DNA of 64,000 bases from Ceratorhiza oryzae-sativae. Taxonomy: Eukaryota > Basidiomycota > Agaricomycetes > Cantharellales > Ceratobasidiaceae. This document shows, piece after piece, positions 1 to 64,000 of the stretch (position 1 is its first letter; each line of letters starts with the position of its first letter). The DNA lies in assembly GCA_030998015.1 (NCBI GenBank), contig JARWMV010000047.1, forward strand, positions 1 through 64,000. The letters are read 5' to 3'. Below the pieces are notes generated by a model, which worked only from the letters and a program-made list of their open reading frames with translations, had not been told where the DNA came from and did not search any database. The position numbers and the translations under genes are program-made.

Positions 1-79
1 GTGCACATATTGTCTGGCACATGAGCCCAGGCCTTGCATCCAAACGTACGTAATCCCGATACATTTGGGATCTTGCTGC
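1..79 (-). pseudogene. copia integrase/reverse-transcriptase linker fragment
   Basis: On the minus strand the stretch reads LRTFGCKAW and AHVPDN, the conserved FGCxA...H.P segment that follows the integrase core in Ty1/copia Pol. It is separated from the rest of the integrase only by the hAT element and its duplication. The reading runs off the window. Confidence 0.75.
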
Positions 80-3000
80 TAGGGCCCCTGCGGTTTCGGT
101 TTATCCGTACAAACCGACGGATCGAATTTCGGTTTGTGGATAGGATAGCCGAGCCGGGACTTGCATACATCCAAACCGAAAACTGCGAATAGCCGAGAAT
201 GTTCTCGGTTGGTGAGTCAGCAGCGGCGGGGATTTCAAATTGACCAGCCCAACCAAATCCCGCCTTCGAGGCGCGTATATATAAGCAGCGGCGGCGCATC
301 AATCGATCCCAAAACTGATTTGCTATGTCTTCTGTTAAGGTTCTCCTACATTGCCCGAAGGGCAACCATCCAAACGTCGTCGCATTAATGACATCGATAG
401 CGACAACTGCCCTCTTTCCGATGATCCGGCTGTTGTACCTGATGCTGTTCGTGCCCGCCGACGTGCTATGAGTTATCGTGCCTCGATTTGTAACGCTGCA
501 GACAGTGTACACTTCTCCCAAAATCGTTCACTTGTGTACAATTTCGTCGATATGTTTGATCCTGTATTAGATGATCTCGGGCGGCTGGTTTCATGCACTC
601 TACGCTGTGGCATTTGTCGAGCGGGAAAAGGATGGAAATGGATCAGAGGTGGACGATCACGAGGTTCTACATCAAACGCTCGTCTTCACTTGAAAGAAAA
701 GCACGCACTCATATGGGAAAACGCCTGTCTAGTTGATGAATCTTCGGGTCCGGCAGCAAGACCGAAGGCCGAGAACAGCACTTCTCCGGAACAGGGAGTT
801 CAGGATATGTCAACGGTTGCTCAGGAGGTGTGTGTATAAGTTTATATCTACTTCTTGTTTATATACTGACTATATGCTACTGCTTCAGTCGTTTAATATG
901 GATGAGCTATTCCGACGCTTGACAAGATGGATTGTTACTGGCAATCAGCCCTTCAGCGAAGTTGAAAACGAGGAGTTTCAAGATATTCTTACGTATCTCA
1001 AACCAGCACTTGAAGGTCATCTGCTTAAGGCTGAGGCCATTCAGGAACGTGTTTTCAGCCACGCCGAAACCATGCGCCGCTCAATGAAGCAATATCTGAG
1101 ATCTTTACCAGGACTCATGGCTATTGCCTGCGATGCCTGGACGTCTTCAAATAAGATTGCATTTCTTGCAATAACGGCCAGTTGGATTACCCACGATTGG
1201 CGGCTGGAGGAAAGCCTGATTGACTTCGTTGAACTGCATGGGGCGCATGATGGCCAGAACATGGCAAATGCCGTGGCTACGACTATATCTGAGTTGGGAA
1301 TCGGGGACAAACTATTAGCTCTTGTGAGCGATAATGCAAGTAGTAATGGTACTCTTGTGCGCCACCTTGCTGCTGCCCTAGAATGATCCACCTCCACTAC
1401 ACGCTGGGACGGCGAAAAAGGTCATATACGTTGTCTATCTCATGTAATCCACCTTGCCGTCATGTCGCTGTTACGAGGCGTTTCTGCAATCCCGCCATCG
1501 ACAGATATACGAGATTTCGATCCGACAGACCTGAATCTTACGGCTGAAGATGCGGAGATGGTCGTAGCATCAGACAATCAGGAGGCTAATGAGGACGATG
1601 ACAGCTCAATAGCTGACTTTGCTGTTAATCTCTCTTCAGCAATCGACAAGGTACGTGAATGGTTCATCTCATTTAAAAATCAATTAATCACATAGTATTT
1701 GCACATATAGATTTGAAAGCTTGTTAAGCTTATCTGCTCTTCACCCCAGCGTATGGACCTGTTTCGATCGATTGCTGAATCCATCAAGGACTACCATGAG
1801 CGGAAGGCTGCCGACATAAACAAGCCTTACAAATGGAAGAAGATAAAAAATCTTATTTTAGATGTCATAACCTGGTGGAACTCCACATTCTATATGCTTG
1901 AGCGTGCTTTGGAGTTTTCTGAGGTACGCTAAAACTCACCTTGACAGTTGGTTCTGTAGTGAATATTAATGAGTATTCCTTCCAGACAATTGACTCACTT
2001 ACATCGCACCCAAAAATCAAGATATATCAGCATTACGCACTCTCAAAGCGCGACTGGGAGATTGTGACCCAGATATGTAACTGGCTCAAGGTATTTTGAT
2101 TGTTACAGATAAGAAAGCACACACATGAGCTCACTTTTTTTCCTAGTTCTTTCGCGGCGCTTTGTCCATGATGGCCGCAGAGAAATATCCCACTCTCAGC
2201 TTCTCATTGCGCATATACTCTGTCCTGATTGCGCATATATCAGCTTTAGAGAAAAGCATTTCAGTCAAGAGATCGCCTGAATTGCTGAATGGTGTACGGG
2301 CTTGCAAGGAAAAGCTCCTGGAATTCTTTGACCAGTCTACTTATGATTCAGAGTACTATTTCTTTGCGACAAGTAAGCTATCTTGAGCCCAATTGTAGCA
2401 AACCTATTCACTAACATTCAATTAGTCTTAGATCCTCGATTTAAGGGCGAACTATTCAAAGCTCAACAGCTGCACACATCAGATTTGTTCTCTGAAGAGT
2501 GGGTCGAGGATTGCACAAGATCTCTATACGACACGTGTAGCGAATTCTATTCAGGCAACAATGCTCACACTTCAGCACCTGAATCGCAAATTTCGCCCAC
2601 TCCGATTGCTGATGATAACGATGACGAGTTTACACGTGCTTGGAAGCAACAACTACCTAGGCGAGACAGCGTTCTACCAGGCTTTGCTTCTTCGGTAGCT
2701 GAGATACGCGAGTATCTTAAGGAGGAAGTTACCACCTTGCCGCCTTTAGATTGGTGGCGCCTGAATGCGCATCGCTTCCCTCGACTTGCCGCAATGGCTC
2801 GAGACTTCCTGTGTATACCAGGTATGTCACTAGCGCCGCTACAACCGTGCCTTCCAACCTAACCGCTCCCTCAGGTACATCTGTTGCCGTGGAGCGAGTT
2901 TTCAGTGCAGGTCGGGATGTGATATCGTTGCGACGTGCCTCGCTTTCTGCAGACACAATCCGAACTCTGATGAACTACCGTGCCGGAATAATACTTGAGA

Positions 3001-3239
3001 AGAAATTGAGATACGCATCGGGTTCTGCATAATTGGGGACATGTATATATTATCATTCTCTATGTCTGTACACAAATTGGGTTTTGTGTTCGCAGCACAC
3101 GTCATAATGACATGTGATATCCGATCAGCATCGGCTAACCGCGAGTGGGGCGGATTGTACGCGGCTCTGTTCTGTTGATGAGGTAATATTCGCCGGTTTT
3201 CTAGCTCATTCGATCCGAACCGCATCCGCAGGAGCCCTA
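80..3239 (+). mobile_element. hAT-family DNA transposon, inserted in the copia element
   Basis: The element is bounded by imperfect 14-bp terminal inverted repeats (TAGGGCCCCTGCGG at 80-93; CCGCAGGAGCCCTA at 3226-3239, one mismatch) and a perfect 8-bp target duplication CTTGCTGC (72-79 and 3240-3247), the duplication length expected of hAT elements. Subterminal DNA carries repeated AAACCG/CGGTTT motifs (about 95-175). Outside the duplication the minus-strand copia frame runs from its integrase end directly into its integrase/RT linker, so the insertion site is unambiguous. The single transposase gene inside has in-frame stops, so this copy is probably not autonomous. Confidence 0.9.
351..3032 (+). 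pseudogene. hAT transposase, interrupted by TGA codons
   Basis: Would encode the cut-and-paste transposase of the surrounding element. In order: a BED-type zinc-finger region (Cys/Cys...His/His, about 590-720), the first catalytic Asp in CDAWTS (about 1130), the second in SDNASSN (about 1328), an RCLSHVIHLAV stretch (about 1430) and the C-terminal hAT dimerisation domain (WWRLNAHRFPRLAAMARDFL, then SVAVERVFSAGRDVISLRR) ending at 3030. Introns are visible at about 830-880, 1651-1710, 1924-1985, 2091-2145, 2374-2426 and 2822-2874. In-frame TGA codons at 1384-1386 and 1714-1716 interrupt otherwise collinear frames; both look like CGA to TGA changes at CpG, and a WWNST in place of the usual RWNST is consistent with CGG to TGG. 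The remaining frame is well kept, so the loss looks recent. Confidence 0.82.
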
Positions 3240-4017
3240 CTTGCTGCTAAATGCCTCGCTTGGCGTTCGGCCATCTAGGCGTTTCTTCGGCGTTATGTTC
3301 CATAGGTGAGCCGCATGTAAGATTGCATAACCCCAATATTTCTCGGGTAAATGCGCGTCGAATCGCATCGTGCGCTGACAGTCGTTTAGGGTACGTATCG
3401 CTTGCTCGGCTACACCATTACTGGCTGACGAATCCGCTTCGGTCTTTTGGTGCTGGATCCCTTCCGCTTGCAAGAAAGCTTCGAAGGCATTTGACCCGTA
3501 CTTGCCACCACCATCTGTCCGTAAGTGTTTAATTCGCCTTCCTGTAAGATTCTCGATTGACGCTTTGAGGTCCTTGAATTGACCCGTGTAATTGCTCTTG
3601 TTGCGCAATAAATGCATGAATATCTTGCAGGACTTATCATCAATCGTTACGGCGAAATATCGGAATCCTCCGATCGCTTGAACGGGTAAGGGGCCGTGTA
3701 GATCGCTGTGCATAAGCTCAAGTACCTCAGAGGTACAAGATTGGGACGGTGGAAAGGGCGTGCGTGTATGCTTCCCTTGGAGGCACGGGCCGCATTTCGC
3801 CTTGGGAGGAGAGCGATTTCCTACTATATCCATACCTTCAACCGCGCCCATACTGACCATATCTAGCACATATTGATAGTTCAAGTGGCCAAATCGGCAG
3901 TGCCAGGTAGGTAGGTCTGCTTGTGCAACTGTAGTTGCGGTATATGCGACGAATTCTTGGGCTTGAAAATCACTATCGGCGTTATTATTGTCGGCCTCTA
4001 CGAAGGCTGTATGCGCT
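3240..4017 (-). pseudogene. copia GAG-pre-integrase and integrase core
   Basis: Part of Pol that inserts the copia DNA copy. Minus-strand reading from 4017: a GAG-pre-integrase segment with WHCRFGHLNYQ (about 3890), the Cys pair of CGPCLQGKHTR, then the DDE integrase core with LMHSDLHGPLP (first Asp), LRTDGGGKYGS (second Asp) and NGVAEQAIRTL (Glu). All three catalytic acidic residues are present. The frame is cut at its 5' side by the gypsy element at 4018 and at its 3' side by the hAT element at 3239. Alone it cannot be functional. Confidence 0.88.
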
Positions 4018-4394
4018 TGTCGACGACGACAAGTCAGGCGACGAGGAAAATAGTAAGAAAGGTAAAAGAACTTGTATTTGACGAGAGGTCAAGTTCTTGA
4101 GGAGTCCTCTGCGAACTTGACCTGGTTTATATACACGGTATGAGCCACATCATAACAAACAAGTCCGTACAGTGAGTCACGACAGATAAGAGATAGAAGC
4201 AGTAGAAGCGACTGCGGAACTGCGGAATTTCACATCAGAGTTGAAATACATCTCGGTTACCGGTCCGGAACATTCCCTGAGTCACATGATACAGATATAC
4301 CATAAAAGGCAAGTATGTTTTGAAGATGATCTCATAAAATGTAGTAAATCGAGAAAATATTGTAGAGTGGATATATGCGTGTCAGTTCATGACA
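4018..4394 (-). repeat. gypsy 3' LTR
   Basis: 377 bp, TG...CA. By eye it differs from the other LTR at two positions only, 4079 (T here, C at 10647) and 4166 (C here, T at 10734). Both are CpG/TpG pairs. Confidence 0.93.
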
Positions 4395-7300
4395 CTTCCC
4401 CCCTTCAAGGCACGGGGGTCCTGGGGTGCCTTTGGGTGCGACTTGACATAGTCAGCGATGAGTTCTGGTGCGTTCACCAGGTCGTCGTAGGTTAACCATT
4501 GTCGCTCGTCATAGCCAAGCCACTTGATATAGTATTTGAAGATGTTAGATCTTTTGTTGTATTGTGACTTTATGATCTGTTCCACTTCGAACTCTTCTTC
4601 CCCTTCAGGAGTTACCACAGGTGGTGGTGGGGGAACCTGACGGCCATAGGGGTCGTCTTTATATTTGGTCAGGAGTGAGACATGAAATACTGGGTGTATT
4701 TTCATGGTTATTGGTAGGTCCAATTTGTAGGCATGTGTGCCATGTTGTGCTACCACCCTGAATGGTCCAACTCTTTTGTGGGCCAGTTTCCTGGAGGCCT
4801 GCTGTGTCCGTATGTTTTTGGTATCAAGCCAGACTCTGTCTCCAACCTTAATAGCTTCAGGAGCCCGATGCTTCTGGTCGTAATATTCCTTGATCCTTTG
4901 GTTTGCTATTTCCAGGGCTGCCCTAAGTTCGTCATGGCCCTTTTGGAGCCATTCTGCATGATTGTTGGCTAGGGGGAATTCTTGTCCCTCCTTGTCCCCA
5001 ACTGCCAGCCTTGGGTGGAAACCATAGTTTGCAAAAAATGGTGATTTGCCGGTTGAGGCATTGACACCATTGTTGTAGGCAAATTCAGCCAAGGGTAAGA
5101 GTGGGACCCAGTCATCCTGCCGATCTGATACGTAGTGTCTCAGGTACCCTTCTACTACTTGGTTAGCCCTTTCTGATTGGCCGTCCGTTTGTGGGTGGTA
5201 TGCTGTAGAGTAGGAGGGTTTTATGTCTAGCCGTTTGTACAGGTGCCTTAGGAACTTGGATGCAAAGTTGGGACCGTGATCTGAGATTGTTTTCCGTGGT
5301 AGCCCGTGAAGTTTCCATACGTATGTTAGGAACAAGTTGGCGCAATCCATAGCACTGGCTTCCGATTGACATGGAATAAAGTGGACCATTTTTGTCAGGC
5401 GGTCGACAACTGTAAATATGGCGTCAAACCCCTCTGACAGGGGTAGCCTGGTGATCAGATCATAAGTAATTTCCTCCCAAGGTTTTTCTGGTGCTGGTAT
5501 TGGGTTTAGGAGCCCTGGGGGAACCTGGTTGCTGTGCTTATTCCTAATACATGATTCGCAATGTGTGACATATTCGTTGACCAACTTTTTCATTGATGAC
5601 CATGTATATTTGTGGTTTAACAATTCGTATGTTCTGAATTGTCCTGGGTGTCCTGCAGCTGGGTTGTCGTGACGGCTTTCAATGATCAGCTTGCGAAGTT
5701 CTTTGTTGTTTGGGACATAGATTCTGCCCTTGTATCGTAAATGTCCTTCGTCCCATTCCCAGTTTTTGACTTTTTCATTGTCATCTAGGGCTTTTAACAC
5801 CTTTGACAGGTGTCCGTCCCCTGGGATAGCATCCCTAATGAGTTGTTCCAGGTCATGGTCTGGTGTGATTGCTTGTAGCTGCAGAGATTTTAATTCCAAA
5901 AATTGGTTTTGTGCCAGCAGAGCTTGGCTCTCACCCCCCTCTTTAGGGATGTGCCTTGACAGCCTAGAGAGTATGTCTGCCCGGCCATTCTTTGCCCCCT
6001 CGATGTATAGAATCTTGAATTCAAACCTGGACAGGAACTCATGCCATCGTGTGACTCAGCCATTCAATGGCCGGTTTGTCTTCCAATATTCCAGATTCTT
6101 GTGGTCACAAACAATGTTTACCGGGTGTTCAGCCCCTTCTAGTAGGTGACGCCAATGTTTAAGGGCTTTTATAATTGCCAGCATTTCCTTGTTGTAGATA
6201 TCATAGTTTCTTTCTGCTGGGACCATTGCTTTGGAATAATAGGAGATTGGGTGAAGCATTCCGTCTTCTCCATATTGCAATAAAACAGCACCTGTGGCGT
6301 AGCCTGAGGCGTCTGTTTCTAAGATAAATGGTTTGTTGGGTTCTGGCTGAATTAGGAGAGGTGCTTCTTTCAATTTCTGCTTTAGCAAATTCCACGCCCG
6401 ATCCCTTTCTTCTGTCCATTCCCACTTTGTGTCCTTCTTGACAAGTTCGTAGAGACATTTTGTGATTTTTGAGAAGTCTTTTATGAAGTGCCTTAGCCAG
6501 TTTGCAAACCCCAACCCTTCCAGGACTTCGGTTGGGTTTGTAGGGGTTGGCCATTCAACAGCCTTTTCGACCTTGGCCGGGTCTACTTTAATTCCTTGGG
6601 GAGTTACTACTATTCCCAGGTAGTCCACTTCAGTGACATCAAAAACGCATTTCTCCAGGGCGCAGTATAGACCCGCCTTTTGAAGCCGGCGCAGGACTTC
6701 TCTGACATGTTCATCGTGTTCCTCCTGGTTCTTTGAAAATACTAATATGTTGTCCATGTAAATTACAACGTAAATGCCTTCGATGTCCTGGAATCCTTCT
6801 CGGATCATGGCCATGAAGGTTCCTGGTGCATTCTTTTGACCAAATTGCATGACTAGGGGCTCATACAGCACGTATTTGGTCTTGAAAGCAGCCTTCCATT
6901 CGTCTCCTTCCCGAATTCGTATGAGGTTGAAGCCCCATTTAAGGTCAAACTTGGTGAATATCTTTGCCCCACGCAAGGTTTCCACAATATCATTGATGCG
7001 TGGGAGCAGGTACACATTGGAGACAGTCATTTCATTTAGCCGCCGGTAGTCAATGCACATGCGCAGCTTCCCATTCTTCTTTTTGACGAATATGACTGGA
7101 GACGCCATTGGTGACCTTGAGGGTCTGATATGACCTGCTTTCAGTTGGCGATCCAAGGTTTTGCGTAATTCTGCATCTTCCTTGACGCCCACGCTATATA
7201 TGGGGCCATGCCTTGGCTTGGCATCTGGTTTTAAATCTATTTCCATATCCCACTTTCTATGGGGCGGTAGTGGTTGGACGTCGTCTTCTTCAGCGAATAT

Positions 7301-7912
7301 TTTCTGGAATTCTTTATATTTTGTTGGGAGGGAGTCTAGGGAGTCCAGCTGAAGCTCCTTAGGTTCATTTGCACGCACGTGCAAGGGTTTTGTGATGCAA
7401 TGCTTCAGGCATATTGGCGAGTTGAACTTCATGTCTTTTCCATCCCAATCAATGTTGGGGTTATGGAATTTGAGCCATGACATGCCCAGGACTAAATCAT
7501 TTTTGCCAACGTTCACAACATAGGCACTGAGGATCTCTCGGTGCTCTTGAATGCACAGTTCAAAGGTGCAGTAGTGGGTTACAGACCCAGAGTCGATCTC
7601 CCTTCCATCGATTACCCTCAGTTTCTTGGGTGTTTTTAGGGCAACGGTAGGAATACGGTATTGTTTAACCAAATCTTCATGTATAAATATTGACGTGGCC
7701 CCTGAGTCGATCATGGCCCATCCGTTGAATTTTTTCATGTTATATGCAGACTTTCGTTCAGGGGTTATGCGCAAGGGGAATGCATGAAAGAAAAACTGTA
7801 GTTGTGATTGGTTTCCTAACGACATACATTCCATTTCCATATTTTTATTTTCATTGTGCGCATTTTGTAACATAGCGCCCAAGACCGCCCCCCTGGCACG
7901 GTTTGAGCTCAT
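4382..7912 (-). pseudogene. gypsy Pol: protease, RT, RNase H, integrase, chromodomain; one internal stop
   Basis: Pol begins at ATG 7912 with a retropepsin-like domain (MIDSGATS, about residue 66), then RT (SPVIFVKKKNGKLRMCIDYR; KFDLKWGFN; IYMDNILVFS), RNase H (ILETDASG...VLLQY), a stop TGA at 6056-6058, then in the same frame the rest of RNase H, the integrase zinc finger (HPGQFRTYELL...CESCIRNK), integrase core (ITYDLITRLP; ISDHGPNF; YHPQTDGQSERANQ) and a C-terminal chromodomain (FEVEQIIKSQYNKRSNIFKYYIKWLGY). The frame ends at 4382 inside the 3' LTR. Two lesions inactivate it: the TGA, and YMDN replacing the RT catalytic YxDD. On the plus strand the latter is a CG to TG change. FGQKNAPGTF in place of the usual FGLTNAPATF is further decay. 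Confidence 0.9.
4395..4406 (-). other. polypurine tract of the gypsy element
   Basis: On the minus strand a GAAGGGGGGAAG run lies immediately upstream of the 3' LTR start, the expected place for plus-strand priming. Confidence 0.7.
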
Positions 7913-9300
7913 TCTTTTACCAACTCATCGTCGGTTGTTTCTACATCCTCAACTGCTGCCTCGTATCCTGACATCTTGGCTGACGGGCATTTGGCGGCGA
8001 TGTGGCCGCGCCCTCCACAGTTGTAGCAGGTGTTTGTGCCCTTCCCTTTTCCTGCGCTATCCAGATCCATTGCATCTGGGTCCTTTGCCTTGGGGGCTGC
8101 TGGCGGATGGTTATCCTTCTTTATGTCCTTGAAGGATTCTTGTATGTTGGCATTACTGCCATTGTAACGGACGGTTGGAACCGTGAAGCCTTTTGCATTG
8201 GGGCCAATGGCCACGATTTGACCTTTTACGGCCCTGCCATCTTTAATCTTGTATATGCGTTCCCCATTCTTGAATTTCTCCTTTTGGGGAGCGCTTTGGG
8301 GGTTACTTGCGGGCCTGCTAGTCGAAGCATTGTTGCTGCTGGACTTATTACCCCCATGGGATGTCCTTTTGCTACCGAAGGAAATGAGGTGACGGTCGAT
8401 TTCCAGGGCCCGCTGTGTGAGCTGGGCGAATGTCTTTGTGCGGGGATCGTAGTTTTGGGCCACCATGCTATCTGTTACATCTGACGACAGACCATCATAG
8501 AACTGATCGCGCATGGCAGCATCGTTGTAGTTGAGGCCTGTGGAATATAAGTTGAATAGGGTGAGGTAGTCCTGAACCGTCTTGGATTGTTTCAACTTCC
8601 GCCACTTGTCGCGGTTATTTTCGGTGCGGTTCAGATCCCCATATCGGGTAGTAAATTCTTGCCAGAATAAATTGGCATCGTGAAGCCAGGGGATCGCCGT
8701 TCCAGGGTTGAGAATTTCGAATTCTTCATACGAGTTGACCCATTCCGCTGCTGACCCTTCGAGATAAGAGGTGATGAAGGCGACCACTTGGTCAGCCGAG
8801 TGTCCACTCATGTTTGTATTGATATATCGGGCACATGCAATTCTGAATGAGATGGCGTCTTCCCGTTTTGTGCCATCAAATTTTTGAGGGGCGGCCATCT
8901 TAACTTTTGCAGTTGACCCTCCAGAGGGAGCAGGTGCTGTTGGTTGTGGTTGAACTGTACCAGTGGGAGCTAGTACTTGAGCAGCACCTGAGCCACCCAT
9001 GGAGGTGTTGATTTGCGCCTCAATGCGCGTGATAGTAGTTTGGAGCATGGCTAACATTCCCACTAGGTTGTTGACATTGGTGGCTAGTCCAGCCACATCC
9101 GCATCTATTTTCGTCTGGTTTGTGGTAAGTTTGGCCTCGAGTGAATCTGTGTAGGTTTTATTATTGTGTTCGACGTCCCCAATATCATTTTGGAGGTTAT
9201 TGGTTTGTTCTCGAAGCTCGTCCATTGATCGAAGCATATAGATGACCTTATCTTCATCAGACATATTCGCCCAAGCAGGGGCAGGAGGTTGAGACGCCAT
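7909..9300 (-). CDS. gypsy Gag with zinc knuckle
   Basis: 463-residue capsid precursor of the gypsy element. It has an N-terminal coiled-coil-like part (residues about 20-90), a Pro/Ala/Gly linker, a retrotransposon-gag domain (AAPQKFDGTKREDAISFRIACARYI through LYSTGLNYNDAAMRDQFYDGL), a Ser/Asn-rich segment and a CX2CX4HX4C zinc knuckle (CYNCGGRGHIAAKC, about residue 428). It is open throughout. Its stop overlaps the Pol start as ATGA (7909-7912), so Pol is in the -1 frame and would need frameshifting or termination-reinitiation. Confidence 0.9.
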   Translation of the reverse strand: MASQPPAPAWANMSDEDKVIYMLRSMDELREQTNNLQNDIGDVEHNNKTYTDSLEAKLTTNQTKIDADVAGLATNVNNLVGMLAMLQTTITRIEAQINTSMGGSGAAQVLAPTGTVQPQPTAPAPSGGSTAKVKMAAPQKFDGTKREDAISFRIACARYINTNMSGHSADQVVAFITSYLEGSAAEWVNSYEEFEILNPGTAIPWLHDANLFWQEFTTRYGDLNRTENNRDKWRKLKQSKTVQDYLTLFNLYSTGLNYNDAAMRDQFYDGLSSDVTDSMVAQNYDPRTKTFAQLTQRALEIDRHLISFGSKRTSHGGNKSSSNNASTSRPASNPQSAPQKEKFKNGERIYKIKDGRAVKGQIVAIGPNAKGFTVPTVRYNGSNANIQESFKDIKKDNHPPAAPKAKDPDAMDLDSAGKGKGTNTCYNCGGRGHIAAKCPSAKMSGYEAAVEDVETTDDELVKE

Positions 9301-9510
9301 TTCAGAGAAGGTTTGATAAAATTTTAAAGGCGACGGAGACGGTAAGGAAGTACAGGGAATCGAGAGTTGTTTTGATAATAAAGAATTTCCGTTCCCCTCA
9401 CAAGTCTATAGATTTCAAAGTTCCCGATTCCCGCGAACCTCAACCAAGTATCGTCCAAGTCCCAGCTTTTGGTGTCCTGGCAACGATATGGACGCTCCAC
9501 CCTCTTTAGT

Positions 9511-10050
9511 TTAATTTGGTCCCAAAGGAGTGCTTCCTTGGGACGGATTGATTTGGGCTGCCGGAAGGGGTGTTTCTTCCTGAATTGGCGAGCCCGTGCC
9601 ACTTAGAAAGGTGGGGTGAGGGAGGTCTGACGGTGTTGAGAAGACGGGGAAGGCGTACTCGTGGGGTTCAATTGTTTCTTGGACTATTGCTTCTAGTCTG
9701 AGATGGTCTTGGAGGAGGGATAGGTAGTCCTCCTGGTGCTCGCGCAAACGCTTGGTTAAGTATGCGCAACGGGCCTTGGCTTCGTGAAGTTTTTCACGGG
9801 TTTCTTCGTACTTATTCCGGTAGTAACGGTACCTGTCTTGGAAGTTTTCGATAGTGTTTAGCAGGTGACGAAGAAGTTGTTGGCCAAGGTTCTCCAGCTT
9901 AGAGCTGGTTGCGAGGGATGGTGTAATAATAGAGGAATTTGTCCTTCTTAGGACAATAGGGGCAGCGCGCTGGGAAGGTGGCTCCGTTTGCCCGATGACA
10001 AATTTTGCACTCAGGGGCACCTGGCTCGGTGACAAAGGCTTGTTGGGCAC
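9511..10050 (-). CDS. gypsy leader frame 2: coiled-coil protein
   Basis: 179 residues. A central heptad-like, strongly charged helix (LENLGQQLLRHLLNTIENF through LREHQEDYLSLLQDHLRLE, about residues 52-118) is flanked by Pro/Ser-rich ends. It lies upstream of gag in the same orientation. No family recognised. Together with frame 1 it may form a zinc-finger plus coiled-coil leader protein. Expression is unproven. Confidence 0.42.
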   Translation of the reverse strand: MPNKPLSPSQVPLSAKFVIGQTEPPSQRAAPIVLRRTNSSIITPSLATSSKLENLGQQLLRHLLNTIENFQDRYRYYRNKYEETREKLHEAKARCAYLTKRLREHQEDYLSLLQDHLRLEAIVQETIEPHEYAFPVFSTPSDLPHPTFLSGTGSPIQEETPLPAAQINPSQGSTPLGPN

Positions 10051-10330
10051 GTCCGACTTTCTGGGGGCGGACTTTGATGATTACTACTTGGTTGAAATCA
10101 ATGTGCCCAGCTTCTTCAAGGATACTTTCGACCGAGTTGAGGGTGAAACAGTGGATCGACAGGTGTCCGAACCACCCACACAGACGGCAGCGCTGGTCTT
10201 CTGTAAAAGGTTGTGCCACTTGAGGGCCGTGGGTTCCGTCAGAGACGTACTTGAGCAAGAGCAAGATAAAAGAGAAAAATAGACCCTTTCCCGAGTCTAT
10301 TGGAATAGGAAGGTGACCTCCGTTGCTCAA
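9899..10330 (-). CDS. gypsy leader frame 1: small Cys/His-rich protein
   Basis: 143 residues between the 5' LTR and gag. It has an N-terminal hydrophobic segment (FFSFILLLLKYV, about residues 18-29), a zinc-knuckle-like motif CRLCGWFGHLSIHC (about residue 48) and two further CxxC pairs (CKIC...CPYCPKK, about residue 107). It resembles no gag I can name. It overlaps leader frame 2 by about 150 bp in another frame. Its position in the untranslated leader and its lack of stops suggest an accessory gene, or part of a spliced reading frame with frame 2, but it could also be a chance frame. Confidence 0.45.
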   Translation of the reverse strand: MSNGGHLPIPIDSGKGLFFSFILLLLKYVSDGTHGPQVAQPFTEDQRCRLCGWFGHLSIHCFTLNSVESILEEAGHIDFNQVVIIKVRPQKVGRAQQAFVTEPGAPECKICHRANGATFPARCPYCPKKDKFLYYYTIPRNQL

Positions 10331-10585
10331 CTACTTAAGGGCAATGAGCGACCCCACCTCTTGTTGACGAAAGAGATTAGAGAACCGAAGCTTGTTACAA
10401 CGTGTGAGGGACCTGGCTATGCAAGGTTTCACAGAGGCGCGTATAGGGCAACGATGTCTCGTGGCTGTGGATAGGTGGAGTGGGATTGGGGAAGGCAACG
10501 AGGAGTTATCTCAAGACGACGCCGACGGTGTTCCAAAAGTATCCCAGACGACACTGAGACTTACGATTGCAAGAACTTGACCTGA

Positions 10586-10962
10586 TGTCGACGACGACAA
10601 GTCAGGCGACGAGGAAAATAGTAAGAAAGGTAAAAGAACTTGTATTCGACGAGAGGTCAAGTTCTTGAGGAGTCCTCTGCGAACTTGACCTGGTTTATAT
10701 ACACGGTATGAGCCACATCATAACAAACAAGTCTGTACAGTGAGTCACGACAGATAAGAGATAGAAGCAGTAGAAGCGACTGCGGAACTGCGGAATTTCA
10801 CATCAGAGTTGAAATACATCTCGGTTACCGGTCCGGAACATTCCCTGAGTCACATGATACAGATATACCATAAAAGGCAAGTATGTTTTGAAGATGATCT
10901 CATAAAATGTAGTAAATCGAGAAAATATTGTAGAGTGGATATATGCGTGTCAGTTCATGACA
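10586..10962 (-). repeat. gypsy 5' LTR
   Basis: 377-bp partner of the LTR at 4018-4394. Its right end adjoins the target duplication GCACT (10963-10967), after which copia protease sequence resumes. Confidence 0.93.
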
Positions 10963-10967
10963 GCACT

Positions 10968-11582
10968 GTAGAATCGGTATGTGTAACCTTCGCCTGCACT
11001 TTGTAGAGCTGCCCTGACTGCCTTGCCCATCCTATCTCGTCGCCTCGGCCATCTTGACTAATCATGATCACGCCAATACCCCTCTGGAACAGCACATTTG
11101 TTTGTCGCTCGTTGAGCTGGGTCACGGACATTAGGCTCGCATTCAAATCGGGTACGTGGAGCACTAATCCCATATATGCGTCCGTCTCCTGACCCTTGCA
11201 ATTATGAAGCGTGACCAATATTCGGCCAATGCCGACAGCATATATCTTTGTTCCATCACCCACTCGAACCGGGACTGGGGGTACAAGGGACTGGTAAGTT
11301 GAAAACCATTCGCGCTGAGGGGTCATGTGACAAGATGCCCCTGAATCTAACAGCCAATAATGCACGGCTGTTTCTTCATCAACTACAGGTAACGCATATA
11401 GCGTTGGTATCTCTGGTACGTCGTCCGTAGCTACAAATGTCGTCGCGATCTGCGCTGATTCGACTTTTGGTTTCGCATCACCAGATTTGGGTTTCTCCTT
11501 GTCTTTCCCTTTATCTTTCGGCGACTGCCGCTTTTGGAACGGTCCTTGGCCCTCTGCACCACCTCCTTTTGCCCAGCATTTA
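10968..11582 (-). pseudogene. copia protease segment
   Basis: Minus-strand reading from about 11572: the downstream end of a gag zinc knuckle (KCWAKGGG), a Lys/Asp/Pro-rich linker, then the aspartic protease active site WLLDSGASCHMT at about 11350 with the following copia-type sequence up to VQAKVTHTDSTV. The frame is broken on the left by the gypsy element (10967) and on the right by the 11583-12895 insertion, which splits the gag zinc knuckle between HLRA and KCWA. Confidence 0.85.
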
Positions 11583-12895
11583 TGTTACGGGTCAGGGTAC
11601 ACTTGAATATCTAGAGCTTAAGCAAATGTAGATATGTTAGTATACACTAATTGTACTCAATACTTCTTAGACTAGAGTAAGAAGGCTCAAAGTAGTTGCA
11701 ATGCGATCAAGTAACACTCAAGGTAGTCTTAATCTTTCACAGTATAAACTGACTAATTTATAAATATAAAGAGCAAGACTACTATGGTCAGGTTCCCTTA
11801 GATATCTTAAATGTAGTTCAGCCCTAGTCGCTTGGACTAACTGATACTAATCTTAATACTAGGCTTAAGCGATAGCTTATAGAATAAATGGTGGGCTGCC
11901 TAATGCATGTACTTCCTCAGCTACAGGTACTTAGATTTCCTCTAATAGCTGGTACTTAATGTCACGCTCAATCAGGCAATATTGTATCCTTATATATCTC
12001 TGTATATAAGATACAATGAATCAGACAGTATATAACTAATATGGTACTTTATTCCTCAGTACTAGTTATATAAGAAATCACACACAGACAAGAGAAATAG
12101 AAAGAGAAAAGAAACCAATAACCGGTCTGGGTTTAGTAGTGAAGGGAAGGTGAGGTGGTCTGGAAGGGCCTCAGAGGAGGTCCTTTTATACCCTGAGGAG
12201 GGCATTCCAGAGCCAAATAGATACATGCAGGCCAGTGCGATCATCAAAAGAGGGTACTGCTATACTTGGGGTACACCCTAGCCCAGTATAGGATAAAAGA
12301 GTAAAGACAGGGTGTGGATCGAAGGCATTGATGCATCTGAGACCTGCTATTGGCTTGTAGATCATATTATCATAGTATATACATGTAATGAATGGAGGCT
12401 ACATCTCAGTGAGTCATACAGTGAGTCAGAGAAGCTTCTGGATCAATTTGGGAAGCTCTCCTGACTCACTGGAGTCATTAGATCTTGATTGATGGTCCAG
12501 TAAGATTCTAATGATCTTTGGGCCATTCCGGCGCGAGGATGCGGTGGATCGCGACGATCTTTGGGCAGCAGATACCGCCGAAGATTGGCTATCGATAGAG
12601 CACAAGATCGCTTTGATAGCGTAAGCGGTTGCCGAGATATGAGCGGTGCGATGTTGTAATCAATATCTCCTGATAAGAGGAAATATCGCAACCTCTGTAT
12701 CTCTCTGAGATCTTATCATAAAAACTTAATAAAATATGCGTTGGAGAGCGGGAAATTTGTACTATTTAATGAAACAGAAAATAGTACAATTCAGAGCGCA
12801 TAAAAATTCGAGTATTTCACAATTTAATTACAGAGGCATCGCTTGAGGTTGGCAGAGCAGACTAAAATAATAGAAAATGTTAGTGATCCATAACA
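11583..12895. mobile_element. 1.3-kb TG...CA insertion, probably a solo LTR or non-coding LTR element
   Basis: Begins TGTTACGGGTCA and ends TGATCCATAACA, giving short inverted ends TGTTAYGG/CCRTAACA, and is flanked by the perfect 5-bp duplication ATTTA (11578-11582 and 12896-12900). Removing it with one duplication copy restores the copia gag zinc knuckle in frame. TG...CA ends and a 5-bp duplication indicate an LTR retrotransposon integrase product. I see no internal long direct repeat and no long coding frame, so a solo LTR is most likely. It is AT-rich with several short TATATA tracts (for example 11991-12008). Confidence 0.72.
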
Positions 12896-13748
12896 ATTTA
12901 GCCCTTAAGTGTCCGGGCTTGCCGCAATTGGAACAGGTCTTAGGGCTCTGCCTGGACTGCTGTTCCTTGGCCTTCGACGTTGCAGTTTTGCCCTTGGCAA
13001 TGCTCGTGAACATTGCGGTGAGTCCAAGACCCTTCTTGCGACGCTCTTCCTCGGCTAATGCGGCCTTTATAACTAAATCGGAGGTAATTGAACCCAATTG
13101 ATTCGACGTCTGGATGACCGTGCTGACAACGGCATACGATGGAGGTAACGCATTCATTATAATTTGAGCGAGCATAGAGTTGCTAATCGGTTTGCCTAGT
13201 GTTTTCATCTTCAAAGCGATCGTACGGAGGGAATTTATACCTGCGGTAATGTCATGATCTTCTTCGATCTTCGTATTGACTAGTTGGTGGTACAGGAAGG
13301 ATATCGATTGAGCTCCCTTCCCTTCCCACCTTTTGACGACTCGCGTCCACGCCTCTTGCAATGTTTCGGCCTTGACAATATCGGCTAGTGCCTCATCTTC
13401 CATCGCCAATGCGATCTGGGCGAGAGCCTCTTGATCACGTTTTAGCCACTCGGCTAGGGATTCAGTATATTCACTCAACCTTGATTTGTCTTTGGCATCG
13501 GCATTGGTGAGTTCAGCTGGGGGTTTCTCGACTCCGAGAACGATGTCCTCTAGGCCTCGTAGGCGTAGGACCATTTGCTGACGAAATTTCCATGCCGTGT
13601 AATTAGATCCGTCGCTCTTCAGAGCGGGAACATCGAGCGACTTCTTGCTCAAGTAGCTCAGCTTGTGGCTTGAAGACATCGCTGGCGGGACTGTTACCGG
13701 GTCGACGGGGCTCTCTGGTTTTGTACTAGTAGAGGCTGCGGGGCTCAT
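12896..13748 (-). pseudogene. copia Gag, N-terminal part
   Basis: Minus strand from ATG 13748: a Ser/Pro-rich start, then the copia-type gag domain (LKSDGSNYTAWKFRQQMVL; LADIVKAETLQEAWTRVVKRWEGKG; LVNTKIEEDHDITAGINSLR), then CSNCGKPGHLRAK, the first half of the zinc knuckle, cut at 12896 by the 1.3-kb insertion. No stops within the preserved part. Confidence 0.85.
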
Positions 13749-13794
13749 AACCTCTCACGCAGGGAGGTTTCTCGTGGCTAAGATACAAATTGTA

Positions 13795-13934
13795 CTTAGC
13801 TCAACTACGAAGGTAGAGAACTATATATACTGTACCTAAGATACAAATCGTACTATAGAGTACAGTGTGAATAGAATACATGAGAAAAGAAAGAAAATAC
13901 AATACCTTAGCTCAACTACGAAGGTAGAGAACTA
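13795..13934. repeat. 29-bp direct repeat in the copia leader
   Basis: CTTAGCTCAACTACGAAGG plus ten further identical bases occurs at 13795-13823 and 13906-13934; an AAGATACAAAT(T/C)GTACT motif also occurs twice (13780-13796, 13838-13854). The block lies between the copia gag start and the broken Plavaka gene, so it belongs to the copia 5' LTR/leader. A TATATATA lies at 13822-13829. Confidence 0.6.
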
Positions 13935-16083
13935 AGGAAGAAGAAGGGGGATTCCCGCGAACTCGCGCATGATATCAGAGAGGGGGGATACGAAACAGAA
14001 ACAAATATGCGCATACATACATGCATATGATTGTAAATTCAACAAAAAATGCATCTGTGATTGAGTGCGTGCGTCATATTCCGTAGCTCCCATGCCCGTA
14101 CTATTGAACCGATAGATGTGATCATGAAACATCTTGTGGAACCCATGAAGAACGTCGGGCAACAAAACCTCGAAGATGTTGAGCCGGGGTAATGACTTCC
14201 AAAAAGGTTTATTGTCGCCATTAAGATGTTGTTCTGTTGCTAGGTTTATAGACTCCTCGAGCGAAGGCGCGCAACCATGGACAGATTTGAAGTCCTTTTT
14301 CATCTTTTTGATTCTGTGCAAGATCTCGGTAGGGGTTCTAGGCAGTCCAGATTCGCTGTTGCCAAGGTGAGTGGTATCTCGCTCACAGTGAGGACAAGTC
14401 TGTCCACCTAAGCCAGCCACTACCCATTGTTCTTCAAGGTCCGCAATATACGACGAGAGCTTGTAGAGGACGGAACGAATGTTTCCTTCGGGGTCGACGA
14501 CATCGTGTGGTTCTGTACAGCGAAGCGGCCGTGTTATGACCTCCATGCATCGATGGAACAGGCGCCGGTTAAGCATTCCGAGGATTTTGGTTCGAACGGC
14601 TTTTGGGCGATGCTCTAGACTCGACATGGTGTGGTGGAATTTCGATTTAGGTATGTATGCGACTAAGATCCAAGCGTCCTTGCTCGTGCTTGCTCGTACT
14701 GACTTGTCAATATTAGCTAGACTCATGTATACGGCATGCGCAGCAACGTCGCCCGAATGCGTTGACAACTGGGTGGCATCGCTTGCGAGAAGGATCCCAC
14801 CAAACGTTGTGCCTGCTGGTAATGTGTTCTGATTTTATGTCAGTAGCTGGTCGATTTCCACGACTTCTACTCACTTGCCGTTCATTCCAATCTCTGGCGG
14901 TCCAGGGGTTTTCATATAGTCGTGCGGTCTCATCGGCATTGTAATGCATCTCTGGCGCATATGCAATCTTGCCAGCAAACCGTGGGTGTCCCAAGATGAA
15001 ATCGGCTGTATCTTGCAGGTCTCGCCAAAAAAGGGTAACCTTGTCCCTCAAATCTGTGTCCGACAGCGCTATATCCTCCGAATGCCACTCTGGTCCACCA
15101 AAGCCCTTCATCTTGTTCCGGATCTTCTTGAACAGGTCTTTTGCTGATTTGAACAAGTACTTTGCACCACGGTACTAGCCATAAGGTTAGTTAATGTATA
15201 ACATTGGGTGAAAGCTCGCTTACCCTTTCGGTTTTCAGTAACTTATTAATGCTCCTCTGTGATATATTCGTCGTTGCCATCCATTTGACGGCTTCCCATT
15301 CATCCTGCGACCCCCACATCACCCATTCGTTTCCTCCACGAAGCGTGTTGTTCTTTACACGCTCAGCCTCCCATCTCGTCTGCCCCTTTCCATAAGTCTG
15401 GTCAGCGGTTGGATGCTGGTAGATGACTCGATTCTTGCTGACTATCCGGATGTAGGGATGTCCTGAGGTCAGACGGTGTCGAATGTTGTTGATCGGCTCT
15501 GGCTCGGCTTGGACCGATTGCGGTGCAGCTTGAGCGACTTCTGGTTCGACTTCCGGGGATGTATGCGGTATGTCTCCAAATGGCTGTTGGGCTATACGAC
15601 CGGCTTGTAAGTAAAACTCTTCATGTATGTGTGGCATTGTAAACTAACCTAAATCATACTGAACTCCACTTCCGTTTTCAGCCCAGGGATTCAACAGAAG
15701 GTCCGAATCAAACATGCCACCAAAAACGAGGCCGCTTGAGCTGTTTTGGCTAAAGTCGAGTGAGTTTAAGGAGTTGGTGGGTTCGTCGACGTGGGGGTCA
15801 AGGATAGAGTCTGGGTGAGTAGTCAACCCGAACTCGTTGAGATATGTAAAATTCAACTGAGAATGCGTAGTATCTATCTCTGTGGCGATTCGTGCATTTT
15901 GATTTGCTTGGGGCGGAGAGGAGTTAGGGCCATGAGTTGGATACGGTGCTGTGCATGAACGTGCATCAGCATCAAAAGCTAAATCCGAATAAGTACATTT
16001 TGTAAGTTGCTTTTCAGTGCAATGTTAACTTTATAGAACTAACCTTGGGCTCGCAGTAGCTCGTTGTATTCAGTTCGCAACAT
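13932..16083 (-). pseudogene. Plavaka-type transposase, 3' end lost to the copia insertion
   Basis: Minus-strand spliced frame starting at ATG 16083 (MLRTEYNELLRAQ), through an acidic N-terminal exon (about 15644-15970), an exon ending in the RSINKLLKTER region (15233-15610), one with KDLFKKIRNKMKGFGGPEWH (about 14876-15176) and a long exon (about 14045-14826). The latter carries SDATQLSTHSGDVAAH, AVYMSLANIDKSVR, DAWILVAYIPKSKFHH, SSYIADLEEQWVVAG, CPHCERD and LPDVLHGFHKMFHDHIYRF, the order and motifs I associate with the Plavaka branch of KDZ-like transposases of mushroom-forming fungi. The collinear frame stops at about 14050 and copia DNA follows; the C-terminal third is missing. The name rests on recalled motif resemblance. 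Confidence 0.7.
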
Positions 16084-16876
16084 AGTTTTTTGACCTCGAC
16101 ATCACTGCGGTCCTCGTTGAGTGTGTGAGAGTGTGCCAGATATGGCGCGAAACGTTTTGTGACATTTTATGCAGATATAAGGGTGTGCACCAATTGATGG
16201 TACGTGAGTGGTATAAACTGGCATTGATGAGAGGCGAATGAGAAGGGGGGGAGGTACTTCGACTAATTTTGTTCATGCAACTTAGAACGCCCGCATATCT
16301 TTGCGTTGGCCTCCGACAAGTCTCGCAACTTTTTTCACTATCGGAACCCGAGTTTACGGTATCCCGTAGGTCTCAGTCAGGTAGGTATTGGTTATGGATA
16401 AAGAACCTACTGATCTATTTTGGATAGTCTCTTGTCCGGTGATTCGTTTTTTTCCCTCCATATACTACCGGCCGGACTTTGTTTTCTGCGGATCCCCCCC
16501 CCCCACAGACATGCCCCCTTTTACAATGCTGTACGCCAGCACCACCTTTGCGCCAACTGTGCGAGACACCAGCACAACCTGTATACTCAACCAGGTGCGC
16601 ACTCGCACCGGGATGCCATTTGCCTAAGTGCTGTGGCATGCCAGTTGTGCCAAACTCCATGATGGCAGCAAATCTATAAATCAACAACACAACCCCAAGC
16701 CATCCTACAGCTCACTCCACCTTTGTATTCCGCAGCTTAACTACTTGCGCACTTGCTGGTCAATTGCACTCTCCCTCGCTATTTTCCTACTACTTGATTG
16801 TAAGTACTTGTCGATTTCTGACCTTACTACATGCATGCTGAGCACCTTTATCTTATGTTATAGACTCTGCTCAGTT
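16084..16876. other. intergenic region between divergent genes
   Basis: No supported gene. Holds a poly-C run (about 16493-16503) and the upstream sequence of the divergently placed Plavaka-type and DUF6532-like genes. Short overlapping frames at 16388-16690 look non-coding; they alternate between frames on a GC-skewed, Pro/His-coding stretch. Confidence 0.5.
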
Positions 16877-19714
16877 ATGCCTCGCCAACATCGCACCCAG
16901 CCTTCTGTCCTCTCCAGGCCCCCACGCGAATTGTGGGAACAGCATCGTCGATCTAAAGCACACAAAGCAGGACTCCCTATCAACCGCACTACCTCCTCAT
17001 CCTCCACTCATCCCCCTATACCTACCTTAGCATCCACTCGTGCACGTCGTACAGTACCTGAGGTTGGATACACAAGGGATAAGGATGGTAATTACCATAT
17101 CATACCTGTTCGACGCAATCCAATAGAATCTGGACCTACTCCGCCAGTTCCGTACCTCACAGGACAAGATGGTGAGTTTGATTACAACATTTATACTTGA
17201 TTAATATAATTGCTAATATATTTTGCATACATATAGACATTCCTTGGTCAGACTCAGAGTCTGATTCAGAATCTGAAGACGGCAACTTGGATGCACCAAT
17301 AACATCCAGCTCAATTTCTACTTTGCCAAATAGCCACACTAGCCATACCTTGAGCCTCGAGGACGAATATGACCTAGTAGATGAAGATGCAGAAGGTGAA
17401 GATGAGGACGTTGTTATGAAGGGTAGGTATTCGAAGCACACTATACATTACTGTGTATGATATTGACCACACGCACACACAGAATGCAAAAACCCTGCTC
17501 CTCCAAACCAACTCCCATGCCCACACCCTCAAGTGGTGCACCCATTCACCAATCCCTCGTCGGTTATCGAGAACAACTTTTGTGCGTGTATAACATGATT
17601 AGCGCCCAGAGGATTCAAAACTTATTTCGATTTATGCTTTTCCGTAGTGTATCAGCCTATAGACCTTCTTCGTGGTGCAAGCGAGGAAGATATGCGTGCT
17701 CTCTTTGGTGGGCTTGATGCTCAGTCAGTCACAACTGAGGCAGATGCGGATAAAGGGCCTTTTGGATATGGCAACTGGCAATCGGAGGCAAATAACCTGG
17801 CTTCCGTCAGCTTTTGCGGGGCTTTTTCTGACCTTACGGATCCAAGTAGAGCACATGGAGAGTATGCACAGAATTCGTTTGCCATGCACCAGATGAACGC
17901 CATGGTGCATGACATTGCACAGCCGCATCATCCTAGCCTCCCTATGCAACCATCCTGCTTCTCGCCTGCTTCTTACCCCAATAATGGAGCTGCTTGCCAG
18001 CCACAGACAGGCCCCTTTGGTGCCCAGTCCACGCCCCCATCCCAACTGTCCGCCATGGTTGTTGCGCCACACCCCTCCTCCCAATCTGGGCGGATTCAGT
18101 ACCCACCTCTGCATGTGCCTACATCCAGGCCAGCTGATGCACATCAATCACCAACTCCCTTGCGCTCTCAACTGTCTCGCCCTGCCTTGCACCTCAGTAC
18201 TCGAGAACTTGTTGCTCAGGTGCGCGCCCAAGCACGTGCCCAAGAGTTGCCTCGACCGCTTGCGCCTACTAGTCCTGTGGCACATCCCCGACTCGACTCA
18301 CCAAGGCCTATTCGCCCCACTCCTCTCCAAGAGCTGCTGGAGACGAATATCCACAGCCACACCGCAGAAACTGGTCTCAGTAATATAGGTGAAGAATCTG
18401 ATAGGGACGATTTGCACGAGGACTCCGATCGGTCACGTCCATCAACGCCCCTTGACTTTGAGGACACAGATATTGGATTAACAGATTCGCTCTCAGGGCC
18501 CCATGAGCGAGCAGTCCAGGCCCGCTCTCGTGCAACTCGATGGCCGAATATACATGTCCAAGAACGGCCTACTGAGGCCCGACGCACCCCTACGCTCCTA
18601 GAGATCGAGGAGAATGCTCGAAGCCTGTACCGCAAGAGTCGTCGTAGGAACCGAAGCGGGCGGGCTATTAGGGAACCGATTCGCAACCGCAACATACTCC
18701 CTGCGGGCGCGCTCACGGAGGGTCAACAAGAGGTCATGCCACCGATGGAGTACCATGTGCTGAACGATGTCTGGTGCATCAATCCCTGGCCCGAGGATCG
18801 AATGGCATACCTTCAGGACGCACGAATGTATGCAGAGAACATAACAGGTATTTCTGATGATAGTGTTTTTACCCGAGTGTTCCTTGATACTGTAAGCACA
18901 GGAATATTTTACACTTGTCTTCTTCCACACTCACTCGTTTGTCATTCCAGGTTTTTTATCGAACATCAACAAATCGTGGTAGCCCCCTAATGAAGATCTT
19001 GTGCATGATGGAGTATGCGTTCAAAGTCTCAAACGGAGACAGGAATGCAATCGCCAAGCTCGTTCACAAGAACTTGTTTCTTTACAGTTCGATCAACCGG
19101 GTAGGTACAAATATTTGACCGTTGAACCTCACACTGAACTGTTCATTTAGAACCCAGATGAATACTTCCGTGTCGGCGCTCTTGGCGATGCGATCGAAAT
19201 CATTTTATTCAAATCCCCAAAGCCCGTTGGCGTCGCGTTCTTGCACAAATTTGCTGAGCTCGATGACCCAGTGAAGTGCGCCTCTTGGCACCGGAAGGCA
19301 AAGGACAAGACAGCGCGTCGTGGAGTGCCACCTGGTCTCATCCCCCTCGCTGCAACACAGGTATGCGATCAATCAGACACCGAAACAAAAAAGAACAAGC
19401 TCACCTTCATTTACTAGATGTACTGGGCGCTCGAGAAGATGTACTTGGGAACGACGTTACACTTTGATGAGCAACACTATCGACAGATATGGAATCGCTA
19501 TTTCCGCGATTTGCTTAACCTTCAACACCTTGGGAAGCTGCGCACCGATCTGCTTCATCGGCTCCAGTGAGTGAATAGGGTTTATATGCTATGGGAACAT
19601 TATTAACGTTTTGCATAAAATAGGGACTACTACATGGATCATTTCTCCGCTGAAGAGGAGGATTACAATACAGATTCGGACGAGGCAAGCATGGTCCGAT
19701 TCCCTGCGTGGTAA
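16877..19714 (+). CDS. DUF6532-like protein with long disordered N-terminal region
   Basis: Spliced frame from ATG 16877 to TAA 19712-19714. Introns: about 17172-17235, 17422-17480, 17582-17650, 18891-18950 (phase 0), 19102-19150, 19360-19416 and 19568-19622. The first two thirds are low-complexity: an acidic Ser/Asp/Glu part (about 17240-17420) and a His/Pro/Gln/Ser-rich exon. The C-terminal domain (IKSPKP-like start AIEIILFKSPKPVGVAFLHKF, then GLIPLAATQMYWALEKMYLG and YRQIWNRYFRDL) matches the layout of the DUF6532 domain common in Agaricomycetes; its function is unknown. It is divergent from the broken Plavaka gene with about 0.8 kb between starts, so it might be a passenger of that transposon. 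The family call is by resemblance. Confidence 0.6.
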
Positions 19715-20598
19715 ACGCAATATCAATTATATTCAACTTGTTCTACATATTCCGGTTACACTGTGCTAACGGCTCGTGTTATCCATTCATTACATCTTCC
19801 TCTTATTTCCGATTTGTACCTGCGCTGGTTCGCAAACCCGCCACTCGTTTGTTTCTATCTCCTCTTGTCCTTAAAAGTCTTGCCCAAAATCTAATCATCT
19901 ATATCTACATAACTCACATTCACTCACCGTATTTGAACGTACAGATGCCTACCTGTAGTGAGTAGACGAAATTAAACGCGTCGGAATTAAACGTGTCGAT
20001 CAACTTTGACATGATCGACGACGTCAAAAGTGCGCGCCACTGTCGTGCCACGGTCAGCAACCGGTACCCGATCCACGAGGAAGACGCACCGCTGGTTAGT
20101 CGTCGGAAAATCAAAAGACGAACGCCGATTCGAACGTCCGGAATGCAGGCTGCGCCGGACTGCGATCACGGCCGAAGTCTAAGTCCGGCTCGGAAACGCC
20201 ACCAAGTCGTGACATATTATGCGCCCAAATGGGCTCAGACCCTAGGTTCTTGTGGAGCACCGTCGAGCACTCGCTGGTCCTACTTGTCAGGGGACCTTTT
20301 CGACTTGCCCCGTTTGCCTCGACGTGCCTATTGGGACCTAGTTGGCGGGTGGCCGTTTTCCTGATGCGCGCGGGAGGCCGATGACGACCAGTACCCCTCA
20401 CTCCGGACACAGGCTACGCATACAGTCACAGCGCGTACGCCACACGGCCAATCTGCCCGCGAACCCAAACGTAAACGCTACTCGTGTCGATAGCGAACAC
20501 GTGCGGCCTCGTCACCCGCACCGCGTCGTTCTCTTCTCAACGTACCATCACCCCCAAGCAACGCGTCTTGATCCCGTTCCAGGCCAGCACGAAAACAA
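19715..20598. other. intergenic region, GC- and CpG-rich
   Basis: No gene that I can support. Overlapping short frames on both strands (19993-20678) show no family motif. CpG is frequent here, in sharp contrast to 22.6-29.9 kb. Must contain the promoter of the DUF4246 gene. Confidence 0.5.
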
Positions 20599-22502
20599 AT
20601 GGCTTCCGCAACGAAAACGATAGGACCTCTTCCCAACCCGTTTGGCGAGACGGAGGATCATTACTGGGATGGGGATGACGCAACGCCTGCCAAACCCGTA
20701 TGTCCTCGTAAACACGCGATTTGTTTTCGGATAAATTTAATTCCTCCATCTCATAGCTTGTCGAACTAGAGATGGTTCGACTCTCTGCCGCACTCCGCTC
20801 TAAACCATCTTGGTGGACCAAATTCCGCGACCCGGAGATTCTAGCCAGGTGGCGTGCAGAGGCACTCCAGCAGGCTGAGCTCATGAAAGAGTCGCATATT
20901 GATTACGTTCTCAAGGAACTGGACGGATATGCGAGCCTACGCGACGAAGAGAGTGGCGCCGAGGTGCGTTTTATTTCTTCACGCCCTTATAAGGGATTGA
21001 CACGGTTTTCACCAAGGTGGCATGTTACGATTGCATCTGGCAGTCGGATCGTCTCGTGCCGACTGCCTTGAAGAATAAGCTCAAGTCGAGTGTCGCCAAA
21101 CTCGAGAATGTACCCGACTCGGAAAAAGACTGGCACCCGAACTCGGACGGAAAGGTTCTGGATCTCGTCCACCCATCATTGTATCCTGTCGTCTATGGAC
21201 ATACTCTGGCATATCCAGATGAAGACAGCAATCGTGACCCAGCGACGCTCAAGCCTATCCCGCCACCCGAACTGCCCGAACCGGCCTCGCGATGGGCTCA
21301 GGACGCGAACTACCATACTTCCCAGAGGTTCCAGTGGCTGCCAACCGACTTTGCAGTTTCCAAGGACGGTAAAACTGTCGAAAGCCCGTGCTATATCAAC
21401 AACATTCACCCTGAACGCCACCAAGATCTGCACAAGGCGATCGACGGCTTGGTCGGCGCGTTCTTGCCGCTGTTTGAGCGCGTTCTCACAGACTGCATAC
21501 CCAAGAACGCTGCCGTCCCGGAACGCACAAATAACGGGTATTTTTATGACGATGACTACATGCCTGCCCCAGACTATCGGCAGTACGAGAATAACGACGA
21601 TGAATACGATAGGCTGTATGAAGAGTGGTCCGAGAACCGGCCAATTTCGTTACCCGATGTCGGCGACGGATACATTCCGGGCAGTTTGGAACGACGGAGC
21701 ATTTGGTATTCGCTATCCGGAAGGACCATACAGGTTATCGTCAAGCTCGCCAACATTCATCTGGTCGGTATTGCACATATTTTATACTTCCTCGTTTGAC
21801 ATGTAATCCAGACACCGGAAAAACCCACGTATGATGGTGGCTCGTGGCACGTCGAAGGCATGTCGAATGAGTCGATCGCAGTCTCGGGGATCTACTACTA
21901 TGACGAGGAGAACGTTACGGAAAGTCGGCTGGCGTTTCGAACTGCCGCCTCTATTCCTGGATCGTACGAGCAGAACGACGAACGTGGATGCACACTGACT
22001 TGGGGAATATCCAGGTACAGTGACATGATGGCTGGCTTTGTTTAGACATGCTTACTCAACTCGTCCTGTCGAAAGAGACGACCCATGTGTCAATGATCTC
22101 GGATCCGTTGTGACCTGCCAGGACCGAGCGATCGCTTTCCCCAATATCTATCAGCATCGGGTCTCGCCATTCGAGCTCAAGGACAAGACGAAGCCGGGTC
22201 ACCGAAAAATTGTCGCGCTATTTTTGGTTGACCCTGCGATCGTGATTCCATCGACGGCAAAAGTTCCTCCTCAGCAACAAGACTGGAGGGCAGGCGCGGT
22301 CGCTGAGAATGCGAAGCTGAAGGCCGCATTGGAGAAGTTGGCGCCCGAAGTGATCGATCGTATCAGTACGATGGCTGAAGGTACGATGACGAGGGAGGAG
22401 GCAAATGCATATCGGCTGGAGTTGATGGATGAGAGGAAGATATTTGTCGCCAAGAACGATGAAAAGTTCTTCAATGTCGCGTTTAGTCTATGTGAGCATT
22501 AG
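20599..22502 (+). CDS. DUF4246 family protein
   Basis: Five exons from ATG 20599 to TAG 22500-22502, introns 20698-20756, 20964-21016, 21764-21811 and 22015-22075. The product is about 560 residues. Diagnostic stretches: WWTKFRDPEILARWRAEAL near the start, LVHPSLYPVVYGHT, FQWLPTDFAVSKDGK, IQVIVKLANIHLTPEKPTYD, GGSWHVEGMSNESIAVSGI, YYYDEENVTES, and the tail GHRKIVALFLVDPAIVIPST. These are the hallmarks of fungal DUF4246 proteins, a family with HxE-type metal-binding signatures (here HVEG) reminiscent of 2-oxoglutarate/Fe oxygenases, but with no assigned reaction. The long Asp/Glu/Tyr-rich insert at about 21540-21640 looks like a loop. No lesions. The exons are CpG-rich, so this is a maintained host gene. 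Confidence 0.85.
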
Positions 22503-23417
22503 GGATAAAAAGGCCAATGTCATGTGTCTACGATTTGATATCGAGTTGATGGGCGACGCAACCATTTTGTTGGACATTTCTTGTAAGAGCGAAGCGCATA
22601 CACAGTGGGCTGCACATCCACTGGGACATGTAACTTGACTAAAGAAAAGTGGCTGCAACAGGCGAGGGAGACAGAATGTGAGGAGCATGTATTAGTAGAC
22701 TGTAGAGCTACATACAATGAGATGTGCTACAGAAAATTTCAGACCAGTGGTCCGATCCTGCAGCAAGGTAAGATCCAGACACTACCAGCTGCTGTCCCAT
22801 TTGTTTTGTGAATTGGCACTCAAATGCTCAGGACAGATGGATATGGGCTTAATTGCCTGTTTCTTAACATTTTTTGCTGATATAAAGTGCATGAAACCTT
22901 TCTTGCATGCATCTAGAGTATGCTTGCAAATTCTTAGCTTGTCTGAATATGTCTTGAAGCTTGATACTTATACTTAAGGTGTGTGTTATATGTAAAAATG
23001 TCTATGCCAAACTATAGCTTGATTGAGCTAATATACAGTGAGTTATGAACCAGGCAGTGCAGAGATCAGCAAAAACATAATTTTTGCCTGTGGTATTGGA
23101 TTTATTACAGTGATACCACAAGTACCACAATGTACCACAATTACCCACAGAGTGACTACAATTGAATACAGCCCACATGGTCAGTACCAATCTTTCACAG
23201 CCAACCCAAGCCACCATACATGTCATGAGCCACAATCAAAGGTCTTGTGGCTAACCATCATTTTTCCTTTGGCTACCTTTTTCATCTTGTGGCTTGACCA
23301 CCTTCCTCTCATGAGTAAGCACCTCCACCAGCTTACTGAGCCTTGTCCTATTATTAGTCTCTTGCTTACTGATTGATCACTGCCATTCAACTTACTCATG
23401 CAACTATTATTAGTAAC

Positions 23418-23793
23418 TGTCACAAACTGACACGCATATATCCACTCTATAATATTTTCTTGATTTACTACAATTTTATGAGACCAGCTTCAAACATACT
23501 TGCCTTTTATGGTATATCTGTGTCATGTGATTCAGGGGATGTTCTGGACTGATAACCAAGATGTATTTCAACTCTGATGTGAAATTCTGCAGTTCTGCAG
23601 TCGCTTCTACTGCTTCTATCTCTTATCAGTCATGACTCACTGTATGGACTTGTTTGTTATGATGTGGCTTGTACTATGTATATAAACCAGGTCAAGTTTG
23701 CAGAGGACTCCTCAAGAACTTGACCTCTCATCGAATACAAGTTCTTTTCTTTTCTTACTCTTTTCCTCATCACCTGACTTGTTGTTGTTGACA
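23418..23793 (+). repeat. solo LTR of the gypsy family, CpG-decayed
   Basis: 376 bp, reverse-complementary to the LTRs at 4018 and 10586 over its whole length, flanked by a perfect 5-bp duplication GTAAC (23413-23417, 23794-23798). Nearly every CpG of the intact LTR is TG or CA here; for instance the CGTCGTCGACA end is GTTGTTGTTGACA. It formed by LTR-LTR recombination and then decayed. Confidence 0.92.
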
Positions 23794-24260
23794 GTAACTG
23801 GCTGACTGATCACCACCATTCTTTCTTACTCATCCTGCATGTATGCTTAGTCACTCCCTTGGTTAGAATAGTACAAAAGCAAGGAGAGCAAGCCAGTCTA
23901 CCCCAGCTTGCTCTACCTTGTCAATTCCCCTCTAAAGCACCTTGTGTGAAAACCAGTCCCTAGCTGACTTATTAGCTTAAGCAACAGCTAGAAGGGTCTT
24001 GACTCAAGACCATATTGCAAGCCCCAGCACTAAGCCTCTGACTTAGCTGCTGTCCACAGTTGCTTACTCAGCAACAGGTGTCCATCAGCCACAAGCACAT
24101 AAGTGCATATGGTGTCAAGCCATGAGACAGTAGACACACAGAAGGCCTCAGGCCCAGATGTGCCACACATCAGCAGTAGTCAGGACATAGTACAGACCCA
24201 GTAAGGGCATTAGCCACTTGTAAAGCAAAGTCTGACAACCACTTTCAGAGGTTGTGACAG

Positions 24261-24964
24261 GTATGCCTTGGTTTTTAGTGCCCTTAAATGGCCTTAAACC
24301 TGCCCCCTTCAGTGTGCAATGCACAGTTTTACAATCTATGGACTGCCCTGTAAGATTGCAGAGCAATTGGATGGCCTTCCAGGTAGAGACTGAGTTATGG
24401 TTGGTTACAAGCCAAACAGCATTGTGAATTGCTGTTGGATTCAGCTTGTGAAGACACCCACCCTTTGATTTGCAGAGGTCTGGGTGATACATAGCACATA
24501 TTTTTGTAATAGAAGCAGACAAAATTGTCAGCCTAGCTCAAATTTGAGAATGTTTATGCCCAGAATCAAGTAGTGAAAGCACAGAGTCAATTTGATCCTG
24601 AGTGAGTGGAGGGGGCATGCCTAGGCAACTAGTTCATTATCAATCTCAAGGCTATATGTGGTATATATGCTGTACATAGACTGCCCAAAATGCTGCAGAT
24701 CACCAGACCTAGTAGTTTCAAACATGTTGGGGAAACATGCAGATTATGAAACTGGGGACAAAACTGCTTGCATGTACTGTCTGTTTTGTCTTAAGGTTAT
24801 CTCCAAGACCACAAAATGTAACAAGTTACATATATATTCATTTTGTAGCTCAGATTTACAGCTATCAAACTGTACTAAATACATGTGGTTGCATGTGCTG
24901 GGTCTCAAGTTATTAGCATTCAAAGCCAGAACTTCAATCACTGCAAATGGTTTGTCCCAAACTG
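24261..24964 (-). mobile_element. Tc1/mariner fragment A (5' part only)
   Basis: Minus-strand copy of the family of element B. It keeps the terminal inverted repeat at its right end (CAGTTTGGGACA on the minus strand, ending at 24964, followed by TA) and the transposase N-terminus (MPPPLTQDQID...; CMSKGGC/KLNPTAIHNAV-type helix-turn-helix region, about 24610-24290). Homology to element B stops at about 24261 after the KNQGIP region, so the catalytic half is missing. It has in-frame stops. Confidence 0.75.
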
Positions 24965-26776
24965 TATACCTGGTACTCAAACTCACAACATTGATATGCT
25001 GTATATACCAGTAAATAGAGAAAATTCACTGCTTTTGAATGGTATACTGTATGTCAGGAGATTAACAGAATTATGCTCATTGCAAGCAGATTGGTGTTTC
25101 ATGCAACCCAAAAAAAGGGGGTCTTTTTTTATGAAACCTATCACAAGTGTAATTTTAAGAGCTCATTAAGTGGAGAAAAATGGTGTCTTTTGTGTAGTAT
25201 GCCTTAATCATCTTACAAAAAACTATTCATTAAGATTGTACTAGTTCTTCTCAGGAAAATAATTCACTCTGATGTGCACCCCCCACTTCACCCTCAAGCC
25301 AACAGATTTGTGTAAAACTAATGGCACAAATCAATTCAGACCCATCATTAACCCTGGTAATAGTAGCATCCTACTAGCTGAGTTATCCCAGCTACTAGCA
25401 GATTTGCTCAGACTTGTAGTAAGTCCAGGCACAGTGGCCAGGCTCTCTGCTGGACTTCTAGTAAATCCTCCCACAGACTTTCATTCAATAGCTTCAATTG
25501 AGTTCCCTTGCACTAAGTCCCTGTCCATCACATTCAGGTCCATTTTAGCCTGCCATTTTGCCCTAGCATACAACAACTGGCATTTCTTGTTGTTTTGCCC
25601 TCTGCCTGCTCCCCTCACACCTCTGCTGTTCCTCCATTCATGCCTAAAGACACAATAAAAAACTACAGGAGTGTCTCATTACAACCTCCCAGTACATATT
25701 ACATGCTTGATTCTGTAGTGTATACCAAGGCTTACAGTTTTCCCAGCTGTTGAACATGGGCAGTCAAGTCAACTGGCCTGAAAGCACTGCTACCCTGGTA
25801 TCCCCCAGTACTCTGAACCCCTTGGATTTGTCATTAAGCCAGCACCAGGTGGCACACCTGGCTGTGGGCCCAGCAAAGGATATCAGCTGCAAGACAGTAT
25901 GCAGATGAGTGATGCAGACTACACCAAGTTTCAAGTGCACTTTTTATTCTATTTATTAAAGAGTGCAACTTACCTGTCTTGAAGGAATTGGGAAGACTTG
26001 TACTTGCTTGTACACATGCAGTGGATTTGACACAATCATACACTAAGCAGTCAGACAAGGACATCATGAAGTTCTGTGTACACAAGGTGAGTACACCTGG
26101 AGTGTTTTTTGAGCCAAGCTAAGAAGTATTATATCTTAGTTTGTTGCCACTCATAAGGAGTTTGAAGCATACCATGGTCACAACTACTGGTGTATCCATG
26201 CACTCTTCATAGTGCTCCTTCAATACAGGTCTGTTATTGAAAGCAAGAGGATCAAGGATGCTCAAGACATTGCATTTGGCAAGGTCTCAGTGCCAGTTGA
26301 TAAAACCCACAAGCTGCAAGGGCCCAAACCCAAGAAGGGCCTGGTCCCAGTCAAAGGATCAACAGTGGACAGCACCCAGAATACTCCAGTCACCACAGTG
26401 GGCAATCTCACCTTGCCCATTCCATGCTTGTTTGCTCACAACCCTGCTCAGAGCTCAGCCTTGAGTCATTCCACACCAGCTGTCCCCAACACTCCTAGCA
26501 TGGCTGTCCCTGATCCCAACCACAATCCCAACCCTGTTGCTCCAGGCCCAGCAGTGCATGATCTTTCCCTAGCTGCTCACACCCCAACACTAGCCACCAC
26601 CAAGATGCCTGGGTGCAATCCTGCTCCAGTTATCCATGACTCACCACTGTCTGATCCCATACAGCTCCTTCACATCTCAGGTGTTTTGCACATTGCTCAA
26701 GGTCCTCTGGTAGTCAATTGTCAACCAATTGAAACCAGTGGGGACAGTAATGCCAATGAGGCTTTTGACACAAGTA

Positions 26777-28382
26777 CAGTTCAGGACAAAACTGCTTGCA
26801 GCAATCAAAGTTCTGACTTTGAATGCTAATAGCTTGAGACTCAGCACATGCGACTGCATGTATTTAGTACTCCTTGATAGCTATACATCTGAGCTACAAA
26901 ATGAATATATATGCAACATGTTTCATCATGTGGTCTCAGAAATAACCTTAAGACAAAACAGAAGGTACATGCAAGCAGTTTTGTCCCCAGTTTCATAATC
27001 TGCATGTTTTCCCTACATGTTTGAAACTACTCAGTCTTGTGATCTGCAGTGTTTTTGGCAGCCTATGTATAGCATATATAGTGCATATAGCCTTGAGATC
27101 AATAACAAACCAGTCATCTAGGCATGCCTCCTCCACTCACTCAGGATTGAATCAACTCTGTGCTTTCACTACTTGATTCTGGGCATAAACATTCTCAAAT
27201 TCAACCTAGACTGACAATTTCATCTGTGTCTATTACAAAAATATGTGCTAGGTATTGCCCAGACCTCTGCAAATCAAAGGGTGGGTGTCCTTGCAAGCTG
27301 AATCCAACAGCAATTCACCACAATGTTCAACTTGTAACCAACCATAACTCAGTCTCCACCTGTGATGCCACCCAATTGCTCTGCAATCTTACAGGGCAGT
27401 CCATACATTGTAAAACTATCCATTGTGCACTGAAGGGAGCAGGTTTAAGGCCAGTTAAGGGCACTAAAAAACCAAGGCATACCTCAAAGCAGATCTGTGA
27501 TCAGATTGCATTTGCTGAGGCACACAAAGACTGGACAATGGAGGACTGGAAACAGGTATTATGGTCAGATGAGACAAAATTCAATCAGTTAGGGTCAGAT
27601 GGGATTCACTGGACATGGGCTTGCCCAGAGGAAACACTCACAAATTGACAGATTGTTCCAACTGCAAATTTTGGTGGAGGATCACTCATGTTTTGGGGGT
27701 GTATGAGATGGTCAGGAACTGGCTTTGGGTCTTGTTTGGAGTGCACCTTGAACAAGGAGTTATACCTGGAGATTTCAGGTGATGAGCTTTCACAAAGCCT
27801 TGAGCTCTTGGGATTGGAGCCTGGAGAGGTGATTTTTCAGCAAGACAATGCCAGTTCCTGTGGGGCAAATGTTTGCCTTAACTGGTTCAATGATCACAAA
27901 ATTGAGGTAATGGAGTGGCCAGCCAACTCTCCAGACCTCAACCCAATCCAAAACCTTTGGGCAGAGCCTAATCAGCACCTAGGCAAGTACAAAGCCCCAC
28001 CTGCAGGGATCCTGGAGTTATGGGATTGCATCCAGGATGTCTGGAACCAATTTGGTGAAAACTAATGCCAAAAACTTATAGAAAGCATGCCTAGGCACAT
28101 GGCTATGGTTTTGAAAAGGAAAGGAAAGGCAATTCCATATTAAATATCTCCAGACAGATATCTGGATTTTTGGGACAAAACTGCCCATATGCACATCTTG
28201 TATTGTTTTGCTCAGATGTATGCAGTTTCATGATCAAGTATGCTTCATGTATATTTATTTTGCAGCCAAGATATAAGGCTATCAAATGGTGCTAAATACA
28301 TGTGGTTGCATGTGCTGGGTCTCAAGTTATTAGTGTTCAAAGTCAGAACTTTGATTGCTGCAAGCAGTTTTGTCCCAAACTG
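26777..28382 (+). mobile_element. Tc1/mariner element B
   Basis: 1606 bp with long terminal inverted repeats (CAGTTYRGGACAAAACTGC... at 26777 and its complement ending at 28382) flanked by TA on both sides (26775-26776, 28383-28384). The repeats extend inward well past 100 bp through the GCAATCAAAGTTCTGACTTT motif. Encodes one degenerate transposase. It split the unrecognised gene at 25983-28770. Confidence 0.88.
27124..28143 (+). pseudogene. Tc1 transposase of element B, three stops and mutated third catalytic residue
   Basis: Reading from ATG 27124: N-terminal helix-turn-helix region (LLDSGHKHSQIQPRLT; KLNPTAIHHNVQLVTNH), second DNA-binding region, then the catalytic core with LWSDETKFNQLG (first Asp), FQQDNASS (second Asp) and SPDLNPIQNLW, where the Glu of the DD34E triad is Gln. 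In-frame stops: TGA 27148-27150, TGA 27646-27648, TAA 28063-28065; the frame then runs to TAA 28143. About 340 residues in total, the usual Tc1 length. Confidence 0.85.
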
Positions 28383-28785
28383 TATGCAGGCAACAGTAGA
28401 AGATATGGCTATGTTGTCAATCATTTTGGGCATTGCTGAAGAAGGTATGCCATTTATGCATTATCATTAATGCACTAACACAATCCTAAATACAGATGAC
28501 AATGATGGTGGTGACTTTGACATGAGCAAGGAGTATGGCCAGCCAACATGTAAACCTGCTGCCAAGCCCCAGCCCCAGCTGGCCATGACTGATCCAGCCA
28601 ACACCACATCCTCAACAACTCCCTCCAAAGCTGCTGACATGGCAATATCTGCTTCAATCCATGATCCTAGTCCAGACTTCATTGTCTGGCACAGCTTGAG
28701 GATTGTGCTTGTTGAACTGGACAAGCTTCAGGCCATTGCTGCTAGCCAGGCACAGGGAAAGAAACCTTGATCCATTGTGCTGATA

Positions 28786-30388
28786 CAGTAACCAGAAAAA
28801 TTGGTCAAATAGAAGCTCATGCAGGAAAGATGATGTCATAACTCATGAGCCAGCCCACACAGCATGATATACATGCATGTATCAGAGAGCTACGCCTGCT
28901 GGCTACAAACGCATATAGTATCAATTCAAACAAGTCAGAGACAGCAGAGTTATGCATGAAACAAAACAGGAGATCATTTGACCAATTTTCTGGTGCACCT
29001 TATTGAGTGCTTACACTCTGACATGTTATGTCTATCACTCCAAGGTTTTGGGAGGGGTGGTTCCAAGTACATGTGCACATATATATACCCTTTCTTAGCT
29101 TTCCATACAAGTATCAAATCACACTCCCCTTACCTTTATTCTAATGTCTAAAGCAATCTCCCAAGCTACCCTGAATGCCATCCTAGGTGGTCTGGATGCT
29201 GGTCACAAGTATGCTGAAATTCAGTGCAGTGGTCATGTATCTCATGGTACAGTGTCTGTTTTTTGTTCCAAGTACCAACCAGACCTCAAAATTGCTGCTG
29301 CTGGGTGACCTTGCAAATTGTCTCCCACTGCTGTGCACCATGCAGTCCACCTTGTCACTCACAACAGCCATATATCTGCAGTTCAGGCCACCTGCATCCT
29401 CTGCAAACTTAGTGGGCAGTCAATACACCCTGATACTGTTTGCAAAGCACCTAAAGAGGCAGGTTTGAAGGCCATAAAGAAGGTAAAAAACCAAAGCCAA
29501 ACATGAGCACATTTCCTTTGCTGAAACACACCTACACTGGACAATTGATGATTGGCAGCAGGTCCTATGGCCTGACAAGACCAAGATTAACTGTCTGGGG
29601 CCTGATGGAGTCAAGTGGGCATGGACACAGGATGGAAAACAGTTACACAGTAATTTAGTGGTGGGAACCAGCAATTTTGGAGGCAGATCCATAATGTTTT
29701 GGGGGTGTATGGGCTATGAAGGAACTTGCTACAGGTGTAAACTGGAGCAGACCTTGAATAAGGAAACTTACCTGGAGATTTTAGGGGACAAAATGGAGAG
29801 GAGTCTAGAGATATTGGGGCTGGAGCCCAGGGAGGTGATATATCAGCATGACAATGCAAGTGCTCACCAAGCAAATGTATGCCTTAAATGGCTAGGTAAC
29901 CATGAAATCGAGGTTATGGAGTGGCCTCCTTACTCCCCAGATCTTAATCCAATTGAAAACTTATGGGCTGAACTGAAGCAATGCCTTGGTACCTACAAAT
30001 TACCCCCCTCCAGCATTTATGAACTATGGGATCGAGTTCAGATGGAATGGGATGGCATCAAGCCAGATTATTGCCAGAAGGTGATAGATAGCATGCCCAA
30101 ACGCATGGCAGAGGTTTTGAAAAACAAGGGGGGTGCAATTCGGTACTGATATATGCAAATTTCTTGTTTTTTCATTCACACCGATAAATCAGTGGAATGA
30201 CCTCCTGTTTTGTGTCATGCTTAACTCCGCCGTCTCTGACTCGTTTGACTCGATACTATATGCGTTTTATAGCCAGGAGGTGTAGCTCTCTGATACATGT
30301 ATGTACATCATGCCGCGTGGGCTGGCCCACGAGTTATGACATCATCTCTCCGACATGAGCTTCTATTCGACCGATTTTTTGGTTACTG
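28786..30388 (+). mobile_element. Tc1/mariner element C with ~220-bp inverted repeats
   Basis: 1603 bp, ends CAGTAACCA / TGGTTACTG, flanked by TA (28784-28785, 30389-30390). The terminal inverted repeats are about 220 bp each (28786-29005 and about 30170-30388) and differ almost only at CpG sites, with the left copy decayed to TG/CA and the right copy intact. It belongs to a different subfamily from A and B. It inserted 15 bp after the stop codon of the neighbouring pseudogene. Confidence 0.9.
29144..30149 (+). pseudogene. Tc1 transposase of element C
   Basis: Starts ATG 29144 (MSKAISQATLNAILGGLDAGHKY...), with a stop near 29310 and frame changes between about 29460 and 29640 where the first catalytic region reads LWPDKTKI. 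From 29658 on it is open: GGRSIMFWGCMGYEG, YQHDNASAHQANV (second Asp) and SPDLNPIENLWAEL with the DD34E Glu 34 residues later, ending ...NKGGAIRY at 30149. The N-terminal half lies in the CpG-depleted zone, the intact C-terminal half largely outside it. Confidence 0.85.
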
Positions 30389-30390
30389 TA

Positions 30391-31018
30391 TACCGAGATC
30401 TGATCGACGAGCTGACCCGAAATCCAGACTACGACCCGGCTTCTGAGCCCGCCCGCTCCCTGTACCCAATCCAAAACTGCTCATGGACATGGAACTAGTC
30501 GTGGCCCTGGTCACAGTAATGGTCGCGGTCGTGATCGCGGTGGTCATGCCGGCGCATCGCAGGCGCATGAAGCGGGCTCAATGGTGGCGGACGGCAACAC
30601 AGAATCCCCAGGCGACACTCCCACAACCCTCGAGGCCGCCCAGCGGCTATGAATAAGACGCGGGTTAGGCCTAACAAGCGACCAGTTCCTGCGCCCGAAC
30701 CTGAACACGAACATGAGCCCGAACCCGAACCTGAATCGTGCTTGAACCAGGGAGAGATGCACGCCGATGTTGAAGTGGATGGCGAGTCTGGTGGAATATC
30801 CAGCAAGAAGGGAGGGTTAAAGCGACAGCCTCAGGTTGCTGGCAAGGTAAAGGGCAAGGCTAAGGCTAAGGCTAAGGCCGTTGGCGAGAGCATTGTTTCA
30901 GCACACATAGGCGAGGCACCGGTGAGTAACTGAAACTTACAAATCACTTCGCTAATATGTCTGCTTTGTAGGACGCCAATCCCGCTCCTCGTCGCTCGGC
31001 TCGGCACAAGCAGCCGTA
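30391..31018 (+). CDS. low-complexity Glu/Pro- and Lys/Ala-rich protein, partial model
   Basis: The clearest part runs from about 30649 (MNKTRVRPNKRPVPAP), through an EP/EH repeat, a GKAKAKAKA basic stretch and APVSN, with an intron 30922-30971 (GTGAGT...TTGTAG) joining to DANPAPRRSARHKQP and TAG 31018. Upstream (30482-30640) one frame gives a 20-residue Val/Ala/Met helix and another an RG/GH-rich stretch, so the true 5' exons are unclear. It begins directly at the right TA of element C. Acidic then basic tails suggest a nuclear or nucleic-acid-binding protein, but this is only composition. Confidence 0.35.
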
Positions 31019-32145
31019 GTCGAATGCAGTATCATACGTACGAACAACCGTCTGTAAACGGGCCATTTCGCTCTTATTTTTCCGTCTTCCTGCTATGCAC
31101 GCCTTTCAACATCCACGACGCTGATGATCGTGACTCGTTCCTCACGAGATCGATATCTATTCCGTTGTTTGACGATAATATACGAATATACTATTTTCCA
31201 ACGCATATAGTCAAATCCGTGAGCTCAAACGGACTTTCGGCAAAGTCCATGAGAAAACATTCCAGCACGGACATTTCTAAAGTCCGGCAATGCGCCTCAA
31301 ATACGGAATTTAAATATAGCCAGAGCAGGAATACTTGAAAGTCCATTCATGGACTTACGAAGATACAACTTGGGAGTTCGCATAAGTCCATGGACTTACA
31401 GTACATCCATTTTACCGGACTCTTCTGGCCATTTGCATGTTTTTGTTGACTAAGCTAGAAAACGTACCTAATATTTGAAATTTAGTCTGGACTGTAAGGC
31501 CTTCCGTCGAGCATTGATTTAAAGTCCGATCATGGATTTAAGGACATTCCTTGGGCGGACTTAGGTTAAATACGACACTTCCTACAGTGAATGCCTCCTT
31601 TCCAGTCCTCTCCCCTGCTTACCGGATTCAAGCCCCAGACAAAGGGAATGGAATACTTCAAAACACCCGCTGATAGACGAGATTCAACGCCACACCAGGT
31701 ATCTGTCAGACAGAGAATTCCGCTCATGGCGGTGACAGTCAACGGACTGGGCTTGACGGGAGCATTCGACTATGGACAGCAGCTTACTTTAAGATGTAAA
31801 CATACCCAAATTCCACAGGAAATGGCCTTGCCAACAAAACGTACTTAAAACGGCCCATTTAAGTGTCCAGAGCTTTTTTGACCTAGATGACTAAATAGAC
31901 TGTTTTCAGTCCGATTCTGATTGGCCACTTAGGGAAGTCGTGGGACCTGGGATGGCACATGCGAATCTCTGGTAAGTTTCTGATCAAAATAGCAAGGCTG
32001 TTTCTTAGGGGTTTCCAGAACCTTTCGTTGGTGCAGTGACTGCAGGGGGAAAGAGGGTCTGCATTCCTACCTTGGCCGACAATACCTAAGTTTTGATCCC
32101 ATTCTGTCTCGTGGAGTGCGCCCTGTCTTCTCTGAGGATAGAGGA
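31019..32145. other. non-coding stretch with clustered AAGTCC/GGACTT motifs
   Basis: No supported gene. Between about 31215 and 31570 AGTCC or GGACT occurs about ten times, including a perfect 16-bp palindrome TAAGTCCATGGACTTA at 31383-31398 and an interrupted one at about 31336-31358. The frame at 31591-31848 has no recognisable feature. Confidence 0.5.
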
Positions 32146-32310
32146 ATGAAAGGAGTGATGGTGCAAACGGGGGCAAAAAACGTCGGGTTGCGGAATGAGG
32201 CATGGCGCTTGAGAACTCACAAGGTTGCTAACAACGTAACGCAACAGCGGGATCAAATACAACCTCGTGACACAGAGTGTGCCCCGCACCACGACAGCAC
32301 GCGCGACACT

Positions 32311-35300
32311 ATGTCCGGAAGAGAGTGGGATAACGTCAACTTTGGGCAAATTGCGGTACGTACAGACTACGGCTGACCCTCGCCCGGTGAGACTGAGACC
32401 TCTGACTATGTTCTAGGAAGTGAGATGCATCATTACAACGGCAACCGGCGCTAACTGCGCCTTGCACAGGAGCATGACGAGATCAAGGGGCGAGTGAGTG
32501 TCCAGACCCATGAGTCCAAGTGGGGATCTCATACGTGGTCCCATGTGACCCTGTTCCGTGATTTATCAGTCCGAAATACGAGCGGAAATCGCACGTTGGG
32601 TACGTTGCACATGTTTCAATCTACTGTGAGGCTAATGACACCCGGATTGGATGCTAGGTGGCAAGTTTGATTTCAGGGAGTCGCCATGAGGGTGCGCTAA
32701 TCGAAATAGCAATTGTTTAATCTAGTATGTGAGTGATCGAGTGGTTGTCGCGCCTATCTTATTCCTGGATTAAACGCTTCATTGCAGAAGGTGCGCCAAA
32801 GTATCACACAATGAAATCGGCTTAACATCTAACGATAAGCATAAAGCGAGTACGTGTATCATTGAGCTGTGCAAAAGGAGGAGCGCTGAAGTAGCGGATA
32901 CATGGTCGAAAAGCGGCGTGTGAGTGGTGGTCATGGACATGTGAACGGAGTATTCACCGGAAGGTGAGTGTAAGCGGAGTATGAAAATCACCGACAAAAG
33001 TGTAACCAATGAAACGGTGTTATAGATGTGCTTATTTGAAAACTGCATGCATAACAAAATATAGCCTGTAAGCAAGTGGTATTGGTTACTAGCACATTCT
33101 CTCATGCCAACCCTCCCACTCTGTTGCATGTCAGGATGTGAGTGAACAAGACACAGCCATGGCATACTCTGACCACACCCCTCTCACTCTGTTGCATGTC
33201 AGGATGTGAGTGAACAAGACACAGCCATGGCATACTCTGACCACACCCCTCTCACTCTGTTGCATGTCAGGCTGTGAGTAAACAAGACACAGCCATGGCA
33301 TACTCTGACCACACCCCTCTCACTCTGTTGCATGTCAGATTGTACTCGGCCAAAAGCAAATTCGCTAGTTAGGGCTAGTTATCGCCCTGGTTCTACCTAA
33401 GCCGAATTGACACCCGGGTAGCTCAGATTAGCAGCGCTACTGGCGTTTATTCTGCTTAGGTAGAACTGGCGCTCTGACTAGCCCTCAGTAGCGAATTGGA
33501 TTTTGGCCGAGTAAGTGAACAAGACACAGCCATGGCATACTCTGACCACACCCCTCTCACTCTGTTGCATGTCAGGATGTGAGTGAACAAGACACAGCCA
33601 TGGCATACTCTGACCACACCCCTCTCACTCTGTTGCATGTCAGGATGTGAGTGAACAAGACACAGCCATGGCATACTCTGACCACACCCCTCTCACTCTG
33701 TTGCATGTCAGATTGTGAGTGAACAAGACACAGCCATGGCATACTCTGACCACACCCCTCTCACTCTGTTGCATGTCAGCTGGTGAGTGAACAAGACACA
33801 GCCATGGCATACTCTGACCATACCCCTCTCACTCTGTTGCATGTCAGGATGTGAGTGAACAAGACACAGCCATGGCATACTCTGACCACACCCCTCTCAC
33901 TCTGTTGCATGTCAGGATGTGAGTGAACAAGACACAGCCATGGCATACTCTGACCACACCCCTCTCACTCTGTTGCATGTCAGCTGGTGAGTGAACAAGA
34001 CACAGCCATGGCATACTCTGACCACACCCCTCTCACTCTGTTGCATGTCAGTGGGTGAGTGAACAAGACACAGCCATGGCATACTCTGACCACACCCCTC
34101 TCACTCTGTTGCATGTCAGTGGGTGAGTGAACAAGACACAGCCATGGCATACTCTGACCACACCCCTCTCACTCTGTTGCATGTCAGACTGTGAGTGAAC
34201 AAGACACAGCCATGGCATACTCTGACCACACCCCTCTCACTCTGTTGCATGTCAGGCTGTGAGTGAACAAGACACAGCCATGGCATACTCTGACCACACC
34301 CCTCTCACTCTGTTGCATGTCAGGCTGTGAGTGAACAAGACACAGCCATGGCATACTCTGACCACACCCCTCTCACTCTGTTGCATGTCAGGCTGTGAGT
34401 GAACAAGACACAGCCATGGCATACTCTGACCACACCCCTCTCACTCTGTTGCATGTCAGACTGTAAGTGAACAAGACACAGCCATGGCATACTCTGACCA
34501 CACCCCTCTCACTCTGTTGCATGTCAGGCTGTGAGTGAACAAGACACAGCCATGGCATACTCTGACCACACCCCTCTCACTCTGTTGCATGTCAGGATGT
34601 GAGTGAACAAGACACAGCCATGGCATACTCTGACCACACCCCTCTCACTCTGTTGCATGTCAGGATGTGAGTGAACAAGACACAGCCATGGCATACTCTG
34701 ACCACACCCCTCTCACTCTGTTGCATGTCAGTGGGTGAGTGAACAAGACACAGCCATGGCATACTCTGACCACACCCCTCTCACTCTGTTGCATGTCAGG
34801 ATGTGAGTGAACAAGACACAGCCATGGCATACTCTGACCACACCCCTCTCACTCTGTTGCATGTCAGTGGGTGAGTGAACAAGACACAGCCATGGCATAC
34901 TCTGACCACACCCCTCTCACTCTGTTGCATGTCAGGATGTGAGTGAACAAGACACAGCCATGGCATACTCTGACCACACCCCTCTCACTCTGTTGCATGT
35001 CAGTGGGTGAGTGAACAAGACACAGCCATGGCATACTCTGACCACACCCCTCTCACTCTGTTGCATGTCAGCTGGTGAGTGAACAAGACACAGCCATGGC
35101 CATACTCTGACCACATCATCCCCACACTACCACATCAAGGAGGTATGTCACATATCAAAATATTGATTCTCTCTTTTAACCTTCCACACTTTGCTTGCCT
35201 CCAGTTTGTGGGTCACTACCATATTAAATCCTATAATTGTAACTCATTACAGATCCTTGCCCACCCTGCCTTCTAGAACGTGAGTGTTATCTAGGTTCTA

Positions 35301-37629
35301 CCAATTTCTCTGAGCTTCTCATTCAATCTGGGCAAATAAAGCATGTATGTCCACAATGTATGCATCTGACCAGACAGCCTGCAGCTGAATTTCTCTCAAG
35401 GAACCTGTAGGCACAGATCTTTGCAACCCAATCATTCTCACTTGGCCATTCACACTATACTTTCTATAATAGGTAGTGAGTGTAACACTTTTCTTACTCT
35501 TGTTCCCAATCTGCCATATCTATTCACATGCCCATAGTGTCAGTAGGGGCTGCAGTCAGAATATCGACTCATGCCTCTACCTTGTTCCCCCTGCTCTTGT
35601 TCCTGCCACTCATCACTTGGCAGGTAAGTCTTCTACTCATTCTCATAGTACCCCTCGTGGTCCTCTTGTCCCTGATGCTTATTGTTGCTTCGCCTCACTG
35701 AATCTAGATGGTTCGTATCATCTATTCACATGCATCAATCCCTAAACTAATTTCTGACAGACAGTGAGTACTCTATCGGCAATAGCTGCTTTCTAATCAC
35801 GTCCTGACAGTATGTTGCCCAAGCTGGTGCGCCAAATGCCACTACAAATCGGTTGCACCTCTGATTGCGACCGTTTATGAAGGCCGTAAGTAGATATCTT
35901 ATCGCCATTTGACAGTCTTGTATCTCGGCGCACTAGGAGGTATGTGTGCTCAACCCCCTCATGCTCCCACGCTCTAACCCACGTCTCACAATCCATTCAG
36001 ATCGTGAGTACTCTTCTCGTCACACAGGTTTCACGTTGACATGCCTTGGCGTGCAGGAAGTAAGTACATAACGGTTATGTAGAATGAGACTTTTACCAGC
36101 CTACCATGCGCGTACATAGGTGAGTTTTAGATTTCACTCAAAGTATACCGCTTGAGTGTCTGGGGAACGAACGACAGGCAGTAAGATTTTATTAGTTTGC
36201 CTTCCATACACGATCCTGAGGCGTGCTCTTCCTTCACAGTTCTTTCATGAACACCCTGGCCGGAAGAAACCAATCCATATCAACGCCGATACAGTAGGGT
36301 TACTGTATATTTCTTCGAAATGATTAACCTGATTTTTATCCATTGCTAATAGCCACTTTCGACGGTCGTTCAATACCTAGCTACCCACTCACAGATTGCT
36401 GACCTCACAGAGATTCTGCCTAGCTCAGCGAGGCCCATACCTCCAGCCGTTGCACGTACCGCTCTGTCCGACGTTTACTGCATCATGATCTCTGACGAGC
36501 GGCAAGTGGCAGTCAAGTGTCTGAGGCAACGCGACAACAAGGAAGTTAAAGTACGCACAACCAAGTATCACGTTCACCTACTCGGTACTATTTTACTTCC
36601 ACTTGCACACAGCGCACTGCTCGTGAACTGAACGTTTGGTCAAAGATGAAGCATAGGAACATACTCGCACTCGATGGTCTAGCGATATTTCAGAACTGTC
36701 TGGCAATGGTATCTCCGTGGATGGCATATGGTAGCGTGTGCGAGGTACTTCGGAAGTGGCCGGATATGAAGCGGTTCCCTATGGTATGGATATGAGCTCT
36801 ATGCCCAATGAGCCTAGCAGCATTGCGTTGACCACACTCTAGTGTCTACAACTGGCTCAGGCGATCACGTACCTGCATGGAGAGAACGTAGTAGGTTTCT
36901 ATTGTCTCGCTTCACGCACCGTTGTTCCTAACGTAAAACTCGTCGAGGTTCATGGTGACATCAAAGGAGTGGGTAACGCTTGATACGATAACTGTCGGAC
37001 CAGTAACACAGCGCGAACAGGCTAACCTTCTTGTGGACGGAGACGGCACGCTCAAGCTTACGGACTTTGGGCTCGCAATCATGCACGACAAGGTGTTGGA
37101 GTTTTCTCAGACCGATCCAGGAGGAGGCACGCTGCGCTGGATGGTGGGTTTAACTAGTGCAGGTACCTACGACGAGCTCAACTTTGTGTATGCGGACTCA
37201 GGCGCCGGAGCTTCATCAAGAGAACGCTCAACGATCACGCGAGGCTGACATATATGCGATGGGAATGGTGAGGCATTCGAGATTCGTGACCAACATAGTT
37301 GCTGACGTGTATACAACACGGTTAGACAATGCTTGTGAGAATGTATTCGCGTATCGGCTTGTCTCAAGCTAAATCTGATGCAGGAGATTATTACGGGGGA
37401 ACTTCCGTTCAAGGAGATCACTCAAGGGTACCGGCTTATCACGGAGGTCGTAGACAAACGTCGAGTCCCTCAGGTACCTTTACTCGAAGGAAACACAACG
37501 TCTCCAAAAGCTACGATTATGCTTAGTGTACTTCGGTGGTGTTGGAGCTATGAGCCGAGCGCGCGGCCAACTGCATCGCAGGTTGCTTTGGTGGTAAGCA
37601 CTATTGGCAATGGATGGCACACTCTCTGA
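32311..37629 (+). CDS. protein kinase gene with dozens of single-codon exons
   Basis: Predicted Ser/Thr-type kinase of about 350 residues, roughly 60 introns, nearly all phase 0. 5' exons: 32311-32355 (MSGREWDNVNFGQIA), GAA 32417-32419, 32470-32493, 32570-32599; then candidate single codons GTG 32658, TAT 32726, AAG 32788, CGA 32847, CCT 33065, the 27-codon array (33135-35074), GAG 35140, TTT 35205, AAC 35277, CAT 35342, GTA 35473, ATG 35708, ACA 35761, TAT 35811, GCC 35883, GAG 35937, ATC 36001, GAA 36057, GCA 36178; then exons 36240-36293, 36353-36550, 36613 on. Kinase motifs: QVAVKCL, HRNILALDGL, HGDIKG/ANLLVD, LTDFGLA, RWM/APE, CWSYEPSARPT. The Gly-rich loop is missing (ARTALSDVYC). The start could also be ATG 32146, as the frame is open upstream. 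Areas 32914-33064 and 35538-35707 are ambiguous. The 3' kinase part is firm; the microexon part is a splice-signal reading. Confidence 0.65.
33135..35139 (+). repeat. tandem array of 27 intron-plus-one-codon units (68 bp each)
   Basis: Each unit is three variable bases followed by a 65-bp constant part that starts GTGAGTGAACAAG and ends TGTTGCATGTCAG. Spacing is exactly 68 bp apart from one MITE insertion. The three-base words are GAT (10), GCT (5), TGG (5), CTG (3), ATT (2) and ACT (2), all sense codons. In the constant part I noticed only isolated changes (33280, 33821, 34465), plus the diverged last unit. GTRAGT donor, CTGAC and CTCAC branch-like motifs and CAG acceptor sit where a fungal intron needs them. 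The first unit is preceded by CCT plus an intron that shares only its 3' half with the repeat, and the last constant part shares only its 5' half yet still ends in AG after 65 bp. The unit contains no CpG. Confidence 0.95.
33345..33511. mobile_element. 167-bp hairpin MITE in the array, TA target
   Basis: Ends CTCGGCCAAAA / TTTTGGCCGAG, flanked by TA (33343-33344, 33512-33513); the two arms pair over most of their length (for example GGTTCTACCTAAGC with GCTTAGGTAGAAC). It landed two bases into the donor of the fourth array unit. Its last G recreates GTAAGT at 33511-33516, and the left junction keeps a GT at 33342. Confidence 0.88.
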
Positions 37630-38646
37630 ATTTCTGTTAATCCGGCGGAATAGATTCAGGGTATTACGCCCGAATAAAGAAAGAAATGTGCGTGAATGGG
37701 GCCATTCCGCACAAACGAACCCAACCAAGGAAATTTGTTTTGACTCAAATGTTGAGCCTGGCGCTGAACGGATTTGGAAATATATGATTGACTAGGACAA
37801 GCGTGATGAGTCTGAAGACGATACGTGAGAGCCTTGTGGCTTGAACAACTACTGGAATCACGAAATCATGCCAGCGTATATGCGGCTGTGCCAGCGCTAA
37901 TCGAGGACCGGAGAAATCCAGAGCACGGCCCCGACGAGTACTAGGGCCTTTGGAGGGGCGCTAGGCCCATCCGGCCGAAATGTTCCTGTTTCTATGTGAT
38001 TTTGATCGCACCCACCGTTTGCGGCATTCCGTAGAATTGCATTTTCGAATTCTGCATCGTGATCTTTGGATCGACACGAACTTCAACACGCTCATTAAAC
38101 AAGAGTTGAACGCGCCCAAGCACCCAAATGCGGCCATCCTGTTGATCATTACCTCGAGTCGGTGGGCGACAATACAAGGCAACACTGCTAGCCTCGTGGT
38201 TTTCGCTCTTGCCCGATCTGCTTCTGCCCGAGGTCCCAAACACAAAGGGTGGGACCCTAGCTACGACTGACCTCACGGGAGCATAAGTATTGTCTCTGGC
38301 CGCCATAGCAGCCCAATGCGAGGGCAGCTTTCCTTGTCCGTGTTGCTTGTCGCAAATGTGTAATGGGCTCGTCCGAATTATTTGAGTAACTCAATCGGCG
38401 GATGCCCGCATTGGTCATCTCGTGGCCGTACCTGTCGCCAAGAAACTTGGCGTTGGCATCAGATCGAATAACGCTCGCCGGCGACCACAAAACCCAAAGC
38501 CTGGCCCTATCCACGTTTGTCACCTCCCCCTTCGCGACGACGGTCGAGTTTATTTCCCTCCACGTCCACCTGCCTAATTGATTAGTCTTCCCTTGCATCT
38601 TTCTGGTTGTGGCCCACACTCTTTGCCTCGGAACAGAGTCAGAGCA
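37630..38646. other. intergenic region
   Basis: No gene supported. Short frames at 37961-38306 on both strands overlap one another and show no domain. Contains the promoter of the downstream alginate-lyase-like gene. Confidence 0.5.
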
Positions 38647-40246
38647 ATGGTCAGACATATTCAGGTCGGCCTGCTGGCTGCATTCGCCGCACCCGCCATG
38701 TCCATGACGAGCTATCCAAACTACTTTTTCGTGCCAGAGGACGTGTTTGGCTCGAGCTGGGTCGCCAACGCCAAGTGGGCACAGGCCAACACGATTGTGG
38801 ATGCCGAGTTTGTTTCTGCGCAAGGGCCTTGGTGCAAGTCCATCCGTGTTGGTTTATTTTCCGACTTGCAAATGCTGATATGTATGTCTAGCTGTAACAT
38901 CGAAGCCCATCCTTCCGCCGACCAACAGTTCCCAGTCAGTCGAGTCGGATGTCACTTCTTGAATCGAACGCTGATGTTGTTGTGAAGTGACTACCTGAGT
39001 CTGCGCCCTTACTTCTGGCCCGACTGCTCCAATGTTGGAAATACCACTGCACTCACCGATCAACAGAGTGAGTCTCGGCTATCTTCCTAGCTGACCAGCA
39101 GCTAATCGGTTCGCCCAGTTTACACGATGTGCAATTATACCCGACGTGATGGCGAGTTCAACCCCGATGCTCGCATGGTCAACGACACTGGCGCATTCCA
39201 AGCCCTGAGCGACAGCGTATTCTACAACGCCTTAGCCTGGTCGTACACCAAGGACTCGAGGTACTCGTCCAACATCGCCAACCAGATCTACACCTGGTTC
39301 CTGAACCCCGATACGCTCATGAACCCGAACCTGGTCTACGCCCAGCTGTTGCGAGGACCAGGAGTGCAACAAGGCAGTCATACGGGTATTCTCGACTTGA
39401 AGGGCATGGCCAAGATCACGTCGGGTATCATGACGCTGCGAAAGGGTCAAGCTCCCGAGTGGACTCAGCTGCTGGATGACGGGCTCAATGCGTGGGTCAA
39501 GGAATATCTTCGGTGGTTGACGACCAACAGCATGTCGTTGGAAGAAAAGGCTGCGCCCAAGTTTGCCTTCCCTCTCGTTTTGACATCCGTAAACTAACTC
39601 TCGCTTGGCATTCAGCAACCACGGAAGCTACTGGTTCAACCAAGTGGCATCGCTCCAGCTCTTGGTTGGAGACACCGCCGCAGCCAAAGCGACGGTTGAA
39701 GAGTTCTTCACCGGGATCTACCAAAACCAGATCGCCGCCAACGGTGACCAGCCGCTCGAGACTGACCGCACACGTCCGTACCACTACCGGGCGTACAACC
39801 TGATGGCGATGGTCATCAATGCCAAGATCGGTGCCTATGTCGGGATCACCGACGCCTGGAACCGCACGACCAAGTCTGGCGCGGGGATCCAACAGGCGTG
39901 CGATTACGCCATGACGATTGCGCCGACGGGTGAAGAGGACTATACGCTCGAGTTGTTTCCTCCGTTGGCGGCTGTGGCGAGCGTGTACGGTGATCCGGAC
40001 GGCAAGTACGCCAAGTGGTTGGCGAGCAAGGCCCCGGATTATCCTTCGAATGCGTGGTATATGCTCTCGCCCGGCCTGAGTGATTCCGGGTTGACGATGC
40101 CGACGACGACTGCGAGCGCCGGTACGCCTGGATCCACTGGTGGATCTATCGGCAACACGAGCAATAACGGCGCGATCGGGCTCGAGGCAGGCAGTGTGTT
40201 GAGGGTCTTGATCGCCGCGGGGGCGGTGCTCGTTTCGATAATTTAA
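38647..40246 (+). CDS. secreted alginate-lyase-family protein, probable GPI anchor
   Basis: Five exons: 38647-38833, 38892-38934, 38988-39067, 39119-39560, 39616-40246. The first intron is GC-AG (TGGT|GCAAGT), the only reading that joins GPW to SVTSKPILPP. The product starts with a signal peptide (HIQVGLLAAFAAPAMS), then an alpha-barrel of the Alginate_lyase family: SVTSKPILPPTNSSHDYLS, LRPYFWPDC, NDTGAFQALSDSVFYNALAW, LRGPGVQQGSHTGILD, the NHGSYWFNQVASLQLLVGD motif with its likely catalytic Asn-His, and RTRPYHYRAYNLMAM. A Ser/Thr/Gly linker and a terminal hydrophobic segment (VLRVLIAAGAVLVSII) suggest a GPI anchor. Such enzymes cleave uronic-acid polysaccharides by beta-elimination; the fungal substrate is unknown, possibly plant or fungal cell-wall uronans. 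No lesions. Confidence 0.8.
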
Positions 40247-43200
40247 AGGGACAGTGAAGCATCGGACAAATCTGGAGTCTGTTCGGGGACGGAGTTTTGA
40301 CCCTTTCTGTGCTGGGCTGCTCTTTTGTGTAGAGCTGTTATCTATGTGTAATCTCGTGTGCGACTCTTGTGACATTTTCATTTCTGTCTCGTTGTCTTCC
40401 AGAGCACGGTGTTATTCATTTGTGTGTTAGTACACGATCCATTCTCTTGTATACAAAACACGATGCCTTGGAGGATGACCTCCTTCAACGCCAGTTAACT
40501 TATTCCCTTCGTAGCGGCTAGATATGGTTTGATGCTGTTAGGAAATGATTGTCCGTACATGACACGAACCCTCTAGCGGAGTGCCTGACATATATGGCCG
40601 CATCTTTCGTCCTCAATGGGGTTCTAGTACAAATTACTGGATCACTGCCGGGTACCGGACTCTTAACAAGCCTTCCAACGCACCACAGAAACAAACCGAA
40701 AAGCGGAATAAGCCAGACGAAGAGATCATTCATACGTACCCATGTCAATGGCACTCGAGGGTGGTGTGCTGCCCTGCTGTAAATCCGCCGGCGCTTCGGT
40801 TTCATTCGACCCCACGATCTGCCGCCGGACGAGGCGCAGCTTCCCCTTAAACAACGATCTCGATCCATGATCGGCGCGGGGTCGATCGAGATTTGATCCC
40901 CTTCGTCGATGACGAATATATCTCCAGTGGCAGGCACCGAGATTCCGCGGTTGGCAATCGCCAGCGTCAGCCTCGGTCTCCGTCTCAGCTTGTTTGGACG
41001 TGCTGGTCGTGCCTAATCTGGTCAGAGTTTCTGGCGAGAGCAACCTTGGCATCACTTCCGATTCTCATCACCATACCGCGTCCCATATCAGCATCCTCCG
41101 AGAACACAAACGACCTCGTCAAGGACCTAACTTCCAAGACTACTCCTTTGACATTGGAGTCGGCAAATGCATCAAACAAGTATTTGGGTTGTCTTCACAA
41201 GTTATGGCAGAGGAACATGTTGAGATACTACCGGGATTGGGCATAGTACGTTCGATACTGCCACTAGGATACGATGATTGGTGGTCGACATCGAGTCTAG
41301 TCGACTTCCGTGGTTCAATATACCATCATGATAGGCAGTGCCGCGATGCATGTAGTAAAAATAGCAAGAGAATGGAGGGTTGATCCATTGTTAATTCGGC
41401 GGTCAATTATAAATTAATGTTACACAGGAGGCAATCTGATGGGCGGACCCCGCCTGACCCTATATTTTCGCCTGATGGTAAACTCCGCCATCTCGTTCCA
41501 TTTTATCTTGATGTCCTTTGTAAGCATGAGAGCGTCTTGTCTCCGAGCATGTCATGTGGGGAAACCCACCAGAGCCCCAGATGAAATCCTTGCCTTGAAG
41601 CGTTTTTGACTTTTCCTATCATCCCGCAAAACTCGTCGCACGTAAGCTCGTATGACTCACACACCCGTGGCCGGTCTAGCTTGAGCATTGTGCCAAGCAC
41701 TCGTGGGTCAGAGCAAATAATCTTCGAACGTGGAACGGTGGTCGGCCCTCCAGGATGGTCGTTCGCCACTGATTCCAGGTTGTCGTCAACGTGTATCGAG
41801 TTGGGGTAAGTAATCCAAAAGACGCACCGTCATCGCTTCGTGATACTGCTATTGATCTTCGTGTCAATAAGACTCGCCCCCCGGAGGTGATCTCGTGAGG
41901 CGGTTCAGGGAGTTCTGGTATCAGCGACACTTCCTTCAAAACTCCTGTCGTACTCCGAGACACTCAATACGAGCCCTCTTATTTCAGCATCTTTATCGGA
42001 GATTTCGAATGAATCAGGCGAAGCGAACGTATTCCGCATCGTAGGTTGGGCACTGACGAACGCGTCAAGAAATTGCTGGGCGGTCATTGCATTTTTGGCC
42101 CTGGCTGTGGTCGCAGTATTAACAGATTTACTCTTTTTGGATTTAGGCTCAAGACATGGACAGTCGCACCAGCAGCGGTCTGGCATAGTCGGAACACGGT
42201 GATGGCGCAGAACGCAAATCAGACTTAAACCCAACGGCTTGCAGTGGATTTGTCAGCATGCTTTACCCGGTTCTGTCACCAACGGCTCATATTGCAGCAA
42301 TCGTGGCGCGGAAAGAATAGTAAACGCAAATGATTAATCCGTTCATCTGGAAAGGTCATATAAATCGCTTTGATATTCGCATCATATCCCAATTTCAGAT
42401 TCCTCCACCTCGCACGCCATCGACATTCTGCGTCATACCTGCTAGTGTTGATTTCATCGAATTCCTTTATAATATACATTATGTCTAGCCAAATCTCAAC
42501 TAAACGTGTTAAATCATTGAGAGGCCTTGTTCAATGCGATTCCATTCCTCCATACATGTAACAATCCACTCCCTGAAACCTGTTGATGATGTACCCCTTG
42601 ATGACAGGAACCTATCGTCCGTTCACATGAAGAGTTTTACGCATCACACCCAGAAAGGCACAGAATCCGAATAAAAAAGATGTGGAATCTATGGTACCCT
42701 TTCATAGTGAACCTACTTGCAAAATGTTATCAACCCCAAACATTCCGCATACAGGCTCCTCCAATAAATACACGTCATGGATGAACAGATAATCTCAAAC
42801 GTGAGCCAATTGAATGAAACGTTCTGGATGGAAGAATAAGTGTCTAGGCGATGACGCCGTACTAGAAACTGCTGCCGTCGTCCTCGCTCTGCTTGACGGT
42901 CTCGGGTGTATAGGTGTAGGCGAGGATGGTGGTAGAACCTATGTCTACAAGCAGAGTAGCGAGTGCAATAGCTTGGGAGACAAATGACCATCCAAGGGGG
43001 TTTAAGTACGGATGAAACATCATTACAGAAGGAGGAGGCATCAAATGGCGATGGTAATGCCCTTTTCTCACAACCACCAGTCGCAGCCATGTACGATGCT
43101 CGGCTGAATAACCGGTCCTTGGGTTATCTGATTCATTATCCAGAGGCAAAGAAAGACAGTGAACAATATTATACCAAGGAAACCACCCATAGGATGCAGA

Positions 43201-43880
43201 TTTCGATCACCGCCAAGTGGAACCCAGCTGCCTTTGATGAGCTGACAACCTCGGTGGGATATTTTAAATTTTTTCGAGGCATGTTTGCACGTCCTCGGTT
43301 GGTCGTACCCCGTTCTTCCTTATTTTTTGGCCCTGAAGTGATCCAACCGCATAATCGGCTCGATTGAGGCGTGTCGAATATAAAATCCATTATGAGCCGC
43401 CTTCTGATACCAATTGGCCGATTGGCACAGGCTGCCTCGTCGCTAGCTCGAACTTCAGAAGCATCACACCCCCTAAATGGAGCGTTCACAGGTGGCAGAT
43501 TGTAAGACAACCCGCCACTCGACAGAAGAGCAATGGGTGGTTAATCATAGTGTGTAGACAGTGTGCGCCATTGATCCGTACGGAGCCCGCTCACCTGAAG
43601 CCTAAAGCCTTACTTACACGCATACACTTGCTCTCAGTGTCAAAAGCTAGGCTCAACATATTCCACATAATTCAAAGCAACGTTTTAAACTTTACACAAG
43701 ACGTCCAGGGAAAATACCAAAATGTCCGAATGGAGAACAATATCTCAAGCCTGGAACGTTCGACAAAACTAGGCTGCAGAGGGTACGTTGTTTGTGGGGG
43801 AGTAAGTGAAGTGCGTAATCTCGGGAAAATCTCCCCGTAGACGAATATGTGCCAAAAACTCCTCCGCCAAATCAACAGGG
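40247..43880. other. 3.6-kb stretch without a supported gene
   Basis: Many short frames on both strands, none with a family motif. Two minus-strand frames might be exons of one unknown gene: 41905-42234 (Lys/Ser-rich, then AMTAQQFLDAFVSAQPTMRN) and 41503-41769 (KLDRPRVCESYELTCDEFCGMIG). A third, 42862-43149, ends in a hydrophobic segment LATLLVDIGSTTILAYTYTPETV. I cannot assign any of them. Confidence 0.35.
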
Positions 43881-45848
43881 TTATTTATCGGAGTGAGGGG
43901 TGCTTCGATCAACGACACTTGTGACGGAAAAACAGATTGGAAAGGCTATCATTAATATAAGCTGTCAGCAGCATCGTCAGGAGCTGGTAATGAGCAACAT
44001 ACCGGCAAGTGGAGCTCAGAGGCGCTCATAATCGGCCGTTGCGGCGAATCTTCTAACCAGCTCCCACGCGTCACATCTGAATCCGAGCTCAGTTCGGCGC
44101 AAAGGGCCCCTATTTGACGTAGCTGATTAAACTTCGTCTGGATAGACTCTGTAAAGCTGTGCCAGTCGGTTACATTCTTTTCGCGCGCCGTCAGGGTCAG
44201 GGCACGAAGAAAATGGTCACCTGGCCGAGAGGTACCGTCCTCGTTGAAGCCCACAGTTGATTCGTAGCTTCGCTCGTTCTCTTGGCTGGAGGCGAATGTA
44301 ACGAAAATAGGGGCGTCGGATATAGTGCTCTCTTCTTGGGAAGGGAGACTAAGGTCCTTGAGGTCAACCTTCTGGCGCATGAGCGCTCCGGCCATACAGC
44401 TCGCGAAAATGGAAAGAACGATAACGCCCGGCATCGTGTTTTCCACCACTGTTTGTTCCCACACGTTGCTGGAATTAAGTCGTGTTCGCCTCGGCACACA
44501 GGAGGTACGATCGCCACCGTCCCATCACCAAGCATAGAACGCGTGTGTCCTGTGAAGATTATCGCACGTACGTCACCGGGTCTCGTCGCTGAGCGCAGGA
44601 ACGACCGGACTCGGTTGAGCACATCCTCACGGTCAAAGTTGTTTCCTACTAGGGTTTGAACAGAATAAGCCCTCTGTCTAAATGCTGATTTGAGGGACTT
44701 GGTATCCAGCTGCGCACCCTGGAGGGAAGCCAAACTATGTCGATAAGCAAAATCACTTGCGTCCCTCTGGTAGTTACTGCCAATGACAAGCAACTTCCGC
44801 TCGGCCATGCTCTCAAAGTTTTGAGACATCGGAGTGTGGAATGTGGATTCTCCGTGTATGCTACCCGGTACACCCGTGTCGTCGAAAGAGTGCCATTGAG
44901 CTGGAGAGGATCGATATGATTCGCCGTCTTCTGCTACATACTGGATTTCCGCTATTTCGCAGAAATTCGCAACACCTTCGATGACGGCTTGTGGGGCGAC
45001 TGGGGTGCGATCGTCATCGTCGTGATCATGGGTATCCCTTGCAGCAGTATATGTCGTATTGATGCCTGATAACGGCAAATCGGAGGTCCTCGGTGGGCAA
45101 ACTTCCACGAGAACGTATTGGGAAATTTCGCAACTGCTCTCGCGGGTAGTTATTCTGGGGAGCGGTAATGTGGTAGCACGATGGAGTGAAGTTGGAGTCT
45201 TGAGCGCATGCGCGTACGTCGGGGGTGGGTGGACGGTCAACTGTCCTTTGGCTAATAAAATATTATTATTTCATATCATTTCGAGATTTGATACCTACAT
45301 GCCGTGTGAATATCAGGTTGATAGCTCTCTACTATTCCATCTCCAAGCAGATCGTGCCATCTGTCCTTTGACGGAGTTTTTCGTTTGGCCGGAGAGGACG
45401 ATGATCCAGAAGGTGAACCCAGGTTCGGAGAAGCCACCGCAGAGGCAAGACTGTTGACAATTGCAACTATGATAGCATACAGTCCAGATCGATTTAGAGT
45501 CAATCTGGGATATGTTATTAACTCACGTGCACTATGAGTCCGTGGCCCTTTGCCATTAGGGACTAGGAAATGTGACCAATTGCTCCCAGTATTACTGCTC
45601 GTTGAACCCCGCCGAGCGGTCTGCCCGAGTAACATAGTATTAGCACTTGGTAGACCGTGCGGTACACCATGCGAGAGCGTAACTCCTATTTTGCTGAAAC
45701 GTATTCCAGCTCTTCCTCCAGGAATCGGGATCGTAGGGTGAGTGGCTGCCAGAGAAGGATCTGACGTAGGCAGCTCTACCCAGTTGTCTTCTATTCTTGC
45801 GCCTGTTGTGGCGCGCCGAGTGTTTCTTCGAATGTAAGAACTCATGCC
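43881..45848 (-). pseudogene. caspase-like protein 1, frameshift between His and Cys motifs
   Basis: Minus strand. N-terminal exons from ATG 45848 (MSSYIRRNTRRATTG; later KRKTPSKDRWHDLLGDGIVESYQP) join through introns at about 45474-45532 and 45253-45301 to the main exon. Caspase-type core: ERKLLVIGSNYQRD (first strand), LDTKSLKSAFRQRAYSVQTL, GDVRAIIFTGHTRS (catalytic His), then VIVLSIFASCMAGAL (catalytic Cys) and APIFVTFASSQENERSYES. The His part and the Cys part are in different frames; they cross over at about 44470-44510, where I find no convincing intron, so a 1-bp indel is likely. It ends via the family's LP|GTATGT intron (43962-44002, only 41 nt) in a short exon with AFPICF, stop 43881. 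The N-terminal extension is longer than in its neighbours. Confidence 0.7.
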
Positions 45849-46583
45849 GCATACGTCAAACTCGAGATGTAGAGCGATCAAGTGGAGCAGGTAGTGTTTG
45901 AGCTATTTGTAAGGGTGCAACGCGCTTAACTGTGCCTCGTTGTTTCCGGGCATATAACGCATGGCTGACGCACACCTAGGGCCTGGGGGCTAGATGACAT
46001 GCAGTAGCCATACACATGTTTCCCCGCCATCCTTCGGCCTGTGAAGTATGGAGATCATTTGAGTGCCCTCTTTCGGGTCGCTAAAACATATTATCTGTTT
46101 GCCACAACGTTCGATCGCATTGTGTTCGACCGAGGCTGGTAAGGCTTTAGTGAAATAATTGGCCTACAAGCAGGTTTATTTTCCGAGTGAATGGCTGTAT
46201 GATTACGACCAGGTGCGACTCGAGAACCGCATCCCGACCCCACATATCTGGGTAAGGTCCCGCAGCAGTAGTCATTGCCACAGGCTCGCTAAGGCTTGTG
46301 TATGCAGTAGGATTTACTGGAGGAATGAAAATTATATCTCGAGGCACAAAATTAGAAATCACAATATGATAAATGAAAAAAACCAGGTGCAACTGTTGAC
46401 CATACAGCTGGATAAACCCGATGCGGCTGAACAACAAACCAGTCCGGGGCCCCAGACGTGTTCATTGCAAGGAGGATAATATGCATGCAAGTGATCAAGT
46501 ACCACACTGTTGCCGATACGCTCGTTTAGATTTATTGAAAAGTGCCTCGAAGATAGAGTAAAAGGCGACAGGGGCTAATTGGA

Positions 46584-47829
46584 TCATCGGTCTGAAATTA
46601 AGGCCTCTTCAGAACTCATTGGGAATAAGTATTTGTAGGACTAAAAATAGGAGAATCAGCAAAGGTGTATGGATCTCAAATTCAGCGCCTACTGGACGAC
46701 GGCTGGGGTCATCCACGATTAACCTTGGGTGCTGGGGATGGTCACGTAGCCACGAACGGGAATTGTCTGGCTCAAACGCTTGCGCAGCTCTTACTCTATT
46801 TAAGTAAAAGTTATCGTTCAATGTGTCAACGAAGTTGGTCCAAGTTTCGATTCCCGGGTCTTTGGCAGTCTCAGCAAGTGCCCACAGGAAATGGTCACGG
46901 GATTCCCGTTCATCCGGACTAAGCGACGATTCATATGTTTCCTCTCCCGATGTGCTGGAGCAGAAGGTGATATGTATCGGTACGTCTGAGAGGACTGGAT
47001 CTTGAAAATCTTCGCGGTTCCCAAAATCATCAATGCACACGCCTTGCTCTGCAAAGCCCCCAGCGAAACAAGTGGAGAGAATAGAAAGAATGATGACCCC
47101 TGGCCTAGCGTATGTTCGAATTGTCCGGTTCCATTCGGCAGCGGTGATCGTGACTTCTTCCTCGATCGGTGGAACCATTTCTGGGGCGGCTGACAGGGAT
47201 GGTCTAGTGGAGTGACCCGTGAACACAATCGCGCGAACATCGCCTGGCAATGCCGAGGCTATAAAGTCAGCGACCTTGCTCAAGACTTCGTCCCGTCTGA
47301 AGCCTGATTGGGTCATGGTTTCAACTGAGTAGCGCCGCGTTTGGAACGCCGACCGAAGTGCTCTGACGTCGTTTTGTAGCCCATAGAGAGATTGGTATAA
47401 AGTCGAGGCAATAGTGAATTGGGTACCCCTCCGCCTCGCCAGCGCATCATAGGTACTACCGATAATGAGCAGTTTTCTTTCAATATAGTGCGGAGCCGTA
47501 TGCCATGTGTTGGTGGTAGAGGCCGTTTGCTGTCTCGTAGGCAGGCCAGATGAAGACGCGAGAAGATCCAGAGATTCGAGGGCCGTCATAACTTCTACTA
47601 TATTTGATGATTCTTCGGCGGTACCCTCCCCTGGAAGACGGAACCCAGTACCGGGAGTCAGGGCGACGGGAGAGCTGACCGGTGTAGTTCCTGGATTAAT
47701 ATATTCAGTAAGGGCCGGATTGTAAACCTGGATGTGGGTCTGAATGGGTCGCGTTGGAACGACAATAGGGGGAGGAATGCTTCGAGATGAAAATGACGTG
47801 AGGCGCGAGCTAAATGATAGGAGGTACCA
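46584..47829 (-). CDS. caspase-like protein 2
   Basis: Main exon with the segment PGTTPVSSPVALTPGT (shared with paralogue 3), IERKLLIIGSTYDALARR, LQNDVRALRSAFQTRRYSVETM, GDVRAIVFTGHSTRP (catalytic His), ARPGVIILSILSTCFAGGF (catalytic Cys), SDVPIHITFCSSTSGEETYES, SRDHFLWALAETAKD and WLRDHPQHPRLIVDD. The 3' end has two readings: unspliced, a 26-residue tail with the hydrophobic LLILLFLVLQILI ending at 46609; or spliced at 46612-46663 (GTAGGC...TTTTTAG) to a tail with YLFPMSSEE ending at 46584, which matches the FP tail of the paralogues. The 5' exon is not resolved. Predicted Cys peptidase of the caspase/metacaspase clan; the Asp before the metacaspase DCCHSG motif is absent. Confidence 0.78.
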
Positions 47830-49011
47830 CTGACCGCTGCACTGAGCGTTCAGGTCTGACGGGCGGACGGACGGCTAGCATACAACAATGATAGATCCAT
47901 CAAGACATCCTCACAAGGGTGAGTAACCCTACGCACGAGGCTCATCTGTTGGCTGGCTTGAGTCCACCAAGAGACTATGCCAAACCGGTCTTATAGCGCG
48001 GTGGGTGGTCGTAGCTGGGCTAGTTGTATTGTTGTTGGAAGATGATTGGGCGTCATGTCGTCGCTGGTTATGTGTTGTGTATCGTACAACTAAAAGGTAG
48101 AAAAGATTAAACAAGTTCGCCCCCAATCAAACCAACTGGTTTACATGTGCTATCACCGGCCTGGTACGATGTTTGTCTGCAATGTCCCCTGGAGATCATG
48201 TTGAGTCAAGTATATTAGTGCCCAGAGCTCGCCTATTCGATAGTGCAGGTGCCCAAGTAAAGTAAGACAGGGGGGTCAATCACAAGGGGGGGGGGGATGA
48301 AGCTGTACACGAGTGCTTTTATGGAGAGGCGGAAATCAGTGCCGTTTCCTGATGAGAGGCTGGATGTCCTAATTTGACAGGAAGCCAAGCATGGTAATCC
48401 ATCATCCGGCATATCTAACTCGGTATAATAAGCATGATTGTGTAGTCGAGTTTTTGTTGGGTTCTACTCTGCTGACGATAAACTGCAGACGACGCAAATT
48501 TAGCGTCGTATTGCGGGACTCGGGGTGTGATTGCGGGGGTCGGGCACATGCTCCAGCCATATTTGAGGTGAATAGAGACTTCGGCTAAATCCAAGTATCG
48601 CTCATACCAGAACAATAACCAACGTGTGCGTGGAGTGAAAAAGCAGGAGCAGAGTGCTGATGGGGCCTGCTTGGTCCCTAGGTGAAGCACGAAACCAGCG
48701 GCAGAATAGAGTTTTAGTTGCCCCGTGGTTGACTCGTGGTATTCGCGCGGTAAGACTGGCAGTTGATATAGCCGGAATGATCACTTCGCTTCACCCATCG
48801 ACATAAACGTGGATTCGCATGACGGTCGAAAGGTTCAATACTGACCCCAATAGATCACGTGAAAATGGGGTTTTCTTTTATTGGCATCAATTTTATCGAC
48901 CAACATGAGACACGTGAAAGTGGTCGAATTCAGAATACAAGTACAACATGATATAACAGTACATTTATGGGATTCAATCACGTTATAAGGGCCAGGATGC
49001 GAAGCGGCGGC
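47830..49011. other. intergenic region in the caspase-like cluster
   Basis: No supported gene. Presumably holds the 5' exon and promoter of caspase-like gene 2 and the 3' flank of gene 3. An 11-bp poly-G run lies at 48286-48296. Confidence 0.45.
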
Positions 49012-50816
49012 TCAAGCACCCGCCATGACTGTATCGGATTTGGTTGGGAAGATTATTCCCATAGCCTGTTTACGGCATCAATGAGAACGGTACACAACCT
49101 ATCAGAAAACGAGACGAGACATACCGGAAGTCGTCCAGGTGTTGCAGCAATCATTGGATGCTGTTGATGGTTATAAAGCCATTCCCAAGGTCCTTCTTCT
49201 GTGAAATTCGACCCCATAGCTCGCACATAATCAAAGTATTGTTGTAACATCGTCATAAAATCCGACCATGTTTGGACCCGTGGGTCTCGGGCTACCGTGG
49301 CCAGTGCCAATAAAAAGTGGTCACGAGGCCGTTGGTCTCTTTCATTATAACTCGATTCAAAGGACATTTCGTCGGACTGACACGAGCTGAAAGTGATAAA
49401 GACCGGGGCATCGAGGGCTGCCACATTGCCGATCTCTTGGGACCCGGTAAAGTTGGTGACGCGAACCGCTTGATCAGCAAATGCGCCAGAGTAGCAGGAT
49501 GCCAAGATGGAAAGCACAACGACACCGGCTTTGGTATTCGCTCGGATGGCCTGGTTCCAATCGTGTGCGCTGATGATGATGTCGGACGAGACACCTGGAA
49601 GAACCATGCAAACAGAATCATGGTGTTTGATTGCATGCCCGGTGAAGACAAGTGCCCGTACATCCCCACGAAGAGCAGGACGTAAGAATCTGGCTATTTC
49701 TTCGACAAGTTCTGTCCTGTCACGAAGTTGGCGCTGGGTTATGGTATTAACCGAGTATCCCCGATTCCGGAACACAGACGCTAGGCTCTTCACGTCGTGA
49801 TGCGTTGCGTACAAGGCATTAAGCGACGAAGCGGTGCTAAATCGAGTACTCGCTTGCATGGTGTCTTTATCATAGTCACTGCCTATGATAAGCATTTTAC
49901 GCTCGCACCACTGGTCGGCCGTTTTGTAGGATGATTGGGAGTCCTGAGTAAACTGTCTCCCAGTGGGTAACACTTGGCAGATGAGCGCATCCAAATTTGA
50001 GACTGCCGCGAAGATATCGTCTAAAATTGGCTCCTGAACATCATACAATGTACTTCGCCTGTATGCTTCCGAGCCCGGGAATAGAGCCACGGGCGAGCCG
50101 GATGGGGTAGAACCTGGGTCGAGCAACTGTGTATGATCTGGGTTGATAGGTTGGATATGAGCGTACTCGTCGACGTCCGGAACAGCTATTGGAGCCGGGG
50201 GGTTGGGGATTCGGGATAGCAAACGACTCGGCGTGGTCGAAGCTGGGGGGGAAAGCAGGATCGAGGAGTCATTCTCGGCCAGCTCGAAGGTGGCCGTCTG
50301 GGGGGAACCTATAAAGCCATATTAAGCCTCGCACTCTTGCGAAGACTAGCAGCGTTCTACCATCTGCCATCTCCAAAATGGACGCTTCGTCTGTCGAGTT
50401 TGAGGTTGCGATTATATGGACCCATCTTGAGTGTGTGAGACTATGATCCAAAGACTCTGGACCGTGGAAAAGGCTGCCGCTGAGCGGCACAGCGTGGGCC
50501 ACGTTGTTGGCGGAATGAACTAGATGAGAATTTGATCTCAATACACCCTCTAGACATCTCGACAGTTCAATTTACCTGCGGCACCTATGCTGCGCTTTTG
50601 GTCATTCTCCGATGCGGCCCTCTTGAACCAGCGTGCTCTGGGCTCGATTTCCGACTTGACACGTCGGAGACTGTTTTGCCATTCGGACGCATTCGCTTTG
50701 AGTCGTTCGATTTTATCTCGTGGGGGAAATGTGTGGCGGCGAAGTATGGGTTTGTCGTGGGGGTCGGGTCGGTCCATAGCAGAAAATAGGTGGGCGGCGT
50801 CTAGGGAGTGGGGCAC
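49012..50816 (-). CDS. caspase-like protein 3
   Basis: Three exons on the minus strand: 50576-50816 (MPHSLDAAHLFSAMDRPDPHD...LRRVKSEIEPRARWF), a phase-1 intron 50309-50575, main exon 49125-50308, phase-0 intron 49066-49124 (donor GTATGT), and last exon 49012-49065 (AMGIIFPTKSDT...). Core: CERKMLIIGSDYDKDT, HHDVKSLASVFRNRGYSVNTI, GDVRALVFTGHAIKHHD (His), AGVVVLSILASCYSGAFAD (Cys), LDAPVFITFSSCQSDEMSFES, PRDHFLLALATVARDPRVQTW and WLYNHQQHPMIAATPGRLP. Both catalytic residues are kept. Exon layout and phases match paralogue 4 exactly. The N-terminal exon has charged-helix character. A role in programmed cell death or non-self responses is plausible by family but not shown. Confidence 0.82.
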
Positions 50817-51660
50817 CAGTCAACTGCTCATACGGCGTCAGTCCTCAGAGTTCAAATAGTTGGAACAAATCGCCTACGCCATGTTTCAGCTCGAGAAACC
50901 GGGATATGAGTGACGCGGAGAAGGTTACGCAAGAGGTATGGGCTTGCCGATGCCTTCCGATATAAAACTTGACCGGCAGGGCTGTGGAGACAATAGGGAA
51001 GTTAAGCTGCCGACGACTGCTTCGTGCTGCCAGGTTCCTGGAGACACGTTGTGGCGGAACCGAGCGGGCTTTTAAAAAAAAAACTCAAAAATCCTTTCTA
51101 GGGAAGATCCCGATCTAAAACTCCACCAAAAGCGACGAAAAGAAATACGGGACAGATGATCAGTTAAGGCTGTCCATAGCGAAGACGAAAACGCTGGTTG
51201 ATTATCACAGTTTGCTCCGACTTGGTTGAGTACGATCCGCGGTTCAAAGTGCGGAGATTCATCACCGATCAGGAGGTTCTGTCGATCGACACCATGAGCC
51301 GCAGCATTGGGTAGGGGCAACAACTTGGTCAGCAAGCCAAAAGTTATCAGCGAACAGTGACAGCCCTAAAAAATCCAGCATTTCGAGCCGCTCTCGTCTT
51401 CGCTGGTTAAGAGAGCAAGGGTGGCGGGTAAACCAGAATGTGCACACATTTGAAAGTGGTCTTTCCAGTCAGGGAATATTGCATAGTACAACAAGGCTGA
51501 CATACATACGCGACCCCGAGGAGAATTCAATGCGAATTCACGCTAAAATACCAATATAAACGCATCATTTGGTGGTTCCCAACTCGAACTTCAGTAGTAT
51601 AGCCACTGCGACAGGACGATGAGCGCGGAGCATCCGAAACTTACGCCCAGAGACGAAAAG
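50817..51660. other. intergenic region
   Basis: No supported gene. Two short minus-strand frames (51072-51447) lack motifs. Contains a poly-A run at about 51075-51083. Confidence 0.45.
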
Positions 51661-53286
51661 TTAGGCGGAAGGGATGCTTGGCATAGTGGGGAATACAACC
51701 TGGAATTTCTTAATTTCGAGTCAGTCGGGTGGCGTGTATGACCTTGGTGCTCAGAGACAACATACCGGAAGCTGTCCCCAAATAGGCAAAGAAAGCGCGG
51801 GAGTCTGGGGGTTCTTGCTAAGCCATTCCTGAAATCCTTCCTCTGCAGCTGTTGAGCCCAGGTGTCTGGCATAGGCGAAATACTGGTGGAGCAACATCAT
51901 GAACTTGGGCCATGAATCAAGGCTCGAGGTTCGGACTACTCTGGTGAAAGCCCACAAAAAGTGATCGCGAACGTTTAGTTCAACGTTGCCGAGAGCTGAC
52001 TCGTACGAGCTTTCTTGGGGACTACAAGAGGTAAAGGTGATGAAAACGGGGGCATCTAGACTGGCAAGTTTCTGTATTTCCCCGGGTTGTTTAAAATGGG
52101 CGAGAGGTATAGCCTGGTCGGTGAAGGCCCCAGAGAAGCACGTCGCGAATATGGATAGCACAATCACCCCCGGTTCTGAATGCGTTCGAATGTTTTCCTT
52201 CCAGTCTTTTGCACTGATAAAGATATTATCCGATATGCCGGGGAGTAGTATACATGGAGAATGGTCGCGAGTCATGATGGAGTGGCCACTGAAAACGATC
52301 GCACGGACGTCTCCTGGAAGCGCAGAAGCCATAAAGGCGGCCACTCTCGTGAGTATTTCGTCCCTGGTAAACTCCTGCGGAGTCAGAATCTCGATTTCAT
52401 AACCTAGCACTCCGAAAGTAGATTCCATGTCGTCTATATCGTTTTGAAGTGCGTGGAGCGACTGCAGCGAGCCGATGCTGAGTCGTGTGTTACACCTTTT
52501 GGTACGGTCACGATAGTCGCTCCCTATGATCAACATCTTTCTTTCGCAGAGCTGTTCAACGCTGTAAAATGTCTCCGTAGGCGACGTGATTCGTGTCGTA
52601 GCAGATGCGGGACTTTCGACAGGTGCCATCGGGATGAAAGTATTGTACCACTCTGGGGCTCGTGTGGAGCGAGACGGGTTTCGCTCATGGAAATTAGCGA
52701 CAGGAGTTGAGACGGCCGGGGCAGGGGAGGTTTGAATTCGAGGGTTTACATTCGGACATGGATCCAAAGGGCAAGAATTATTTCTGGCGCGAGCTGGTGA
52801 CCGGAGTGATCCTGTTGGTGGTGTGAGGTGTTGGTCAAAATCGAGTGCCTTGAGGCCTGCAAACTAGTCTGACATTCGATCGTGAACGTTAAAAAATATG
52901 CGTTCGTACCATCCCCTGCCTGAATATCTTGCCCCAGTTCGGTGGGGCGTTCAATTGGTAGTATTCCGGCCCACCGAAAACGAGAGTTCTGTCTCACAGC
53001 AACAGACTCGAGCGGATAGAGACTAGCCTGGAGTGGATGTGGCTTCGGCTTGAGGTTTGCAGTGTCTGTTCAAGTTCCTATCGACTCAGTCGGACGAGAC
53101 GATGATATGCATAGACTCACCCACCGGGGCCTCATCGTTCGAAACCACAGAGTGAAACAAGGGACCTTTGGTACCAATTTCCGAGCTTACACGTCGCAAC
53201 TTGGCCCCAGCTATCTGAATCTTGGACAGCTGTGGTCTAATATGATGACGGGATCCAGTCGGTTGTCGCGAGTTTGCTGGGTTCAT
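51661..53286 (-). CDS. caspase-like protein 4
   Basis: Three minus-strand exons: 53121-53286 (LRRVSSEIGTKGPLFHSVV, alignable with LRRVKSEIEPRARWF of paralogue 3), phase-1 intron 52812-53120, main exon 51766-52811, phase-0 intron 51709-51765, last exon 51661-51708 (KFQVVFPTMPSIPSA). Core: CERKMLIIGSDYRDRTKR, LQNDIDDMESTFGVLGYEIEIL, GDVRAIVFSGHSIMTRDHSP (His), PGVIVLSIFATCFSGAFTD (Cys), LDAPVFITFTSCSPQESSYES, VRDHFLWAFTRVVRTSS and WLSKNPQTPALSLPIWGQLP. Both catalytic residues are present. Closest to paralogue 3; a tandem duplication is likely. Confidence 0.83.
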
Positions 53287-53746
53287 GGTCAGAGGATAAC
53301 GACGGAGTTGGGAGGCGAGGCGACTTCATGCAACCCAAATAAGTCCAACTCGCAAGAAGCAAACAAGGAACGAGGTACGCTTGCTATACTGAATGAGGAA
53401 GAGTGACGTCGGTGTTGATTCCAAATCGATTCGTCTATCTGGCAGGGCCGATCAGATTTATGCCAAAAATCACATGCAAGAAGTCAAACCTCCTATCTAA
53501 TATTTTTCTTCCAATCAAGGGGCTTTTGAACTCGAAGGGCTTTTCTACCAGCCTGAACTACACGAGGAGGGTGGCGGACATTTAGATCCGAAACTAAACG
53601 AAAGCGGGGGAGGACAAAGAAAAATAACCACATTGGGATCGAGGCTCCTCCCGTTCCCAACTTTACACCGAATCAAGGACTGCAGCAACACGCCACTTGG
53701 ATGGTGCCGAAAATCAATAGAGTGATGAGATTTTGGGGTTGTACAC

Positions 53747-54196
53747 TCAAAAGACATAACCTAGAAAATGAAAACAAGCATCGAGAATATCTCACCTGGG
53801 CGGCTAACACCGAACATGTTCCTCAGCGCCTCCGGCTCGAAATACGCGAAGCCTAGCGCTACGTATCCACCCTCACGGGCGAGGGAACCACAAGCGAGCG
53901 CCATCACCCACCTTCGGGCCGGCGTCTTCCGAGTTTACGTCTTTGACACTCTCCAGAAACGCCATGCGACGCCAGTGGAGCCAGGATCCCAAAGTGAGCT
54001 CGAGCAGATCCAGATTTGACGAGATTTCGTCGGGCAACGTCGGTTGTGGTTGGCTCGTGGTCGCCGTGCGGCAGGCTACAATGCATCGCGGATCAAACGT
54101 GTGCTTAGACGCCGCGTGTTCCAGGGCCGTGTCAAACTCTAGTTGAGCCTTCGAGCAGGCCCGCGGCAAGCATCCGGGTGGAGATTCTTTGGTCAC
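53747..54196 (-). CDS. small unrecognised protein
   Basis: Three minus-strand exons from ATG 54196: 53908-54196 approximately (MTKESPPGCLPRACSKAQLEFDTALEHAASKH...; SSNLDLLELTLGSWLHWRRMAFLESVKDVNSEDA), 53796-53858 (LGFAYFEPEALRNMFGVSRP) and 53747-53760 (GYVF stop). The first donor is uncertain (GTGATG is the only one that keeps frame). About 125 residues, no signal peptide, no membrane segment, two separate Cys in the N-terminal part. It lies between the caspase-like cluster and the E2 gene, same strand as both. I do not recognise the family. Confidence 0.5.
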
Positions 54197-54426
54197 GTGC
54201 CAGAATAGACACTCGGTTCAAGGGGCAGAAGCAAACAGATCAAGGAGTAGGATGTCCAGGATAGAAATATTTTATTTACAAGCATTTTCAATTAATGGAC
54301 ACGACAAACGATGCAACATGGCCATCCCATGAATTCAATCAACTAGTTCCTTGTGAGAACCCAATGTAAACGGGCGCAGCGAGCCGGTTTCGCACAAGCA
54401 TGGGTGCCAAATCAAGTACCAAGAGC

Positions 54427-55477
54427 TCACTTGAGTAACTCCTCGACTACCCTGTCATCCGGGATCTTCGGGACGTTCGCACCTCGGTAATTCAAACGAC
54501 GAAGGACATCAATCTACCGGAGTATGCTCTGAATACAAGAAGCGCATTCGAACCGAAACAAAGTGCTCACCACCTTACTGCTCTCGAACCCAAGCGAGCA
54601 AAACTGATCCACGTGAGCTCGTTCAAGCCCCGCAATGGCGATCTCATCGCGAGGACCCGAACCTGCACCCCAGACTTGGTTAGAAACGATCAACTAATAA
54701 TTTCGTCAATGTCGCGTACCCGTTGGAGCTGACTTGCCGCCAGAGGAAATACCGGATGGCGGTGCTCCTGCATAGGTCTCCGCCCAATACTTTGCCGTCT
54801 CGTTGAAAGATGACCGGGATGTCAGGTAGTGTTTCGCAACTAGATGATTCGCGCAGGACTTCATATATAGCACGTGCTTCTCGAGATGTCGGCTCACCTT
54901 CTGCATCCTGGGGATCATCGGGTTCAGGACTGCACAAAAGGCTCTGGAGCGAAATGAGAGTCGATTTAAGTGTAAAAACGGGGGACCAGGCATCTTTGAG
55001 GATGTCGAGGCAAATAGCACCCTAGTTACTGTGTGCTCAGGTAGTTGGATTCAAGGAACGAGAGATTACTCACAGAAGCAGACGACACATTCGGGTGATA
55101 CACTTTCCTAATGAGCCCTTGTCGTTAGTTCAAGGTTAATTGCACGAATGGTGTCCCCCACGTTATAAACTTCATTTTCACTGGTTGGAAAGGGTATCCA
55201 TCTGGAATAACAATATCCTAAAACGTATGAGAGTGACTGAAGCTATGCACGAAAGCTAACTAACCACTTGATATGTTCCGCCTTGATAGGGAGTGTCTTC
55301 AGGGCCCGGGAAAGACCCGCGCAAGTGAAACGGATTATCCTCGACAAGCTCGATCGATATTTTGGACGTCTTGTCGTTCTTGCAATCTAATCTGAACGGT
55401 TTAATTTTTAAACAAACCACCATTCGCAAAGACGCACCAGCAATTTCCTTATTCACGCGCCGGAGTCGGGCATCCAT
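54427..55477 (-). CDS. UBC1: ubiquitin-conjugating enzyme E2, Ubc1/E2-25K class, with C-terminal UBA domain
   Basis: Accepts ubiquitin from E1 and extends chains; Ubc1/E2-25K enzymes favour Lys48 chains. Minus-strand exons from ATG 55477: [16 protein letters not shown], the UBC fold with [61 protein letters not shown] (active-site Cys in GAICLD), [21 protein letters not shown], then after an intron (about 54838-54894) [25 protein letters not shown]. The last exons give a UBA-like three-helix domain ([46 protein letters not shown]), stop 54427. About 220 residues, normal for the class. The UBA domain separates it from shorter E2s. No lesions. Divergent from glutathione synthetase. Confidence 0.93.
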
Positions 55478-55574
55478 TGTTGTCGGCGTCGGTTCTGGAG
55501 CAGCTGATGGTCACGTGACTCACAGATCAGTCAGCTCGGACATCGCTTAGCGATCACATCTGCAGCTCACGACC
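55478..55574. promoter_or_regulatory. 97-bp bidirectional promoter with a TCACGTGACTCA composite site
   Basis: The whole interval between the E2 and glutathione synthetase start codons is 97 bp. It contains TCACGTGA (55511-55518), the Cbf1-type palindrome, overlapping TGACTCA (55516-55522), the Gcn4/AP-1-type site. In yeasts these factors control sulfur amino-acid and general amino-acid genes, fitting a glutathione gene; binding here is inferred. Confidence 0.6.
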
Positions 55575-57343
55575 ATGTCTGTGCTCCCCGTGTGGCCCCC
55601 CTCTCTGGACGAGACACAAATAGAAGAGCTCACTCTACTAGCATCTACATGGGCTCTTTCTCATGGCCTTGCATACCTTCCTGTCTCACCTGCTGAACAA
55701 GGAACTGCGATTCATGCGCCATTTACTTTGATACCAACGCCTTTTCCGAAGAGCCTGTTCGAACGAGCTCGCATGTTACAAAAAGCCTACAACGTGCTGT
55801 ACTCTCGAATTGCCCTAGATAGAGAATTTCTAGACTCGGTAATGGGCGATCATGGTGGTGTTGCGGACGTCGATCCTTTTACTCAAAGTCTATGGAAGAC
55901 TTGGAAGAGCACACGAGACTTGCCGAACCAGCAGGTGAGCCCACAACCATTGGAAAAGATATGTCTTGGGACGGTTCGATATTCCTAGTCTCTCCATCTT
56001 GGACTTTTCCGATCCGATTATATGTTGCATCAAGATCCTGACGGCCGGTTAGACATCAAACAAGTAGAGTTCAACACCATATCTTCATCTTTTGGTCCAC
56101 TCTCGCATCAAGTATCTGCTCTTCATAGGTACGACACCTTGATTTGACTTGTCGTAAACTCATGCCGTCTAGGTATTTATTATCCGCCACGAACTACTAT
56201 GGGGTTTCTTCTCATCTCAAGACCGATAACCTTCCGATGAACGAAACACGATATGGACTAGTCGAAGGAATTGCGACTGCTCATCGAGCATATAGTGACC
56301 CAAGGTAAAATCACCTTTGTTGAAATTCCGAAACCCACTGGATCCAGTATGCAGCTCGAGAGTATTATTCGTCGTTCAGCCCAACGAGCGAAATATCTTT
56401 GATCAACGTTGGTTGGAGTACGATCTTATGGAGCGGTATGTATTGGCACATGCGCATCGAACCAGCCCTCCTGATGCGCCGTTACATAAGCCATGGCATT
56501 CCAGTCATCCGTCAAACAATGACAGAACTTGCAACAAGCGCGTCACTCGATCACGACGCTAACCTTGTCGTGAAATCTGCCACGATTTCCAACCCCTATC
56601 GAATCTCGGTCGTCTACTTCCGAGCGACATACACTCCAAACGATTTCAAGACTCCCGGTGACTGGGAAACGCGTGCTCTCCTTGAAAAAAGTCGGGCGAT
56701 CAAATGCCCATCTCTGCCTTTACAGCTTGCTGGAGGCAAGATGATCCAAGCGGTCCTAGCAGCACCTGGCGTCTTGGAACGCTTTATTGGCCGAAATGAA
56801 GAAGAAAGGGGTTGGGTCGCGGAGCTTCGCCATAGCTGGATGGAAATGTGGCCTTTGGCATCGTCCGAGGAAACAGCCGCGTACATCCGTTCGCTCGACA
56901 CGGCAAAATCATCTGCCTCCATGAACCCTGGGCCCTCTGCCAGCAGATCCGGGATCGCACGTGCCGCTGAACTTTCTTCGGATCTCGTACTCAAGCCACA
57001 ACGCGAGGGAGGCGGCAATAACGTATATCACCATTCGATCCCCCCTTTCCTGAAGACGCTCGAGCCTAATTTGGAGGAAGCACGAGCATGGATCGCGATG
57101 GAATTGATCAAACCGCCATCATCGGGTAGTGAGAACTATTTGGTTAGTGCAGGCAGTGCCAAGGCAGTCAAGAAAGAGGCAGTGAGCGAGTTAGGGGTGT
57201 TTGGATGGTCACTGTTCGGAGGTCCGGATCAACACGCCCAAGAGGCGACAGTTGGCTATCTCGTCAGAACCAAGGGTCGAGAGAGCGATGAAGGAGGAGT
57301 AGCCGTTGGGTATTCCGTCATTGATAGTTTAGTGTTGGTTTAG
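55575..57343 (+). CDS. GSH2: glutathione synthetase
   Basis: Second step of glutathione synthesis: joins glycine to gamma-glutamylcysteine using ATP, in the cytosol. Exons from ATG 55575 (MSVLPVWPPSLDETQIEELTLLASTWAL) with introns at about 55935-55989, 56128-56172, 56306-56340 and 56435-56495, stop 57341-57343. Eukaryotic synthetase motifs: LFRSDYMLHQ, QVEFNTISSSFG, NLPMNETRYGLVEGIATAH, VLFVVQPNERNIFDQRWLEYDLMER and HGIPVIRQTMTEL, then after the substrate-binding region the ATP-grasp Gly-rich loop VLKPQREGGGNNVY (about 56990) and AWIAMELIKPP. About 490 residues, the normal length, with a Gly/Val-rich C-terminal end. Intact. Likely regulated through the shared promoter with the E2 gene. Confidence 0.95.
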
Positions 57344-57975
57344 TGGTATATAGTACAGGTGAGTTACTCCTCATCAGAGCCGGCTGACCCCTCGAATGAT
57401 TAATTTAGATAGAAGGCCAGTCCAAATATTCCTTGTGAACATCTTCACGAAACCCAGAATTTAAAGTGTAGACGCCCGAATGCAATGCTTTTGTGAAGAA
57501 AAGATTCCACGAAGACTCAATTAACCTATCTCTATCGCCTCATCGTATAACCTCTGACGATTAACCTCACCGTTTGTTGATATTGGGCGCTCCTTTCTAT
57601 CGAATAGTAAGTGCACGCGCTCTGCGCGAGGTGGATTTTACATGCTGTAGCGCCATGAGGATGATACGAAAGTCACCTCATGCACAACTCAAACGCCAAG
57701 CTATATTATGCATGTGGGATATCGGTCAGAATGTGTCTCATAGCCTGCCCGTCCCTGTTCGTCCTAGCACCACACGTGATGGTTTTCGTCACACTCTGCA
57801 CCGTTCGCCCAAGGAAAACGTCTTACTTGGAGCATCTTTATCCACCACACCCTCATTCTGTTGATAGCACCTCGGAGCGACAGTCTAGAAGGCGGCGGCC
57901 ATCGGTGGTTGAGCGTGCAGGTTAGAGGCTGATTTTGTTTCCCGAGCTTGAAACTCAATTCCCGTAGTTTTCGGA
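57344..57975. other. intergenic region
   Basis: 3' flank of glutathione synthetase; no supported gene. Frames at 57574-57925 have no motif and overlap each other. Confidence 0.5.
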
Positions 57976-59903
57976 GTGGGGGCGCGTGCGTCGGCTATCA
58001 CACTTGCACTTGATCATGGGTTTCCCCGCTCACCGTCACCGAGTGCTAGTCCTAGCACCCTACCGTCGCGAAACGATTCAAGATGCCCGACCCCAATGGT
58101 AGGGGATGATGACCATGATGGCCGTTATGGTATGTCCCAATTGCGGTACTATATTAAGTAAAATACTCAGCATAACCCCAGGGGAACAAAGCCATAGGGC
58201 TGCAGTAGGCGATTGCTCAGCTCATCCCTTACGTGCACCCAGTCCGCTCCCCGCCACAGATGTTCTCGATTTCCGGCATCTCGACCGATCGATTCCGGAG
58301 CAGAACGAGCGTGCTCCAGACTACCAAACCCTGTATTGCGAATCACCCATACCTCTCACGGGATATGCGAGCTCCTATGGTCCCTCTGTTACTTGCACAC
58401 AAAACTACAGCACATGGGGAACCGTCCTGGGCCAATTTGAACAGCTTGATCAAAACCTCTTCCCGACTGGGCTGCCGGCCATCCCTACTAGTCCTTCTGG
58501 TAGTATTACCGGTGATCAGTCACTTTAGGATCAATAGTTGCCCCACGTCAGTATTACGCAATTTCATCGACAATGGGATGCGCAATCTGGTTTGACCTTT
58601 TTCAACCCTATCTCAACCAGCTCACATCAATCGCGTGCACGTGTTCCTTTGAGGCAGTATATCGATGAAGCTGCCGTGCCCGTGCATATACCTCATGTTT
58701 GCATTATGAATAACCTCAAACGGGTCGTATCTGTGAATCTCCAAACGTTTGTACTGAACCGAGTGCCTGTCAAATATAAAGAAGTTCGCTGCTCCAAGGA
58801 CAATGGAGCTGAGCCCTTTTACTCACCAACGTGCCTCCCCTGTTTGCAAACCGTGAGGGCTCCATGAGTCCTAACATGTTTGACTCTAGTTTACATATAA
58901 CGCCCATCGCATTGTCCGGCGCAGACCCAGCTTCGTTGTACCTCTTCAACCCTCAGTCGATATGCCTCATCTACCGATTCCTCGAAGGCGCCGATCCGGG
59001 AGCAATATTGAATTAAATTGGGTCGAGGTCGATTGTACATCCGACATCCCTGATTCTCCACGCTCGCTCAGTCCCGATGGCACAATACGCCCGGATTCAT
59101 TTTACCACGAGCCTCAGCCAGCGGATGGAAACCGAAATAGCTCCTCAAGTACGGGCAGTACGATACACGAGCAGGAGCCTGGTCAGGGTGCAGAAAGCAA
59201 GCCCGAGCCCACGTTGATTAGTCGAGGTGGTGAGCCCAGGCCTCACAATGCTTGTAAGCAGTGATTTTGACGGATTTTATGCATTAATAAAGCGTCGTGG
59301 ATTGCAGTTGTATGGGCAAACCGGATCGCAAATAGTATCATAACAACACCAGCCGGACAAGTGCAGGATCACCACGAGGTAGATCCTTCTCGAGTAAGTT
59401 GGCAAATGGTATCCCCACTCTCCGACCGGTCTTCACGAGAGGTATTCAATTTCGTGGTAAATAGTAAGCTAGGCTTATTATGTGCAAGTATTCACAAGGC
59501 TGAGCTGGCCTTGAAAGCATCACAGGATGTTCAGACCGTCTCCGGGTTCGGCAATGACGATAGTTCGATAAGAACTCAGTCTCAGGCTGATTTCGGCCAC
59601 CCAGAACAGGACCCTGGCTCGCCTTCCTTTACGCAAGGGACATTAGACAGCCCGGTTTCCCCTGTCTTCGACACATCGATACCAGAGGACATCCTGGCGT
59701 ATGCAAGAGCATATCCCGAGATATTGAACATGAGAACACTGGATACAATATTAGAGGATGAAGACCAGATCTCCATGTACGACGATCAACCCCCTCCGAG
59801 CGCGTGCAGCGAGGCTTCGGAACTTACTTTCTATACTGCGCGGATTGCGTTAGACTCTCCGCCGTGTCTATACCCACGGTTAAGTCAGTGTGTATCACGT
59901 TAA
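57976..59903 (+). CDS. unrecognised Ser/Pro-rich protein, provisional exon model
   Basis: A chain of compatible exons on the plus strand: about 57976-58126 (HGFPRSPSPSASPSTLPS; acidic DDDHDGRYG), 58179-58500 (from GEQSHRAAVGD; TDVLDFRHLDRSIPEQNE; SYGPSVTCTQNYSTWG), 58551-58860 (QFHRQWDAQSGLTFF; VCIMNNLKRVVSVNLQTFV), about 58975-59252 (IPRRRRSGSNIELNWVEV; Ser/Asp/Glu-rich) and about 59308-59903 (SWQMVSPLSDRSSREVFNFVV; KAELALKASQDVQ; PEDILAYARAYPEILNMRTL). No domain recognised. Composition suggests a largely disordered regulatory protein. The start is uncertain and exon borders are approximate. Confidence 0.4.
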
Positions 59904-60904
59904 TGCACGTAGTCACCCATATCACGGCGTGCGATTCAACCTCTCACCATGCGTATGGCACACTAGAATCTTATTTTCGCGATATTTGCTCCGGAAAACA
60001 CCGGTAGTTGCAAAGACTGGGGTGCTGGCGGGCTATGCCCTGACAGTTTTCGGCGATTTAGACCGCTAGGGCTTAAGCACGCGCATATATACATCAAGTA
60101 TCATAACAATGGCTGGGGCTATGGGCAACGAATGCTATGATTGCTACATGCGAACACCCTGCAGGTAGTCAATGATTATGTGTCGTATCGACTATCTACG
60201 TAAGAGCACTTTTCAAGTGCTGTGCTTGCATGTATTGGCTTTTGGGGGAAGCGGGTGAAGGTTATGAAAGAAATGAACCATTGCTTCGTGATTTTATGTG
60301 TGGCCCTACCTGGCAAGGCGAATTTCGAAAAGTAATAACCACAGGCACATCATTTGTCAAATAAGCCTTAATCGCCTCGGGCGCACTTATATTTCGAAGT
60401 GAGTTCGCAAATTTGTGATCAGAAATAACGTCTTACCAGCTCTTATGTTTATCCAAAGCTGCCAATTGCTGCAAGGTTCAGGGTGATATTATGATAAATC
60501 TGTGACTCGGATTTTTGCCAAAATTACTCCATACGTAATCTGATTTACAGGTATGGCAAAATCGCCAAAGGTATACGCAACCTCCTGAGGCCCTTGAAGG
60601 GCAGCCACCCACTCCACATTTCTTTTCCTTGGTGCCTGCAATTCAGCGCGATTTAGGATGTCGCCCTGTCCGTGGTTGGCCTTAGTCTGAAAATTTCGTG
60701 TTCCGAGGACTGGGGGGGGGGGCACCGTCTTAGAGATCGGGTCAGCCATTGGGGACGAGATATGCCAGCCTGCATGGCCAGAAGAATGAATTTTAGCATG
60801 AAGCCCTAACCAAAGCTATGCTTCTCTGTCTGTACCTCGCCCTATCCTAGCTCGACTACGAAACTTGTCAGGTGTATTATTTTGTTCACCTCCAAAATAA
60901 TTAA

Positions 60905-60977
60905 TGGATGCCTTCCCGCAAGGCCTAAATATAACGCTAGGTTCATTTTAGCTTAAGTTCTTACAGGAAGGCATCCA
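60905..60977. repeat. perfect 12-bp inverted repeat
   Basis: TGGATGCCTTCC (60905-60916) and GGAAGGCATCCA (60966-60977) around a 49-bp AT-rich loop; could be a short MITE remnant or a cruciform/terminator-like stem. No target duplication seen. Confidence 0.6.
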
Positions 60978-61768
60978 CTGCGCTAGTACAGCGCTTGCTT
61001 GTCTGTTGAGATTGCTCGGAGCCTTCAGGAAGCGGGCTAAGGGGCGGGCGATGGGGTGGAGCAGAAGGCAGTTTTCTAAACCATCATAGCGCTTGAATTG
61101 ACTTACATTGCAACGTACGGAATAATTTGGAATTCAAAGAGGGGAATCCAACTATACCGATCACATCAGCACAAGCTAAATAGCTTAATTTGTAAACCCT
61201 AATTTCAATGGGCCACAATTCGAAACTCGCTGCGAGAGCTAGGCCTAGTTGTTAATTATGTTCCACGAGTGTGAAGCCACAGACGTCTGGTTTCAGGCAA
61301 CGAAATGGACCTGAGGATACTAGCGCCCCAAATTCATAGCAAGGCCACACTGCATGGCCACAACGAGTACCTACATGTCACTTCTGGATACTTAGCTTGT
61401 GCCGACACGCGTTTTTTAATGTCGAATTATTGTATTGGATGTGTGTAAGCGGCAGTACCGGCAAGAGGGCGTGGGGGAAGTGGGAGCGGCGCCGGAGGCG
61501 GCCGCGTGAGCCCGGATAGTGCAGCCGGGGCCGAGCCAGCCAAGCCAGCTCGGGTGGGCGGCCGAAACTACGGCTAGCGCGATAGGGGTGGTGGACGGGG
61601 AAATGAATACATAAATAAATAAGTAAATAAGTAGATGGCATAATATGCACGGATCGAAGACGGGCGTATAAGGTAGGGGAGGATAAGCGAAGTAGTGCGG
61701 TCCGAATGGGGTGTACGTAAGCTCAAAGAGTGTGTGCAAGGCAAAGGTCGGATGGCGGGGATAATGGG

Positions 61769-61807
61769 TCAGAGGGTGGAGAGAGAGAGAGAGAGGGAGA
61801 GGGAGGT
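61769..61807. repeat. GA-rich microsatellite
   Basis: A run of GA dinucleotides ending in GAGGGAGAGGGAGG. Confidence 0.85.
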
Positions 61808-62120
61808 GGATGGTGTGAGAGCGCATAGCGCCCGAGTATATGTATGCTAGATCACGTGGTTGTTTGCGTCTGTGCGGCTAAGTATTCGGTCTGCTGCCTG
61901 CGTAAGCCGCGGCGCAAATCGACACAATTCGACCATTCCATTTCAGGATTTTTAAGGGCCTAGGCACCCACCCAAACAGTTTATTGACGGGCAAAAGCTA
62001 TGAAACAAGCTTAGACCCCCCGACCACGAGGCGGCAGAGGGAGCTTGCGATTTGGCAAAGTGTTCTAGGACGTCTGGGTTTGGGACAAGACATACCCATC
62101 ATTGCGCTCTTAAACACACG

Positions 62121-64000
62121 ATGAGTCATCCAGACGCTCAACGCCGTACGACTCCTGGCAAACAAAACGGTTCGATACGAACGGGTTCTGAGGTAAGCTT
62201 TACGATCCACTTGATTAACAGGCTAAATCAACCTATGGGCAGGCATACGGCAAAATCAAACAACTCTTGCAGCAGAGCGGAGCCAAGCAGAACACCCTAG
62301 CAAACGATAATAGCTCGACTATTGCATCCGCTCGTGAGATTTCTATTAAATAACTATTTAGGGAGAAAGAGACGTACTGAAGGGACATCTGTCATAGTCT
62401 TATCTGTGAATCGCGTTGCGACTATGATTACAAACAGCGTCATGTTCTCCTCTGCAAACGGCGTACCAGACGATACAAATATCACAAGGGCTTGTAGGTT
62501 GCCTATAACGATTCCGACTCGGACAAACTTAGCACTTAGGTCGCCTGATGGATATCAGAACGGGCAAGACCGCATCCGAGATCCCCCTAGTACCGATCCA
62601 CACACGCAACCGTCCTCGCATGGAGATGTTGCTGGAGGAACCCTTGAGGAACCAGTTGTGAACAATATGGTCATATCTCTTATGCTTGCAAGCCCAGATG
62701 CGGTACTTTCTTTCCGGTCTCAACAGGCGCAACAGGAGAAAACATGGGTTGATTTCCACAGAACCCGGAAGCTATTGATGATATGGATCACTAATCACGA
62801 CAGAGCCCATCCAATGAGTGGTGGATGTGACTTGGATGCACTCCAAGGGGGCGTAGATCTCCTACTATCGGGTTTCAAGGAATGGGGATATTCGATCGAA
62901 ACCACAATATCCGCTAGCGAACTTGAGCAGTCTGTGTTCGATACAGTGATTGGGTTTCTAGACTGCGCGCGCGCCAGGTGATATACGGGCAATCGCTATG
63001 GTTAGCCCTCTAGTAGACCCGACGACTGCCACTCCGCGTTCATCATGGAATTCTAGTCGGTTATGGAATAAAACAATTGAAAGGCACGCAATACCAGGGA
63101 CAGTGACTATGCTAGTACTCTCAGTGAGCAGCGCTGGAGGCTTAGCGGTGGATGGATCCCAGATCATAGATCCCATACGTATGGCAGAAACTAAGGATTT
63201 TTCATCCCTTGAAACCCCAATTATTCTTACGTTTGCGGCATGCGGCAATAACCGACAGAGGTACAGCCTCCCTAAGCATTCCCAACTAGAATGCATAGAT
63301 CCTTTCCTTGAAGCGTTGGTAACCGCAATTCAAGATCAAGAGGTGCAAGATTGGGCATCATTCGATATATCATTTAGGGCTTGCTTCCATTATGCACGAT
63401 CCATGGGCTTATATAAGGCCAATTTGCCTCTCAAATGGTTGCGCGAACACCCTCAGAATCCCATTCTCACCGTCTTCCCTCAAACGCTTCCTGTAAGTCG
63501 CCCTTCATTTTGTATGCTCAGTCAGTGGCCAATTTTATAATAAATCAGTCATGGTCTCTGCTATTTCCCACCACAACTAAGGTATGGGGGAGGATGGATG
63601 CCCAAGCTGGGCATCGAGATAACTTGCGTTTACTAACGACAACATACCTAGGGTTCATTATGCTTATCCACTTCTGACTCATCATGGCCAAGCATTGACC
63701 CCGACCACGCGCCAGCCCGGCCGAGTCCGTGGGCACGAAATTCACAGAATTCTCAAGCATCAGGGCGTCGATCCAAAACCTCAGTCATCAGTAGAGCGTC
63801 TGTGAGTAAAGACCTTGTAGATCCAAAAATATAGCCAGTAGGGTGAGCTGCCTCAACGCCTTAGGTCGTTTCGGACATTGTCCCCCGCCTGGCCGACTCC
63901 GGATGTTTTGATATAACTGATCGCTTGGACTTGGCTCAATGTGGGGAACGCCCGATTGCTGGTGGCGGATTCGGGAATGTTTACAAAGGAGCACTTATCG
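62121..64000 (+). CDS. caspase-like pseudoenzyme fused to a protein kinase (truncated by window end)
   Basis: Exon 62121-62192 (MSHPDAQRRTTPGKQNG), intron to 62242, exon from 62243 (AYGKIKQLLQQSGAKQN), an unresolved region, then the caspase-like core from about 62745: TRKLLMIWITNHDR, LQGGVDLLLSGFKEWGYSIETT, GDIRAIAMVSP where paralogues have GDVRAIVFTGHS (His lost), MLVLSVSSAGGL where they have LSILSTCFAGGF (Cys replaced by Ser), ETPIILTFAACGNNRQRYS and WLREHPQNPILTVFPQTLP. A frame change sits at the (GC)5 run 62965-62974. Intron 63493-63548; exon 63549-63581 (SWSLLFPTTTK, the family's FP tail); intron 63582-63651 with TACTAAC; exon 63652-63801 (Ser/Pro/Arg linker); intron 63802-63864; exon 63865 on: VVSDIVPRLADSGCFDITD...PIAGGGFGNVYKG, a kinase Gly-rich loop. 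All these introns are phase 0. The fusion is inferred. Confidence 0.62.

Follow-up and report, generated by a model that had tools for sequence, protein, structure and literature searches.

The window analysed here, a stretch of 64,000 nt of the basidiomycete Ceratorhiza oryzae-sativae (contig C47), carries on its forward strand a predicted protein kinase gene, whose upstream part appears to be divided largely into exons of a single codon, 27 of them in a tandem array (Table 1). The kinase part belongs to PF00069 (130.7 bits, cut-off 31.7), and its closest named relatives, among the 120 of 160 matches listed, are from Ceratobasidium (e.g., 58-60% identity over 99% of the query). The kinase gene model covers the exons to 37473; the rest of the last exon was added by reading on. 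Elsewhere in the window are long open frames (3237-13754) which we take, by eye, to be retrotransposon gag-pol pieces, and several related open frames (44197-52863 and 62301-63540), presumably caspase-like by their appearance, which may form a local gene cluster.

Table 1. Features of the predicted kinase gene and its array (L012, a related kinase locus; C251, the paralogue on that contig).
Feature	Position	Strand	Remarks
First exon, predicted, MSGREWDNVNFGQIA	32311..32355	+	ATG frame, GTACGT donor
Single-codon exon GAA (E), predicted	32417..32419	+	ctag-GAA-gtgaga; L012 has gtatag-GAG-gtaaga in the same place
24-nt exon EHDEIKGR, predicted	32470..32493	+	L012: 24 nt, GHESVKGN
30-nt exon SEIRAEIARW, predicted	32570..32599	+	L012: 30 nt, RNIRPILGEW
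Single-codon exon TAT, predicted	32726..32728	+	Strict AG-NNN-GTRNG site; TTG in two paralogues
Single-codon exon AAG, predicted	32788..32790	+	Strict site
Single-codon exon CGA, possible	32847..32849	+	Weaker acceptor aaag; CGG or CAG in paralogues
Single-codon exon CCT, predicted	33065..33067	+	Strict site; CAT in C251
Left edge intron	33068..33134	+	Last 24 nt are the end of the unit intron (1 mismatch)
Array	33135..35074	+	27 predicted single-codon exons, predicted peptide DDAIDDILDDLWWTAAATADDWDWDWL, with the 65-nt unit intron between them
MITE-like insert, TA duplication	33343..33513	+	Within the donor of the 33339 unit
Right edge intron	35075..35139	+	First 41 nt are the start of the unit intron (1 gap)
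Single-codon exon GAG, possible	35140..35142	+	aag-GAG-gtatgt, weaker acceptor
Single-codon exon TTT, predicted	35205..35207	+	Strict site
Single-codon exon AAC, predicted	35277..35279	+	AAT in three paralogues, synonymous
Single-codon exon CAT, possible	35342..35344	+	Weaker acceptor
Single-codon exon GTA, predicted	35473..35475	+	Strict site
Single-codon exon ATG, possible	35708..35710	+	Weaker donor gttcgt; GTG in C251
Single-codon exon ACA, predicted	35761..35763	+	Strict site
Single-codon exon CTG, possible	35824..35826	+	Weaker acceptor here; strict site in three paralogues
Single-codon exon GCC, possible	35883..35885	+	Weaker acceptor
Single-codon exon GAG, predicted	35937..35939	+	Strict site
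Single-codon exon ATC, predicted	36001..36003	+	Strict site
Single-codon exon GAA, predicted	36057..36059	+	Strict site
Single-codon exon GCA, predicted	36178..36180	+	Strict site with looser donor
Protein kinase part	36240..37593	+	Eight exons, phase 0 joins; a short last exon may come after
Kinase exons	36240-36293, 36353-36550, 36613-36783, 36843-36890, 36948-36968, 37021-37143, 37202-37267, 37384-37593	+	

The array, its paralogues and its flanks

Each of the 27 variable triplets of the array is flanked by AG and GT. A first-pass annotation of the window had listed their words and coordinates, and all 27 were found again: GAT ten times (33135, 33203, 33576, 33644, 33848, 33916, 34596, 34664, 34800, 34936), GCT five (33271, 34256, 34324, 34392, 34528), TGG five (34052, 34120, 34732, 34868, 35004), CTG three (33780, 33984, 35072), and ATT (33339, 33712) and ACT (34188, 34460) twice each. 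Its unit length of exactly 68 bp holds for 25 of the 26 steps from one triplet to the next; the other, from 33339 to 33576, measures 237 bp, because a MITE-like element sits in the donor site of that unit. This 169-bp transposon-like interruption is palindromic, with a TA target duplication, and the GTAAGT at 33511, at first taken for a variant unit donor, is actually its far edge. The element is found in at least 40 places in the genome (40 of the 55 candidates scored), several of them 98-99% identical, so that it is likely to have been active recently.

Neither strand has a frame open across 33135-35142: each frame has 22-32 stops, and no open run exceeds 78 codons. The 65 nt between triplets read as a fungal-type intron that starts with the donor GTGAGT, ends with the acceptor CAG, and has a branch word, CTGAC, whose A lies 30 nt from the 3′ end. 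This unit intron is a hybrid, made up from the introns on either side of the array: its bases 42-65 match the end of the left one, with 1 mismatch, and its bases 1-40 the start of the right one, with 1 gap. The array edges do therefore lie inside introns, as had been proposed, and the hybrid indicates that the array most likely grew by unequal crossing-over.

In the genome as a whole (48.8 Mb, 253 contigs), the unit occurs at four loci: that of the window, two in C12, and one in C251. There are 56 exact pattern matches and 66 matches at up to 3 mismatches, all within these four paralogous arrays; the unit intron was not found outside them at that threshold, including as single sites in unrelated genes. 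Identity of the three paralogues to the window is 94-97% over the kinase region, 92-96% to the left of the array, and 97-98% to the right. The arrays contain 27 (C47), 16 and 10 (C12), and 17 (C251) triplets, with the predicted peptides DDAIDDILDDLWWTAAATADDWDWDWL, HRDRWIIWRDAQWIIW, WFLIDDIDRD, and DWIWARAARWAARLARD, respectively; the order of the codons is unrelated among the four, and the 65-nt intron consensus is identical in all. By alignment, the edge structure is common to all four copies, which suggests that the array is likely to be older than the gene duplications and to have turned over since.

Sixty-five complete units from the four loci were compared (of the 70, the last unit at each locus and the unit that the insert interrupts, 5 in all, were left out). 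Among these, 106 of 195 triplet cells deviate from the consensus, vs. 25 of 4225 intron cells (Fisher p = 6e-133), which bears out the claim that variation is almost wholly held to the three bases between splice-site-like borders; variation spread evenly over the 68 bp, named beforehand as an observation that would count against single-codon exons, was looked for in the paralogues (not in strains) and was not seen. The same counts do not fit an ordinary minisatellite, whose variation would not be held to a three-base block. Variants occur at 20 of the 65 intron positions, each in at most 3 of the 65 units; triplet types reach high frequency. The block between AG and donor is 3 nt in all 65 units, with no change of length. 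Over all 70 triplets there are 12 types, none of them a stop codon, which by our reading can be linked by single-base steps, two of these synonymous.

The kinase frame of 298 codons (a count that runs the last exon to 37596, one codon into the donor) is open in all four window-type copies. In the kinase region of these copies, 59 of 894 exon columns are variable vs. 55 of 463 intron columns (p = 0.0013). The changes fall 19, 19, and 21 to the three codon positions, and non-synonymous changes outnumber synonymous ones in all six pairs; this even spread and non-synonymous excess indicate that constraint on the kinase is weak.

The predicted string of single-codon exons continues outside the array. 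To the right, in non-repetitive sequence, there are 7 strict sites ([CT]AG-NNN-GTRNGY), vs. 0.14 in shuffles, none of 300 reaching 7, and none on the opposite strand; a looser donor gives 8, and 1 on the opposite strand. The same search with other exon lengths (0, 4, 5, 6, 7, 9, 12, 15) yielded only length 0 (two sites) and 7 (one site). To the left there are 3 strict sites, and 1 on the opposite strand, or 4 with the looser donor, a count that one shuffle also attains; this part of the gene is not cleanly parsed into exons. Its longer exons vary like its introns in the window-type copies (10 of 99 vs. 66 of 711 columns). The corresponding counts for single-codon exons and introns are 5 of 15 vs. 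66 of 711 to the left, and 2 of 39 vs. 49 of 1118 to the right, so that the divergence counts show no constraint on single-codon exons in the flanks.

No stops are found among the 72 strict sites listed. A stop-avoidance test on 68 hand-listed triplets outside the 68-bp arrays, drawn from strict sites and paralogue variants, gave p 0.04-0.09; four weaker overlapping AG-NNN-GT sites, which are stops, are absent from this list. The absence of stops is weak evidence for coding.

At 35624, 36120, and 32964 of the window, and near 7086 of the related locus L012, an acceptor AG runs straight into a donor GT, which could mark the loss of a single-codon exon or a point of recursive splicing. In the window and in L012 alike, one such site comes a step ahead of the final single-codon exon.

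Related kinase genes

Besides the four paralogues, 20 stretches around kinase matches (146 matches) were surveyed, about 50 listed kinase loci lying outside this set. Six had chains of single-codon-exon sites, namely L025-L026 and the four almost identical copies of a single locus, L012-L015. In the remaining 14 no chain reached three such sites, and L018 has one of two.

The L012 copies contain a string without a repeat to account for it. Between the ATG and the FLRTHP exon of L012 there are 32 sites of exon length 3 (shuffles: mean 0.52, maximum 3, n = 200) and none on the reverse strand; some 30 lie in a row, with unrelated introns, in a region where tandem repeats with a period of at least 20 were not reported. 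The chains are alike in all four copies. A branch-like word (YTNAY) lies 8-50 nt from the end of 26 of the 30 intervals between successive sites, a count made without a shuffled control. An interval of only 21 nt shows that at least one site cannot be an exon, and three intervals of 106-139 nt may conceal exons with weaker sites. The window and L012 have the same order of short exons: E (3 nt), 8 codons, 10 codons, the string, and an 18-codon exon. Over the first three, 7 of 19 residues are identical, equalled by 1 of 20000 shuffles (with an exon register of our choosing); no similarity was found between their introns.

Among the L012-type copies there are 28 variable columns in the N-terminal region (2386 bases in L012), vs. 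2 in about 1400 bases of the kinase part, which we place in an intron and downstream. The script assigns none of the 28 to a triplet, a weak result since only about 1.1 would be expected by area; column 4983 is inside a longer exon and, as we read it, synonymous. Three of the 28 represent a single 3-nt insertion in L015, next to its first GAG exon (the counterpart of L012 4903-4905); an equally good reading is that GAG has turned into GAGGAG, in-frame growth by one residue. No intronless copy of the L012 gene was found in its own genome (8 matches, all exon-sized). L012 and L014 (contigs C39 and C234) lie at most about 1.5 kb from a contig end, and are perhaps subtelomeric.

L025 (161-3662) and L026 (5271-8018), two copies of a third kinase gene, each have a similarly organised array ahead of the kinase, consisting of 33 and 26 units, respectively, of about 107 bp. 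A word of this unit, at up to 2 mismatches, has 57 matches in the genome, only at these two loci. Of the 57 junctions, 34 have a 3-nt exon, nine a 2-nt, two a 1-nt, and one a 0-nt exon; 11 were left unclassed by the script, and by eye nine of these lack the usual GT and two have a 2-nt exon. Because a 3-nt exon is found at just 34 of these junctions, we regard the array as at least partly broken. Its junctions are nevertheless diverse, with 23 types in the 57, vs. 18 deviating cells of 5487 in the rest of the unit; that a partly broken array still varies at the junction suggests that mutation acts locally, in addition to selection or in its place.

A predicted hypervariable segment ahead of the kinase, and its alternatives

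We consider it probable that the exon string is real, and that splicing would join its codons one at a time into a hypervariable segment preceding an intact kinase frame. Transcription, splicing, the function of the protein, and selection on it are all things that we infer. The array would have begun with one pre-existing single-codon exon, and unequal crossing-over between the introns around it. This origin, suggested in the first-pass annotation, agrees with the anatomy of the unit, the hybrid edges, the paralogues, and the second gene family; its description of each unit as one intron plus one single-codon exon likewise agrees with the anatomy, paralogues, and second family, with the splicing itself a prediction.

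The introns would be excised in turn, each unit leaving one codon behind, and their homology would allow recombination to add, remove, or exchange units, with the triplet free to differ. With exons of 3 nt, a unit that is gained, lost, or skipped would alter the peptide by one residue and leave the reading frame as it was; because intron homology serves unequal exchange, the protein would need no repeat of its own. The kinase would thus be preceded by a hypervariable segment, 10 to 27 residues long across the four copies. To explain the variability of the triplets, we would favour diversifying selection on this segment. Whether a class of fungal kinase genes writes a recognition segment in this way, one codon per exon, changing its length and sequence without frameshift or protein repeat, we regard as an even question.

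The selection step is where a second explanation departs from this one, and is otherwise compatible with it: the exons may be real, and their triplets vary through mutation or repair focused on the junctions, not through selection for new residues. We hold this as a tentative alternative. The 107-bp arrays speak for it, with their diverse junctions (0-3-nt exons, lost donors) in an otherwise nearly invariant unit, as does the connection of the 12 triplet types of the 68-bp arrays by single-base steps. The 68-bp triplets, however, show no change of length in 65 units, and types at high frequency where intron variants remain rare; the missing length change could itself stem from purifying selection on splice sites.

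As a further possibility, the array could be an intronic minisatellite, its outer donor joined to its outer acceptor, with the whole removed as one intron and the triplets non-coding. The units are so alike that a donor in any of them could be joined to any acceptor further downstream. Stop counts are uninformative. A dynamic-programming parse with free exon lengths, a weak model (12 kinase introns in training, no branch-site term), mostly passed over the array triplets: in the window, 2 of 27 came out as single-codon exons with the lower intron cost and 0 with the higher one, and in C251 2 of 17 with either, exons of 41-49 nt being preferred in the arrays; in L012, 3-nt exons made up 21 of 29 at the lower cost and 4 of 17 at the higher. 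Against such a minisatellite, the variable block lies exactly between AG and donor and keeps its 3 nt in every complete unit, and in L012 predicted 3-nt exons follow one another although the introns are unrelated, so that a repeat cannot be what fixes the length there. We judge removal as a single intron improbable.

A pseudogene or an assembly artefact is a good deal harder to credit: a MITE breaks one unit, and the kinase seems weakly constrained by codon position, but the arrays stand at four separate loci, and the kinase frame is open in all of them. Insertion of an introner-type element, copied in after each codon of an older coding stretch, would put a near-identical intron behind every codon but can practically be set aside, as the codon strings are unrelated in four close paralogues, the unit was found only in these four arrays (66 matches), and the hybrid edges fit unequal crossing-over instead.

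Comparison with known systems

Several known systems share one or more properties with the predicted string. The micro-exon genes (MEGs) of Schistosoma have many short, mostly in-frame exons, mostly of 15 bp (range 3-81 or 6-81) and separated by introns of 0.1-5 kb; they encode secreted parasite proteins, and their variants come chiefly from alternative splicing of central exons (as described in PMC10526429). The window gene resembles them in its row of many short in-frame exons, and by its sequence signals has the series of very short in-frame exons by which micro-exon genes are broadly recognised; it falls outside the narrower Schistosoma pattern of mostly 15-bp exons and long introns, since its predicted string exons are 3 nt, its introns mostly about 50-100 nt, and it ends in a kinase. 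The aphid bicycle and megacycle genes are divergent, with many unusually small internal exons (almost all of them phase 2 in bicycle genes), and one gene has more than 100 microexons (according to PMC9168663). Many very small internal exons are common to both; the kinase, the one-codon strings, and the array of identical introns set the present gene apart from the aphid genes as they are described there.

In the Podospora hnwd/het-e WD-repeat genes, homogenised repeats rearrange and variation is focused on four codons per repeat (as reported in PMC2873952). Homogenised repeats with a few hypervariable codons are found here too; in Podospora the repeat is a coding WD40 repeat, whereas the homogenised part here is intron-like, with one predicted codon per repeat. 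A 68-bp repeat coding for a WD40 blade was rejected, there being no open frame through the array. The stretch preceding the kinase would be hypervariable as the hnwd specificity codons are; a role for it in recognition would be speculative. As for selection of the hnwd type, variation is localised, here at the triplets, a pattern that selection and local mutation share.

Splicing of a single 3-nt exon is known from mouse Ncam (PMC8042270); the size is the same, but that exon is isolated, where here there are a string and an array. Introner-like elements are multiplying introns in fungi (PMC4457414); the near-identical introns here occur only within one tandem array per paralogue, and the same intron was not found in unrelated genes (all 66 matches at up to 3 mismatches being in the four arrays). 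A 2024 paper describes functional microexons as previously undescribed in filamentous fungi (PMC11121469). No report of strings or arrays of single-codon exons was found in the literature searched, with subscription journals mostly outside that search.

If transcripts confirm the prediction, tens of consecutive one-codon exons would be spliced in order in a fungus. This would bear on how the spliceosome handles exons far below the usual length, and would be a form of protein diversification with the homology for recombination in introns, and a single codon as the coding unit.

Gene predictors are unlikely to detect single-codon exons. In other species, the N-terminus had one match (P0047, covering 45% of the part searched), and a further comparison matched none of 8 candidates. 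Three Ceratobasidium homologues marked as partial (P0003, P0004, P0005) start at, or five residues before, the FF..HP exon, the point where the window's string of single codons ends. Their contigs are short (3.5-6.3 kb), so these homologues may simply stop at a contig end; their truncated starts would also fit genes shortened in annotation.
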